Shown here: positions 1 to 64,000 of the stretch, in pieces
Numbering within the stretch: the first letter of the stretch is position 1
Layout: each line of letters starts with the position of its first letter
Source: Rhodocollybia butyracea
Lineage: Eukaryota > Basidiomycota > Agaricomycetes > Agaricales > Omphalotaceae
Reading direction: 5' to 3'
Length of the DNA stretch: 64,000 nt
NCBI GenBank assembly: GCA_015501585.1
Contig: JADNRY010000043.1
Location: forward strand, 124,001 to 188,000
Position numbers and translations under genes: made by a program
The notes under the pieces: generated by a model
Seen by the model: only the letters and a program-made list of their open reading frames with translations
Databases searched by the model: none
Told to the model about the DNA's origin: nothing

Positions 1-20
1 TATCTTTTTTCAAGGCTGGC

Positions 21-220
21 TTGTGGCCATATCTTCTGTGCCAAAATAAGAATCCTGCTTGTCCAACCTGTCAAAAATTCATTGGGTATTTTACTCCCGT
101 TCCAGTCTATCTCTTAAAAGAGAGTATCGAATGTGCTTTGAAGGATGTAGGAATTATTCCCGAACCTTCCAAGCCTCTCAACTGGCCCGCCAAATTCCGT
201 AGTCGACACACTCTCCTTCC
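21..220 (+). pseudogene. Coding-like fragment interrupted by a hAT MITE
   Basis: An open frame enters from the left side of the window and includes a short cysteine cluster (LCQNKNPACPTCQ) that resembles half of a zinc-binding site. It runs into the hAT MITE at 221. After the MITE a short open stretch continues (to about 945), but in a different frame. I do not recognise the protein, and the true start may lie outside the window. Composition and the intact frame are the only evidence that it was coding, so this is a tentative gene relic. Confidence 0.3.
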
Positions 221-851
221 TAGGGTTTTAAAGTGCGGTGCGGTTCGGTTTTGTCAGCCATTTTGGGCAAACCGATAACTGCAGCGGTGGTATATTTTTT
301 AACTTTCAGCAAACCTTGAACTGAACTGATAAGAACCAGCTCACCGGTGCCGGTTCAGTGCAGTTATGCGGTTTTGAACCGGTTTGGCAATACCCGGTGC
401 AAACAGCAGTTATACCAGTTTCAAAACATCATATACCCTGTAGTGTTAGCTAATAAGATAATCTCTACTTATGAACAGTGTATAAAGGTCTTCTTACATT
501 AGTATAAAGTAAATTTGATGTGGTCATCAAGATTTTGATTGTATACAGCTCACAGGCGCCCAAATCAAATGTGGCACATGGGCGCCTGTGAGCTGTATAC
601 AATTAAAAATTTGATTACCAGATCACATCTACTTTACAATACATAAAGTCAGGCTTGAAAAACACAGTTAATAAATTATTTTCATTATGTAAATTGTACC
701 GGTTACCACCGGTTTTGCTCAGTTATGCAAATTCTTCAATTTCCAAGAACCGCAAACCGCACCGGTGCAACCTTTATTTACCCTCACCGCGGTTCAGTGC
801 AGTGTGGTTGTCGGTTATCCAACAGTTTGTGCACCGCACTTTAAAACCCTA
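221..851. mobile_element. hAT-type MITE, complete copy (family 1)
   Basis: A 631-bp element with terminal inverted repeats beginning TAGGGTTTTAAAGTGCGGTG, flanked by a perfect 8-bp direct duplication CTCCTTCC (213-220 and 852-859). An 8-bp TSD and a TIR fitting the YARNG start are hallmarks of the hAT superfamily. It has no transposase, so it is non-autonomous. The interior is unusually rich in ACCGGT and GCGGT-like words, probably subterminal transposase-binding repeats. A perfect hairpin lies in the middle (538-603). Two 5'-truncated relatives sit at 22100-22661 and 22686-23255. Confidence 0.88.
538..603. repeat. Perfect 25-bp hairpin inside the hAT MITE
   Basis: Bases 538-562 are the exact reverse complement of 579-603, with a 16-nt loop. 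The same structure is kept at the matching place in the copies near 22.35 and 22.95 kb; the latter has one base change (GGGTGCC for GGGCGCC) that breaks one pair. Function unknown. Confidence 0.8.
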
Positions 852-1447
852 CTCCTTCCTTTTCCACCCCGATCTCTTTGAGGGATGGTTCGGAGTAGTT
901 CCTTGTAATAAAGGTTGGAATGAAGGCCGGGGTGATGGTCGTTGAGTACTCGCCTTGCAGGAATTTTCTCTACTGGTTCTCAAACACTTTTCGTTTACAT
1001 CTTATGCACTGCTTACCCAAAAAAATCCGTATATAGCTCTTAAAGGTAAATCCGTTCATATTAATCTATATATATATGTCCCACAAGGCTGATTCACCGT
1101 GTAAGGAACCGCGAGGAAGTAGCATCAATCCAAGTTTGCATCCTTAATTTGCGCTTGCGGTGCACACCATTCAGCATGATGACTGAAGTTAGAAAGAACC
1201 GCCTCATTCATGTATTAATATTGACCTATATGTAGAAGGTTGTAGAAGCTAGGAGAAGCTAGGACGCAAAAAACGAGCTTATGGTTGGTCTTATTGAAAT
1301 TCATCGCTTCCAGGAAGCAAGATGAACTAACGTAGCTGGTGACAGAACTCGGGGTATGCATAGTGTGTAGCACTTAGCACTACCACTGCTCTCAGTCAGG
1401 AAGATAAGAAACAAGAAGCCCTCAACTTTGTCCAGAGGACAATGTAC
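852..1447. other. No recognisable gene
   Basis: After the TSD at 852-859 there is a short open stretch to about 945, then AT-rich sequence without a convincing reading frame, RNA gene or repeat. Confidence 0.5.
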
Positions 1448-1527
1448 GTAGCTTCTCGGGTCAGTAGCTTCTCGGGTCAATAACTTCTCGGGTCAATAGC
1501 TTCTCAGGTCAGTAGCTTCTTGGGTCA
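1448..1527. repeat. Tandem repeat, five 16-bp units
   Basis: Five consecutive 16-bp units close to GTAGCTTCTCGGGTCA, each with zero to two changes (for example ATAACTTCTCGGGTCA). The array starts and stops abruptly. No coding role is apparent. Confidence 0.85.
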
Positions 1528-3285
1528 GTGATGTCAGCAGGCATGCCGGAAATATTTAAACATAACCAAATCCTAACTGGTATATATTATATACGCATGG
1601 TACGCAACACACTGTAGGGAGGAGGTCGCGTAGGTAGATGCCAATGGGTTATGGCGTGATTGTCTGATCCTGATACTTAAAGCTATGATATGAAATGTGC
1701 ACCCCCACTTCGATCGATCGAGCAACAACTCTTGCAATGTCTTGCAAGTCTACCAGTAAAACATGAAACCACCTACTGTTAGTAGCTAATTTACTGTTTG
1801 AAATCTTCCATCAATCACTTCCCTTTCAGATGCTAGACTTTGGGTCAGTTATTCCGCCAGTGGTGCTAGACCCTTTACCCCACCTCTGGTTACGACTTCC
1901 GGCCGTTTTTCTTTGCCGCGCTGGCCATGGGTTGCTCAAACTTAAAGTAAGAGAAAAGAGAAGAGGGGGTGCCAAACTCCAGCAACATTTCAATCGAATA
2001 ATATTCATGGTTGAATAACTATGGTGAGTACTACTGGTACATGGTGATGATCTAAATGCTGATTGATAAAATGATCAGTCTAAGGGCCTAATGAGTCCAA
2101 ATTCTTCGGGGCCTGCTGAGGCTTCATTATGCTTACCAAATAGATATAGATATATCATATGCGTTTATCTAGTCTGGGTTATCAAAGCTATGAGTCTCTC
2201 CTCCGAGTCCTCACTTATTGTCACGGTCGCATCCTCGGAATCCGGATCCACTCAACGAATATTTTCCAACACCTCGCGAGTGAATTCAGGGTCCAGTAAA
2301 AAAATAGTAACAGAAGATAGTAGCTCAGAAACTGACTCTATGTTTACTAACGAGCTGGTGCTACGGATTGACGTTGGTATTTTCTGCTACAGACATGATT
2401 ACTTTGTTTGATAGGCTTCTTCCAAGTCCAGTTTGGTTTCTACAGCCGGAATGTCTGACAAACAAGGGACCGAAGAGGAAGAAAGTGAACTGTAGTTACT
2501 GGTAGTACTGGTAGCGCAGCAAGCCAGGTATGTATGCAGGGCTGCTAACAACATTTGCTACGCACCCGGAGGCTCAAGACATTGAAACAGAGATGGAGTG
2601 CCAGGGTTTCTGTTCGATCTCGAGCCAGCTACTGCATGGAGGCAGGTTGAATAAGTTTTGTTCAGATTACGAGCGGGAGGTGCGTACAATTCCTGAGCCT
2701 GTTTTCTGAGTTTCAAACTGTATGCGGTGAAAGTCAGGGCCGCTGTTACTTGAATCAGAATCCTAAGGCAGGCCTGTAGATTGTTCCAGTAGTAGCCAGA
2801 GAATAGAGGCTCAGTCCCTCCCAGAGAATGGATCCTGAACCAGGTTGCTGCAGTAGTAATGACAAAGATCAGGAAGAGACCTTTGCTCTTCCTGTCCAAA
2901 CCTAATGAGGAACGGGTCGGTAATAGATCATTTGATCAACGGCCCGCCACCTGCTCTACAAACGCTCATGAAGACTACAAAGGAGATTCGACACAAAGGA
3001 GCAATGATGCTATAAAAATGGGCCAGATACAGTTAATTCATCTTAAACTGCTCCTCCTGCACCACGCTCTTGCTTACTGTTATGGACTTCTTGAGATCTT
3101 TGTCTAAAGTCTGGGCCACTCCCCTGTTATATATCGAAGTGTGTCCTTTCTTCTTGTTTGTTCACTGGCAGAACCAATAACAGAAATCATTTCAGTGACT
3201 CTATTGCGCCATTCAACATCACTTCAGGCAACCACATATTTGGTCTTATTAGTCTACACTTTTGTTACATTGACCTTACTAAAAA
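1528..3285. other. No supported gene; weak exon-like stretches
   Basis: Short open stretches occur, for example a serine-rich frame at 2091-2411 on the plus strand, but none has start, splice or domain signals I can defend. They might be remnants of the same locus as the DOT1-like fragment downstream; that is a guess. Confidence 0.35.
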
Positions 3286-3896
3286 GCCCCAAAAACCTAG
3301 GCAAAACCCGGGCAGCTATGTCATGACCTGGGAATTAGGTCATGACCTAGGTCAGGTTGGTCTTTTCCTGGGGTTGGTAGGTCATGGCCTGGGGTGAGAT
3401 AGGATATGGCCTAGGTGGGGCAGGGCATGGTCCAAGTCATTATTCTATGATATTTCATTCTTGTTTATATTCTCTATCTCACCATCCTCCACTCTCACCC
3501 TACACCTCTGAGACTATATCTCCCCCTCCTAGACCATACCCTCCTCCTCCCAGACCATACCCTCCTCCTCCCAGACCATACCCTCCTCCTCCCAGACCAT
3601 ACCCTCCTCCTCCCAGACCATACCCTCCTCCTCCCAGACCATACCCTCCTCCTCCCAGACCATACCCTCCCCCTCCTAGACCATACCCTCCTCCTCCTAG
3701 ACCATACCCTCCCTCACCTAGACCATGCCCTCCCTCACCTAGACCATGCCCTGCCCCACCTAGGCCATATCCTATCTCACCCCAGGCCATGACCTACCAA
3801 CCCCAGGAAAAGACCAACCTGACCTAATTCCCAGGTCATGACATAAATCCCAAGGTCATGACCTACCTGCCTGGGTTTTGCCTAGGTTTTTGGGCC
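3286..3896. repeat. Foldback repeat enclosing an 18-bp minisatellite
   Basis: The outer ~140 bp on each side are inverted copies of each other (both contain CAAAAACCTAGGCAAAACCC and blocks such as GGTCATGACC and CCTAGG). Between them about 12 copies of an 18-bp unit, CCTCCTCCCAGACCATAC, run from about 3522 to 3765. Because 18 is divisible by three, both strands are open across the array and give proline/arginine/tyrosine or glycine/tyrosine repeats. I read these frames as by-products of the repeat, not genes. No clear target duplication is visible. Confidence 0.8.
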
Positions 3897-4510
3897 TATG
3901 CCTTTTGTCACTCAGTAATGAATAAGTTAGCCAAAACTCAGGCCCCAGGCCCATAAATTAAGCGGATCATGAAGAGCTATGTACTGTTACATGAGTAGGT
4001 ATAAAAAAGCATACTAGACAGAGGCTTTTCTGACGACCACAGGCCTCTGCACAGGACTCTGGCACCTGTGGGAGCCAACCACTGAATATACACACTGCTC
4101 CAACATCTGTCAAATATTAAACTTGTGATATCTTGGGAACCAGTGACTCAAATCCTATAATTCTTGCACAATTCAAGGATTCGCATCAAAAGACCGCTCA
4201 TAATGATAACAGACATGTCCTAGAACCACTGACAGAAAAACTGTCTGGAGTTGATACAAGGATGTCAGACTTTGAATGGATCAAAGTGATCATATGATGT
4301 GAATGGCTCATCGAATGGCCTCGGCAAAAATTCCTTTGGATTCTCCTCAAAATTCCTGTCAGAATGATATCCCAAAAGTCATGTGACAATGATGTGTCAC
4401 ATTGTAGGCTGCAACTTGAGCTCTGCAGAATCTCATCTCGTACTGAGTGGAACACCCGATGGTGAGCTGCAACTATTATTATCATTAGCTATGTTTTTTG
4501 ATGCTCTTTA
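3897..4510. other. No recognisable gene
   Basis: No open frame with support is visible. A possible splice acceptor (CTCTTTAG) at 4503-4510 suggests that the gene relic starting at 4511 once had upstream exons here, but I could not identify them. Confidence 0.4.
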
Positions 4511-5335
4511 GACTATACCATCGAGAAGATGGTTATCAATGGCGTTGGGCAAGATGGTCCTTTCGCTGAAGGATTGACACGGTTCCTTCGTGCGTCTATT
4601 GAAGATGCAACCCACTTGCGGCGCAACATCCGAGTCTGTTTTATGATATCATATAAAACTGGGGATCATACTAATAAAATTTCTGCAGCCCAGTCATATA
4701 GGGACAATGACTCAGGCAGGTCTCAACATGGGTGCTCAAAACTGCCGTGTTTTTGAACATGCAAAGTCTTTTACAAAGAAACTCACGGCAATGCAGATGA
4801 TTGACCATGATAGGGATATCATTGGTGCAGTCTCTGTCTTCTGGTCTCTTGCCCAGGCAGTCCTACCCACCGATATTATGTCTGTTATTCATAATTACAT
4901 GGATAATGAGAACCTCCCCAATATACAAACACGAAACATTGAACCTGGTAAGTTTCTTAAAATGTTTGTGCATAGTTCACATGGTTACAGGTTTGTATAG
5001 GAAGTGGTTTTACGCTGTGTGTTGAGGGAAAGGATTTCTTTTTTCCCTATGCAGATAGAGCATCTCCAGAGGTATACATTAATTCTGGATATGCTGTGTC
5101 AGTCTTGTCCTGTTCTCACTATCTTTCTGTTCTCAAATGACCCTAGACCCACACACAAAGACGGGACCTACTGCCAATATGACTTGCATATATTGTCGAT
5201 CGCGAGGTTGATAGAGCGCATGTAGCATGCAATGGTCCACATGCTTTAGACAATGATGCTGGGGGTAACTATGTTGATGTTGCAGCCGCTTCAGTAGCAT
5301 TATTTAAATACCCCCAGTACCTGTTGTGGAGATTA
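4511..5335 (+). pseudogene. Broken multi-exon gene of unknown family
   Basis: Coding-like exons are joined by plausible fungal introns: exon 1 to 4633 (first ATG 4529), intron 4634-4688 with a TACTAATA-like branch site and CTGCAG acceptor, exon 2 4689-4947, intron 4948-5000 with GTAAGT donor and TATAG acceptor, then exon 3 from 5001. Joined in frame these give about 165 residues, with recognisable phrases such as FAEGLTRFLRAS, RDIIGAVSVFWSLAQ and FFFPYADRASPEVYINSG. The coding signal reappears after a frame break with VDRAHVACNGPHALDNDAGG up to about 5335, so the copy is damaged. I know no named domain for it. The intron placement and sense-like composition make a real gene ancestor likely. 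Confidence 0.45.
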
Positions 5336-7263
5336 TGATAATAAACCCAGTAAGCTACTGTACAGTAAGAGTGTAGGGGCATTTTAATCCCTCTGTGTTC
5401 GCATTTGATGAGGTCATGTGACTCGTTTGTTGCAGCTTTTGGGTGGCTGGACGAAAATAGGTTATTTACGGGCCTATTTAGGCAATTTCTGGGATGATAG
5501 CTAGCCCAAAAAAGACTATATATAATGTATTAATATATGAGCACTACTCCGAGGTGGATTAGGCACCATAAGGGGATGGATTGCATCGAAAAATCTAGAT
5601 GACGTTTGGTCAAAGCTGGCTGAGCATTACCCAATTGGGTAATGCCATCAAAACAGTAAAAGCTTACTTCTGCTTTGCTTCTGCTTTTGAAGCCGTTGAC
5701 CATGTAGAACTTTGACTCATAGTCACTGCAAAGATATGAATTCTTTTCAGAAACTAGTGTCTGGCATGAACTTATTTGGTATGCGTAACGCGTAACATCA
5801 GTCCATGAACATGAACTTAGCTGAAATCAAGGCGTAACACGTAACACCCGGTGAACTTACGGTCAAAATTATACAGTAATGGTAGTGTAAGTAGTTGAAA
5901 CTGTCTATTTCAATAAGCAAATTATTCTTAATGTTCCCGTCTGTTGCCACAAGTTTTTGGACAAACCAGAGTGGCAGATGGGGAGGGAGTGGCACACGAG
6001 AGTGTGCAACGGTGGAGAAGCATTAAATAAATTCCACGTACTTTGACTAACAGCTTTGACCGCTGTGCCGCTTCGACTTGCCCTAATGAGGCGCCCGCAG
6101 AATATATCTAGTAGTAGTGGGCCTTTATCAAATCCTAGTAACCAAAGTGCATGTAGAAGTGTAAGCAAGTCCTACTAGAAGCGCGTTCCAAGAGAGAGCT
6201 CAGCAACCAAAATGTTCTTAATGTTCTTCACACGGTGGATATGTCACATGCCTCGTTGACCGTGGAAATTTCTCCCTTTGTCCCCCTGAGTATAAATTGA
6301 CATTGACATGATTTCCACTCATCCTCCTGTTTCTCTTCTTCCATCTACTTTCAAATGCCTGTTCAAACCACCTATGTGACTTGTTTGGTCCAAATTCATT
6401 TTATCATTTCGGATCATCATGTAGTTTGTCGGGTCATTACTTGGAACAGAGGTATTATACTTATTACTTTCGATGTGGTGATTTATATACTATCTTACTG
6501 AGTGGCTCTTCAGGAATGCAAATGATAATGACCGATGTTATGCGGGTTAACGGTGGTCAATCAGATGCCCAAACTGGGCACGCGTGTGCTGTTGTGCTCA
6601 AATTGTGTCTTTCTTTCTCCGTTGGCGTGGTCATGGGAGGGGTGTTTTGCAAGCATAAGTTCTTGTGTAAATTGTCTTTTGAGCAAAGACTAAGGCCGTG
6701 TTGCTTAGATTTATTCCATCTTCCAGTCGATTTGGATTGGATTTATGTCTCGTCTGTACAATTGCTGGAATGGGTAACTGCACTGTTTCCTCTTTCATGC
6801 CGCTCTCTCACAAGTTCACAGCTTGTGATCTACCTTATTGGCCTCCTCACATTCATGGTGTTCTTGATGCGCGCTCAGTATGCCCGGGCGGTGTAATCGG
6901 GTGTGCAGAACTGTTTATGGTGCAAACTAGCAATCATAGTGTCGTTTCAATATGTACCACTGAGCTCCCTTCTTGATAATCTAGTGATAGAAACACAGTT
7001 AATTATAAGGACACCGGAGTTGCATAGATTCACCACTTACTAGCAGCTGCATAAATAAGTCTTCGGTTAGATAAAAAATGGCACACTATAACTGTTTTGT
7101 ATCATGTACCAAGTGGCTCTCATTCAACTCGTTATTGAATTTCTGTGACAGAAAGCTTTTCATATTTTGTTTGAACAATATTCATTCTGAGCGTGCAGTT
7201 TTTTTTGTATCTTACAGATTGTGTAATAGAAAAAAATGTATACGTATCCATTAAAGTGGTCCC
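5336..7263. other. No supported gene
   Basis: A 171-residue open frame at 6381-6896 on the plus strand is hydrophobic in parts but shows no family signature, and no splice structure around it is convincing. The 3' part (7080-7260) is AT-rich and may be the decayed 5' side of the DOT1-like fragment that follows. Confidence 0.35.
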
Positions 7264-7926
7264 TTGGTACTGATGCAGAGTAGGTTTCCATTGTGTGACT
7301 CGTCTCAGGTCCTGGATTATAAACCAGTTATAGACCTCCTCAATACGTTAGAGGTGCTGGTTGACAGTGAGTTGGTTGTCTCTGGACATCAATCACCATC
7401 GGCTGATACTTTGATAGTTGATAAAGACTCTCTAATGTTGGTGTGTGTCTAATAAACAACCTCAAACAACCTCAACTACGCTGACAGGTACACAGAAAAC
7501 CCTGGCGAATCTCAAGATAGCACAGACTGCCGTCAATTTCAGAGAGAATATGGTTATAATGAACACCTACTTCAGGAAAAGGAAAAGACTTTGTGGGCAA
7601 GAACACTCGTTTGAGCGGGTTCTACAGCAGTTGTACTTGCGCTGTGTAAAGCCAAACCTTGACTTACTCAAACACCCACATTCTCCAAGTGAGACCTTTG
7701 GTGAGTTAAAGATGGACTTTCTAGATCGCATCTTCATGCGTGCTGGGCTCAGTGCATCTTCCCTTTTTGTTGATCTGGGAAGCGGGGTTGGCAATGCAAT
7801 TACTCATGCAAAAGCATCTTTGATCAATGTTGAGCCTTCCAAGTTTGAACCTGGCGATGTACCTTGGTCAGACAATGACCGCAGTCTGACTCTCTATTCA
7901 CTGACCTGGGGTATATGGCAAACTTG
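7264..7926 (+). pseudogene. DOT1-like histone H3K79 methyltransferase fragment
   Basis: The frame at 7445-7927 contains SFERVLQQLYLRCVKPNLDLL, then ETFGELKMDFLDRIFMRAGL and FVDLGSGVGN. This is the DOT1 catalytic-domain order: the helical lead-in, the Y/F-GEL motif, then SAM-binding motif I (VDLGSGVGN). DOT1 enzymes methylate lysine 79 of histone H3 on nucleosomes. The upstream frame at 7264-7452 (DYKPVIDLLNTLE) also fits the pre-catalytic part of DOT1 but is in another frame, so there is at least one frameshift. Just after motif I the similarity stops and the remaining SAM-binding loops are missing. It is therefore a truncated, inactive copy. The methyltransferase assignment rests on motifs recognised by eye. 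Confidence 0.62.
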
Positions 7927-8208
7927 ATGGCGAAAGTCTGCCGACCCTCAAAGCTTCATTACAGTAGTACTAGGACATCTTAAAGCCATAAACTCATAAT
8001 TATAAGTGCGTGAAATGGCTTATGTTTCTTGTTTGCGCTGAACTGTTGCCATGGCTCCTGGTCCGCCTTTGTTTTTTCATCTTTGATTCTGCATGTCTGC
8101 TCATATAACTAGGTGCTGCCATCATTGGCGACGAGGCTCAGAACAACGCAGTTTTATTTGATTCTTCATTTCTCTTGTTTTACAACTGTCACTGCGTGCA
8201 AACTTACA

Positions 8209-8922
8209 TAAGTTAGCCTAACTTATGTAATTAAAATCAAAAACAGTCAAAAAACAATGGATGCATAAGTTACGCACTTTATGGAAATTTTTTGGAAAAC
8301 TTATGGAACTCAGCCATTGAATATGATGTGTGGAAGTCATGTTACAAAGGAGATTCCTATGAAAGACTTATAGAACCTACTTTTTGCACAAGTTTTGAAT
8401 AATAATGGATCACCATATACTTTGACAATGGAATACAGATAGAAATGATATGGAAAGGAACTGATTCAATATATTTTAGCTATGAGAATTATAAGTTAGG
8501 CTACTTAAGGAATACAGATGGATTACAAATTGAAAACAGGGTAAAAACAAATACTAAACAAATGAAAATCAGATGGAAAGGTATGAAGGATAAGAGAAAG
8601 ATAAGTTAGGGTAACAAAAGGAAAACTTATGGAAATCAGATATTGTGACATGGTCACAAAAGAAAATTATCAGATTCTCATTTGTTCTGATGGCATACAT
8701 TATCAATAGCAAAGACTTATGAAACCCTGTATTCCATAAGTGATGTTGAAGTTAGAGAGAAAAGTAGAATGCAAAAGCAAAACAGATGAACATCATATGA
8801 AATGATATACATCAAGGTTTACATAAGTAGACCTGACTTATGAAAAACAAATGAAAATCATACAAGAACCTTGATTTGATAAGTTTGAAATTTTATTCAA
8901 ACATTTGAGAAAACTTATGAAA
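8209..8922. repeat. AT-rich block with dispersed ACTTATG/CATAAGT motifs
   Basis: Around 14 occurrences of ACTTAT(G) or its complement CATAAGT lie within about 700 bp in both orientations, beginning with the palindrome TTACATAAGTT...AACTTATGTAA near 8211-8238. Such dense inverted short motifs resemble subterminal binding sites of a DNA transposon, but I found no terminal inverted repeats or TSD. The flanks 7927-8208 and 8923-9093 hold nothing else I recognise. Confidence 0.5.
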
Positions 8923-9093
8923 CTAATATATAATGTGGGTTGTGGTTGTGGTTGTGAGAATTGCCAGGGATCAAACTAGCAAGAGGGAGGGGACATCAAT
9001 AGTAGTTCCTTTTTGGAGCTAAAAATAGAAGGAAGCGGTGAGAGCCCACTTCACTTGAATTGACGCATGACAGTGATATGGGTTGCTGGGTTA

Positions 9094-9600
9094 CACTACG
9101 GCGCGTTCTATAAATGGCGCACGAAAAAGTCATTGACATATACAATGACAACCTTTAAGCAAACATTAATCAACTTCCGCTGAAAAAGTATTTATTTATC
9201 ACACAGGAAAGTAAATAACATTTAAGCTTATTATTTCAAGAAATTTGTCTTCTATATCAGGCGCAAAAGGCCTTGAAATCTAATTTCTTTGTCGCCCGCG
9301 ACACTCATATTGGTATTCGCGCGCAAAATAAAATGCCACCGCCTCCCGCTTGTGTTTTTTCGCGCGAAAAACAATATGAATGGCGTGTGACAAAGAAATT
9401 GATTTTTAAAGACTTTTACGCCCAATATAGGAGAAGAATTTCAAGCGCAATTGTTCAGAATAATAATCATAAATGTCATTTACTTTACTGCAAGATAAAT
9501 CTATACTTTTTCTTAGGACATTTATCAATTTTTGCTCAAAATTTGTCGTTGTATATGTCGCTGACTTTTTCGCGTGCCATTTATAGAACGTGCCGTAGTG
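9094..9600. mobile_element. CACTA-like MITE, copy 1
   Basis: A 507-bp element with ends CACTACGGC...GCCGTAGTG, flanked by the 3-bp direct duplication TTA (9091-9093 and 9601-9603). CACTA termini plus a 3-bp TSD fit the CACTA/EnSpm group of the CMC superfamily. The inverted repeats extend more than 50 bp and include TTCTATAAATGGC. The interior has another inverted pair around the GCGCGAAAAA region. There is no transposase. A second copy at 62403-62908 carries its own 3-bp TSD. Confidence 0.88.
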
Positions 9601-9828
9601 TTAGGAGTAACAGGAGTTAATGAGAGTAATAAAACTTTTATTTCCCATTATGTGTAAGGATCTAGCCGGAACCCTGTGAGCATGGGTTATGCATATACCT
9701 GGAAACCTAAGTGCGGATATGCTTGTACTGCCATTGTTCAGCCAGACTGGGAAAGTTGATTTAAGATGTGAAAGGAAGAAAGTGTAGAATGGGACAAACA
9801 GGTCAGATCCAAATAGAGTAAATTGCAG

Positions 9829-10866
9829 AGTAATCAGGATACTAATCAGGTTATAATAGGAGTAATTGGTGTAATCAGGATGATCAGAGTAATGGGAGTA
9901 ATAGAAGTAACAGGAGTAATAGGAGTGATCAGTGTAATGGGAGTAATAGATGTAATCAGGGTAATAGGAGTAACAGGAGTAATCAGTGTAATGGGAGCTT
10001 AATCCAAGTAGTCAGAATAATAGAAGTAATTGGAGTAATTGGTGTATTTAGGGTAATAGGAGTAATCAGAGTAATCAGTGTAATGGGAGCTTAATTGGAG
10101 TAATCAGGGTAATAATCAGGGTATTAGGAGTAATGGGAGTAATAGGTGGAATCAAGGTAGTCAGGGCACTGGGTGTAATCAGAGCAACGGGAGTAATAGG
10201 TGTAATCAGGGTAATGGGAGTAACAGGAGTAATAGAAGTAATCAGAGTAATGGGAGTAATAGGTGTAATCAGGGTAATAGGAGTCATGGGAGTAATCAGT
10301 GTAATGGGAGCGTAATCAAGTAGTCAGAGTAATAGGGCAATCAGAGTAATCGGAGTAATCAGTGTAATGGGAGGAGTAATAGGAGTAATCAGGGTAATAG
10401 AAGTAACAGGAGTAATAGGAGTGATCAGTGTAATGGGAGTAATAGGTGTAATCAGGGTAATTGGAGTAACGGGAGTAATCAGTGTAATGGGAGCTTAGTC
10501 GAGTAGTCAGAGTAATAGTAATCAGAGTAATGGGAGTAGTAGGTGTAATCAGGGTAATAGGAGTTACAGGAGTAATCAGTGTAATGGAGCGTAATCGAGT
10601 AGTCAGAGTAATTGGTGTATTTAGGGTAATCAGAGTAATTGGAGTAATCAGTGTAATGGGAGCTAAATTGGAGTAATTAGGGTAACAGGAGTGATGGGAG
10701 TAATAGGTGTAATCAGGGTAATTGGAGTAATTGGAGTAATCAGTGTAATGGGAGCTTAATTGGAGTAATCAGGGTAATAGGAGTAATGGGAGTAGAGTAA
10801 TCAGGGTAATAGGAGTAATAGGAGTAATACATTTAATCAGGGTAATAGGAGTAACCAGAGTAATGG
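9829..10866. repeat. 9-bp minisatellite array, left block
   Basis: The sequence is built of 9-bp units such as GGAGTAATA, GGTGTAATC, AGGGTAATA and AGTGTAATG, with a recurring higher-order phrase ending CAGTGTAATGGGAGC. Frames across it repeat Gly-Val-Ile-like triplets only because 9 is a multiple of three. The right part of this block (roughly 10.2 kb onward) is the outer part of an inverted duplication whose partner lies at about 28.08-28.65 kb. The Ty3 element E1 is inserted at its end. Confidence 0.85.
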
Positions 10867-11505
10867 TGTTACGACCATGCCGCATCGGCATCCCTCGGAT
10901 CATCGCCGGATCACCTCTACTATCATCCCAGCATCATTCCAATTCCATCCCGTCTATTTCCGTCATCTTATCTCTTTTCGTTATCTTCCTATCTTATCTG
11001 TTATCTTTGTCCAATGACGTACCGCCACCGGACCTTTTGGATTACTTTCTAATTGGTTCTTATTATCATTCGATTATATTCCCTTTCCGATCTATTGAAT
11101 ATTATTGTCTTATGATGGTATTACTTACTTCGGTCTTCCTTATACGTTTCCGACTATTGTCTTCTACCGATCCGGAAGCCCCGGACTCTTGGTATATAAG
11201 TAGTACAACCTTGTACAGTAGTCCTCAGTTTAAATATCAACTTGGATAAACCAGACCTTCTGTCTGACTAAGTTCCGCCCTAGTCTATCCTTCTCCCATC
11301 TTACTCGTCGGCCGTTACATCGGGCCAATCTATCTTTGTCTCCTGAACTTCATCTCGGGACTATTCGGCGTGACGAGGGTCTAGCTAATAGCTATACCGC
11401 ACATCCCACTTCTTCTTCGATCTCCGATATCAGTCTGAGACCTACTTTGTCAATACATACCTTCGGATACCGATCGGTTCCCTTCGGTCTTGCACAATCT
11501 TAACA
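10867..11505 (+). repeat. E1 5' LTR
   Basis: A 639-bp long terminal repeat, TGTTA...TAACA. It contains TATATAAG at 11193-11200, the likely core promoter of the genomic RNA. It differs from the 3' LTR by about 23 substitutions, a 6-bp indel and a 1-bp indel; many differences are CG versus TG or CA. Confidence 0.93.
11193..11200 (+). promoter_or_regulatory. TATA box in the E1 LTR
   Basis: TATATAAG lies in the second half of the LTR; the same word occurs at 18885-18892 in the 3' LTR. Position and sequence fit an RNA polymerase II promoter for the sense transcript. Confidence 0.6.
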
Positions 11506-11570
11506 GTAAATTTAAACTTGTACTCTGTACTCGTTAACGCCGTATCTGACAAAACTGTTTTTTTAAACAA

Positions 11571-13335
11571 ATGCCTCCAAGAAAACCTCCAAGAATTTGG
11601 ACAGTCTCTGAGACTTGGATCCAGCCGACCGAGACTCCTAATCCCTTTGTGGCCAATGCTCAGTCGTTTGTGCCTTACAATGATTCTATTTCTGCAGCCA
11701 GAAACCCTCGCCAACGTGGCTCGGGTGGCTTCGGACCTGCAACAGCTGTTCCAAACACTTCTGTCTCTACTGAGGCAGTTCTAGGTAACATCAATGTCGA
11801 CCAATACGACATTAAGGAAATTCCCAGTGCTAGTGGCACTGCACTAGTCCTTACTCCTTGTCGCGGAAGGATTGCTTCGGCACCTTCCCCTTCCTTTGCC
11901 GAACAGCTCCAAGGAGCTCTCTTCTCGAACTGATCTCGTACCACTACGGGTGACAACTGGCCTCCGATTGTCGAACAACCAGAGGACACAGGAGAAGGAG
12001 AATTTGCAGATGAAGGTGAGAATCCGGATGATAATCCTCCCAACAATCCTCCCGATGACCCTCCTAACAACCCTGATGGTGATGATGGGGATGCTGCCCC
12101 TGATCCTCCTGGACCCCCTGGATCTCCGGACGACCCAGGTAATGGTGGTGGTCTTCCTCCGCCCCCTCCCCCAGGTAATGGTGGTGGTGGTGGTCCCCCC
12201 GGCGGTCCCCGCCGCGGTGGTAGATTTCTCAATGCTCGCGGCCAGCCTGATGCCGGTGCAGTATTGGAACTAATGGACAAATTTGGAGGATCTATCGATT
12301 CCATCGCAAATGCTTTGACCCTCCTCGGTGGCAAGTCAACCGAACCATCGGAAGGCAAAGCCAAAGTCAAGGAGCCCAATGTACGGCTCTGAACCTCGGA
12401 AACTCAAGGAGTTTCTCGTTTCCCTTTCCTTAGTCTTTATTGACCGCCCATCATACTTCACTGACCAGAAAAAGGTCATGTATGCTCTTTCCTTCCTTAG
12501 CGGATCCGCTTGGGAATGGTTCGTACCGGACATCCTGGATCCAAACCCAATAAACCCCCCGGCATGGATGAACTCCTTTTCGGCACTCGTGAAGGAACTT
12601 CAAGACCTTTTTGGTCTTTTCGACGCCCAGGGTGAAGCTGAGGATAAACTCGGTAATATTCAGATGAAGGAGAATAAACAGGTTCGGAAGTATAACACCC
12701 AATTCAATACCTTGGCGGCAATGACAGGATGGGACGACGTCGCCCTTAAGTGGGCTTATCAGCGTGGTTTGGCGACTAGGATCAAGGACAAGATGGTTCA
12801 TGGTCCAACACCGGCAATGCTTTCGGCATACCGCGCCAAAGTGCTTGAGATTGATAATCAGAACTGGCGGCGCAAAGAGGAATGTAAAAGAGAGGTCGCA
12901 AGGTCTTCCGGAGGTGGCTCCGGCGGTAAAACTTCCTCTCCAACAAAAAAGGGTTCTCCAAACTCTTCCTCTCAAAATAATCCTTCACAGAATTCCTGTT
13001 TTAACAAACCTAACAACTCTTCCCACGGCTCCGGACAGCAACCAAAAAAGCCTTGGAACACCAACAACAAATCGGGCCCTTCAGGTTCCGGTTTCAACAA
13101 ATCTGGATCTTTGGTCAGCTCTGCACCGAAGCCTTACGCCAACCTTCTCGGCGCCAACGGACAACTTAAGCCTTCCAAAGTGGAACACCGAAAGAAAGGA
13201 GGCCTGTGCATGATTTGTGGTGGAAAGCATAAAGCAGAGAATTGTGATAAGAAGAGGTCAGGGGATTCTCGTGCCCGGGCCACTTCGACCGAGGAATCTG
13301 CGACTAATCCGACCAATACCGGTTCGGAAAAATAG
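11571..13335 (+). pseudogene. gag: E1 gag, nucleocapsid precursor
   Basis: Starts at the first ATG after the LTR (MPPRKPPRI). An acidic, proline/glycine-rich N-terminal region is followed by the capsid-like core (SEPRKLKEFLVS, YALSFLSGSAWEWF) and a basic Ser/Asn-rich tail. It ends in a zinc knuckle CMICGGKHKAENC with C-x2-C-x3-H-x4-C spacing. Gag packages the genomic RNA and forms the particle. The frame is broken by an in-frame TGA at 11931-11933 (explained by CGA to TGA) and by a shift near 12380 into the frame that runs to 13335. The product would therefore not be made whole. Confidence 0.85.
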
Positions 13336-16300
13336 TCCGCAGCTCCCGGGCCCGGTACAAAACGGGAGCTGCGTTGATCAGGTTCGTGCCTCTGGGTAAG
13401 TCTATCTCAACGCGTCCGCTCTTTCCGATTATGAACGATCACTTACAATTTCTTTATCTACTGAATTCCCTCTTCCCGAAGATTCCAATGAATCTTCCGC
13501 TCTTTTAAAGTTTATTACTCTCGTAGACTCCGGTTCTACCGATTGTTTCCTTGATTCCTGTTATGTCAATTTAAACTCTATTCCAACCTCTTCGATTCCG
13601 CCGATCAATCTCCAGCTCTTTGATGGTTCTCTTTCTCCAAAACCAATTTCCGAAGTTGCGACTTTGGAAGTTCGGTTTCCGTCCGGCGAGCTGCTACCTC
13701 TGGCATTTTATGTCACTTCTTTGGACTCATCTTGTAAAGCTGTTTTAGGATACAGTTTCTTGTCCCGCTACAATCCGTTGATTGACTGGGTCACCAGAAC
13801 CATTACTTTCCGTAACACCGAGCACCCTGTTTCCGCTCAGACGTCTTTGCTTTTCGGATCCGCATTAGGACCGAAAGCACCGGTTTCCTCCACGAAACCA
13901 CCTACTATTCCGATTCGGCTGGCACCTTCGCCGCCGACTCAAACTCGCTCTCGCCAACCTCGTCCTCTATCAGACAGGTTTCCTTTCGAACCAATCTATT
14001 CCTACCCTTCGGTTGCGCAAATGGCTTCGCGTTTAGAGACTCCTGATGTTGATATCGCACTAGTCGGCGCCGCCGCCTTCCATAAGGCTTGTCAAGATTC
14101 AGGTAGGGAACCGACTCTTCTCCGGGTCATTGACCCCAAAGTATCGGCACACATCAGGAAAAGCCGTTTTTGCCTAGGTGACCCCAGAGTGGCCTAAAGC
14201 AAACTAGGTGACCTATGAATCCTATGGCATCCTAGGAATTTGGGCTCATCCCTTGCCAGTCAAGGCTCTTGAGGATTCCCTAGGGTATCCTAGGCAAACC
14301 CAGGGCAAGCCTAGGTTTGCCCAGGTGTTCCCCAGGTGTTCCCCAGGAGCACCTGGGCAAACCTGGGCAGACCTAGGCTTGTCTGGGGAATCCTCAAGAG
14401 CCTTGACTGGCAAGGGACGAGCCCAAATTGCTAGGATGCCATAGGATTCATAGGTCACCTAGTTTGCTTTAGGCCACTCTGGGGTCACCTAGGCAAAAAT
14501 GGCTTTTCCTGATGCACTATGCAGCATCTGGGCCTTTGGCCAGGAGTGCCTCTTGCGAGGCACTTCCGATCCCTGCAGACTACCTTGACTTCGCCGACGT
14601 TTTCGATGAAGTCGTGTCCGAGGTTCTTCCTGAACATCGTTCTTTTGATCTCAAAATTGATCTGGTGGAAGGTGCTGAGCCCCCGCTCGGTTGCCTTTAC
14701 CCTCTCTCTCCAACAGAGCAGCAGGCTCTTCACGATTTCTTGGATAAGCAACTCACTAACGGTGTCATTCAACCCTCTTCCTCTCCGCATGGTGCTCCGG
14801 TCCTCTTCGTACCGAAGAAGGACGGTAAACTTCGGCTTTGTGTGGACTTCCGAGGATTGAACAAGATCACCAAGAAGGATCGCTACCCGCTGCCTCTAAT
14901 CTCGGATCTTTTGGATGCTCCAAAAAAAGCTAAAATCTACACAAAACTCGACCTGGCCCACGCCTATCATCTCGTCCGAATTGCTGATGGCGACAAATGG
15001 AAAACTACTTTTCGGACACGATGGGGCTCCTACAAATGGTTAGTTATGCCCTTTGGTCTGACTAACACTCCCACGGCTTTTCAAAGGTTCATCAACAACA
15101 TATTCTCGGACATGCTCGATGTCTGCGTCATAGTTTACCTGGACGACATCCTCATCTATTCCAACAATCCAGAACAGCACTTGGAACATGTCCGCGAAGT
15201 CCTTCGGCGGCTCCGTGTAAACGGCCTTTTTCTCAATCCTGCGAAGTGCTTCTGGTCAGTCGATACAGTTGAATATCTCGGTTACATTCTCTCTCCGGCA
15301 GGATTGACCATGGCCAAAGATAAGGTTAAAGCTATTGTTGACTGGCCGGTTCCTCGTAAAGTCAAAGACATCCAATCTTTTCTTGGTTTCGCTAATTTCT
15401 ACCGACATTTTATTTATAATTATAGTGACATCGTCGTACCGATGACTCGTCTTACATGGAAGGGTGTGGCATGGCTCTGGTCTTCGGCATGTCAGGATTC
15501 CTTCAAAAAACTCAAGTATGCCTTCACACATGCGCCCATTCTCACACATTGGGAACCAAATTGTCCACTTATTGTGGAAACCGATGCTTCCGACTACGCC
15601 TTATCCGCTATCCTCTCAATCTGACTCTCAGATGGAGAAATCCATCCAATCGCTTTCCTCTCTCGGACCTTCCAAGCCGCCGAGCTCAACTACGATACTC
15701 ACAACAAGGAGCTCTTAGCCATTTTCGAGGCTTTTAAAGCCTGGCGACACTACCTCGAAGGCTCGGGAGACCCGATTGATGTTGTTACTGATCACAAGAA
15801 CCTCGAGTATTTCTCTACTACTAAAGTACTAACTCAGCGACAGGTTCGGTGGTCCGAATACCTTCACACTTTCAACATGATCATTCGGTTCCGACCCGGA
15901 AAGCTTGGTGAGAAACCGGACTCCATTACTAGACATTGGGACGTCTGCCCAAAAGAGGGGGATAACGGCTACGCGCAAGTTAATCCACACAACTTCAGAC
16001 CTATCTTTACTAATGAGCAATTGACCGCGTCGCTCCGAGCTACCTTCCTTGAAGGACCGACTCTCCAAGCTTCCGTAGTTATGGACATCAACTCACTTCA
16101 CCAGTCCATTCGGTCTTCCCTTTTGCTCGATCCTCAGTCAGTACAAGGTCTTGAGCTTGCAAAAGCTCCGACCGAGTCCCGCTGGAAACTAGGTTCTGAT
16201 GGTCTATTATGATTAGATGATCGGATATTTGTTCCCGACAATTCCGATCTGCGACTTCAGGTTTTACGATACTTTCATGATCATCCTCTCTCTGGTCATT

Positions 16301-16950
16301 TCGGTCAAAATCGGACCCTAGAGGCAATCCAATGCCAATACACTTGGCCTAAGATCCGGACCTTTGTTAGGGACTATGTCACTTCTTGCACTGTATGCGG
16401 TCGAAACAAGTCTCGCCGACATCGGCCGTACGGACTACTCAAACCTCTTCCGGTTCCGACTCGACCTTGGGATTCAATTTCTATGGATTTCATTGAACAA
16501 CTTCCGGACTCGGATGGCTATACCGCTATCTTGGTTATTGTGGATCGCGCTTCAAAGCAAGCCATTTTTATTCCTACTTACGACACTATCACCTCCGAGC
16601 AACTTGCCGAGTTGTTCGTCTTGCATGTTTTCTCCAAGCACGGAGTTCCCTCGCACATTACATCGGATTGAGGTTCCAAATTTGTGTCTGCATTTTTCCA
16701 AGCTCTTGGAGAAGCTCTCTCTATGATACTCCACTATACTTTGGGTTATCACCCGGAGGCCAATGGACAGACGGAACGAGTCAATCAGACTCTGGAGCGA
16801 TACATTTGGATCTACTGTTCCTATCAGCAGGACGATTGGGCTAAACTCTTGGCTATTGCCGAGTTCGCTTACAATAACGCTCCGAACACCTTGACCGGCA
16901 TCTCTCCCTTCTTTGCTAACAAGGGCTATCATCCCGCTTATATTTTTTGA
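13217..16950 (+). pseudogene. pol: E1 pol: protease, RT, RNase H, integrase
   Basis: One frame overlaps the end of gag (open from 13217) and continues, after removal of the MITE at 14153-14514, through the whole polyprotein. Protease has VDSGSTDCFLD near 13523. Reverse transcriptase shows LRLCVDFRGLN and the catalytic YLDD in VIVYLDDILIYS near 15130. RNase H has ETDASDYAL and TDHKNLEY. Integrase has the H-x-H...C-x2-C finger (HDHPLSGH, CTVCGRNK) and the D-D-E core (MDFIEQ, TSD, TERVNQ). In-frame stops are at 13397 (TAA), 15622, 16210, 16669 and 16948 (all TGA). Sequence after 16950 no longer resembles integrase, so the C-terminal part seems deleted or highly diverged. Confidence 0.9.
14153..14514. 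mobile_element. Long-hairpin MITE in E1 pol (family 3, copy 1)
   Basis: A 362-bp element with ends ATCAGGAAAAGCC and GGCTTTTCCTGATG and direct duplication CAC (14150-14152, 14515-14517). The two halves are near-perfect inverted copies for at least 130 bp, so the transcript would fold into one long hairpin. Removing the element plus one CAC restores the pol reading frame between protease and reverse transcriptase. A second copy lies inside the copia fragment at 45042-45413. Confidence 0.85.
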
Positions 16951-17285
16951 TTTTTACATCACTTTTCCAAGTGTCCAACAATGGACGTTGGAGGGGTTCG
17001 ATTGCCGTGATAGCAAATTGAGCAATCACCCTTTCCCTTTCCCTTATCATTTTCTTTTCAAAGTCATTCCGACTTTTCCGATTCCGGCTTCGGCCGCATT
17101 TAAACTCACTTTAATCCTTACATTTCACTCAAGTTTTTAAAAAAACAAAACTTTCGATATTATATACAATTACTTTTATGCCCTTATGGGCCAACAACTT
17201 TCCATATGATAAAACAAAAATCCAAAAACTACAAAGTCCAAAAAAATTATTACGAAGGCCGAGGCTTCGGCCAACGGCTCTCTAC
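16951..17285. other. Region between E1 integrase remnant and antisense gene
   Basis: Pyrimidine- and AT-rich sequence. The sense pol frame closes in a double stop near 17011 and nothing resembling the integrase C-terminus or a chromodomain is visible. It would form the 3' UTR of the antisense gene. Confidence 0.5.
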
Positions 17286-18318
17286 CTACTCTTCCTCTCC
17301 CTCTCCATCTTCATCACCTCCTTCCTCCGGATTCTTCTCTCCCTTTTCCTTCTCCTTCCCTTTTCCCTTCGACTTGGGTTTTGGCCTCGACGGAGTCCGA
17401 AGTGGCCTTCCCTCCTCCTGGAAACCCCGGCGCGTACCAACTAAGAAACGTCGGAGGGCCAACAGTTCCGCCGTCAGGCCTCCGACCTGCTCCTCCAACG
17501 TGCTCGAGAGCCGAGCGACCTCCGCTCGCAATCCTGCCACCTCCGCCGATAAGCCCTCGCTTTCTTCCTCCACCTTCCTCCGGCTTTCCCGGCCAACGAG
17601 CGAACACTTCACCTTTGAAGTTTCCCGCCTCGCCGAGTACAACCCAACCCCTTCGCCTCGCACCGAACGCACTTCTTCCCACTCTTCTTTGGCTTCTTCG
17701 GCTCCAGTTCGTTGTCGCCGTTGTCATCGTTGTCGTCGCCATTGTCGGGGGATGGAGGATCATCCTCGGGACCTGAGTCGGGGACCTACAATGGGTTAGA
17801 AAAGAAAAAAACTTTCAAGTCCCAAACGGACTTACCCTCGCGGCCGACTTCGGCGCCGCTCTCTTCCTCTTTAACCCACTTGGGCTACTCGGCCCCGCGA
17901 CATTTTCCTTCTGCGCTTCCTGCTGGCGCCGCAAGGCAGCCGTCATCCTTTTCTCTCTCTCCTTGGTCGCCTTTTCATCGGCCGACGCTGCCTTGGACTT
18001 GGCAATTTCGTATGCCCGGAGAGTCTCGGCCGCCCGCTTCTCCTTGGCTTTCCTCCCTTGCTCAGCCTTTTCGCTGTCTTCCCTCGCTGCCAGCTCGGCC
18101 GCTGCCCTTTCCACCTCCCTCTGCTGCTCTTTGACAAATAAACGGAGCCGCTCGGCTTCCGCTGCTGCGGCCTCCTCCTGTCGCTTTTTCTCCTTTTTCA
18201 CCGCCCGCTCGGCCGCCTTCCTCTCGAGTAAAGCCTTGGCTTCCGCTGCTGGTTCCTCGGCCTTCCTGAATTCCTCGTCGGAGTCGTCGGATACATGAGA
18301 GTTGGGGCGAGAAGTCAT
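17286..18318 (-). pseudogene. E1 antisense two-exon gene, coiled-coil plus Cys cluster
   Basis: Exon 1 is 18318-17836 (161 codons from ATG). The intron 17835-17786 (50 nt) has donor GTAAGT, a CTAAC branch site and acceptor TTGTAG, and sits exactly between codons. Exon 2 is 17785-17286. Exon 1 encodes a Lys/Glu/Ala-rich helix (RKAEEPAAEAKALLERKAAE and similar) likely to form a coiled coil or single alpha-helix, ending in a basic KRKRAAPKS stretch. Exon 2 gives an acidic linker, a basic PKKPKKSGKK segment, then KKCVRCEAKGLGC (C-x2-C-x6-C). Near 17625 the frame must shift by one to reach TSKVKCSLV and a second helical region ending in an acidic tail at 17286. The cluster resembles half of a fungal Zn2Cys6 finger whose other half may have been hit by the indel. 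A DNA- or RNA-binding role is inference; the protein family is unknown to me. Confidence 0.7.
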
Positions 18319-18371
18319 GGTAATAAGAAAATTGATGGGGTACTTAGGGAAATTTTGGATTTTGGCACAAC

Positions 18372-18379
18372 CTTATATA
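18372..18379 (-). promoter_or_regulatory. TATA box of the E1 antisense gene
   Basis: On the minus strand TATATAAG lies about 54-61 bp upstream of the ATG at 18318. This is the expected spacing for a TATA-driven gene with a short leader, and it lies between the coding exon and the 3' LTR. Confidence 0.6.
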
Positions 18380-18545
18380 CCCAGGCGCTTAGACTCTATA
18401 GAATCACAGGAACAATAAGCGGAGATCTCGGTGACGTCTTAGAATCTTCTAGACTTTCTCACATCACGGTGACCCTGACTCTCGGCCGACATACCATTGG
18501 TCCGACTTTGGCTCTGGACTTAGATGCTTTCAAAGGCTCAAGCCT

Positions 18546-18555
18546 AAGAGGGGGA
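18546..18555 (+). promoter_or_regulatory. E1 polypurine tract
   Basis: AAGAGGGGGA lies 3 bp before the 3' LTR start (TGTTACG at 18559), the normal position for the primer of plus-strand DNA synthesis. Confidence 0.75.
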
Positions 18556-18558
18556 TAC

Positions 18559-19191
18559 TGTTACGACCATGCCGCATTGGCATCCCTCGGATCATTGCCG
18601 GATCACCTCTACTATCATCCCAGCATCATTCCGATTCCATCCCATCTATTTCCGTCATCTTATCGCTTTTTGTTATCTTCCTATCTTATCTGTTATCTTT
18701 GTCCAATGACGTACCGCCACCGGACCTTTTGGATTACTTTCTAATTGGTTCTTATTATCATTCGATTATATTCCCTTTCCGATCTATTGAATATTATTGT
18801 CTTATGATGGTATTACTTACTTCGGTCTTCCTTATACGTTTCCGACTATTGTCTTCTACCGATCCGGAAGCCCCGGACTCTTGGTATATAAGTAGTACAA
18901 CCTTGTACAGTAGTCCTCAGTTTAAATATCAACTTGGATAAACCAGACCTTCTGTCCAACTAAGTTCCACCCTAGTCTATCCTTCTCCCGTCTTACTCGT
19001 CGGCCGTTACATTGGGCAAATCTATCTTTGTCTCCTGAACTTCATCTCGGGACTATTCGGCGTGACGAGGGTATAGCTATACCACACGTCCCACTTCTTC
19101 TTCAATCTCCGATATTGGTCCGAGACCTACTTCGTCAATACATACCTTTCGGATACCGATCAGTTCCCTTCGGTCTTGCATGATCTTAACA
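18559..19191 (+). repeat. E1 3' LTR
   Basis: A 633-bp repeat with the same termini as the 5' LTR, followed directly by the duplicated AATGG. In several positions where the 5' LTR has CG this copy has TG or CA, and the reverse also occurs. Confidence 0.93.
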
Positions 19192-20880
19192 AATGGGAGT
19201 AATAGGTGTAATCAGGGTAATAGGAGTAACGGGAGTAATCAGTGTAATGGGAGCATAATCAAGTAGTCAAAGTAATAGAAGTAGTCAGAGTACACAGCAA
19301 GGCCAATCTATGCACTTGAGGTTGGCCCAGCTTTGTTGATGCCTAGGGTAAAATATCTGGAGCCCAGTGCAAAAACCGTAATTAAGTGCTCAGGCGCCAC
19401 CAGCAGAATTCGTGCTCAGGCGCAAGGCAGCCGTGCTGAGGATCAATTGAACGCGGTGCAAAGGATCGCGCCGCCAGTGCCTCTGTCCCAGCTCTCCCAT
19501 TTCTTCCGATTTTTCCCTATTATTGGTTTTTTATCATACTATACATGCGACTAGTACCACATATTCCAAACAGTACATACCATGTTCAATACATACCCGT
19601 GCACCAACCGTTCATAATCTATTGAGCAACTATAAGCTGATATGTGCTCCTAAGGCCAAAAAAAAGGGTCCCGTCGTTGCCCAAAGAACGGAAGACTCTT
19701 AGAGCTAGAAAGGTGAAAAAAAAAGAATGACAAACCATGTCAATAACCACAAGAGAATGTTGAACCTTGAAGAATAAACATCTTGAGGTGTCAATTCTCC
19801 AGAGTAGCTTTACACAGAAATCTGGGCCACCGATATAACACAGGGCCTTGCGTTGAAGCTTATTCAGTCTTCTTGAAGGGCGTGGCCTTGATTTGAGACA
19901 CAAGGAAGGATCATTTGAGTTGCGTTGAAGAGCGTTGAAGGCACTTGTAGCTTGCTGAACAATGTTGCGCTAGTCTTGAAGTTCAATCAGTTCCATCCTT
20001 GCAGTCTTGAAGACTTGCTGAGCTTTGACATGGAGCTCATGGACGTTGAGAGAAAAGAGGGCCTTACATCACGCACAACTTCATGACTCGTAAATTTTAA
20101 AACCAATATCACGCGACTTGAATGTAGTCCTGAGGGCATCGGGCGGTTCAGATAGACTGCAGTACCAAAAGAAAAATATCCTACGCATTATCCAGCCGTT
20201 TGAGGCTAGGGTCCAATTTTTTGCGCCTCAGCACAAAATCATAATCAGACTCGGTACGTCCGGATCTTTTCAGCCTGAGCCGCAAGGGAGGGTTTGGCCG
20301 TGTAATTGGTGTATTTAGGGTAATCAGAGTAATTGGAGTAATCAGTTTAATGGGAGCTAAATTGGAGTAATCAGGGTAGTAGGAGTGATGGCAGTAATAG
20401 GTAGTAGTCAGAGTAACTGGTGTATTTAGGGTAATCAGAGTAATTGGTGTAATTGGTGTAATGGGGCCTTAATTGGAGTAATCAGGGTTATAGGAGTAAT
20501 GGGAGTAATAGGTGTAATCAGAGTAAGGTTACTCTGATTATGCTGCCATTACACTGATTACTCCGGTTCCTCCCAGTACTCCTATTACTCCCATTACACC
20601 TATTACTTCCATTAGAGGTGGGCACAAATGGGCATTTGAATACATTTGTCATTCACGGGATGAATATGGACCCTCAAAAGGTCATATTCACACTCAAATG
20701 ACCTCCCGGGGGATGAATGCACTCACTCAAATGTGCATTCAAATGCCCCAGGCTCCATATTTGTGTACATTTGTGGGAATAGCAATGAATATTCTACCAA
20801 GTGTAACAAATAGTAGCAGCGGGGGAAAAATAGCTGCTAAATTATAATAGGAATGTTAACAAAAGGAGCACAGTATATAA
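19192..20880 (+). repeat. Left arm of the 1.69-kb inverted duplication
   Basis: This arm is the reverse complement of 26389-28076. It comprises 9-bp array, a ~1-kb unique segment (about 19291-20310), more array, and an inner 268-bp piece starting TAGAGGTGGGCACAAATGGG that looks like a hAT terminus. Arm lengths are 1689 and 1688 bp. In the parts I compared I saw two substitutions (a Gly/Ser codon change near 20145, and GGCAG/GGTAG near 20552) and one T-run indel near 19530. Small frames in the unique segment have no recognisable product. Confidence 0.9.
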
Positions 20881-21260
20881 GAAGGTTGCGCATGACCTTT
20901 AATAGGGTCCCGCGGCAGCCTTTTGTTCATATTTAATAATTATAAGTACTGACTACACTAAAACTAGTAGTTATATGCACTGTACACTAATTATGCTCTT
21001 ATCTGTGACTGTAAACTTACCTGGGGAGGAATGGGAAAGTGAAATAAAGTTGTGAGACTTTATATATGGTCCCGTCTCTTAATTCACCCTGGTTTAAAAG
21101 TACTGAGTAAATTAAACACCGTAACTTGGCATTTGTTTAGGGCATGTACGGAGTCTAGCTTTTTCTTTGAAGTTAATATTATATTCTATCTTATAAAGTT
21201 TGGATTGGTGTAATAGAAGCTTCGTAACAGCTTTTGCGCCTGCTTAAGATTGAGTTAGAT
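20881..21260. other. Spacer start, no gene seen
   Basis: AT-rich sequence immediately inside the left arm. No reading frame or repeat structure that I can support. Confidence 0.4.
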
Positions 21261-21557
21261 CTTTTGCGTAAATCTAGTTGCTTCCTTAGAAGGGACAGCT
21301 TCTAGTAAGGAATCATTTGGCTCCAGAGTGAGAGTTCCTTAGCTAGCTCTTAACGAGTATTAGCAAGCCACTAAGATTGTGGTACAAGTTCCTAGTGATT
21401 AAGTTCACTCTCCTTTGCATAAATCTAGTTGCTTTCTTAGAGGGGATGGCTTCTAGTAGGAATTATTTGGCTCCAGAGGGTTCCTTAGCTAGCTCTTAAC
21501 GAGTATTAGTGAGCCACTAAGATTGTGGTATGAGTTCCTAGTGATTAAGTTCACTCA
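21261..21557. repeat. Tandem duplication of a ~150-bp unit
   Basis: 21261-21410 and 21411-21557 are direct copies sharing TAAATCTAGTTGCTT, GGCTCCAGAG, TTCCTTAGCTAGCTCTTAAC and GAGTATTAG blocks, with scattered changes and one small deletion. No function apparent. Confidence 0.8.
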
Positions 21558-21607
21558 CAGTTTCATAGCTTGACCCAGAGTTTGGTCAGGGATGTTACGG
21601 CGTTACA

Positions 21608-22099
21608 CTAGCTGGAGCCAGAGTTTGCCCAGGAGATTTGGTTTGGATGAAAACAGTTGAGAACATTCATGAGTAAAACACCAACGTGGTAGTAATGTCC
21701 AACTGGAGAGCTTAATATCTGCATTTTACAAAAGCAATCAAGAAATGGCCAAAGAGAAATCACGACTCCAAACCCATGTTCAACTTCAATACAAACTTTA
21801 CTCATTGCTTCATTATTCCTTCTCTTCCTCTGTCATATTATCCTTGGTGAAAGGGCTGGCAAGGTGCGGACCATAACCATATGCAGGGTCACCAAAGATG
21901 AGCATGTTACACTCATGGATCAGTGCATCTGGAGGTACTCCAGGATGGAAGGCAAATTTGGCAAGTTCATTGAGTATACAGCTGTTGTCAAGGAGAAAGT
22001 TATCATTTTGACAACCTTCATATGGACCTGCCAAGTGTCCAATTAGGCCATTTGGGAGTATGAGAGCTTGGTATTTGAGCCCATGCATTTTTTTATATC
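21608..22099 (-). pseudogene. PIF/Harbinger-type (DDE_Tnp_4) transposase fragment
   Basis: On the minus strand the product reads KKMHGLKYQALILPNG, then GPYEGCQND, IFGDPAYGYGPHL and, after a one-base frame break at about 21806-21812, SKVCIEVEHGFGVV...NCFHPNQ. This matches the HARBI1-like DDE transposase layout: first acidic residue in GPxxGxxxD, second in GDPAY, third in the VE-x-FG motif. The enzyme cuts and pastes Harbinger elements. The N-terminus is missing; the reading frame runs into a hAT MITE relic at about 22100. The copy is therefore truncated and frameshifted. Confidence 0.78.
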
Positions 22100-22661
22100 C
22101 GGTGGTATATTTTTTAAATTTCAGCAAACCTTGCACTGAACTGATAAGAACCGCCTCACCGGTGCCAGTTCAGTGCAGTTATGCGGTTTTGCACCGGTTT
22201 GGCAATAACCCGGGTTATACCAGTTTCAAAACATCATATACCCTGTAGTGTTGCCTAATAAGATAATCTCTACTTATTGAACAGTGTATAAAGGTATTTT
22301 TACATTAGTATAAAGTAAATTTGATGCGGTCATCAAGATTTTGATTGTATACAGCTCACAGGCGCCCAAATCAAATGTGGCACATGGGCGCCTGTGAGCT
22401 GTATACAATTAAAAATTTGATTACCAGATCACATCTACTTTACAATACATAAAGTCAGGATTGAAAAATACAGTAAATAAATTATTTTCATTATGTAAAT
22501 TGCACCGGTTGACCACCGGTTTTGATCAGTTATGCAAATTCTTCAATTTCCAAGAACCGCAAACCGCTGCACCGGTGCAACCTTTATTTACCCTCACCGC
22601 GGTTCAGTGCAGTGCGGTTGTCGGTTATCCAACGGTTTGTGCACCGCACTTTAAAACCCTA
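22100..22661. mobile_element. hAT MITE family 1, truncated copy B
   Basis: Collinear with 221-851 from GGTGGTATAT onward, including the central 25-bp hairpin and the right terminal repeat CTTTAAAACCCTA. The left terminal repeat is absent; the copy abuts the Harbinger fragment. Confidence 0.82.
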
Positions 22662-22685
22662 TATACAATGCAATAACAGAACTAT

Positions 22686-23255
22686 GCAAACCTTCCACTG
22701 AACTGATAAGAACCGCCTCACCGGTGCTGGTTCGGTGCAGTTATGCGGTTTTGCACCGGTTTGGCAATAACTCGGTGCAAACGGGTGTGGAACCGGTGAA
22801 AACGGCGGTTATACCAGTTTCAAAAAATCATATACCCTGTAGTGTTGCCTAATAAGATAATCTCTACTTATTGAACAGTGTATAAAGGTATTTTTACATT
22901 AATTTAAAGTAAATTTGATGTGGTCATCAAGATTTTGATTGTATACAGCTCACAGGCGCCCAAATCAAATGTGGCACATGGGTGCCTGTGAGCTGTATAC
23001 AATTAAAAATTTGATTACCAGATCACATCTACTTTACAATACATAAAGTCAGGCTTGAAAAACACAGTTAATAAATTATTTTCATTATGTAAATTGCACC
23101 GGTTGACCACCGGTTACCACCGGTTTTGATCAGTTATGCAAATTTCAATTTCCAAGAACCGCAAACCGGTGCAACCTTTATTTACCCTCACCGCGGTTCA
23201 GTGCAGTGCGGTTGTCGGTTATTCAGCGGTTTGTGCACGTCACTTTAAAACCCTA
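22686..23255. mobile_element. hAT MITE family 1, truncated copy C
   Basis: Follows copy B in the same orientation after about 25 bp. It also lacks the left terminus but keeps the right terminal repeat (CACTTTAAAACCCTA), beyond which the 9-bp array begins. The hairpin has one disrupted pair. Confidence 0.82.
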
Positions 23256-24769
23256 ATTACACTGATTACTTCAATTACGCAAATTACCCTAATTACAACA
23301 ATTATGCGAATGACTTCTATTACTTTGACTCCTTGGATTAAGCTCCCATTACACTGATTACTCCTCTTACTCCCATTACTCCTATTATCCTGATTACACT
23401 TATTACTCCCAATACTCCTGTTACTCCTGTTACTCCTATTACCCTGATTACATCTATTACTCCCATTAACCCTACCACCCTGATTACTCCAATTAAGCCC
23501 CCATTACACTGATTACTCCCGTTACTCCAATTACCCTGATTACACCTATTACTCCCATTACTCTGATTACTCCTATTACTCCTGTTCAATACTCCTATTA
23601 CTCTGATTACACCTATTACTCCCATTACACCTTTTACCCTGATTACTCCAATTAAGCTCCCATTACACCAATTACTCCATTTACCCTAAATACACCAATT
23701 ACTCTGACTACTTCTATTACTAAGCTCCCCTTACAAAATTTATGTTGATTTGCATGCAGTGTCCTGTTCAATACTCCTATTACTCCCATTACACCTATTA
23801 TCCTGATTAATCCAATTAAGTTCCCATTACACCGATTACTCCCATTACTCCTATTACCCTGATTACACCTATTACTCCCATTACTCTGATTACTCCTATT
23901 ACTCCTGTTCAATACTCCTATTACTCCCATTACACCTATTACCCTGATTAATCCAATTAAGTTCCCATTACACCGATTACTCCAATTACTCTAAATACAC
24001 CAATTACTCCTACTACTTCTATTTCTCTGACTACTCGATTATGCTCCCATTACACTGATTACTCCCATTACTCCTATTACCCTGATTACACCTATTACTC
24101 CCATCACTCCTATTACCCTGATTACTCCTGTTACTCCTATACCCTGATTACACCTACTACTCCCATTACTCTGATGACTCCTATTACTCTGATTACTCCA
24201 ATTAAGCTCCAATTACACTGATTACTCCTGTTACTCCTATTACCCTAATTACACCTATGACTCCTATTACCCTGATTACACCTATTACTCCCATCATTCC
24301 TGATAAGCTCCCATTACACTGATTACTCCATTTACTCCATTTACTCCATTTACCCTAAATACACCAATTACTCTGGCCACTTCTATTACTAAGCTCCCCT
24401 TACACCAATTACTCCCGTTACTCCTATTACCCTGATTACACCTATTACTCCCATTACTCTGATTACTCTTATTACTGCTGTTACTCCTATTACTCTGATT
24501 AGACCTATTACTCCCATTACAACTATTATTCCTGTTACTCCTGTTCAATACTCCTATTACTCTGATTACTCCAATTAAGCTCCCATTACACTGTTCACTC
24601 CCTTTACTCCTATTACCCTGATTACACCTTTTACTTCCATTACTCTGATTACTCCTATTACTCCTGTTACTCCTATTACTGTGATTACACCTATTACTCC
24701 CATTACTCCCATTACCCTGATTACTCCTAATTAAGCTCTGATTACACTGATTACTACAATTACTCCAAT
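23256..24769. repeat. 9-bp minisatellite array, spacer block 1
   Basis: The same array as at 9.8-10.9 kb but in reverse orientation (units such as ATTACTCCT, ATTACACCT, ATTACCCTG). It contains higher-order repeats marked by TTAAGCTCCCATTACACTGA. Long open frames across it are repeat artefacts. Confidence 0.85.
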
Positions 24770-25544
24770 TAAAAATGATCACAAGTCCAGGTCCCAGTTG
24801 ACTTGGACCTGCCACACAGGTATCCAGACCTCTCACAGCCTGACCTGGATCCGATCCAGGACCCATGGGAATAATGACCAGGAACCGTAGGTATTTGCCC
24901 CAGTTGACCCGCAGGTACCTGTGGCACAGGTCAATACCTGTCTGAATATTCATAATAGGTGAATGAATTTTAGAAAAGAAGTCCAGACTCCATACAGACT
25001 ACACTACAAAGTACAAAGTACAATACTCTACATATAGCCCAATCAAGGGCCAATCAATATGTACTACACTCTTATCCACCAGATCAGGGAAAAGTAAGAA
25101 CCTTGTCACCATCCAGACTGAATACAGTTGGGATTGACATGACATCATCCTGCATCAAATACAGGATCAAATTGGCTTGTTGTTGCAGCACCTATGAGTA
25201 GCATATCAAGTTGAAATCATGATGATTTAGATAAATATCCCACTTGATGATTGTAAGTACTATATACCAACTATCCAATATGTATTTTTCAAGATAATAG
25301 ATAGTTCATGGTGTTTAACAGTTTATATAGTAGCCATAAATTACCAGATTGCCGGGTCAAAATTTACTTACCAAATACCCGGCAGGTCATTACAGGTCAC
25401 CGGAAAAATGGAAATTTCTGACCTGCAACCGGTTAAGACCTGTGGGAAACCGGTACTGGGATCCGTGGGTCAGATACCGGCAGATATTCCCATGGGTCTG
25501 ACCTGCAGGTACCAGCGGAGGACCTGGACTCGTGATCATCCTTA
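24770..25544. mobile_element. hAT-like MITE (family 2) inside the array
   Basis: A 775-bp element with ends TAAAAATGATCAC...GTGATCATCCTTA and an 8-bp duplication ACTCCAAT (24762-24769, 25545-25552). The TIRs continue with AGTCCAGGTCC-like sequence, and both ends are packed with ACCTG/CAGGT words. No transposase. The 8-bp TSD points to hAT. Confidence 0.78.
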
Positions 25545-26388
25545 ACTCCAATTACCCTGATTACACCTATTACTCCCATCACTCTTATTACCCTGATTAC
25601 TCCAATTCAGCTCCCATTACACTGATTACTCCAATTACTCCAATTACCCTAAATACACCAATTACTCTGACTACTTGATTACGCTACCATTACACTGATT
25701 ACTCCTGTTACTCCTATTACCCTGATTACACCTATCACTCCCATTACTCTGATTACTCTTATTACTGCTGTTACTCCTATTACTCTGATTAGACCTATTA
25801 CTCCGATAACAACTATTATTCCTGTTACTCCTATTACCCTGATTACACCTATTACTCCCATCACTCCTATTACCCTGATTACTCCAATTAAGCTCCCATT
25901 ACACTGATTACTCCAATTACTCCAATTACTCCAATTACTCCAATTACCCTAAATACACCAGTTACTCTGACTACTTGATTACACTCCCATTACACTGATT
26001 ACTCCCGTTACACCTATTACTCCCATTACTCTGATTACTCCTATTACTCCTGTTACTCCTATTACTCTGATTACACCTATTACACCTATTACTCCTATTA
26101 CCCTGATTACTCCAATTAAGCTCCCATTAACTGATTACTCCGATTACTCCGATTATCCTAAATACACCAATTAGTACTCCGACTACTTCTATTACTCTGA
26201 CTACTCGATTAAGCTCCTGTTACTCCTATTACCCTGATTACACCTATTACTCCAATTACTCTGATTACTCCTGTTACTCCCATTACCCTGATTACACCTA
26301 TTACTCCCGTTACTCTGATTACACCCAGTGCCCTGATTACCTTGATTCCACCTATTACTCCCATTACTCCTAATACCCTGATTATTTG
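25545..26388. repeat. 9-bp minisatellite array, spacer block 2
   Basis: Continues the reverse-oriented array up to the inner edge of the right arm (the arm starts TTATATACTG at 26389). Nothing else is visible. Confidence 0.82.
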
Positions 26389-28076
26389 TTATATACTGTG
26401 CTCCTTTTGTTAACATTCCTATTATAATTTAGCAGCTATTTTTCCCCCGCTGCTACTATTTGTTACACTTGGTAGAATATTCATTGCTATTCCCACAAAT
26501 GTACACAAATATGGAGCCTGGGGCATTTGAATGCACATTTGAGTGAGTGCATTCATCCCCCGGGAGGTCATTTGAGTGTGAATATGACCTTTTGAGGGTC
26601 CATATTCATCCCGTGAATGACAAATGTATTCAAATGCCCATTTGTGCCCACCTCTAATGGAAGTAATAGGTGTAATGGGAGTAATAGGAGTACTGGGAGG
26701 AACCGGAGTAATCAGTGTAATGGTAGCATAATCAGAGTAACCTTACTCTGATTACACCTATTACTCCCATTACTCCTATAACCCTGATTACTCCAATTAA
26801 GGCCCCATTACACCAATTACACCAATTACTCTGATTACCCTAAATACACCAGTTACTCTGACTACTACCTATTACTGCCATCACTCCTACTACCCTGATT
26901 ACTCCAATTTAGCTCCCATTAAACTGATTACTCCAATTACTCTGATTACCCTAAATACACCAATTACACGGCCAAACCCTCCCTTGCGGCTCAGGCTGAA
27001 AAGATCCGGACGTACCGAGTCTGATTATGATTTTGTGCTGAGGCGCAAAAAATTGGACCCTAGCCTCAAACGGCTGGATAATGCGTAGGATATTTTTCTT
27101 TTGGTACTGCAGTCTATCTGAACTGCCCGATGCCCTCAGGACTACATTCAAGTCGCGTGATATTGGTTTTAAAATTTACGAGTCATGAAGTTGTGCGTGA
27201 TGTAAGGCCCTCTTTTCTCTCAACGTCCATGAGCTCCATGTCAAAGCTCAGCAAGTCTTCAAGACTGCAAGGATGGAACTGATTGAACTTCAAGACTAGC
27301 GCAACATTGTTCAGCAAGCTACAAGTGCCTTCAACGCTCTTCAACGCAACTCAAATGATCCTTCCTTGTGTCTCAAATCAAGGCCACGCCCTTCAAGAAG
27401 ACTGAATAAGCTTCAACGCAAGGCCCTGTGTTATATCGGTGGCCCAGATTTCTGTGTAAAGCTACTCTGGAGAATTGACACCTCAAGATGTTTATTCTTC
27501 AAGGTTCAACATTCTCTTGTGGTTATTGACATGGTTTGTCATTCTTTTTTTTTCACCTTTCTAGCTCTAAGAGTCTTCCGTTCTTTGGGCAACGACGGGA
27601 CCCTTTTTTTTGGCCTTAGGAGCACATATCAGCTTATAGTTGCTCAATAGATTATGAACGGTTGGTGCACGGGTATGTATTGAACATGGTATGTACTGTT
27701 TGGAATATGTGGTACTAGTCGCATGTATAGTATGATAAAAACCAATAATAGGGAAAAATCGGAAGAAATGGGAGAGCTGGGACAGAGGCACTGGCGGCGC
27801 GATCCTTTGCACCGCGTTCAATTGATCCTCAGCACGGCTGCCTTGCGCCTGAGCACGAATTCTGCTGGTGGCGCCTGAGCACTTAATTACGGTTTTTGCA
27901 CTGGGCTCCAGATATTTTACCCTAGGCATCAACAAAGCTGGGCCAACCTCAAGTGCATAGATTGGCCTTGCTGTGTACTCTGACTACTTCTATTACTTTG
28001 ACTACTTGATTATGCTCCCATTACACTGATTACTCCCGTTACTCCTATTACCCTGATTACACCTATTACTCCCATT
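26389..28076 (-). repeat. Right arm of the inverted duplication (empty site)
   Basis: Reverse complement of 19192-20880. At its outer end (28072-28076, CCATT) it carries the target site of E1 without the element. Beyond this point the match continues into sequence equivalent to the DNA left of E1 (before 10867), apart from a small array indel. This arm is thus the uninterrupted version of the locus. Confidence 0.9.
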
Positions 28077-28917
28077 ACTCTGGTTACTCCTATTACCCTG
28101 ATTACTCTACTCCCATTACTCCTATTACCCTGATTACTCCAATTAAGCTCCCATTACACTGATTACTCCAATTACTCCAATTACCCTGATTACACCTATT
28201 ACTCCCATCACTCCTGTTACCCTAATTACTCCAATTTAGCTCCCATTACACTGATTACTCCAATTACTCTGATTACCCTAAATACACCAATTACTCTGAC
28301 TACTCGATTACGCTCCCATTACACTGATTACTCCTGTAACTCCTATTACCCTGATTACACCTACTACTCCCATTACTCTGATTACTATTACTCTGACTAC
28401 TCGACTAAGCTCCCATTACACTGATTACTCCCGTTACTCCTATTACCCTGATTACACCTATTACTCTCATCACTCCTATTACCCTGATTACTCCAGTTCA
28501 GCTCCAATTACACTGATTACTCCGATTACTCTGATCGCCCTAAATACACCAATTACTCTGACTACTTGATTACGCTCCCATTACACTGATTACTCCCATG
28601 ACTCCTATTATCCTGATTACACCTATTACTCCCATTACTCTGATTACTCCTATTACTCCTGTTACTGCTATTACCCTGATTACTACTATTCCTCCCATCA
28701 CTCTGATTACTCTTATTACTCCTGTTACTCCTATTACTCGGATTAGACCTATTACTCCCATTACACTGATTATTCCTGTTACTCCTATTACCCTGATTAC
28801 ACCTATTACTCTCATCACTCCTATTACCCTGATTACTCCAATTCAGCTCCCATTAACTGATTACTCTGATTACTCTGATTATCCTAAATACACCAATTAC
28901 TCCGACTACTGCCGCTT
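28077..28917. repeat. 9-bp minisatellite array, right block
   Basis: Reverse-oriented array that pairs with roughly 10.2-10.86 kb on the left side. It ends near 28917, where unique sequence resumes. Confidence 0.82.
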
Positions 28918-30250
28918 TAGCTATAGCTCAATATGGCGACTTTTTTATTTCCGAATTTAGCTAAAACAGATGTGATGTGACATGCAAACCCAGCTCTATG
29001 TTACACAGAGCGAAAAATTCCCTAATCTAGTAATTTTGCACAAGCCTGGCTGTGACATATGCCACATTGCAATGTGAGCTCACTTTGCTGTTATGCCTGG
29101 GACTGCCCTAAATTGTAATGCAGGCTATGGCCACATCCACCCTACATTGTATTATTAGTACAGCATAGGGTGTCCGGTGATGGGCATGGCTACCTCAGGG
29201 CTACCCTGCCCAGATTCAGCTCAGCCCCTTTGCCGTGACTTTGAGGGTTTGATTGGTATCTGAGTGGCAAGGATCAGGACACATCAAAAATATACCCCCG
29301 GTTGGTTGCCGATTCGTATAAGCAGACGGCTTTTGGCGCCTCATGCACTCAGTAGTCTTGTGATACCATCCGTTTCCGGTGAAACCCATAAATGGGTAGT
29401 ACCCCGTCAATGTGTTTGTATAAAGGGCCGCCGGGTTTGGGCCTGGTTTAGAGCACAACCCTATGATCCCTATCTGGCCCAGATCCGGCCAATATTCCGA
29501 CACTCATTTTCAATCATTTTTGGGAAGTGCCTGCTAGGTTTCACGTCTTCCGGTTGAGAGTTCACTAGAGGGTTTGGTGAGATTTGGTGATGACTCCTTC
29601 ACTGGCTGAATTGTGAACTGATTGTGAACTAATACAGCATATACAAAATTGACTATTTATATACCACACGGGCAAAGTGTTATATACTAAATACAATCTA
29701 TATCAATACTACCAATATATCATCATAATACAACACAGGATCAAGACTAGAGACACGAGTGTATTGCTAATACTGTTGGAACCTGGTTGGGGTTCAGCGT
29801 AAAGAGCTCTGCGTGTCTTCGCTGGCCTGAGGGAAAATTGAACTGAGAAATGAGTAAGAAAAGCGCGAAAACGTACAAAATTGACACTGAGTGCGGGCTC
29901 TATCAATGCAAATCTTCTCGATCTCAAGGTGAAAAAGCGCCTCTAATTGAAAATTGTTAGTACCACAAGAACAAAAGCATATAGATTTACCCTGGTGCCG
30001 CCGAAAATTCACAAATCGTATAATAACTAGTCGCGCTTGCACTGGATTTGGGCAGACTCGGTCGTGTTCACCAAGTCGACAAAATACATCAATCGTAATC
30101 CCGATTTTTATGATCCAATCTCCTTCTGCAGTGACCCCCTTGAATAAAATGTATATGAAACCCCACCCATCCGCGATAGAGATCAGGCGGCGGCGATGGC
30201 GTTGGATGAGATGTTGTAAGATTCAAGCGGGTCGTCGAGCCATAAGTGGT
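28918..30250. other. No supported gene
   Basis: Open stretches on both strands (for example 29216-29503 minus) lack start, splice or domain support. This is part of the left flank of the young element E2. Confidence 0.35.
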
Positions 30251-30905
30251 AGGATATCTCTGTCGCGAGTCGAGGAGTCTTTGGATGGGATCAAGGAAAT
30301 TTTCGGCAGTTGAAAGAAAGACTTGGAAGGAAGTTCGATGGGGGTTTGATTGGTGGGAGATTGTTGTCAGTTGGATGGGCAGTACTCGAGTTGGATAAGA
30401 TGGGAGAAATTTGCGTCATCAGTTAGATGAATGAGAGGACTGACGGAATTCATTAAATGGATGAAAGAAACAATGGGAATCGGATGGGGATTCTCGTTGG
30501 TTGGAAGCGAGATTTTTGTCGCTTGGATGAATGACCGTCGGTTGGTTGAAAGAGAGGAAGTTCAGTGAGTGTTAGAGTTGGTGGGAGGGCTCTGGGGTTG
30601 AGAGCTTCTCGATGACAAGGAGAGCAAGTTTGAGCCGTTTGATAGGGAGGGGGAAATACGAAGGATATCTCTATCGCGAGTCAGGAGTCTTTGGATGGAT
30701 AATGGAAAATTTTGTTGGCTGGATGAAAGACTCAGAAGGATGGGCAGTACTTGAGTTGGATAAGATGGGAGAAATTTTTGTCGTTGGTTAGATAAATGGA
30801 AGGATGTATGGAGTTTGTCAAATGGATGGAAGAAACGACGGGAATCGGATGGGGATTTGAGCTGGTTGGAAGCGAAATTTGAGAGCAAGTTTGAGATGGG
30901 GGAAC
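30251..30905. repeat. Imperfect direct duplication, period about 411 bp
   Basis: Sequence starting AGGATATCTCTGTCGCGAG at 30251 recurs at about 30662 (AGGATATCTCTATCGCGAG) with later shared blocks such as GATGGGCAGTACT, GAGTTGGATAAGATGGGAGA and GGGAATCGGATGGGGAT. The second copy is shorter. No coding function seen. 30906-31075 holds nothing further. Confidence 0.7.
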
Positions 30906-31075
30906 ACAATTTTACTTAGCTAATAAAATCTCTGTTTGACAACGACGAGGATAAGCTGTGGGAGAGTACAGAAGCGAGTCTTCAAACCTATCTCATAGAG
31001 AACACCTTTAGGAGAAAGTCGCTAAAACAAGCCATTTGATTACAGAATAGAGCGTCGTTGGGGGTCTCTAAACGA

Positions 31076-32090
31076 TGATACGACCCATAATTATTTGGGC
31101 ATAAACGCGCAATGTATGCGCGTTTTCGGCATCAAATCAGACTGCATTGAGCTCATGTGCTATACAAAGTATTCTAGAAATCCGCCGTTACCGCGCGGTA
31201 TCACTAAAACACACGGATGTTAATTGTTGATGACATCAAAACTGAGTCTCGGCAACAGAACACAGTTGTAATCAATGATAGTACAAGAATACTGAAACCC
31301 ACCACAAATAAAGACTAATACTCAGACTGTTGAAGCGATCCTAAGATATCTTATTGCAACTAGAAGACTTACAAATAGATTTATAGAAGAAAGAACAAGT
31401 ATCAACGTTAAACGGTCCAAGCGGGACTTCCCATCAGAAATTGATGTGAGGAGATTAATGTATCGCTGACCCCGAGGAGATTGATGTGAGGAGATTGATG
31501 TGCCGAGGTTCCGGGACCATTCCGAGATCATGCCGCGGCGTCCCGCAGATTTAAGACAGCGCGTGAAATAAATATTTCATGAGCTATTTATTGAATAACA
31601 AGAGCATATGTACTCCCGCACAGCTCGTATGGAGTATTTATGCTGTGATAATTGTACATGATCAGATTTAGAATATAAGGAGTGTCCCTACACGAAATGG
31701 AGGAAGCATTCTTACCCCCCACTTCTGGCTTTGGCTCACAGTCTCAGCTAGTAGTGTTCAGGTGCTTCTAGTGATTAGTTCTGAAAGACTAGACTTAGTA
31801 ACAGAAAGACAGACAGTATTAAGCAATTAGACTTGTATTCAAGAAGAAGTAATAAAAGTAAAGCTATTAGGTGTCTCTCAAAGTAAAGTTATTAGGTCCA
31901 AAGAACAGAAAACACGCCCAAGTTCAATAGAACTTGTGAAGAAAATCTATTAAAGTTGATTGTACTTTGAATTATATATCTTTTTGTGTACCCCTCCGAA
32001 CTTGTGCTTGATCCATAGTGTGTGTGTGTTGGTGTGTGTTGGACTTAGTCTTTCATTCACTTTCGTGTGCAGCCCCGAGTTAGCATATCA
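31076..32090 (+). repeat. E2 5' LTR
   Basis: 1015 bp, TGATA...TATCA. It contains two copies of a 14-bp unit GAGGAGATTGATGT in tandem where the 3' LTR has three. A candidate TATA-like ATATAAGG lies at about 31673. Confidence 0.93.
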
Positions 32091-32092
32091 TC

Positions 32093-32110
32093 TGGAGCCC
32101 ACCGCGAGGG
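32093..32110 (+). promoter_or_regulatory. E2 candidate primer-binding site
   Basis: TGGAGCCCACCGCGAGGG begins two bases after the LTR and starts with TGG, the complement of a tRNA 3' CCA end. I could not name the tRNA, and beyond 18 bases it does not fit a standard T-arm. Confidence 0.55.
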
Positions 32111-32134
32111 GGTCAAAAGATTAAAATTCATTGA

Positions 32135-34534
32135 ACGTCTGCCAGGCCTTGTGCCAAAACTATAAAAACTATTGCTCCCAAAAGAAGCAAAAGAACATTT
32201 GAACCTGCTGTAGCAATTGAATCTGAAGAAGACAAGACAGCTAGACTATTAGTTCAGAGACAAGCCAGAGATACAAGAGCATCTAGGAGAGCTCAAGAAT
32301 CTGTGTCTCAAAGTAGTCTACATTCAGGCTCACTTACTCCATCATCGAGAAATCCAAGTCCAGATAAGAAGTCTTTAACACCAATCCGAGACAGAGCTGT
32401 CTTAGAATTACAAGGTGTTACCCAAGAAAGAATAAAATCGAACTTGGAACTTCAGAGAAGACACACAGTTCCTGTGACTTCACCTGGTTCATTAATAACC
32501 CCACTACCGCCTTCACCTGGACTTACATCCAGACAGTTTGAAAAACTACCAGAATCTCGTACACTCCCTGGGAGTTTTGATAGTTATTACTCTGAAGAGG
32601 AAGAACAACCTTTTGAGGAATTACCATCCTTTGAAGAATTTGAGAACTTTGCCTCTACTCAACTCATCCCTGCTGATTCAGAGTCTGAGGAAGACAGAGA
32701 TCTACAGACAGTACTACAGACAGTACAACAAGTTGAAGAAGAGTCTGAAACACTCTTTGAACTTGGATTGAAGGAAGGAAATAAAACACCTCCTCCATTT
32801 GCATTCAGTTTTGGCCAAGCACTATCGCCAGGACTTTTGAATTTACCTTTGAACTCCCAGCAAACACTCCCCCCACCTCCTGCAACTTCATTTCCCATCA
32901 TGTCTACTACCATGCCTAGACCTGGTTCGAGGGACGCTCCAAGGCTTACCTCTGAAGGAACTGATGACCCAATGAAAGTGCGGAGATATTTTGATGACTT
33001 AGATAATTTATTCAGTGATTGTAGTATCACTAATGAAGCAGACAAGAAGAAATGGTCAGTAAGGTACCCGGATGAGCAAGTTTCTTGGGAATGGAAAGCC
33101 ATGACTGAGTTTACTACTCCGGGTACATCATTTAGTGACTTCAAGAGAGCAGTTCTAAGTAGCTACCCAGGAGCTACTGATGAAGAAAGAGGCACTATAC
33201 GAGAATTGAACCGTTTATTCAAGAAGTACAAAAACATTGATAGTACAGATTTAGATGAATACATGGCTTTGGTTAGGAGATTCCGAGCGATAAAACTTGA
33301 GCTCAATCCTCTTCCTGTAGCTAATGCAGCAGTACAAACGGAACCGTTGGTAACAAACCGTGAACTTGTAGAAAAATTCACAATGGCTCTAGAACCAAGT
33401 TTCCAAAGTGCTATTTTTGCATCGCTACACATCAAAGGCAAAACGAGACAGGTACCAGCAGGTCAGAAAGTACGGCCTGAGGATATGTATGACATTGATG
33501 ATGTCATTTCACAAGGAGAAGCTATTGTAAGAGGTACAATGCCAGTAACAAATCCCATGGCATCTGTAGCAACTCGAACAAGTGCTAGTTATGCTGCTCC
33601 TGTACAAGTCAAGCAAGAGCAACTTCAGCAACAGATCAATGATATGATTTCCGAGAAATTGGCAGTGTTGATGGACACTATCAAAATTTCTCAAGATCAA
33701 CTTAGACAAGAAAATTCTAAGTACATGAATGATCTCATGAGAACATTCCAGCAGAACAATGTTAGTAGAAGTGTACCTCAGGGGTATACATCTCATCAAG
33801 TTCCTGAAGTAAATAATGTAAAGTTCAATAATATGGATAATAGGACTCCATATGAGTGGCAAGGCAATAACAGCAAAGTAGTATGTTACTTCTGCAGTGA
33901 AGAAGGGCATGTTGCTGGTGATTGTCAACACAGACAAGACTTACTAGAACTAGGAAGAATTGTACTTGTGAATGGAAGAGCTAGATTACCTGGCAACTAT
34001 CCTATTCCAAGGCAACCAGTTGGAGCAATCTCAGAAAAGGACAGAATAGACTATTATTATGCCGAGAAAGAGAAGAGAGAGAAAGAAGGTATGAGAAATG
34101 TGCATTTAGTACAGAGTACTCCAGGGAATATTCCTGGAATGATCAACACTGCTACTATGTCCACATACTTGAGTAATCAGTTGAGTGAGAAAGATTTAAG
34201 AATTGCCAACTTGGAAAGAGAGTTGCAGTCTGCAGGTAGTGCACCATCACAGATGATGTACCAAATGCCTGGACACATGAACCAGTTCATGCAACAACCT
34301 TTCTCAGTACCGCAAATGCAGAGTTCATTTTCGCAAGTTGGATGGAATCCAACTGGTCACGTGAATATGACTTCTACACCAATTCCAGCTCCTCAGATGA
34401 TGAACTCAATGTATCACAATCAGGGGTATAATAATAATATGAGTATGCCTATGCAACAGCAAGTTGCGCCTACATTGGCTGAGCTAGAAGCATTTGTGCA
34501 GACTCGAAGACAGAAAGAAGAGGCGGAAAAATGA
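32135..34534 (+). CDS. gag: E2 gag, nucleocapsid precursor, no ATG start
   Basis: The frame is open from a TGA at 32132-32134 to the stop at 34532-34534. Its first ATG is only at 32900, leaving about 255 coding-like codons upstream without ATG. The very first codon is ACG (32135), so a near-cognate start, a lost ATG or a spliced leader are all possible. Domains: basic N-terminus (PKRSKRTFEP), proline/acidic region, capsid-like core (KVRRYFDDLDNLF, VSWEWKAMTEF), basic region, and one canonical CCHC knuckle CYFCSEEGHVAGDC near 33884. A Met/Gln-rich tail follows. Gag forms the particle and binds RNA. Its stop overlaps the ATG of the protease frame as ATGA. Confidence 0.85.
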   Translation, partial: TSARPCAKTIKTIAPKRSKRTFEPAVAIESEEDKTARLLVQRQARDTRASRRAQESVSQSSLHSGSLTPSSRNPSPDKKSLTPIRDRAVLELQGVTQERIKSNLELQRRHTVPVTSPGSLITPLPPSPGLTSRQFEKLPESRTLPGSFDSYYSEEEEQPFEELPSFEEFENFASTQLIPADSESEEDRDLQTVLQTVQQVEEESETLFELGLKEGNKTPPPFAFSFGQALSPGLLNLPLNSQQTLPPPPATSFPIMSTTMPRPGSRDAPRLTSEGTDDPMKVRRYFDDLDNLFSDCSITNEADKKKWSVRYPDEQVSWEWKAMTEFTTPGTSFSDFKRAVLSSYPGATDEERGTIRELNRLFKKYKNIDSTDLDEYMALVRRFRAIKLELNPLPVANAAVQTEPLVTNRELVEKFTMALEPSFQSAIFASLHIKGKTRQVPAGQKVRPEDMYDIDDVISQGEAIVRGTMPVTNPMASVATRTSASYAAPVQVKQEQLQQQINDMISEKLAVLMDTIKISQDQLRQENSKYMNDLMRTFQQNNVSRSVPQGYTSHQVPEVNNVKFNNMDNRTPYEWQGNNSKVVCYFCSEEGHVAGDCQHRQDLLELGRIVLVNGRARLPGNYPIPRQPVGAISEKDRIDYYYAEKEKREKEGMRNVHLVQSTPGNIPGMINTATMSTYLSNQLSEKDLRIANLERELQSAGSAPSQMMYQMPGHMNQFMQQPFSVPQMQSSFSQVGWNPTGHVNMTSTPIPAPQMMNSMYHNQGYNNNMSMPMQQQVAPTLAELEAFVQTRRQKEEAEK

Positions 34535-35709
34535 GGCGTTCAATGATTGGGACTCCTACTAATGTAAGTAGGAAGGCTGCACCAATGTCCCCTGAGAACA
34601 GACCTAATCAAGCAGCTAAGGTGAATAATGACATGAATTGGAGAACAAGAGAAAAAGTGGAATTCAAAGATATTGGATTTGATGAAGGAGTTGTACCTGA
34701 AAATCCATTTCTTAATGTTAGAGATGTATCAGAACTACCAATAAAAGGTGTATCAAGTAAAGAAAATCTAAGAAAAGAGGGACCAGCAGACTTGGATAAG
34801 TCAGAAAATGGTCCATTGTATAGCTTTGTTGCGCCAGTACAGAAACTGGGCACAGTCAATGAGTTAGTGAACAAAATACTTGATAGTGATATCTCTGTCA
34901 AGGCCAGTGACTTGTTGTCTGCAGCCAAACCTGTGAGAGAAGAATTGAAATTTAGAGTCACGCAACAAAGAGTGAACTCAGGAAATCAAGCAAAGTCAAC
35001 ACAAGTCAGAGCTCAACTGGAAACAGTGGAACTCAAGAGTGATGCTATAGATGTGCATTCACTTCCTAATGTGACTTGGCAGAAGAAAACTGAAATGACA
35101 AATAGTGGTGAACAAGTCTCAGCATTTGTAGTTGGAGATGTTGTACTACAATACCTAGAGACATTGGCCCCTGATGAAACACCTAAACAAGTTGTGGTAG
35201 CCAAAGACTCACAAAGTTTGAGATCAATCTATCCCCTCTTGAATGGAAGAATACATGTTGAGTGTTTAATAGATTCAGGATCACAGATTGTCTCTGTATC
35301 GCAGGACAAAGCTGAAAAGTCAGGTTTGATCTGGAATCCAGATATAGTAATTTACATGCAAAGTGCAAATAAAGCCTTAGAAAAATCATTGGGACTTGCA
35401 AGAAATGTACCGTTCATATTTGGAGACATGACAGTGCTACTACAAGTGCATGTGATCAAAGAACCTGCCTATGACTTGTTATTAGGGAGACCATTTGACA
35501 CACTGTTACAGACTCAAATACAGAACTTTACAGATGGTAGACAGACCGTCACTCTGACTGAACCAATGACAAACAGAAGGTTGACTATACCAACTTTTGC
35601 TAGAGGTACCGCAGCCATTTTGGCAAACTCATCTAAGTTGGAGCAGCCCACAGAAAATGTAACCCCTAAACCAGTAGCACAGGGTTTTCTAATAACCTCG
35701 AGGAATTGA
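34531..35709 (+). CDS. E2 aspartic protease reading frame
   Basis: ATG at 34531 overlaps the gag stop by the tetranucleotide ATGA, which suggests stop-and-restart translation. The 392-residue product has a long charged N-terminal part and a retropepsin-like segment with CLIDSGSQIVSVS (catalytic Asp in DSG near 35272) and the later flap/ILG-equivalent region AYDLLLGRPFDTL. It processes the Gag and Pol polyproteins. The frame ends at 35709, just after a GGGTTTT heptamer at 35682-35688 that would allow a -1 shift into pol. Confidence 0.85.
   Translation: MRRSMIGTPTNVSRKAAPMSPENRPNQAAKVNNDMNWRTREKVEFKDIGFDEGVVPENPFLNVRDVSELPIKGVSSKENLRKEGPADLDKSENGPLYSFVAPVQKLGTVNELVNKILDSDISVKASDLLSAAKPVREELKFRVTQQRVNSGNQAKSTQVRAQLETVELKSDAIDVHSLPNVTWQKKTEMTNSGEQVSAFVVGDVVLQYLETLAPDETPKQVVVAKDSQSLRSIYPLLNGRIHVECLIDSGSQIVSVSQDKAEKSGLIWNPDIVIYMQSANKALEKSLGLARNVPFIFGDMTVLLQVHVIKEPAYDLLLGRPFDTLLQTQIQNFTDGRQTVTLTEPMTNRRLTIPTFARGTAAILANSSKLEQPTENVTPKPVAQGFLITSRN
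35682..35688 (+). promoter_or_regulatory. Candidate -1 frameshift heptamer (G GGT TTT)
   Basis: In the protease frame the bases read CAG GGT TTT, fitting the X XXY YYZ slippery consensus. A -1 slip enters exactly the frame (FSNNLEELIRKDQGE) that continues as pol, 21 bases before the protease stop. I did not find a convincing downstream stem by eye. Confidence 0.45.
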
Positions 35710-35909
35710 TTAGAAAAGATCAAGGAGAGGTTGCAGTGCTACTTCATGTAGACAAAGAAGGAGAAGTCTTGATAGACAGTTACTGTCTACCTGACAAAAA
35801 GAAAAAGTTTACCAAAAATGGACTTAGAAATGCATATCTACTGGCATCCTTGAATGCTTCTGCACATGATAAGGGGGCTCATTATTCACTGTCTTCTTAC
35901 CTCTCTGAT
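35683..35909 (+). pseudogene. pol: E2 pol, 5' segment before the first insert
   Basis: Open in the -1 frame relative to protease (LEELIRKDQGEVAVLLHVDKEG...). It covers the protease-RT linker. It is cut at about 35909 (tct gat) by the 4.6-kb Helentron-like insert, and the next codons of the gene are found at 40512. Confidence 0.82.
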
Positions 35910-38900
35910 CCTTAATGCTGCTGCGCAGCAATCCCCGACTTAGTGGTGAAATGCCCAAGCAACAACTATGTACAGTTATATGTACTTTAACACTCCCACT
36001 GATTCCTGGAACAGCTTCTCCATCACAACGGTACCAGTGCTCAATAGCAAAACAACAAACAATCTTCAATCGAGCAATCAGAGCCACTGGAGCCAGCAGC
36101 AGCACAGCAGCAAAAAAAAACAGTTCCAACAGGCAAACAGCTCCACCAGCCATAGCGAGCAAGCGCAGTGCTCTAGCAACAATAAAGAGTGAGCAAACAA
36201 GCAATCAATCGGGCGCCAGGATGACAACAAGCAAGCAAGCAAACGGGCACAAACAAACGGGTACAAACAAGCAATCGTCCGGGCGAGCAACAGATACAGC
36301 GGGTACGGTAGCGGATATGGTGGATAAGTGCACAACGGGGCGAGCCCAGCACGGGGCGCATCAGCAGTTTCACAACCCCGTGGGAGGGTGTGGCTCTACA
36401 ACGCCCACACCCTCCCATAACCCACAAAGGGTGGTGTGGCTACAAGGGGCATGCATTGACCTCCCATATCTCCCACACTCAACTTACGCTTAACCCACGC
36501 GCGGTCCACACCCAATCCACACCTGACCCATAACCTACCCATGCAAGACTATCATCCCAATGACGCCCTTTGAACATCAATTCACATAATAAAAAGAGTA
36601 AACAGATATATTTTCAATGGTCACAATGCTACATACAATACTAGAAGTACTAAACTGATACACATCGAGAGGAATTCAACAAAACAACTTTAAACTACCA
36701 AATACTAGTAGACAACTCATTACTTACATGTACATGGACCGAACCGATGATTATTTGCCGCAAGCCTCCCATCAGTGAGACCAGCATGTAGGCAGGCGTC
36801 TTCCCGTCGAGCTGAGTCGAGCTGCCGTTGCATAAGCTAGCGAGGAGACTCATCGGTGAAGAGAAATGGTATGGTTAAGGCGATTCATACCACTGGGACC
36901 TTGGAGCGGAGGATTAGGTAGAGCCGGTTACCAGTAGGCTGCAGGATGCTAACACAGATGCACATTCCGTGATTCCTGAACGGTTGTTGAGCGCTATACA
37001 GAGATTAAAGTTAATGTGAAAACTTACTTGTGATACATGCATTATCTTCGAAACGACTCCAGAGGCTGCAACAAGACATCAGTTTGAAAGCAGAGTAAGT
37101 CGATTGCTGCCACGTACTTGAAAACTCGGAAGACTGAGTGAAAACTACTTATTAGAGTAATAAAGGTAAGCCGTAACTAAAGGAAACAAGTAAATGATGA
37201 ACTGACGATTGCCAAATAACTATATCATCTGAATACCTCCGCTCGACGCTAACCAGATTTTTCAATCTCAAATTTGCGGCAAGAGACTCAACGTGACAAG
37301 GAATTAGTCGATTGGCGAAAAGAGAAAAGCGACAGGTTCTGTTGACGTTGATACATGATTCGTTTGAAGCTGTATACTTCTTAAGTTATAAGCCTAGTAG
37401 TGACGTGTTCTTTGAGTGTCTTGGTGAATTATTACTTGTTCGGTTGGAGCAGTCATCATTTGATTGCTCAAGTTCACATTTTATTGAGCCTTGACTCGCA
37501 GATGCTGCCTTAGGTATGTACCTTGAATTTACAAGCCTACACATACTTCAAACTTGTGTTTGCTAGGGCTCCAAAGTCCAATTTTGATTCGGATATCTTA
37601 CAATTGGGCCGTAGCCTATAGAGGAAACTTGAATGATGTGGGTGGGTGTAGAACTTGTAGGGTGTGGAAGTTCTGTGGAATCGATGTGGGACAAAAATGC
37701 TCCACACCTCCCATACCTCCTATGTGTTGTATTTTGCCGATCGGATATGATACAACTCCGGTTGTACTTACTAATCATTATTCATCCGGTTAGTGATACC
37801 TCGTATGTACCGGAATCCCTTAGTAATATCTACTACTGTACACAGTATATAAGGCCTTCTCTGAAGCCAGTATCTATAGTCTTCAATCCAGTTCTCTTCT
37901 ATCTCTCAAGCATCACGGCTTATTCAGTTCCCTGCGCCGAGTATTTACAACACTATGCCCCCTACAGGGTTGTGAAATTGCTGATGCGGTAACATGCAAC
38001 GAGCACAGTTACAATAGGAATCGAGGTAATGGTGCTCAGATACAGAGGGCATCAAGTCTCGTAGTCTGTTGAAGCATGCGGGATCATCGACACTCATAGC
38101 AGAGCAAATTATAATTTACTCTACCTATGGAGTATATAATTAGGCTATCTACGGAAGTGGCGAGTAACTGCCAACAACTACTACAGAGTACTTACATGTA
38201 CTCTAACAAAAAAAAACACATAAATATATGGGGCTGGGTAATTAGCACCAGTAAAACTGTTTATTCACACTTGCTTGTCAATACTTATTGTTTTTGGCCA
38301 CTCAAGCGCTTACTATCCCTCAGTGTGACCACATTAAGTACACAAAGTTTCTTCATAAGTTATAAGTTACTACAACACATACGGTAGTACTTTTTACTTG
38401 TGCAGCAACAGTGAGGCATTTGAAACAAGATATAAGTGCCACAAGTATCATAATAAGTACCTGTCAAGGGTAGGAAAATCAAGTTACTTAAAAGTTACTT
38501 GATTATATTGAAAAGTACATCAAAGTACAAGTTACTTTGTCATCCACTGTCCAGAATCCATTCATCCTTGCTCTGAAATTCCAATAGACATGGACATTTT
38601 CAACTTGTTTTCAACACCATTTAAGCAAGAGAAGAGCAAGAATTGACTTCAATACATCCAAGTCTCATGATACTTACCCTTTGACCAAGAGGACCTGAAG
38701 ATATCAAACACAAAACCATGAGTCCATGGCAGTTGACTTTAATAACCTCAAGAAGACCAGGTACTGATTTGAAGGCCCACTTGTGGGCTGGTATAGAGTT
38801 GCCAGCAGTATGAGTTGCTTCAAAAGAAGATATTCAAGACATTTGACCCATTGTTCAAGTTCAGTGACTATGAACAACCAACAAAGTGTCCTAGTAACAG

Positions 38901-40511
38901 CCTCATCCAACGCTGTCCCCCATCTTCTGAGTTGCTTTCAGTGACCCCGTGCCAGCATAGCATCACATTGTGATTTGTGAATAAACTTAGCCATCAAGAC
39001 AAACCAAAGACTACCCTCATCCAGTAGAAATGAGCCACTATAGATAAAAGTATTAAGTAAGCCTCCGAGTCTGAAGGGTAGTCAAGAAGTCAATTCAGCT
39101 GGTGAATTGTGAGTCTGTAACTAGAACTCACACCCTTCCAACCTTACCTTCAACATTACCAACTCGAATCATACTGTCTGTGTACTAGATTGAGAAGCTA
39201 GACCACGTCAAGTGAGCCGCCATAAGCAATTCATACACAAGGTGCGGCCACCAATTTTACTTGAGGCTATTTCTAGGATTTCCTCATGTCCTGAGTCTAA
39301 GTAATTCAAAGGTTGGTGAGTAAGTATAGCCACTGAGTCACTGCAGGATGTGAATCAACAGTCAGTTGTATTGAGACCGAGAAGGGTCTGCTCTCTTAAG
39401 TAATGATCCGCGATGCCTTGACCCCAGAAGTATGTCGTTCGTGATATAAGCGTGACTTATGAGAGTAAATACTTCGAGAATCGACCTGTATAACTTTGGT
39501 ATCTCTCCCTTGTTCTTTGCTTGACTAGGATCCACTACGGTACCACGAGGTCAAGCATTTGGCGGTTCTCTGCCACGCACAATCGCGTACAATCACAGGT
39601 TGCCAATTGCCACCTTGGGGTGGACGCTGTTTTTGGTGTCAACCTCCAGACTACATCCTTGTCTGAAGTTGTTATCCAGCAAAATCATAGGGTAAAATCA
39701 TAGGTCGCTGCCCCATTTCAACCTTTAAACGCTGGTGCTTCATCTGGTTTACCTTTACCATACGCTCTCACTAATGAGTCCATTAATCAAGTTGTGCCAG
39801 AACCCAAGAGAATTACTAGTACCCGGCTTTTTTCGTTGCTCAGTTTTCTTCTGTACAACCCCGTGTCTAACCTTTTCATTGTTTCTGCAGTGGTTTAGTC
39901 TCCCGGCGGTGCTGGTGCTGCTTCACCTCATCAAAGTATTTGTTTGAATTCATTTACGGTAAGTATGAGGACTATACTAACATTCTTTGCTTTCGCCAGA
40001 TCCCATTTCCCAGTGACACGGTCTTAATAGCAATTAAGTGTTCCACCTTGTCCCTCCCTCCTCCAGGCTGGCCGCCGGGACGGCGATTCATCAGAATTGA
40101 CTGAATCAACCATTGATCCTTGATCCTGAATTGATTTGAACCTGCCCATTCAGACTATAATGTTTAATCCCATGGAAGTGTCGACTAGTCACCAAGCACC
40201 TAACAAGCAGCCAAGGAAGTTGAAGTCCAAGTAGAGGGTAAGGCTCCCGGGACCCTGGTACCCTGGTGAAACCCAAGCATCGTGAAAGCACATGCTGTGG
40301 CGTCTCATGAGCACCACAGGCACGGCATGTATAGGAAGGAACTCAAGCCGATGACCGTATCAAATCGGGGTCAGAAGACTTGCCAAATGGATGAGCCGGC
40401 ATGGCGGCTTAACATCAGGTGGGAAAGAAATACCTGATCTGGCGGTTTTGGAAGAATCCAACACTCATTTGACACCTACAAGACCCTCCCTTCCCTTCGG
40501 TCAGAGTCGGG
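35910..40511 (-). mobile_element. Helentron/Helitron2-like non-autonomous insert
   Basis: A 4.6-kb insert in E2 pol; removing it rejoins the codons in frame, with only GAT shared at both edges (35907-35909, 40512-40514). Read on the minus strand the 5' end begins ATCCCCGACTCTGACC. The 3' end has the inverted copy AGTCGGGGAT followed by the hairpin TGCTGCGCAGCA (35919-35930) and a short tail. An inverted repeat next to a 3' subterminal hairpin is the layout described for Helitron2/Helentron elements. I see no Rep-helicase gene. Inside are an inverted-repeat element (36357-37988), exon-like plus-strand pieces at about 39700-39960, and otherwise no supported gene. A 34-bp copy of the 3' end lies at 61393-61426, and a relative of the 5' end near 59745-59775. 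Confidence 0.6.
36357..37988. mobile_element. Inverted-repeat element inside the Helentron-like insert
   Basis: The two ends are CGCATCAGCAGTTTCACAAC (left) and, read inward from the right, CGCATCAGCAATTTCACAAC, giving about 22 bp of terminal inverted repeat over 1632 bp. Subterminal CCACACCCTCCCAT-like words occur near both ends. I find no clear target duplication and no transposase. The interior 36600-37550 contains no frame I can identify. Confidence 0.6.
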
Positions 40512-40651
40512 GATATTTATTCTGTGAAAGCAAAAATTCCAGAACCTAATTTAAGTGCTAGCACAGTGGAAGTTGTGCATGCCCAGAATTTGAAATTGGC
40601 TAAATTATTTGATGTGAAAAGAACGAAAAATCCCATAGGGATACCAAAAAC
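40512..40651 (+). pseudogene. pol: E2 pol, middle segment between the two inserts
   Basis: 140 bp of uninterrupted coding (IYSVKAKIPEPNLSAS..., ending GIPK). It starts in frame with the codon left at 35909 and ends in the AAAC target duplication of the CMC element, after which pol resumes at 50637. It proves that the two inserts are independent events. Confidence 0.85.
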
Positions 40652-40671
40652 CACTACGGGAAGGAAAAACA

Positions 40672-41200
40672 ATTGATTTGATTGTCCAAAACACAATCTA
40701 AATGATTGTCTTGCACTCATATTGATTGTCTGAACCATTCTTACTGATTGTCCAGTTTAATCAAAGAGATTGTCTTATACCTTTATATTGATTGTTTGAA
40801 CCAATCTTAATGATTGTCCAGTCTACTCAAAAGGATTGTCTTATACCTTTATCTTGATTGTTTGAACCAATCTTAATGATTGTCGAAATCACTCTTATAG
40901 GTTGTCTGAACTACTTTCAATGATTGTCCTAGCCTTTCAATATGATAGTCTGAAGCACTCTATATAGCAGTTCTACACTATCTAAATGATTGTAAAAAAC
41001 ACTCTAAATGATAGCATGAAACACTCAAATTGACTGTTTAGGACACTCAAAATGATTGTTTTTGGAAATGGGTCACAGTGTCTTGAGACAATCATTTGGA
41101 TTGTTCAGCAATCACAGTGAGTGTTTGAAACAATCATTTGAACTGCCTTGGGCAATCATCTTGACTGTATACAACAATCACTTGGAGTGTCTTACACAAT
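40672..41200. repeat. Left subterminal repeats of the CMC element
   Basis: About 13 copies of an ATGATTGTC-like word (ATTGATTGTCTGAACC, AATGATTGTCCAG and variants) spaced 20-50 bp apart, mostly in one orientation, then complementary GACAATCA forms. Dense subterminal repeats are typical transposase-binding regions in CACTA-type elements. Confidence 0.8.
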
Positions 41201-43250
41201 GGTTTTCAACTGCTTCTGAAGGGTCTTGCAAAGTAATAAAGGGATATTTACAAATTACTACATGTCAACCACTACTACGTATCCCCAATTCCCTCTAAGC
41301 AAAGTTTCTTTGGTGTTACGCCAAAATACTTACCAGTGCAGCGAATGTTTGTCCTCAATTGAGTAACAATTGGTCAAAGAAAAATGGGATATATAACGAC
41401 TTACTCGATGTTTCGGTTCCCTGTAGGTAGTGAAAAAAGTTTACGTTATTCTATGTACTACAGGTAGAAACAGTGACGTTGTCAGTGGTCAGACCCTAGA
41501 CCACTAAATCAGTATAGAAGAACCGTGGATGAGAAGCGTGAAGTACTTACTGCTGAACGAGCACTTGCGCAACAATGATTGTCGGTCAGGCCTCAAAGGG
41601 GTAAATCATTGGCAACGAATGCGTGAGAAGCGCAACTTACGCCTGGGCTCACCGCACATTACTTGCCGTGGCATTTCCCTGCCTGTCACGCATAGAGGCT
41701 GGAGTTGAGCTGGGGGACCAGGGGCGACTGTTGGGACTCGAGCGGCTGGCACTATGTCAAGACAATCCAACCGCGAGCAAGTTTGCCAGAGGAACAAAAG
41801 AGACAGGGGAGCAAGAGAAGGGAGAGGAAGAGGATGTGAAGCGGGCGGGCGTGCACAACTGCGGGGTTTGAGGGCGAGCAATGTTCTGACCACGCAGCTG
41901 ATGTCAACGGTGGGTCCCTTGCCGAACGGACATCGCGGTTAGTTAAAGCTGCAATGTAAAAGAGAGATATGGGGAACTTACTCAAAAATCTGGTCGATGC
42001 ATCACACTATGGTGGCTCGGTATTAAAAGGAACAATTACGCTGGCCTAGGTACATATGCCGTGGATCGAGGGGATGACACCAAGCTGCGTTTGAGGGCTG
42101 CGGTCCTGTACCGTCAACGCTTTATATGAATACGAATATTCCCTCCGTTCGGTTATCGCGTAGAAGCTTGAGCAGAAGTGACGGTGACGTTCCGAGAAAG
42201 GTAGTCAGCGTAATAATATCCATGGCGTCTAAACGAAAAAACTCACCTCCAAGCAACTCAACAGGATTAATACCCCAAATGGCCCTCTCGCCAATGGCTT
42301 CAATCTTGGACTCGTAGTGCGACACAACGATGGGAACTACATGTTTGTTGTAGGTAATTTTGACAAGAAGACGGCGCCCAAGAGGACGTCAAAGAGAGCT
42401 GAGCATTATGGCAAAATTTCGGGCTGTAAAGTCGAAGTCGTGTGATGAGACGGAGGAGATGAGTTCTATCATAGCATTAGACAACGTATTTCTGATATTA
42501 ATACATGCAGACGTACCTTTGATCAACGCCAATGCCGACAAATTCTTTGGTGCAAGTATCTCTAAACCTTGTACTTTTTGGTTGGACGTGTATGTGAAGC
42601 ACCGCATGGACACTTGAATAATAGTAAATATCCAACTATAACTTTAACAGGAGGCTTCGTCCAGGAACGGCGTGATTATAGACAAGAGGACATGATCGTA
42701 GTTGAAGAAGAGCCATAGTTACGTTGTGACGTGGCAACGTTGAAAATTGATGTGGCTGTGCTATTGCGCGGCCCGCGGCCCAGGAGCGTAGCGTTACTGA
42801 TACGGTATTTCATCGGTCTAGTGGCTCTTCTTCAGATATTACAGTATATACGAAAGAATTCTCTGGGACCGTTGATAGATAAGAATTTACTGACAGTACC
42901 GCCTGTCGACGCGTCGACGCGTTGGTAATATTGAGCTGACTCCGCTGAGCGCTTGGCGAAAATAGAGTCACGTTTCTTCAAGTCGGTTTGTTTTTCGTTT
43001 CGTTTTCTCTTCCTCAGCCTGCCTTTCCGCCGTTTCAATGCTCAAGAATGTTTGGAATGAAGCACTGGTTATCAAAGCTAGGGCCATCCACAGAACCAAA
43101 ACATAACCGCAGAAAATTACCAAGTCTTCAAGTTATAGTTCAAATCTTCGGAGACTCAACAGCCTGTTTCCTGCAATGTCTTCAACAACAGACAAGTTTT
43201 CAAGATGTATCAAGTTTCTTTGTTTCGGCAAGATTTCTCAAGCGATGGAC
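41201..43250. other. CMC interior, exon-like minus-strand pieces
   Basis: No gene is established. On the minus strand around 42228-42330 a coding-like stretch reads VPIVVSHYESKIEAIGERA and WGINPVELLG before a GTGAGT donor, with an in-frame lead-in back to about 42400. Other candidate exons (near 42530-42610 and 42060-42170) cannot be joined without a stop. I do not recognise the family; it may be a captured, decaying host gene. Confidence 0.35.
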
Positions 43251-43258
43251 ATACAAGC

Positions 43259-43975
43259 ATTGTACACGCGTAGAGAGCTTGTATGAGCGTCGTGCACGCG
43301 TGTAGAGCTCGTACAACCGTCGTACACGTGTACAGAGCTCGTGTAAGTGTCGTGCGCGCGCACAAAGCTTGTACAGGCGTACAGAGGTTGAACAAGCGCC
43401 GTGCACGCGTGCAGAGCTTGTAAAAAGCTTGTACCAACGTGCAGAGCAGGTGCACGCGTATAGAGCTTGAACAAGCGTCGTACACGTGTACAGCGCTCGT
43501 AAAAGCGTCGTACACGTGTACAGCGCTCGTAAAAGCGTCGTGCACGCGTTCAGAGCTCGTACAGGCGTCTTACACGTGTACAGAGCTGGTACAAGCGTTG
43601 TACACGTGTACGGTGCTTGTATGAGCGTCGTGCACGCGTGTAGAGCTCGTACAAGCGTTGTACGCGTGTACAGCACTTGTAAAAGCGTCGTGCACGCGTG
43701 TAGAGCCTGTACAAGCATCCTACGCGTGTACAGCACTTGTAAAAGCGTCGTGCACGCGTGTAGAGCCTGTACAAGCATCTTGCACGCGTTGTACACGCAT
43801 GCAGAGCTCATAAGCATTGTACACGCGTACAGAGCTTGTACAAGTGTTGTGTGCACGCACAAAGCTTGTACATGCTTTGTATGCGTGCACGACGCTTGTA
43901 CAAGCTCTGCACGTGTGCACATCGCCTGTACATGCTCTGTATGGATGTAAAATGCCTATACAAGCATGGTATGCC
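43259..43975. repeat. ~30-bp minisatellite with palindromic cores
   Basis: About 24 units of roughly 30 bp combining AGAGCTCGTACAAGCGT-like and GTACACGTGTAC or GCACGCGTGC blocks. The cores are self-complementary, so frames on both strands are long and open (a 240-codon frame on the minus strand at 43200-43922). These are repeat artefacts, not genes. After 43975 a 500-bp plus-strand open stretch without known motifs runs to about 44491. Confidence 0.8.
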
Positions 43976-44516
43976 TTGACAGTGTTTACAAAGAGCTATA
44001 CAAACAATACCCACATACTTATTCCAAGCTTCTATTACATGCTGTACAATTTATGGGATACTGTGCAAGCACTAGCCTGTATACTAAATGTTTGTCCAGT
44101 ACTTGTATTTTCACGTTGTACAAGCACTGAAAATGCACACAGTTCCAGTGCTTTCTATAGTCCTACTTCTTCAGAGTCATCCCTCCTTCCAGACCCCAAT
44201 ACATCCAAAGCTACAGCTGTAATCAAAGCCTTTGTTGTTGATAGACTAGGAAACACGTTTTACTACTACATAGAAAGGAATCAGACTGGATATCATCTCC
44301 AGGATATGCCACTTTGGCACCCAAAAACCAGGAACATTCCTGGTTTTTTTTTTTTTGGTAATGATGGAATAAAAATTCAGTCACATCACAGTCCCTGGAT
44401 TTCTACTCAGAGCCCTCTTAAAGCTCCCATTAGTTTACAACAGTTGTGTTATGCTAATGGGCCCTTGAATTATCCATGTTTGTTGAATTAGTTTTAAGTT
44501 GGGGCCTTATACTCAG

Positions 44517-44750
44517 GTTAACTCAAGTTAACCTGAAGTTGGCTTATGTGCTCAAGTTAACAACTCAGTCACAGTTAACTCAAGTCAACCTGAAGTTGAG
44601 GCTTGAATAGGCTTTATACTCATGCCAACTCAGGTTAACTCAAGTCAACCTGAAGTTGGCATATGTACTCAAGTTAACTCAAGTCTCAGGTTAGCTCAAG
44701 TCAACCTGAAGTGAGGATAAATACTCAAGTCAACTCAAGTCAACTCAAGG
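44517..44750. repeat. Short tandem repeats of AACTCAAGT(T/C)AACCTGAAGTT
   Basis: Four to five irregular units of 50-60 bp built from AACTCAAGTTAACCTGAAGT and variants. They directly abut the truncated end of the copia integrase at about 44751. Confidence 0.75.
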
Positions 44751-46014
44751 ATTGTAGACTTTTCCTGATGGAGTATGCCATTCTCCGCCCAGTACTTGTC
44801 TATGGCCCCATTGTTCAACTCTCCGCCGCCATCTATGTGTATTGTCCTCAGTTTCTTCCCCGTCTGCTTCTCCGCCATTGTGCGGTACTTGTGTAAGCAT
44901 TTCACGCCCATCTCTTTGCATTTATTATTCAGGTAGAACAGTACTCAGAAGGAGGATCTTCCGTCTGTGCAGAGTAAGAGGTAGCTGCAAACTCCATGTG
45001 TCTGTGTTCTCGCAGGTCTGAATAGGTCTACATGCACACACATCAGGAAAAGCCGTTTTTGCCTAGGTGACCCCAGAGTGGCCTAAAGCAAACTAGGTGA
45101 CCTATGAATCCTATGGCATCCTAGGAATTTGGGCTTGTCCTTTGCCAGTCAAGGCTCTTGAGGATTCCCTAGGCAAGCCTAGGTTTGCCCAGGTTTGCCC
45201 AGGTGCTCCTGGGGAACACCTGGGGAACACCTGGGCAAACCTGGGCAAACCTAGGCTTGCCCTGGGTTTGCCTAGGATACCCTAGGGAGTCCTCAAGAGC
45301 CTTGACTGGCAAGGGACAAGCCCAAATTCCTAGGATGCCATAGGATTCATAGGTCACCTAGTTTGCTTTAGGCCACTCTGGGGTCACCTAGGCAAAAATG
45401 GCTTTTCCTGATGCACTGGAGTACTTCACTCTCATGCATGAGTACGGTTGTCTCTTTGCTGTTCCGTATAAGCAATCCTCGCACATACCAGTTGCATCGC
45501 TTTTGGTGATATTCAGTCCATTGACGAGGTTCCGGTTGGCCACACGTAGTATCCGTTGGATCAGTGCTACGTGCCCTAGTCTCCTGTGCCAGGTGAGTAT
45601 ATTGGTTGGCCTATCTCTCTTGCACAAGCAATTGACATCTGTTTTCCCTGACTCCAGTATCTCCACCTCATACATCTTTGCTTTGCCATACCCATGTATC
45701 ACTCCCTCCCCTGTGGGGGACTTCATGATCATTGCGCCGTCTCCCCAGGTGCCTCTCATTCTTTTACAATCGAGGGTTGACAGTGATATGAGGTTATGGG
45801 CAAACAATGGCGTGTGCTTTGCGCCCTGCCAGAGCTTCACTATTCTTTCGTCTCCATCTACACGCATGACAAATTGTACTGTCCCTACTCCAAGTATCTG
45901 GAATTTCCCCGCATCGCCAGATATGGCACTATTACCACCTTGGCCATGTACCTCAGTATATTCGATGAAGTCTGATTTATGCACCCAACAGTGCTCTGAT
46001 GTGCCATGAGTCAA
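44751..46014 (-). pseudogene. pol: Ty1/copia protease-integrase remnant
   Basis: On the minus strand the frame from 46014 shows HGTSEHCWVHKSDFIEYTEV, where the protease D-S-G/A active-site aspartate has been lost, then the GAG_pre-integrase motif WHRRLGHVALIQ...CEDCLYG (H-x-H, C-x2-C finger). A MITE (45042-45413) interrupts it. Beyond the MITE the integrase core continues with TIHIDGGGELNN...AENGILHQ, carrying the second catalytic Asp. The sequence stops at about 44751, so the catalytic Glu, RT and RNase H are missing. Integrase before RT is the copia order. Confidence 0.82.
45042..45413. mobile_element. Long-hairpin MITE in the copia remnant (family 3, copy 2)
   Basis: 372 bp, same termini and near-identical arms as 14153-14514, flanked again by CAC (45039-45041, 45414-45416). 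The identical 3-bp duplication in two unrelated hosts suggests a target preference. The halves form one long hairpin. Confidence 0.85.
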
Positions 46015-46265
46015 GAAAAGTCTGTGTTACGGGAGCGGGAGGCAAGTATAGGGATGTCGTTCCCTTGCATATGGTACAGTCTTTGAGGTCAACAGTCGCA
46101 TAGCTAGGTACATCTTTATCTACATCCTGGCTTTCCTCCTTTCGCTGACCTGTAGCCCTCAGAATGGGATGATATGGCTCAAGGAGTCCATGGCGTTTAC
46201 TGACAGGACATAGGTTGCCATGGGCGTGCTAGCATTGGGTTTGGTGTCCTCTGTTGTAATGACTT

Positions 46266-47075
46266 TTACACTTGGCCCGTTTTTCCTCTGTTCGCTTGTC
46301 CCTGTTTTGGCTTGTCCCTCCATGCCACCACCCTTCGCCCAGCATTTCCTATCCATGTGGCAAGTGAACGCAGGTCTGTCTCTGGTGCGCTGTTGGTATG
46401 GGCCTTGACTTTCTTGTTCTCTTGTTCCTCTGCCAGTCTATCCTCTTCCTTCTGGAGCCAGAGGGTACAAAGGTACGTGAATGCATCTGCGCTTGATGTT
46501 CCTGAGACTGTGCAAATGTCTCGCTTCCAATTGCTGGGCATGGATGAGATGAGGATGAGACAGAACTGTGGGTCAGGGATACTTCCTCCGAGGTCATGTA
46601 CCTTTTTCAGGAGGTTTTGCATTTTCTTTTTGTGGTCCTCCATGGTCTGTTTGGACAGGTTGAATCTCTGGGAGCGAAGCGCAGTATCAGCAAGGTGAAT
46701 GTGCTGCTCATCTTTCTTTTCAAATTGTTTAATGAGATTTTTCCAGATTTCAGATGCTCTCTTTGTCTTGTCAATTCCCAGTCCTGTAGGGTCGACCACG
46801 TTTGATACAATGGCTCCAGCAACTAGCCTATCACGGGTTTCCCACTCCTCATATTGTGGGACTGGACTGAACAGTGGTGTCTGCTGTGATATGTAGATTG
46901 GGCCCAGGTAGGTAGCCATAGGGGTTGGTCTAGTGATAGTCCCATCAAGGTAGCCTGCCAAGCCTTTCGATTGAATAGCAAATAAGATTTCCCTTTTAAA
47001 AGGTCTCCAGTTTTCTTTGCCAACAAGCTGTTTCTCATCTGGGAGTCTCGGTATATTCAGTAGATTTCCTGACAT
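46266..47075 (-). pseudogene. gag: Ty1/copia gag remnant
   Basis: A 269-residue minus-strand frame from ATG 47075 has the copia Gag (UBN2-like) pattern: LVGKENWRPFKREI near the start, WETRDRLVAGAIVSNV, EIWKNLIKQFEKKD and FCLILISSMPSNW. It ends before an intact zinc knuckle; the knuckle remnant HMDRKCWAKGGG lies in another frame near 46350, so a frameshift and probably a small deletion occurred. No intervening stop lies within the 269 codons. Confidence 0.82.
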
Positions 47076-50000
47076 TTTTTGTGGTGGGTAATATACTTTT
47101 GATAATGTGTTTTCTCGATATTTGCTTTGTTAGAGCACAAGTCTCATAATCTGTTAAAGTACTTAAGATCAACTCACTTGTGTAGAAAGCAACTATATTA
47201 TATACCTGTAAAGGTAAGATCAACTGTACATATGTCAGTAAGCAGATAGATAAATATATGGAAACGATCTCACCTCAGTTGTGTAGAAAGCAACTGAGGG
47301 AGTCGTATACGCTGTCTACATGAAATACCAGCTGTATAGTATAAAGTAAGCACAGCATATACGGAATAGGGATGGTCAAAGCTGCGTATCTGAGTCCCGA
47401 TATGTACATATGGAGTAGACTCCAACAATACCATGCCAACTTGGAGACCACTACCACTCTACGCTCGCCAACAATTTGATGTATATGAGCTACACGCACA
47501 CTGTCAGACCATCCCTTCCTCCAAAACCTGACCATGAAATGTGTCTGCGGTGGGACCCAGCACACCTATTTTCCAAATACCAAAAAAACAAGGCAGTATG
47601 TGGCAAACAATTCGCAGAAAGGGCTACAGAACCAAATACACCAGCTAATATTATCCATCTCAAAGCTGTGCAAATGCACATTATGCTATAAGAAGCCATT
47701 ACTTCACAAATGCATATTCTTGGTGTCATTGCTGCTCTCTGTGCTCTGAGCAGCGAAACGGAAGCTGGAGGCAGAGCGCTGGCGAAAGACATCCAAGGCA
47801 TCGAGATTGTTCACGGAAAAAAGCAGGACGGTGGCTGGGTCCGTTCAGGTGTCCCTGTGGGTGCCAAAGTGACTCTCAAAGGCTCAGCAAGGTACAACCT
47901 CATTGCATGCCTTTTTACCACGTCTTTGTGAATTCCATGTCATTCCTATTGCAGCTCCAGTCAGCGGACCCAATGCCTATTTACCTGCATCGAGCAAAGC
48001 AGTAAAACCTAGCGATGTGACGGGTGTAGTCAGCATTGGTCTACCTCCAGAAGCAATGAGGTACTGGTCTTAGATTGAGATAAATCAGGATGTGTATCCA
48101 AGGATGTATGGTATGCATCTTTATTTTATCATGAACGCAGTCAGTGTGGGTGTGCAGAAGAGGCCAGAGCTTTGGTTAGTGGATTCCAGATCCCATCTCC
48201 ACAGAGGAGCTGAGGGTGGTGAGCTGAATGCAGCATGTCACACGGCAATCCCCAACTCCCCAGAGGACTTAAGTCTACATTAAGGTATATACAATAGAGA
48301 TAAGTAGACCGTTTTCAAGACTCAATGAAGTAACAAGAATTACCACACAATTGCCATTTATAAGAGTACCTGGCAATGTGCAAGTCTGGGGATATTGCTG
48401 GTACATAGAGCAGTAGTCAAGTGCCACAGGTTAAATGCCCAGCACATGCTCCGCACTGTGGCCGTCCATACATGGCTTAGGGGTACCGTGGTATGGGTCT
48501 GTGACCATATCATGGAAGGAAAGGGAGTGACTGATACGGTACGGTCACACTTCATCTTTCATGCTTAGAATCTCTCCCTTGATCTAGATCTCTCCAGTTT
48601 GATTGGTCTGCTTGAGTTCACTTGAGATTTGGATTGCCACCCGGTTGAGTTCAGCACTGTCAGGTGAGAATATTCCTGCACCTGCTTCAGGTTCTCCATT
48701 ACTGTTATTTTGACAGGATCCATTTGTGTATAATCTTATGGACCATGGTCTCACATTTTAAGAGATCTACAATGCAAAATTAGAGCTTAGGAGATGAAGG
48801 GAGTGCCCTTGAGGTGATCCAAGCTACAGGTCTAACCCCTTGTGAGTCAAAGTATTAGTAGAAATAACTCACTCACCCAGAGCCCCAGAGATCCAATAAT
48901 GCTTGACCTACATAGAAAATCATAACTGGAATTCTTTATTGACAGTGGGACTCACTGGCACATGAGAAGGTGAGTGCAGCGAGGACATCTTTCTAGTTTG
49001 CTACATCAATCTTCTGAGCAACAACAAAGTAAACACAATTTGGTAAGACACTTGAAGCATAGATACACACATAATAGTACGGCGCGATGCTACCCCGATC
49101 ACACAGAAGTTCAGTCCATGCAAGAGAATCACTCAGGTCACTAGAGTCAAACGTGCATTCGGCAGAAGTTCTCATGCATGACTCCCAAAACTAGGCGAGG
49201 CAAATGGTTTAGCTTTATGCAGTAGCCTTCCAATGGTTTCGTTCAGTGTGTCCTGGTTGGGCGTGGCTTGAGCAATGTTCACGATGAAGAAGATGTGATA
49301 TAGTGGGATGAAGGCCAAGTAGCAATGGACTAGAAAAACAGTTGTATTCTCTTGTCCCTTTACTGTATATACTTACATTACAGATCACTCTGTACACAAG
49401 AAACATTATCACTTCAGTTTAATCTCTTTCACACAACTTTCCTCTTCATTCTTTACCTCTTTTTTCGATCCTTTCTTCCCACACCTCCGGACACGACCAC
49501 ACAACAACTTCAGCAAACTGGGAATGGCTATCAGTGATTTTGGCACATCAAAAATCATTGGTAGCCATTATTACAAATTCAACCAGCTTTACTGGTCAAT
49601 GTTTCACGCATCAATGCACCTTACCAGCTCAAAATACATTTTTGCAGGACCCTCAGCATGCCCTCTGTCGATTCCACTCTTCAGTTTGGCCACAGGAAGG
49701 CTGTAACCGTTTTAGCGGTTCAGTTATTCTCGGTATATTTTGTTCCTTAATTTTGATTTCTTTTGAGTCTCGCAGGATTCTTGCTTCACTTGATCACTTG
49801 CCAACATGTATCAATCCACCTTATCCACTCAAAATACATTTTTGGAGGACCCTTAGAATGTCCTCTTTCATTTTTGTATCTCAGTGTGAGCACGGATGGT
49901 CTGTAGCAGTCAGATAGGTTCAGTTTTATTTTGTTATACTCTGTATTCCCATTTTTTTATTCCAGTTTGATTTGTGTTCTCTGGCTCCATCATTTGAGAC

Positions 50001-50229
50001 ACTCCTTTTGTCCTCCCGAGTCCCTTCCCCTTAATGTACTTTGTTCCCCAGTACCATTCACATGCTCTACAAACATGCCTGTTAAATAGTGCTGCTCTAG
50101 TGGATTGTAAATATACCAACCAATATTAGAGACTACAGTAATGGCCTCTAGGCTCTTAGATCCTATTTTCACTAAGGAATAGATAGATTACTGTTAGTCT
50201 AGCCTGACATCAGTCAAATGGTTTCTTCC
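47076..50229. other. CMC interior, right half, no identified gene
   Basis: Upstream of the copia gag there is no clear LTR, although TGTGTAGAAAGCAACT occurs twice (47184, 47281). A possible two-exon plus-strand frame starts at 47710 (MHILGVIAALCAL...) with a GTACAA donor near 47894 and a TTGCAG acceptor at about 47955, but the family is unknown. Two diverged ~200-bp direct copies sharing CTCAAAATACATTTTTG lie at about 49608 and 49807. A minus-strand phrase near 50000-50170 (EQHYLTGMFVEHVNGTGEQ) looks coding, but I cannot name it. Confidence 0.35.
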
Positions 50230-50625
50230 AAAATGATGGTCTGGAACAACTGCTGCACTCCAAGTGATTGGCTCCAATAATAGGCACTCTAAATGACTGT
50301 CTTACTTTTGGACACTCTGAATGATTGTCTTAATTTTGGGCACTCAAATGATTGTTTGCTCAAGACAATCATTTTGATTGTGCATAATAGTAGGCAATCC
50401 AAATGATTGTCTTAAATTGGGCGCTCTAAATAATTGCTTGCTCAAGACAATCATTTTGATTGTCCTCAATAGTAGGCAATCCAAATGATTGTCTTAAATA
50501 GGGGGCATTCTAAATGATTGTTTGCTCAAGACAATCAAAATGAGTGTTTGGCAAAAAAACATCTAAATGATTGTTTTTTCGAAAAATGATTGTCTCAGAC
50601 AATCAAATTCATTGTTTTTTCTTCC
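50230..50625. repeat. Right subterminal repeats of the CMC element
   Basis: Repeated AATGATTGTCTTA, GACAATCATTTTGATTGT and GCAATCCAAATGATTGTC words, inverted relative to and matching those at 40672-41200, running up to the terminal inverted repeat. Confidence 0.8.
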
Positions 50626-50632
50626 CGTAGTG

Positions 50633-51983
50633 AAACATTCAATAACTTTGAAAATGGAAAAACAATAGAAAATCGAGAAAATTCAAAAATATTACCTAAT
50701 ATGTATTACATCAGTTATACCCCACTCTGCTCTTTCATTTCTAAGTTATCTCAGTCTGAGATAGGAGACTTGAAACCTACCAGATCTGATATTTATTATG
50801 AGCCTATGGCAGTGCTTGCATCCAGAAAGTATAAACCAGTAGCAAAGAAGATCAGACCAGTGCTTGGTGAACTTGACCAGAAATTCAGAATAGTAAGAGA
50901 TATCAAGGGTGATCCACTGAAGGATATGCCTAAGTTATCTCCGCAACCTCCAGAGTTTACATCTACTGGTAGGTACACTGGAGAAAGAAAGGAAATCATA
51001 GACAAGTTACATGAAGGAGACTTCCTATGGCCAGAAGAAAGAAAACTCATGCACCATTTCATGATGGTACAGGAGAAAGGTTTTGCATGGAATGATCAAG
51101 AAAGAGGAAAATTTCGGGAGGATTTCTTTCCCCCTGTTGACATACCTGTAATTCCACATACTCCATGGGTACAGAAAAATATTCCCATACCACCTGGAAC
51201 ATATGATGAGGTCTGTAAGGCTGTCAGAATTAAAATGGATGCTGGAGTATTTGAACCTTCAAATTCCTCCTATAGATCAAGATGGTTTGGAGTACTTAAG
51301 AAAGACGGAAAGACTATTAGATTGGTTCAAAGTCTTGAACCACTCAATCAAGTAACAATACAACATTCAGGTTTACCCCCTGCTACTGATGAATTAGCTG
51401 ATCAATTTGCCGGCTATTCATGTGGTGCAATATTAGACATGTATGTTGGATATGATGAAAGAACTTTGGCAGAGTCATCAAGGGACTTGACCACTTTCCA
51501 AACCCCCTTTGGTGCACTTAGATTAACAACGTTGCCCATGGGTTGGGCAAATTCAGTACCTATATTTCATGATGATGTCACTTACATGCTGAGAGATGAG
51601 ATTCCACATGTAACAAGACCTTATATTGATGATGTACCTATTAAGGGTCCACCAACACGATATGAACTAGCCAATGGCGGATATGAAGTAATTCCCGAAA
51701 ATCCCGGAATTCGCCGCTTTGTGTGGGAACATTTCCAGAATGTGAACAGAATTGTACAAAGAGTAAAATATTGTGGTGGCACATTCTCTGGCTATAAGGC
51801 AATTTTGTGTGCTTCAGAATTCAAAGTAGTTGGATATAGATGTACTTATGAAGGCAGAGTAGTAGACCCAGACTTAATGGGTGTCATTGATAGATGGGGA
51901 CCCTGCAAGAATATTTCAGATGTACGGAGCTTTTTAGGGACAGCCGGTCTCTGTCGGATGTTTGTAAAGAACTATGCAAAAAA
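50633..51983 (+). pseudogene. pol: E2 pol, reverse transcriptase segment
   Basis: Resumes the pol frame right after the CMC element (AAAC duplication, then TTCAATAAC). Motifs in order: FLWPEERKLMHHFM, PHTPWVQKNIPIPPG, YRSRWFGVLKKDGKTIR, LPPATDELADQFAG, FQTPFGALRLTTLPMGW, and the catalytic YIDDVPIKGP near 51625. The thumb follows with NVNRIVQRVKYCGGTFSG and SFLGTAGLCRMFVKNYA. The enzyme copies the element RNA into DNA. The frame closes at 51999, because the A run at 51978-51983 has one base too many for continuity with the next segment. Confidence 0.92.
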
Positions 51984-54370
51984 TTGCGGAACCCATTAAT
52001 AACCTTAGAAAGGACAATGTACCATTCTTTTGGGGACCAAGAGAACAGAAAGCCATGGATGACTTGAAGCAAGCAATCAAAGAGTCACCCGCACTTAGAA
52101 AATTACAGTATGACAATAACATGCCAGTGATTTTGTCTGTAGACAGCTCATTCAAAGGCGTGGGATTTTATATCTGTCAGCAAGATGAGGAGAATGCAAG
52201 AAAGAGACATTATGCACGATTTGGGTCAATTACTTACAATGACCGAGAGGCGAGATTCTCACAGCCCAAAAGAGAGTTATATGGCTTATACAGAGCTTTA
52301 CAAGCCTGTAAGTATTGGCTATTTGGGATAAGGAATTTGATTATTGAAGTTGATGCAAAGTACATTAAGGGCATGCTTCAACACCCTGATGAAGTCCCAA
52401 ATGCAGCTATAAATAGATGGATTGAACAGATTTTGATGTTCCATTTTGAACTTAAGCATATACCAGGAAAGAAGCATGGATCAGATGGATTATCAAGAAG
52501 AGATGAGCAACCAGGAGATGAAGTGTATTTCAATCCAGAAGCAGAATTCCAGGAGGAAGGACACTCATTTTCAGTTACTTTTGAGAATGGTATAGACACT
52601 ACCATACCATTTGAAGAATTCAAAGACAAGATAGACACTAGGACAGGCTATAGTCAGGAAGTTGCAGAGTCTGTACAAGACTTTGTGCAAACTGTACAGC
52701 AAGCCAGTGCTCAAGAGGAAATTTTACGGGCAAAATTAGTTCAAGAATTTCCAGCTAATGCACCATTCTTGGCTAGTCTGCCTCAGATTATAAAGCCTCA
52801 GCACTTTGTAAGTGAGGAGAGATATGAAGAAGTACATAGAACAGTGAAGGGAAAAGAACAAGACAATAGACTTCTACTAGTGCGGAAGTGGCTGAAGAAT
52901 CCAAAATGGAGACCAGAACACATGACTGATGGTCAATATTTGAACTTCAAACAATTTGCACGGCAGTTTCATGTCCAAAATGACAAGTTGTATAGAAGAG
53001 ACATTGAAGGCAAACATAAACTAGTAGTTGGTAAGGAGCACCGAATGTCTATGATGAAGGCCGCACATGATGGCCTTGGTCACAAAGGTGTTTATGCAAC
53101 TAAAACCTTACTTACTGAGCATTTTTGGTGGCCAGAAATAGATAGAGATGCAAACTGGTATGTGAAGACATGTCACTTGTGTCAACAACGTTTGAAGGAT
53201 CACATTAGAACTCCACCAAAGTTAACAGCTACACCTTCTATTTTTCAAGTACTTCATGCTGATACCATGCACATGCCAATGTCAAATCGGAAGAAGTATT
53301 TTGTACATGGACGGTGCCATGTAACAAGTTGGATGGAAGGGAGGGCATTGCAGAAAGAAACAGCAAAAGCTATTGGTGAATGGATTTTTGACGAGATTAT
53401 ATGTAGATGGGGATGCCTTGCTGTGATCTACACAGACAATGGAACTCCATTCCTCAAAGCTATTAAGTACATTGAAGAACGGTATGGAATTAAAGGCATT
53501 CAGATTGCACCATACCGCTCACAAGCAAATGGAAAGATTGAAAGGCCACATTGGGATGTACGCCAAGCCCTATTCAAGGCCGCAAATGGAGTACAATCTC
53601 GATGGTCATATTATGTCCCCGAAGTAATGTGGGCTGACAGAATAACAGTCAGAAAAAGACTTGGATGCTCTCCATTCTTTGCTCTAACAGGTGCACATCC
53701 TGTTTTACCATTTGATATAATGCAAGCTACTTGGTTAATGCAAATACCAGGTCATGTCCTGAGTACAACAGAATTGATTGGACTTAGAGCAAGAGCACTT
53801 GCATTACACTCAGATAGAGTCAAGGAAATAATGGAACTCATAGATGAGAAGAAGCGCAAGGATACACTGAGGTATGAGCACATGCACAGACATACAATCA
53901 GGAATTTTGACTTCAAGCCTGGAGAACTTGTATTGATCCGTAATACACGAGTAGAGAATTCCTTGAATGCAAAAATGCTTCCCAGATGGATGGGACCTTG
54001 TATTATCATAAGAAGAACTGAAGGAGGGTCATATGTAATAGCTGAAATGGATGGTGCAGTATTTCAGAACAAGATATCACCATTTCGAGTTAGGCCATAC
54101 AATGCCCGCCATAGAATAAGACTTCCACAACAACTACCGCTACTTACAGGAATATCAATGGAGGCCTTAGAGAAAATTGCTAATGGGCCAGAGCCCAATG
54201 ATAATGAACCTATTGATATGGAAATTGCACACATTGAAGAATTACCTGAAATTGAATATGAAAATGACAACTCTGTCACAGAACCCAGAATCCGAGGTGA
54301 ACTCAGTGAAGATTTGGACTTGAACTGGGAAGAACAATTCAGTGATGACGACGATTCTGGTGCCCCATAA
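51974..54370 (+). CDS. pol: E2 pol, RNase H and integrase segment
   Basis: In the +1 frame relative to RT, a 798-codon open frame follows the A-run. RNase H: ILSVDSSFKGVGFY, KRELYGLYRALQACKYW, IEVDAKYIKG. Integrase zinc finger: HDGLGHKGVYATK and CHLCQQR (H-H-C-C). Catalytic core D-D-E: LHADTMHMP, IYTDNGTPF and NGKIERPHWD. A C-terminal GPCIIIRR-like segment is followed by an acidic tail. Integrase inserts the cDNA into the host genome. The only break with RT is one extra A, which could be a true lesion, a polymorphism or a sequencing error. The stop TAA at 54368 lies 109 bp from the end of the convergent antisense gene. Confidence 0.92.
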   Translation: MQKIAEPINNLRKDNVPFFWGPREQKAMDDLKQAIKESPALRKLQYDNNMPVILSVDSSFKGVGFYICQQDEENARKRHYARFGSITYNDREARFSQPKRELYGLYRALQACKYWLFGIRNLIIEVDAKYIKGMLQHPDEVPNAAINRWIEQILMFHFELKHIPGKKHGSDGLSRRDEQPGDEVYFNPEAEFQEEGHSFSVTFENGIDTTIPFEEFKDKIDTRTGYSQEVAESVQDFVQTVQQASAQEEILRAKLVQEFPANAPFLASLPQIIKPQHFVSEERYEEVHRTVKGKEQDNRLLLVRKWLKNPKWRPEHMTDGQYLNFKQFARQFHVQNDKLYRRDIEGKHKLVVGKEHRMSMMKAAHDGLGHKGVYATKTLLTEHFWWPEIDRDANWYVKTCHLCQQRLKDHIRTPPKLTATPSIFQVLHADTMHMPMSNRKKYFVHGRCHVTSWMEGRALQKETAKAIGEWIFDEIICRWGCLAVIYTDNGTPFLKAIKYIEERYGIKGIQIAPYRSQANGKIERPHWDVRQALFKAANGVQSRWSYYVPEVMWADRITVRKRLGCSPFFALTGAHPVLPFDIMQATWLMQIPGHVLSTTELIGLRARALALHSDRVKEIMELIDEKKRKDTLRYEHMHRHTIRNFDFKPGELVLIRNTRVENSLNAKMLPRWMGPCIIIRRTEGGSYVIAEMDGAVFQNKISPFRVRPYNARHRIRLPQQLPLLTGISMEALEKIANGPEPNDNEPIDMEIAHIEELPEIEYENDNSVTEPRIRGELSEDLDLNWEEQFSDDDDSGAP

Positions 54371-54479
54371 CGTCACAGACAATTGTTGAGACAGAGTACA
54401 AACATACAACCATATATATGAAAAGAAGGTCACAGTAGTTGGCACAAAGAATGACATAACATGTAAATAGATAGAACAT

Positions 54480-55944
54480 CTACTCAGAAGGATTTTCAGC
54501 TAAGTGCAAGTCCTTCAAGACCTGGACATGCTGGCACTGAATGATATCAAAATACTGTAGGAGATAATTGATACGGCTCATGGTAACATCCAACTCTGAT
54601 CTAAGGTCAGCCTCCTGCTTCACAAGAGCACGCTCAGACTTGGGAGAGATGGATATGTTGGAAACCAAACCATTAGCCTTCTCCAGAATAGTGGTGGAGA
54701 TATGACTAGAAGAAGAAGAAGCAGCCGCTATGAACAAATTTAGAATTCAGTACAATGGAATAAAGAGATTATGGATGACATACCGGCAATCTGAGCAGAA
54801 GAATTGGGGAATGCCAAGGTAGTACCCTCTGCAACCTTGATGTAGTCAGACCCAGTACCAGAGCGTTGGCGCTTCCTCTGAATTTCTTCAAATCCAGCTT
54901 TAGCATATGCAACAGCCTTGACATAGGAAGAGGAATGAAGGTCAAGGCCAGGTACTTCATGAAAGAAAAGATAGCGTACCTGGGCCTTGGTTGAATCAGT
55001 GCTCTAATAAAGACAAAGAAGGTTATTGAACTGAACAACTTAGAAAGAGTAGCACTTACAGTAATAGCAGGTTCCTTGCCCTTGGACTTAGAGAACTTAA
55101 TTCCAGTAGGAACGGCACCAGAGCCAACAGCAGGAGGAGCGGCCGGAGTCTCGAGAGACAATGTGGCACCAGGCATGGCCAAGTCCACAGACATCTGAGC
55201 AAATAGAAATAAGATGCCATGAAGTGCATCCACAAAATATGAAGCTATGACATACCATGTCAGTACCAGTCCCAAGATCTCCAAGTGCAGTAGAATCACC
55301 CATGGGAACATCATCATCGAGGAGAATAATATCCTCCTCCTCATCAGAAGATTCAACTACAGAAGGGGACTTCACTGCTTTTCCCTTACGAGCAGAGCGG
55401 CGGGGCTAGTATAAATAATGAACATATAGAAAGAATAATTGAACAGAATAAACAGACTTTAGGGCCTGGGGCTGGAGTATTGGCAATGGCCGCAGTATTG
55501 ACAGCAGTCACCAAGGGAGTGACAGGTTGAGCAGCAGATTGAGAGGCACGTTGTTCGTGTATCCACTTAGTAACCGACTTAATAGAGACATGGCAGGGAG
55601 GCATAATGAAAGAGTCCCCACGAGTCTCTGCACCCCTTGACAAGGCCTCCAACGCTTGCTTAGATTTAAAAATGGTGTTATGAAAGACAGAATCAGCAAG
55701 AAGCTGTGGTTTAAAGGCAAGGAGACGAGCCTAGAACAGAAACATATATGAATAATAGCAATAATAAAGACAAGATGCAAGACTTAACAGTAGCATCTCC
55801 CAAAGCAGTAGCCATGCTCAGAAGAGCGCCCCACTGGCCAGCTTTGCTGAGAGCAGGATACATAGTAGCAAAATAAAGAGAAGACTGATTAATGATGTCC
55901 TCCTTGACAGAGGTGTAATCAGCAGCAATAGTGGTGGAGGACAT
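54480..55944 (-). CDS. E2 antisense six-exon gene, 393-residue unknown protein
   Basis: Exons on the minus strand: 55944-55789, 55730-55458, 55405-55256, 55194-55060, 55003-54784 and 54727-54480. The introns are 52-61 nt with donors GTTAAG, GTCTGT, GTATGT, GTAAGT and GTATGT and acceptors TAG, TAG, CAG, TAG and TAG. The total coding length is 1182 nt, a multiple of three with a single terminal stop; the first four introns fall between codons. The protein has an Ala/Ser-rich helical N-terminus (MSSTTIAADYTSVKED), a basic PRRSARKGKAVKSP segment next to acidic SSDEEEDIILLDDD, a middle Pro/Ala linker, a KRQRSG basic patch, and a likely helical C-terminus (SERALVKQEADLRSELDV). I recognise no domain. 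It lies between pol and the 3' LTR, convergent with pol and 109 bp from it. Nuclear location is suggested by the basic stretches (inference). Confidence 0.8.
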
Positions 55945-56061
55945 GTTTGAGATGGAGTCAAGACAAAGTTGAGAGAGATAGATTGAGAGAGATAGACAGA
56001 ATGCTTGTTAAACGAGCTAGAACCGAAAATCGGATGAGAGAGAGTCGAAAATTTACTGCAG

Positions 56062-56069
56062 CTTTTATA
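56062..56069 (-). promoter_or_regulatory. TATA box of the E2 antisense gene
   Basis: Minus-strand TATAAAAG lies about 120 bp upstream of the ATG at 55944, followed by a CT-rich stretch (CTCTCTCTCAT, TCTATCTCTCTCAA) just before the start. This TATA-plus-CT layout is typical of fungal promoters. It lies outside the LTR, so the gene would have its own promoter. Confidence 0.65.
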
Positions 56070-56423
56070 CCAGCAAGAGTAAGAAGTGACGAAGTTGGTA
56101 AATGTTGCTAAGACCAAAATTGAAGTATGGTGAGAAGACAAAATATATTGTGCGCGCCACTGTGCATATGTACCGCACACAAAATTGCATGACTTAGTAA
56201 TGCAATTATCATTGATAAGACTTGATGTGTGAACGGAAAGACTTGAAAAGGTTTGATCCATATGGACAAGAAAGAATGTGAAAGTTGTTGATAAGAATTT
56301 CCATGTGATGCGGCAACAAGAATAAGAAATCTGATGAAGTCGATGTTGTGTATCCATTGTATAGTATCAGTTCCGTGCAGCCCCAAAACTATCAAGTTCA
56401 ATGAACTGAGGACAGTTCATATT

Positions 56424-56437
56424 AAGAAAAGGGGGGA
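56424..56437 (+). promoter_or_regulatory. E2 polypurine tract
   Basis: AAGAAAAGGGGGGA directly precedes the 3' LTR start (TGATACGACT at 56438), the expected primer for plus-strand synthesis. Confidence 0.8.
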
Positions 56438-57466
56438 TGATACGACTCATAATTATTTGGGCATAAACGCGCAATGTATGCGCGTTTTCGGCATCAAATC
56501 AGACTGCATTGAGCTCATGTGCTATACAAAGTATTCTAGAAATCCGCCGTTACCGCGCGGTATCACTAAAACACACGGATGTTAATTGTTGATGACATCA
56601 AAACTGAGTCTCGGCAACAGAACACAGTTGTAATCAATGATAGTACAAGAATACTGAAACCCACCACAAATAAAGACTAATACTCAGACTGTTGAAGCGA
56701 TCCTAAGATATCTTATTGCAACTAGAAGACTTACAAATAGATTTATAGAAGAAAGAACAAGTATCAACGTTAAACGGTCCAAGCGGGACTTCCCATCAGA
56801 AATTGATGTGAGGAGATTAATGTATCGCCGACCCCGAGGAGATTGATGTGAGGAGATTGATGTGAGGAGATTGATGTGCCGAGGTTCCGGGACCATTCCG
56901 AGATCATGCCGCGGCGTCCCGCAGATTTAAGACAGCGCGTGAAATAAATATTTCATGAGCTATTTATTGAATAACAAGAGCATATGTACTCCCGCACAGC
57001 TCGTATGGAGTATTTATGCTGTGATAATTGTACATGATCAGATTTAGAATATAAGGAGTGTCCCTACACGAAATGGAGGAAGCATTCTTACCCCCCACTT
57101 CTGGCTTTGGCTCACAGTCTCAGCTAGTAGTGTTCAGGTGCTTCTAGTGATTAGTTCTGAAAGACTAGACTTAGTAACAGAAAGACAGACAGTATTAAGC
57201 AATTAGACTTGTATTCAAGAAGAAGTAATAAAAGTAAAGCTATTAGGTGTCTCTCAAAGTAAAGTTATTAGGTCCAAAGAACAGAAAACACGCCCAAGTT
57301 CAATAGAACTTGTGAAGAAAATCTATTAAAGTTGATTGTACTTTGAATTATATATCTTTTTGTGTACCCCTCCGAACTTGTGCTTGATCCATAGTGTGTG
57401 TGTGTTGGTGTGTGTTGGACTTAGTCTTTCATTCACTTTCGTGTGCAGCCCCGAGTTAGCATATCA
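56438..57466 (+). repeat. E2 3' LTR
   Basis: 1029 bp. By direct comparison with the 5' LTR I find CGACCC/CGACTC near the start, CGCTGA/CGCCGA in the middle, and a third copy of the 14-bp unit GAGGAGATTGATGT; the rest appears identical. Confidence 0.93.
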
Positions 57467-57871
57467 ACGAATCGACTCATCCGGGGGCAGTACTAGTTCT
57501 CTAGTTCTTATGTTGCGGGACTTTACCACCATGTCCACCGCTCAATTGGAGACCAACTTTCCCGTGAAGAGCGCGAATTTGGTTTCTGAACATACAGACA
57601 GCGCAGGTGTTCTGTCAGGCTATGGAGCATTCTTCCACTGGGGTGGCTTCAAAATCCAGACACCAAGAGCCTGCAGGTGGACTATATGTGTTTTTTTCCT
57701 CATATTCGCGTGATAGAGTATGGTATCATTTATTCAATACTTCAATGAGAGGATACCTAGGCTGTCAAGATAAAGATTCCTGCCTGGAATGAAAAGTTCC
57801 CGAAGGAACAGGCGAGAGTGTCCCTGCATCGTGGTGAGTATGTAAAGTAAGGTAGGTAACACATATAAGAA

Positions 57872-58036
57872 TATGGAAAGCAAGAAGGGCCTGCTCCCTC
57901 GGATCATGATTTTTGACGTCGCTGAACTGATGGAGCCGAATCGGGACACGGACCTCGGGCACTCGCTACAATTATGTAAATCTAATACTATTTATTCATT
58001 GGCGCTGTTCTCGTTGCGCTATTTGACAAACAAGAA
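57872..58036 (+). repeat. Inverted repeat pair, left copy
   Basis: About 165 bp whose reverse complement occurs at 59970-60138 with a few differences and small indels. Shared blocks include GGGCCTGCTCCCTCGGATCA and TTGACAAACAAGAA. Confidence 0.8.
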
Positions 58037-59969
58037 GTAGCTTATCACAATTATCATGCAATCCTGTATCATTACAAACACATGCTCGCTGGATATCACG
58101 CTTTGCGCGTCAATCTTGATGGCTTAAAGCTCGCCACCTAGTAGCCCCGTTTCAAGCTTTGAGGAAACCATGGCTGGAACCCTCTGTTACGTGTTACACA
58201 GGCATACAATAGAAAGTACTACAGATCCTCGGATTCATCAGATCCCCTTCAAGTCCATCCAATCCAACTACAGAACTTGTTACACTGGTGCTCTGCCAGG
58301 AGGTTTCAGGAACAGCTATCAATATTACCTTGTCCAAATACTATCTGCCTCTTGCCCTCTTCAGTGTCCCCATATATAATTTTCAATATGTTGCTGCCAG
58401 ACATGCGGGGTAGCGGTAAAATAAGACTTCACAATATTGATACTGTAGCTGAGAGTAGGATCACAGTCACTATCACTCACGGACTTGTCATTGTCTGAGC
58501 ATCAGTACGGAGCTCTCCACTTCCTTGAAAGTCAGACAAAAAGGCAACTCCTTGTGTCTTGACATCAACTTGACATATTGCCAGTGCTGGCAAGCACCGG
58601 GCACCCATCATTATTATGTACATCTATTACGATTCATTCATATTCTCGTTTGTCAAGATAATACTAAGGGCATACAATAAGTAACCCACTAATCATTCTT
58701 GCAAGTTTGTAACTGTGGAAATAGCGAAGTAGCGGCACTATGGACCTGAAAGATAGAGATGCAAAGAACTACCATGCTTCTATTCCAGCTATCTCAAAGC
58801 CATCTTTTTTTGATTTTCTTTAAGATTCAGGTATCGAATCTTGACTCCATGGCTCACTCTTAATACTATATGATCAGTATATGATTGCATGCAAGATCAA
58901 TCCTCCACTGTTGAAGTACTTACTAGCACATATGCACAACCTGGGCTGAACTTTAGGAGCTCTGAGGTGCTCTGCAGCGCTCCAGTATGGTAGTGAGGAC
59001 TGCCCTTCAGAATTCCTGGATAATTTTGATATTTGAGGCTTCTAGTGTTGTATAAACTGGGATATCATTTTATTTTCAGTTTGAACTTTGTTCAATTTCT
59101 ATATGTTCAACTTAACTTGAGATGTACACTTGTCAATTCTTTGTGGGCAGAAACATCCTCATATTGGGTTATTTACAAATTACTTGACTTTTTCTGCTAC
59201 CTCTAGGCTGTGAACTTGGTAAGTTAACTACTCAGTAGTACTTACTACATGAGTGTACAACAACTCTTATCAATAAATGTAAGTATCTGTGAATGCTAAC
59301 TCTGTAGATGAAACAAAAGGAGCACGCTGCACAAGTAATCAGGCACTATAAGTAAAGGAGAAGAAGAGTATTTGTCAACAGAGAACACCTCCCCTTTGGA
59401 ATCCGGAAACAGATCCGAGAAGCAGGACTCCCAGCACATTATGTTCACACCTCCACATAGGCCACAAAACCTTTACAAACCTCGTGCCCCGGTACTAGTA
59501 TGTAGAACAAGTAAGTAAATACCATTGCTCAAAATACAATGCCCCTCAGCACAGGTTTGGCGTAGGTGCAATCAAATAATCTGGGGATCAAGATACACCA
59601 CTTGTAAAAGTTAGCTTGTATGACTAGCCTAAGGACTCGGAAAGCATTATTATAGCGGTCTGCCGAACGACGTAAATGCAACTCAAAATTAAGCCGTGAG
59701 ATTATATTACCCGCTACTTACGAGCTTTTCTTGGTGTCTCACACCGATCCCACACGACAAGACCCTCTTCTTCCCTTTGGTCAGAATCAGGGACTCAATC
59801 TTCTCTCTGTCTCCTTATCAGTCCATTTGAGCGAAACCTACCCTTCTATGTTACTTTGACTTACCATGTACTATAGGCACCCTGTTCTTTGCATCTCTAT
59901 TTTTCGGGTTCACAGTGCCGCAACTTGGCTTTTTCCACGGTTACGAATTTGCGAGAATGATTAGTAGGA

Positions 59970-60138
59970 TTCTTGTTTGTCAAATAGCGCAACGAGAACA
60001 GCGCCAATGAATAAATTATAAATAGCATTAGATTTACATAATTGTAGCGAGTGCCCGAGGTCCGTGTCCCGATTCGGCTCCATCAGTTCGGCGACGTCAA
60101 AAATCATGATCCGAGGGAGCAGGCCCTTCTTCCTTTCC
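59970..60138 (-). repeat. Inverted repeat pair, right copy
   Basis: Reverse-complement partner of 57872-58036. It lies inside a 135-codon minus-strand frame (60368-59961) with no recognised domain. A GA dinucleotide run follows at about 60150-60172. Confidence 0.8.
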
Positions 60139-60576
60139 ATATAAGAGTGAGTAAGAGAGAGAGAGAGAGAGAGATGTGGGAGACAATAGGAAAGAGAGAC
60201 TACTCCTTTGTCGTCTGGTAGCTCTAGGAAATCTTGGTGAAAGTGTTTCATCTCATCCGAGTCACATAAATGTTTCCTGCTGACTACTTGCCTCAGACAA
60301 TTTCTCAATTTTTGATGCGCCATGCCTGGAATAAGACTGTTTCCAGATGAGGGCAGCAGCAAGGACATGTCAGCAAATCAGGACCAGTAAGCACTTCCAA
60401 GGCAATAAGATAAGTGGCTGGGAGACTACTGAATTAGACTTACTTCTGGTAGTATACGAAGTAAGTCTAATGTGTGGTAAGTCCATACTGACCACAAGTT
60501 TTTGGTGCTGAAGAAATGATACTCTGTGGGGGAGGTGCAGCAGAGGAGATAACTCAAGGCTAAGCACAGACACCGG

Positions 60577-61220
60577 TAGAGCTCTGCACCGTACCGTATA
60601 CGGTTACGGCCGTATATTTTACGGTGCCATACGGCTACAATTGGGCCGTGACCGTACCGTACAACTGTAGTTCCATGTGTCTGACGGTTACGGTACCGTA
60701 AAAGTACGGCCGTAATACGGCAATACAGCGTACGGTACTAGATAGAAAAAATTTGGGTACCATGGGTCCATAAAATAGTTACAATCAAGTTTATATCAGC
60801 GGAAGATACTCTTAGGTGTAGGTTTAATCAATTATTCCTGCTTCCAAGACAGAATATGGCAAGAATATGGGGTTGATGAGGAGTTCCGGAGATGCCAACG
60901 GTCCAGGCTCATCTCAAAGTCTCACCACCTAATAAATATATATATATACAGCTGAAAGATATGATAAACTAGTTATAAACTAGTTCCCTAAGAGATAATT
61001 GGGTTTTAAAAAATGAAAGATGTTCCTTTTAGTGAACAGGCTCCGTGTTTGCTCAGTTTATCTTGTATACCGTATTTACGGCCGTAACGGCCGTCAAAAT
61101 ACGGTGAATACGGCTATTTACCTTACCATAGGCCGTACCGTATCAAGATGCTTCAGAGGTCTATACGGTACGGTTCCGTAACCGTATAAACCGTAAATAC
61201 GGTTCCGGTGCAGAGCCCTA
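60577..61220. mobile_element. hAT MITE (family 4) rich in ACGGCCGTA motifs
   Basis: 644 bp with ends TAGAGCTCTGCACCG...CGGTGCAGAGCCCTA and a perfect 8-bp duplication GACACCGG (60569-60576, 61221-61228). This fits hAT. Both ends are crowded with CCGTA/TACGG words, many as palindromes (TACGGCCGTA). No transposase. Confidence 0.88.
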
Positions 61221-61392
61221 GACACCGGTAGCGAAGACGATATATTGAGAGAGACAACAGGAGCTAGTAACACGAAGCAGGGACATAATAAGTACCGCAA
61301 CTCGCCAGTGGTATCAGATTGAGTTATAAGGATATTGTCAGGAAGCGTGTTGAGGGGAACAAGCGCTCGATAGCGCTTGTTGTAAAGTAAAT

Positions 61393-61426
61393 GATCCTTA
61401 ATGCTGCTGCGCAGCAATCCCCGACT
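61393..61426 (-). repeat. Second copy of the Helentron-like 3' end
   Basis: 34 bp identical to 35907-35940, including the TGCTGCGCAGCA hairpin and ATCCCCGACT. Sequence on both sides differs from the first copy. I could not find the matching 5' end to its right, so it is a fragment or a second family member. Confidence 0.65.
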
Positions 61427-61769
61427 ACAAGATCAATGTCTAGGCACTCCCTGTGTCAACCCTGTGTTACTCACGTTAATTTCTCTATTGGCTTTATAGT
61501 TCACTTTGCTTATATGTTTACTTATCATCCGTTCCTATTGCTAATCATGATGTTGCTACCCTCGAATATTCATGAGATTCATTAGCTCCATACAGGAAGC
61601 ATACTTAAGTGATCTTGCTGCTAAGCCTGGTCCTACAGCCATTGTATATGTTGAATACTGCTAGATAATCTACAGTTGGTGCCATGATTGCACCAGGGTT
61701 GCACAATTTCATGCTAACAATTTCAAAGGTCACTTTAGAAAATAGCTTAGAAAGGCTACACTAGATGTT

Positions 61770-61965
61770 GTAAAGGTCACGCCCAATATATGAAAAGTCA
61801 CGCTAAATATACCAGAAGGCATGCCAGGGTGATGCTAAATGTACAGAAGGTTACGCTAGGGTGACGCTAAATGTACAAAAGGTCACGCCAAGGCGACACC
61901 TAGGTGATGCCTGGGTTACGCCTCTGGGTTACGCCGGGTCACGCCTCAGGGGTCACGCTAAATGT
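61770..61965. repeat. Irregular GGTCACGCTAAATGTAC repeats
   Basis: Six to eight loosely spaced copies of GTCACGCTAAAT, GGTTACGCC and related words within 200 bp. Flanks 61229-61392, 61427-61769 and 61966-62402 show no gene. Confidence 0.55.
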
Positions 61966-62402
61966 TCTATGCCCGAGGTATAAGTAATCTGAGCCATAAG
62001 AGTCCCACCTGAACTGAACTTACCAGGGAAATCATTGGTATCATGGATGGGTCAACTCAGATACTGACCTAAAAATACACACCAACTTAAAAACATTTAT
62101 CCAAGGTTTGACAACACACTCTTGAAATGGGACGACAGAGACTCGCGACCTGCAATGCTCCGAGGACAAAGAGCAACAACACTAAAATGGTTAAAAGGAC
62201 AGAACATAATTGAAAGGAATGAGAAAGCTGGCCAGCTAGCAACGAGGAGAGGACAAAACCAGCTGCAACATCATTGATCTGAATATCAACCGAATATCAA
62301 GCTGTTGGGTATAAGACTCAACCAGGTCTCAGTCCCTCACATACGTGATCCACAGAACAAATTTACTACTATCCTATTGTTGCAGTTTGAACAAAGCTCA
62401 GA

Positions 62403-62908
62403 CACTACAGCGCGTTCTATAAACGACGCATGAAAAAGTCATTGACATATACAACGACAATCTTTAAGCAAACATTAATCAACTTCCACTGAAAAAGTAT
62501 CAATTTATCACACAGTAAAGTAAATGACATTTAAGCTTATTATTTCAAGAAATTTGTCTTCTATGTCAGGCGCAAAAGGCCTTGAAATTTAATTTCTTTG
62601 TCGCCCACACCACTCATATTGTTTTTCGTGCGCAAAATAAAATGCCACCGCCTCCCGCTTGTGTTTTTTGCGCGAAAAACAATATGAATGGTGTGTGACA
62701 AAGAAATTGATTTTCATAGCCTTTTACGCCCGATATAGGAGAAGAATCTCACACGCAACTGTTCAGAATAATAATCATAAATGTTGTTTACTTTACTGCA
62801 TGGTAAATCTATACTTTTTCTTAGGACATTTATCAATTTTTGCTCAAAATTTGTCATTGAATATGTCGCTGACTTTTTCGCACGCCGTTGATAGAACGCG
62901 CCGTAGTG
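62403..62908. mobile_element. CACTA-like MITE, copy 2
   Basis: 506 bp, collinear with 9094-9600. Ends CACTACAGCGCG...CGCGCCGTAGTG with direct duplication AGA (62400-62402, 62909-62911). Two independent copies with perfect but different 3-bp TSDs confirm the element boundaries and the mode of insertion. Confidence 0.88.
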
Positions 62909-62911
62909 AGA

Positions 62912-64000
62912 GTGGGAGATGTACAACCGAAGGTCTACTCAAGAACACCTGGAAGAACATTCTCCAGGAGATATATATTCCCTCCACATGGTTATGGAGG
63001 GACTTGCGAGTGTGGGCCAGCGCGCTTCACGCATAGCAGGTACAAGTCCTGTAATATGTTAGTTTTGAAATACATACTACATTTTGCAGTAAATAACAGC
63101 TATGTGACTGGTCCCAATGACATATCAATATTTCTGATGCTCAAGTTATCCAATGCACACTCTCCACCGCTATTCACTGTACCATCATGATAGAATATAA
63201 ATTGAAAGCGATAAATATATCATGCACCACAACCTGAGCCCATGATGGAAATTTTTAAGAAACACTGAGATAAGGAGCCTGGAGCGGGTTCACAGTAAGG
63301 AAACATAAACGCCGTGTGGCAAAGAAGTTGCATTGTGTTGAGAAGAGGTGCGCAGGCTGCGAGAAAAGTGGTGTTTAGCAAGACGGTGAAAAGCGGTATC
63401 ACAGTCAAAGAGTTGAATAAAAGGCAGAAAAAAGAGATTACTCACTGCAGATATATGGCACAAGAAAAAATGGAGGACAGAGTCCACAAATCACTGAGCT
63501 GCTTCAGTGTACTAAACAGAAAGCAGGTAACAGGTTTTTTTTTGCAGTGTAGTAGATGTAATAAGGGTGAAGATACCTTTCCAGTAGTCTATATGAGAGG
63601 AGATTGCACGCCGCATGGCGGGAAACAAAGCTGTTAAAGTCAAGTAGAAGCGCCACTAAGTAGATGCACAGAAATTTAACAGGTAATGGGCAAAGGAGGG
63701 AGTGAACTTAGCCTAGCTAGCTGTCTTTTGTGAAGAGAGTACTTGTTCTAGAGCGAGCTCTCAGTAAACAAGTAGATCACATGAGGAACACTTTGACGTT
63801 CCAAATATACTTGGGCGCTCGGAAAGTAACGGTCCAATGGCATGTGACTAAATAAATGTGATGTTCAATTTTCATACTGTACTACAAGCAAATGGAGGAC
63901 ATACGTGCTACTGTTTTGCCAAATATCTTGTATTGTGGTAATAAAGCTCTAGTAATAATATCAATCATGTAGAGGCAGTATAAGTTAATGTAGAGTGCAC
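62912..64000. other. No recognisable gene
   Basis: A 107-codon plus-strand frame at 63314-63637 contains FLQCSRCNKGEDT but lacks further support. The remainder is AT-rich and unassigned. Confidence 0.35.

Follow-up and report, generated by a model that had tools for sequence, protein, structure and literature searches.

An old, intron-rich gene predicted on the antisense strand of a Ty3-type retrotransposon family in Rhodocollybia butyracea bears the mark of purifying selection

Why would a Ty3-type retrotransposon carry, on the strand opposite to its own gag-pol, a gene that has to be assembled from six exons? The question arises from a window of 64,000 nt of Rhodocollybia butyracea DNA (assembly GCA_015501585.1, contig JADNRY010000043.1, positions 124,001 to 188,000), which is the whole stretch analyzed here. 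A first-pass annotation of this DNA had joined six minus-strand exons into one frame, had suggested that a recently active element carried the gene intact, and had recognized no domain in its product.

In the window copy, six predicted minus-strand exons, running from 55944 to 54480, splice to an open 393-residue frame (Table 1); the uninterrupted frame claimed earlier was recovered when it was read anew. The gene occupies the interval between the end of pol (54370) and the start of the 3' LTR (56438), opposite the gag-pol strand. Its introns measure 58, 52, 61, 56, and 56 nt and are GT-AG in all five cases. Thus, the intron lengths of 52 to 61 nt given in the first-pass annotation stand, but its description of good borders does not extend to the donors of introns 1 and 2 (GTTAAG and GTCTGT), which are weak. 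With permissive splice rules (at most five introns, each of 48 to 66 nt), we searched for the longest frame that splicing can produce. This returned the 393-aa frame, a length that none of 300 dinucleotide shuffles reached (mean 98, maximum 247), and 66 for the sense strand; therefore, the frame is not a product of chance. Under a stricter donor rule, which leaves out the weak donor of intron 1, the longest frame was 299; the best of 100 shuffles reached 282, and the sense strand gave 55. The predicted core promoter lies, as had been stated, inside the element and outside the LTR. A TATA-like box is found upstream of the gene in all five subfamilies looked at, as TATAAAAG in the window, C680, and C25 (contigs of the same genome), as ATAAAAG in C1227, and as TATTTAAG in C476.

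Table 1. Window coordinates of the antisense gene and of its host element
Feature	Position	Strand	Basis or remark
Ty3-type LTR element, LTRs 31076-32090 and 56438-57466	31076..57466	+	LTR pair, ACGA target duplication, copy comparison
RNase H and integrase part of pol, 798 aa	51974..54370	+	Pfam RT_RNaseH_2, RT_RNaseH, Integrase_H2C2
Exon 1, start codon at 55944	55789..55944	-	spliced-frame reading
Exon 2	55458..55730	-	spliced-frame reading
Exon 3 (ends at 55300 in predicted isoform B)	55256..55405	-	spliced-frame reading
Exon 4 (begins at 55244 in predicted isoform B)	55060..55194	-	spliced-frame reading
Exon 5	54784..55003	-	spliced-frame reading
Exon 6, including stop codon	54480..54727	-	spliced-frame reading
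Predicted core promoter TATAAAAG	56062..56069	-	inside element, outside LTR
Peptide ASYFVDALHGILFLFAQ, coding in predicted isoform B	55195..55244	-	final 50 nt of intron 3; frame shared with exon 4
Exitron-like 63-nt GT...AG segment of exon 5, VRYLFFHEVPGLDLHSSSYVK	54917..54979	-	conserved as protein
Inverted repeat ATGAACTG-AGGA-CAGTTCAT, just before the polypurine tract	56401..56420		comparison of related elements

The LTRs of the host element differ at 2 of 1017 aligned sites and by one gap (98.4% identity counting the gap), so the earlier view that they are almost identical holds, and ACGA flanks the element on both sides. Comparison with other copies reveals two nested insertions, at ~35910-40511 (~4.6 kb) and ~40652-50632 (~10 kb), and because they split the window copy, its 5' LTR lies 24 kb from its 3' LTR. 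Its pol is in two overlapping frames; the pol match is in one open frame of 1254 to 1369 codons in C739, C972, C649, C680, C443, and C1346. The window element is therefore young but broken as a copy, and its antisense gene is intact. Five further close copies are present in the same genome. The LTR pairs of four close copies are 100, 99.9, 99.9, and 97.5% identical with gaps ignored, and those of C649 show no substitution over 1018 aligned sites. The idea that a recently active element carried the gene intact is thus borne out for the gene and, through C649, for the youth of the family, but not for the window copy itself, which is interrupted and has a broken pol.

Some observations concern the surroundings of these elements. 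The copies on C739 and C272 (L010 and L012) have the same 25 bases of 5' flank and different 3' flanks, which could reflect either recombination or insertion into a repeat. The window also contains a 1.69-kb inverted repeat (19192-20883 and 26386-28076, 99.8% identical), beside which lie ~1-kb repeats, 72 to 88% alike, at ~9.8-10.9, 22.1-24.8, 25.5-26.4, and 28.0-28.9 kb. Minus-strand frames at 45388-47075, in the larger nested insertion, presumably resemble Gag and protease/integrase parts of a Copia-type element.

A protein search of the contigs of the genome (E <= 0.01) returned at least 65 matches at 15 or more places. Among the matches listed, the antisense gene stands opposite an adjacent pol at 15 of 15 places, and at this threshold none of these 15 is a copy outside an element. 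The first-pass annotation had proposed looking for the frame in other copies. All six exons are open at 12 of the 15 places, namely the close copies in the window, C739, C972, C649, and C473 (five of six close copies) and the loci C680, C443, C90, C1346, C1049, C1227, and C476. As for the remainder, the gene has a frame shift near its end in C272, lacks its second half in C25, and runs off the contig in C1268. An artefact confined to one copy was rejected in view of the open frames at further loci.

The selection comparison among copies, also proposed earlier, points the same way. Of the 21 codons that differ among the five intact close copies, 16 do so by synonymous changes only and 5 by non-synonymous ones. 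Under neutrality, about three quarters would be expected to be non-synonymous, which gives a p value of 8e-7 that serves as a guide only because related copies share changes. The dN/dS ratio is 0 to 0.14 in eight of the ten pairs, and thus mostly far below 1; window versus C739 gives 0.63, on three changes, and one of the ten pairs has no synonymous change at all. In its codons, the predicted gene shows the mark of purifying selection. At greater distance, the window and C680 proteins are identical at 186 of 388 positions, with a pN/pS of 0.54 and synonymous sites near saturation, versus 678 of 796 positions and a pN/pS of 0.13 for pol. Therefore, the antisense protein is constrained yet fast-evolving.

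The gene models of the window, C680, C1227, and C476 have five introns each and a common exon order. Introns 1, 4, and 5 fall in an identical alignment column in all four models, with phases 0, 0, and 1. Intron 3 (phase 0) shares its column in three of the four and is seven columns off in C476, and intron 2 lies within two columns in a gap-rich stretch, with phase 0 in two models and 1 in the other two. The subfamilies bearing the gene have pol proteins that are 75 to 85% identical. Furthermore, C510, a sister lineage with pol only 44% identical, has an antisense gene at the corresponding place, with six exons, intron phases 0,0,0,0,1, introns of 58 to 107 nt, and extra sequence in exon 5. The family profile matches this gene with an E value of 1e-8 (single target), and hhalign gives a probability of 88% over 56 columns around LKF...VPG.D..S..Y. 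Judged from these alignments, the antisense gene is an old part of the element lineage and not an isolated capture.

These findings bear on two alternative explanations. A host gene or other mobile gene could have been captured and carried along as a passenger, and the multi-exon structure is typical of a cellular gene. However, its position opposite pol at all of the listed places, its age across subfamilies and the sister lineage, and the bias toward synonymous change count against a passenger, which we consider the least probable of the readings, and a highly improbable one; capture of a host gene was rejected, no free copy being among the places listed. Alternatively, the antisense RNA rather than the protein could matter, by pairing with genomic RNA and feeding silencing. 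Antisense transcripts over ~1.5 kb would complement the 3' part of the genomic RNA, and the idea has been discussed for plants (PMC7264820). Selection at the level of codons, the frames that stay open, and the shared introns argue against the RNA as the functional product, and we regard it as very unlikely.

Outside the genome, three protein searches yielded 15 relatives, ten from Lentinula (edodes, lateritia, detonsa, aff. detonsa, raphanica, and guzmanii), one from R. butyracea, and four of unnamed source. None of the 15 has a precomputed Pfam domain. The proteins from Lentinula (P0001-P0003, P0005-P0011) and R. butyracea (P0015) are clear homologues annotated only as hypothetical proteins. 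P0015 is BDP27DRAFT_1406386 (partial) of R. butyracea, Omphalotaceae, and its element context was observed at locus C476; the depositors' model has the same five introns and by eye equals our C476 model, save for a 21-residue segment and a missing C-terminus. A scan of viral contigs found no relative.

Two further observations come from sister elements. In C537 (L062, C537:86500-90500), of the sister clade, spliced-looking antisense frames follow TATAAAAG (reverse strand, ~1279-2910), with an acidic-hydrophobic and a basic stretch mid-protein. They have no detectable similarity to the antisense gene of the window element, and our count of homologues excludes them. In C510 (L063, C510:52800-56500), a CxxC...CxxC frame (reverse, ~380-560) lies on the LTR side of the element, perhaps outside it; it was dropped as a zinc cluster, since Pfam Zn_clus matched it only at E 1.4.

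The intron 3 of the first-pass annotation contains a conserved peptide, FVDALHGILFLF, that evolves like coding sequence. The counterpart of ASYFVDALHGILFLFAQ is APHFVDALHGILFLFTQ in C680 and APHYMDALYAICYLFTQ in C25, and the peptide is present in P0003, P0007, and P0014; it was not recognized in the C1227 and C476 subfamilies. Between the window and C680, it has 9 synonymous and 3 non-synonymous changes (ratio 0.10); of the two alternative frames, one gives 0.41 and the other has no synonymous change. C680 versus C25 gives 0.25 in frame versus 0.92 and 3.3, and window versus C25 fails to separate the frames, the peptide frame scoring 0.50 and the next frame 0.49. Among six close copies, three columns of intron 3 vary, all of them third positions that are synonymous in the peptide frame. 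The exon 3 tail, which is the alternative to the peptide, has a pN/pS of 1.55. If a 55-nt intron at 55299-55245 is removed instead, the result is isoform B, an open frame of 395 residues; the deposited models P0001 and P0002 follow isoform A (intron 55255-55195). Thus, the coding-like peptide predicts alternative splicing at intron 3 or else a predominance of isoform B; on these comparisons, intron 3 is probably one of two alternative introns.

The 63-nt segment of exon 5 starts with GT and ends with AG in all four subfamilies compared, with a pN/pS of 0.18 to 0.53, and a GT...AG stretch also stands at the equivalent site in C510. It is missing from eight protein models (P0001, P0002, P0003, P0005, P0006, P0009, P0010, and P0015) and kept in P0004, P0007, P0008, P0011, and P0014. 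The segment is therefore predicted to behave like an exitron.

What kind of protein would this gene make? That it lacks a known domain was upheld, as the window protein matches no Pfam family at E <= 1; P0011 and P0015 match nothing in Pfam, and P0001 only a sub-threshold coiled coil. A PDB sequence search gave a single chance row (E 0.92). AlphaFold models of the Lentinula proteins P0011 and P0003 have mean pLDDT values of 53.6 and 58.8, respectively. Both models are confident over the first 120 residues; for the C-terminal helix, this holds mainly for P0003. The models predict an N-terminal helical bundle, a disordered basic/acidic middle, and a long C-terminal helix. Foldseek found no match at E <= 0.001 for the P0011 model against PDB or for the P0003 model against viral models (best 0.04). 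Fold rows for STAT (coiled coil), a nucleoporin, and designed bundles were set aside as common helical arrangements.

The predicted helical bundle and long helix, together with the fast evolution of the protein relative to pol, would suit a cytoplasmic structural cofactor of the particle, such as a Gag-like or Gag-binding helical protein, or else a particle poison. Expression of such a cofactor would, however, be uncoupled from gag, and a capsid is absent among the listed fold matches, which in itself excludes nothing. We consider a role in the particle rather improbable. A nuclear location, on the other reading, is suggested by basic stretches spotted by eye. Regular expressions were used to score SUMO-interaction and nuclear-export motifs. 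A SUMO-interaction-like motif occurs in the window protein and in 9 of the 15 fetched proteins, and in none of the L019, L052, and L054 models. Such motifs are too weak or too common to be taken as more than possible leads.

Relatives that lack the gene offer a further line of evidence. In nine further contigs, pol identity is 74% or higher and the antisense gene has no match, and three of these (C600, C467, and C451) were checked; in all three, the gene is lost or deleted. No antisense gene was found in C600, and C467 and C451 keep only its beginning (C467 also the last codons), the two deletions being different. C600 and C451 have a long open pol frame. Loss of the gene without immediate loss of pol fits a trans-acting or regulatory gene and not an essential cis function. 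A ~6.4-kb element at C454:3600-10500 (L058) has LTRs ~84 to 86% like those of the window element, no pol or antisense match, and no stop-to-stop frame of 120 codons, and it is probably a non-autonomous relative without the antisense gene.

The main rival to a regulator is a positive replication factor, acting in nuclear export, import, or targeting of the genomic RNA or pre-integration complex. CERV of the Caenorhabditis elegans Ty3-like element Cer1 would be a precedent, being nuclear, made from a spliced mRNA, and needed for export of the genomic RNA (PMC10309623); the portion of that paper considered here does not describe it as antisense. In addition, VDALHGILF, a peptide of isoform B, agrees in the window and C680 with a loosely defined leucine-rich export pattern. 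However, this pattern is common and recurs many times elsewhere in these proteins, and the version in C25 fails it. The loss of the gene from relatives with a long open pol frame also argues against a factor needed for replication, and we hold this reading to be unlikely, though less so than the other rivals.

A short inverted repeat just before the polypurine tract was seen in every one of the 20 related elements or element parts examined (14 of the 15 gene-bearing places, three gene-less, two sister-lineage, and one non-autonomous element, L058, which keeps it twice). The first base of its loop is A or G. In the two sister elements, one outer G-C pair has become C-G, a paired change. Their form, CAACTGAGGACAGTTG, has 48 exact copies in the genome, and the reversed control has none; 19 of the 48 lie 2.0 to 3.7 kb downstream of a listed pol match, all on the pol strand. 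Five examples fold as a hairpin. The repeat could serve as an RNA signal close to the plus-strand primer, or as a binding site.

Taking these observations together, the reading that we favor, with a confidence just short of even, is that the antisense gene bears the mark of purifying selection and that its product works in trans, from within the nucleus, to regulate how the family is transcribed or how many copies it has, by analogy with plant antisense genes and HBZ. Its own promoter would drive the gene independently of the LTR. In the genomic RNA, these introns stand in antisense orientation and would stay unspliced, so that a gene rich in introns could come through reverse transcription whole. 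The protein would move into the nucleus and there lower sense expression or set its timing, and alternative use of intron 3 would decide whether the product includes a hydrophobic peptide. Between repression and activation, our guess, by the same analogy, would be repression. A trans-acting product would allow for a non-autonomous relative and for three pol-bearing relatives without the gene. A more far-reaching proposal is that the lineage is defined by an ancient, intron-rich, alternatively spliced antisense gene, whose nuclear protein would act on the inverted repeat; trans factor and cis site would together form a self-encoded switch that also governs non-autonomous relatives in which the site is retained and the gene is absent. 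We consider this improbable.

Five predicted introns that face away from the element RNA, in a gene kept down to 44% pol identity, give this family its particular interest. Reporters with an antisense intron are used to measure retrotransposition, and the window gene is their natural counterpart. A single genome offers predicted splice isoforms, a possible cis site, and gene-less and non-autonomous relatives, by which self-encoded brakes become testable. Besides, some hypothetical genes in mushroom annotations are element genes.

Among known systems, HBZ of HTLV-1 is likewise a protein encoded on the antisense strand of an LTR retroelement, and it is regulatory; in the sources considered, it is reported to damp or time sense expression. 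The HBZ transcript is spliced. The HBZ promoter is in the 3' LTR; for the gene described here, the sole TATA box looked at lies inside the element. HBZ is a bZIP protein, whereas Pfam finds no bZIP domain in the window protein, which may nonetheless act in a similar way. Antisense accessory genes of LTR retrotransposons are known, and the portions of the literature considered describe them as plain ORFs. Gene23 of maize Grande resembles the window gene in being antisense, in the 3' internal region, and under its own promoter (predicted in the window); it differs in being from a plant and in that its nuclear location is reported rather than inferred, and the two are likened by description. According to the part of PMC7264820 considered, plant antisense gene products such as that of gene23 are reported to be nuclear with their own promoter, and a regulatory function has been proposed. 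In Retand elements of plants, the antisense genes encode TRP28 (PF04195) proteins and are described as ORFs, the relevant part of PMC11963269 mentioning no introns; the window protein has no PF04195 match (Pfam, E <= 1). Boty/BcGypsy1 of Botrytis cinerea has an antisense gene, brtn (PMC7264820, PMC8365987). Like the window element, Boty is a fungal Ty3/Gypsy element with an extra gene that runs opposite to gag-pol and is drawn among those in the interval from pol to the 3' LTR; unlike it, Boty is from an ascomycete, introns of brtn go unmentioned in the parts of these sources considered, and the likeness is one of description, not of sequence.

As in the aORF-3R class of Vicient and Casacuberta, the window gene is antisense and situated between pol and the 3' LTR, and it is present and conserved in most copies, yet lost in the three gene-less relatives checked. 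A survey of the open-access literature, with most subscription papers outside its scope, found no spliced antisense gene in a basidiomycete element. Thus, an antisense accessory gene in this position is of a kind already known, and what appears to be new, judging from the genome sequence, are the six predicted exons, the predicted alternative splicing, and the age of the gene within Ty3 elements of mushrooms.
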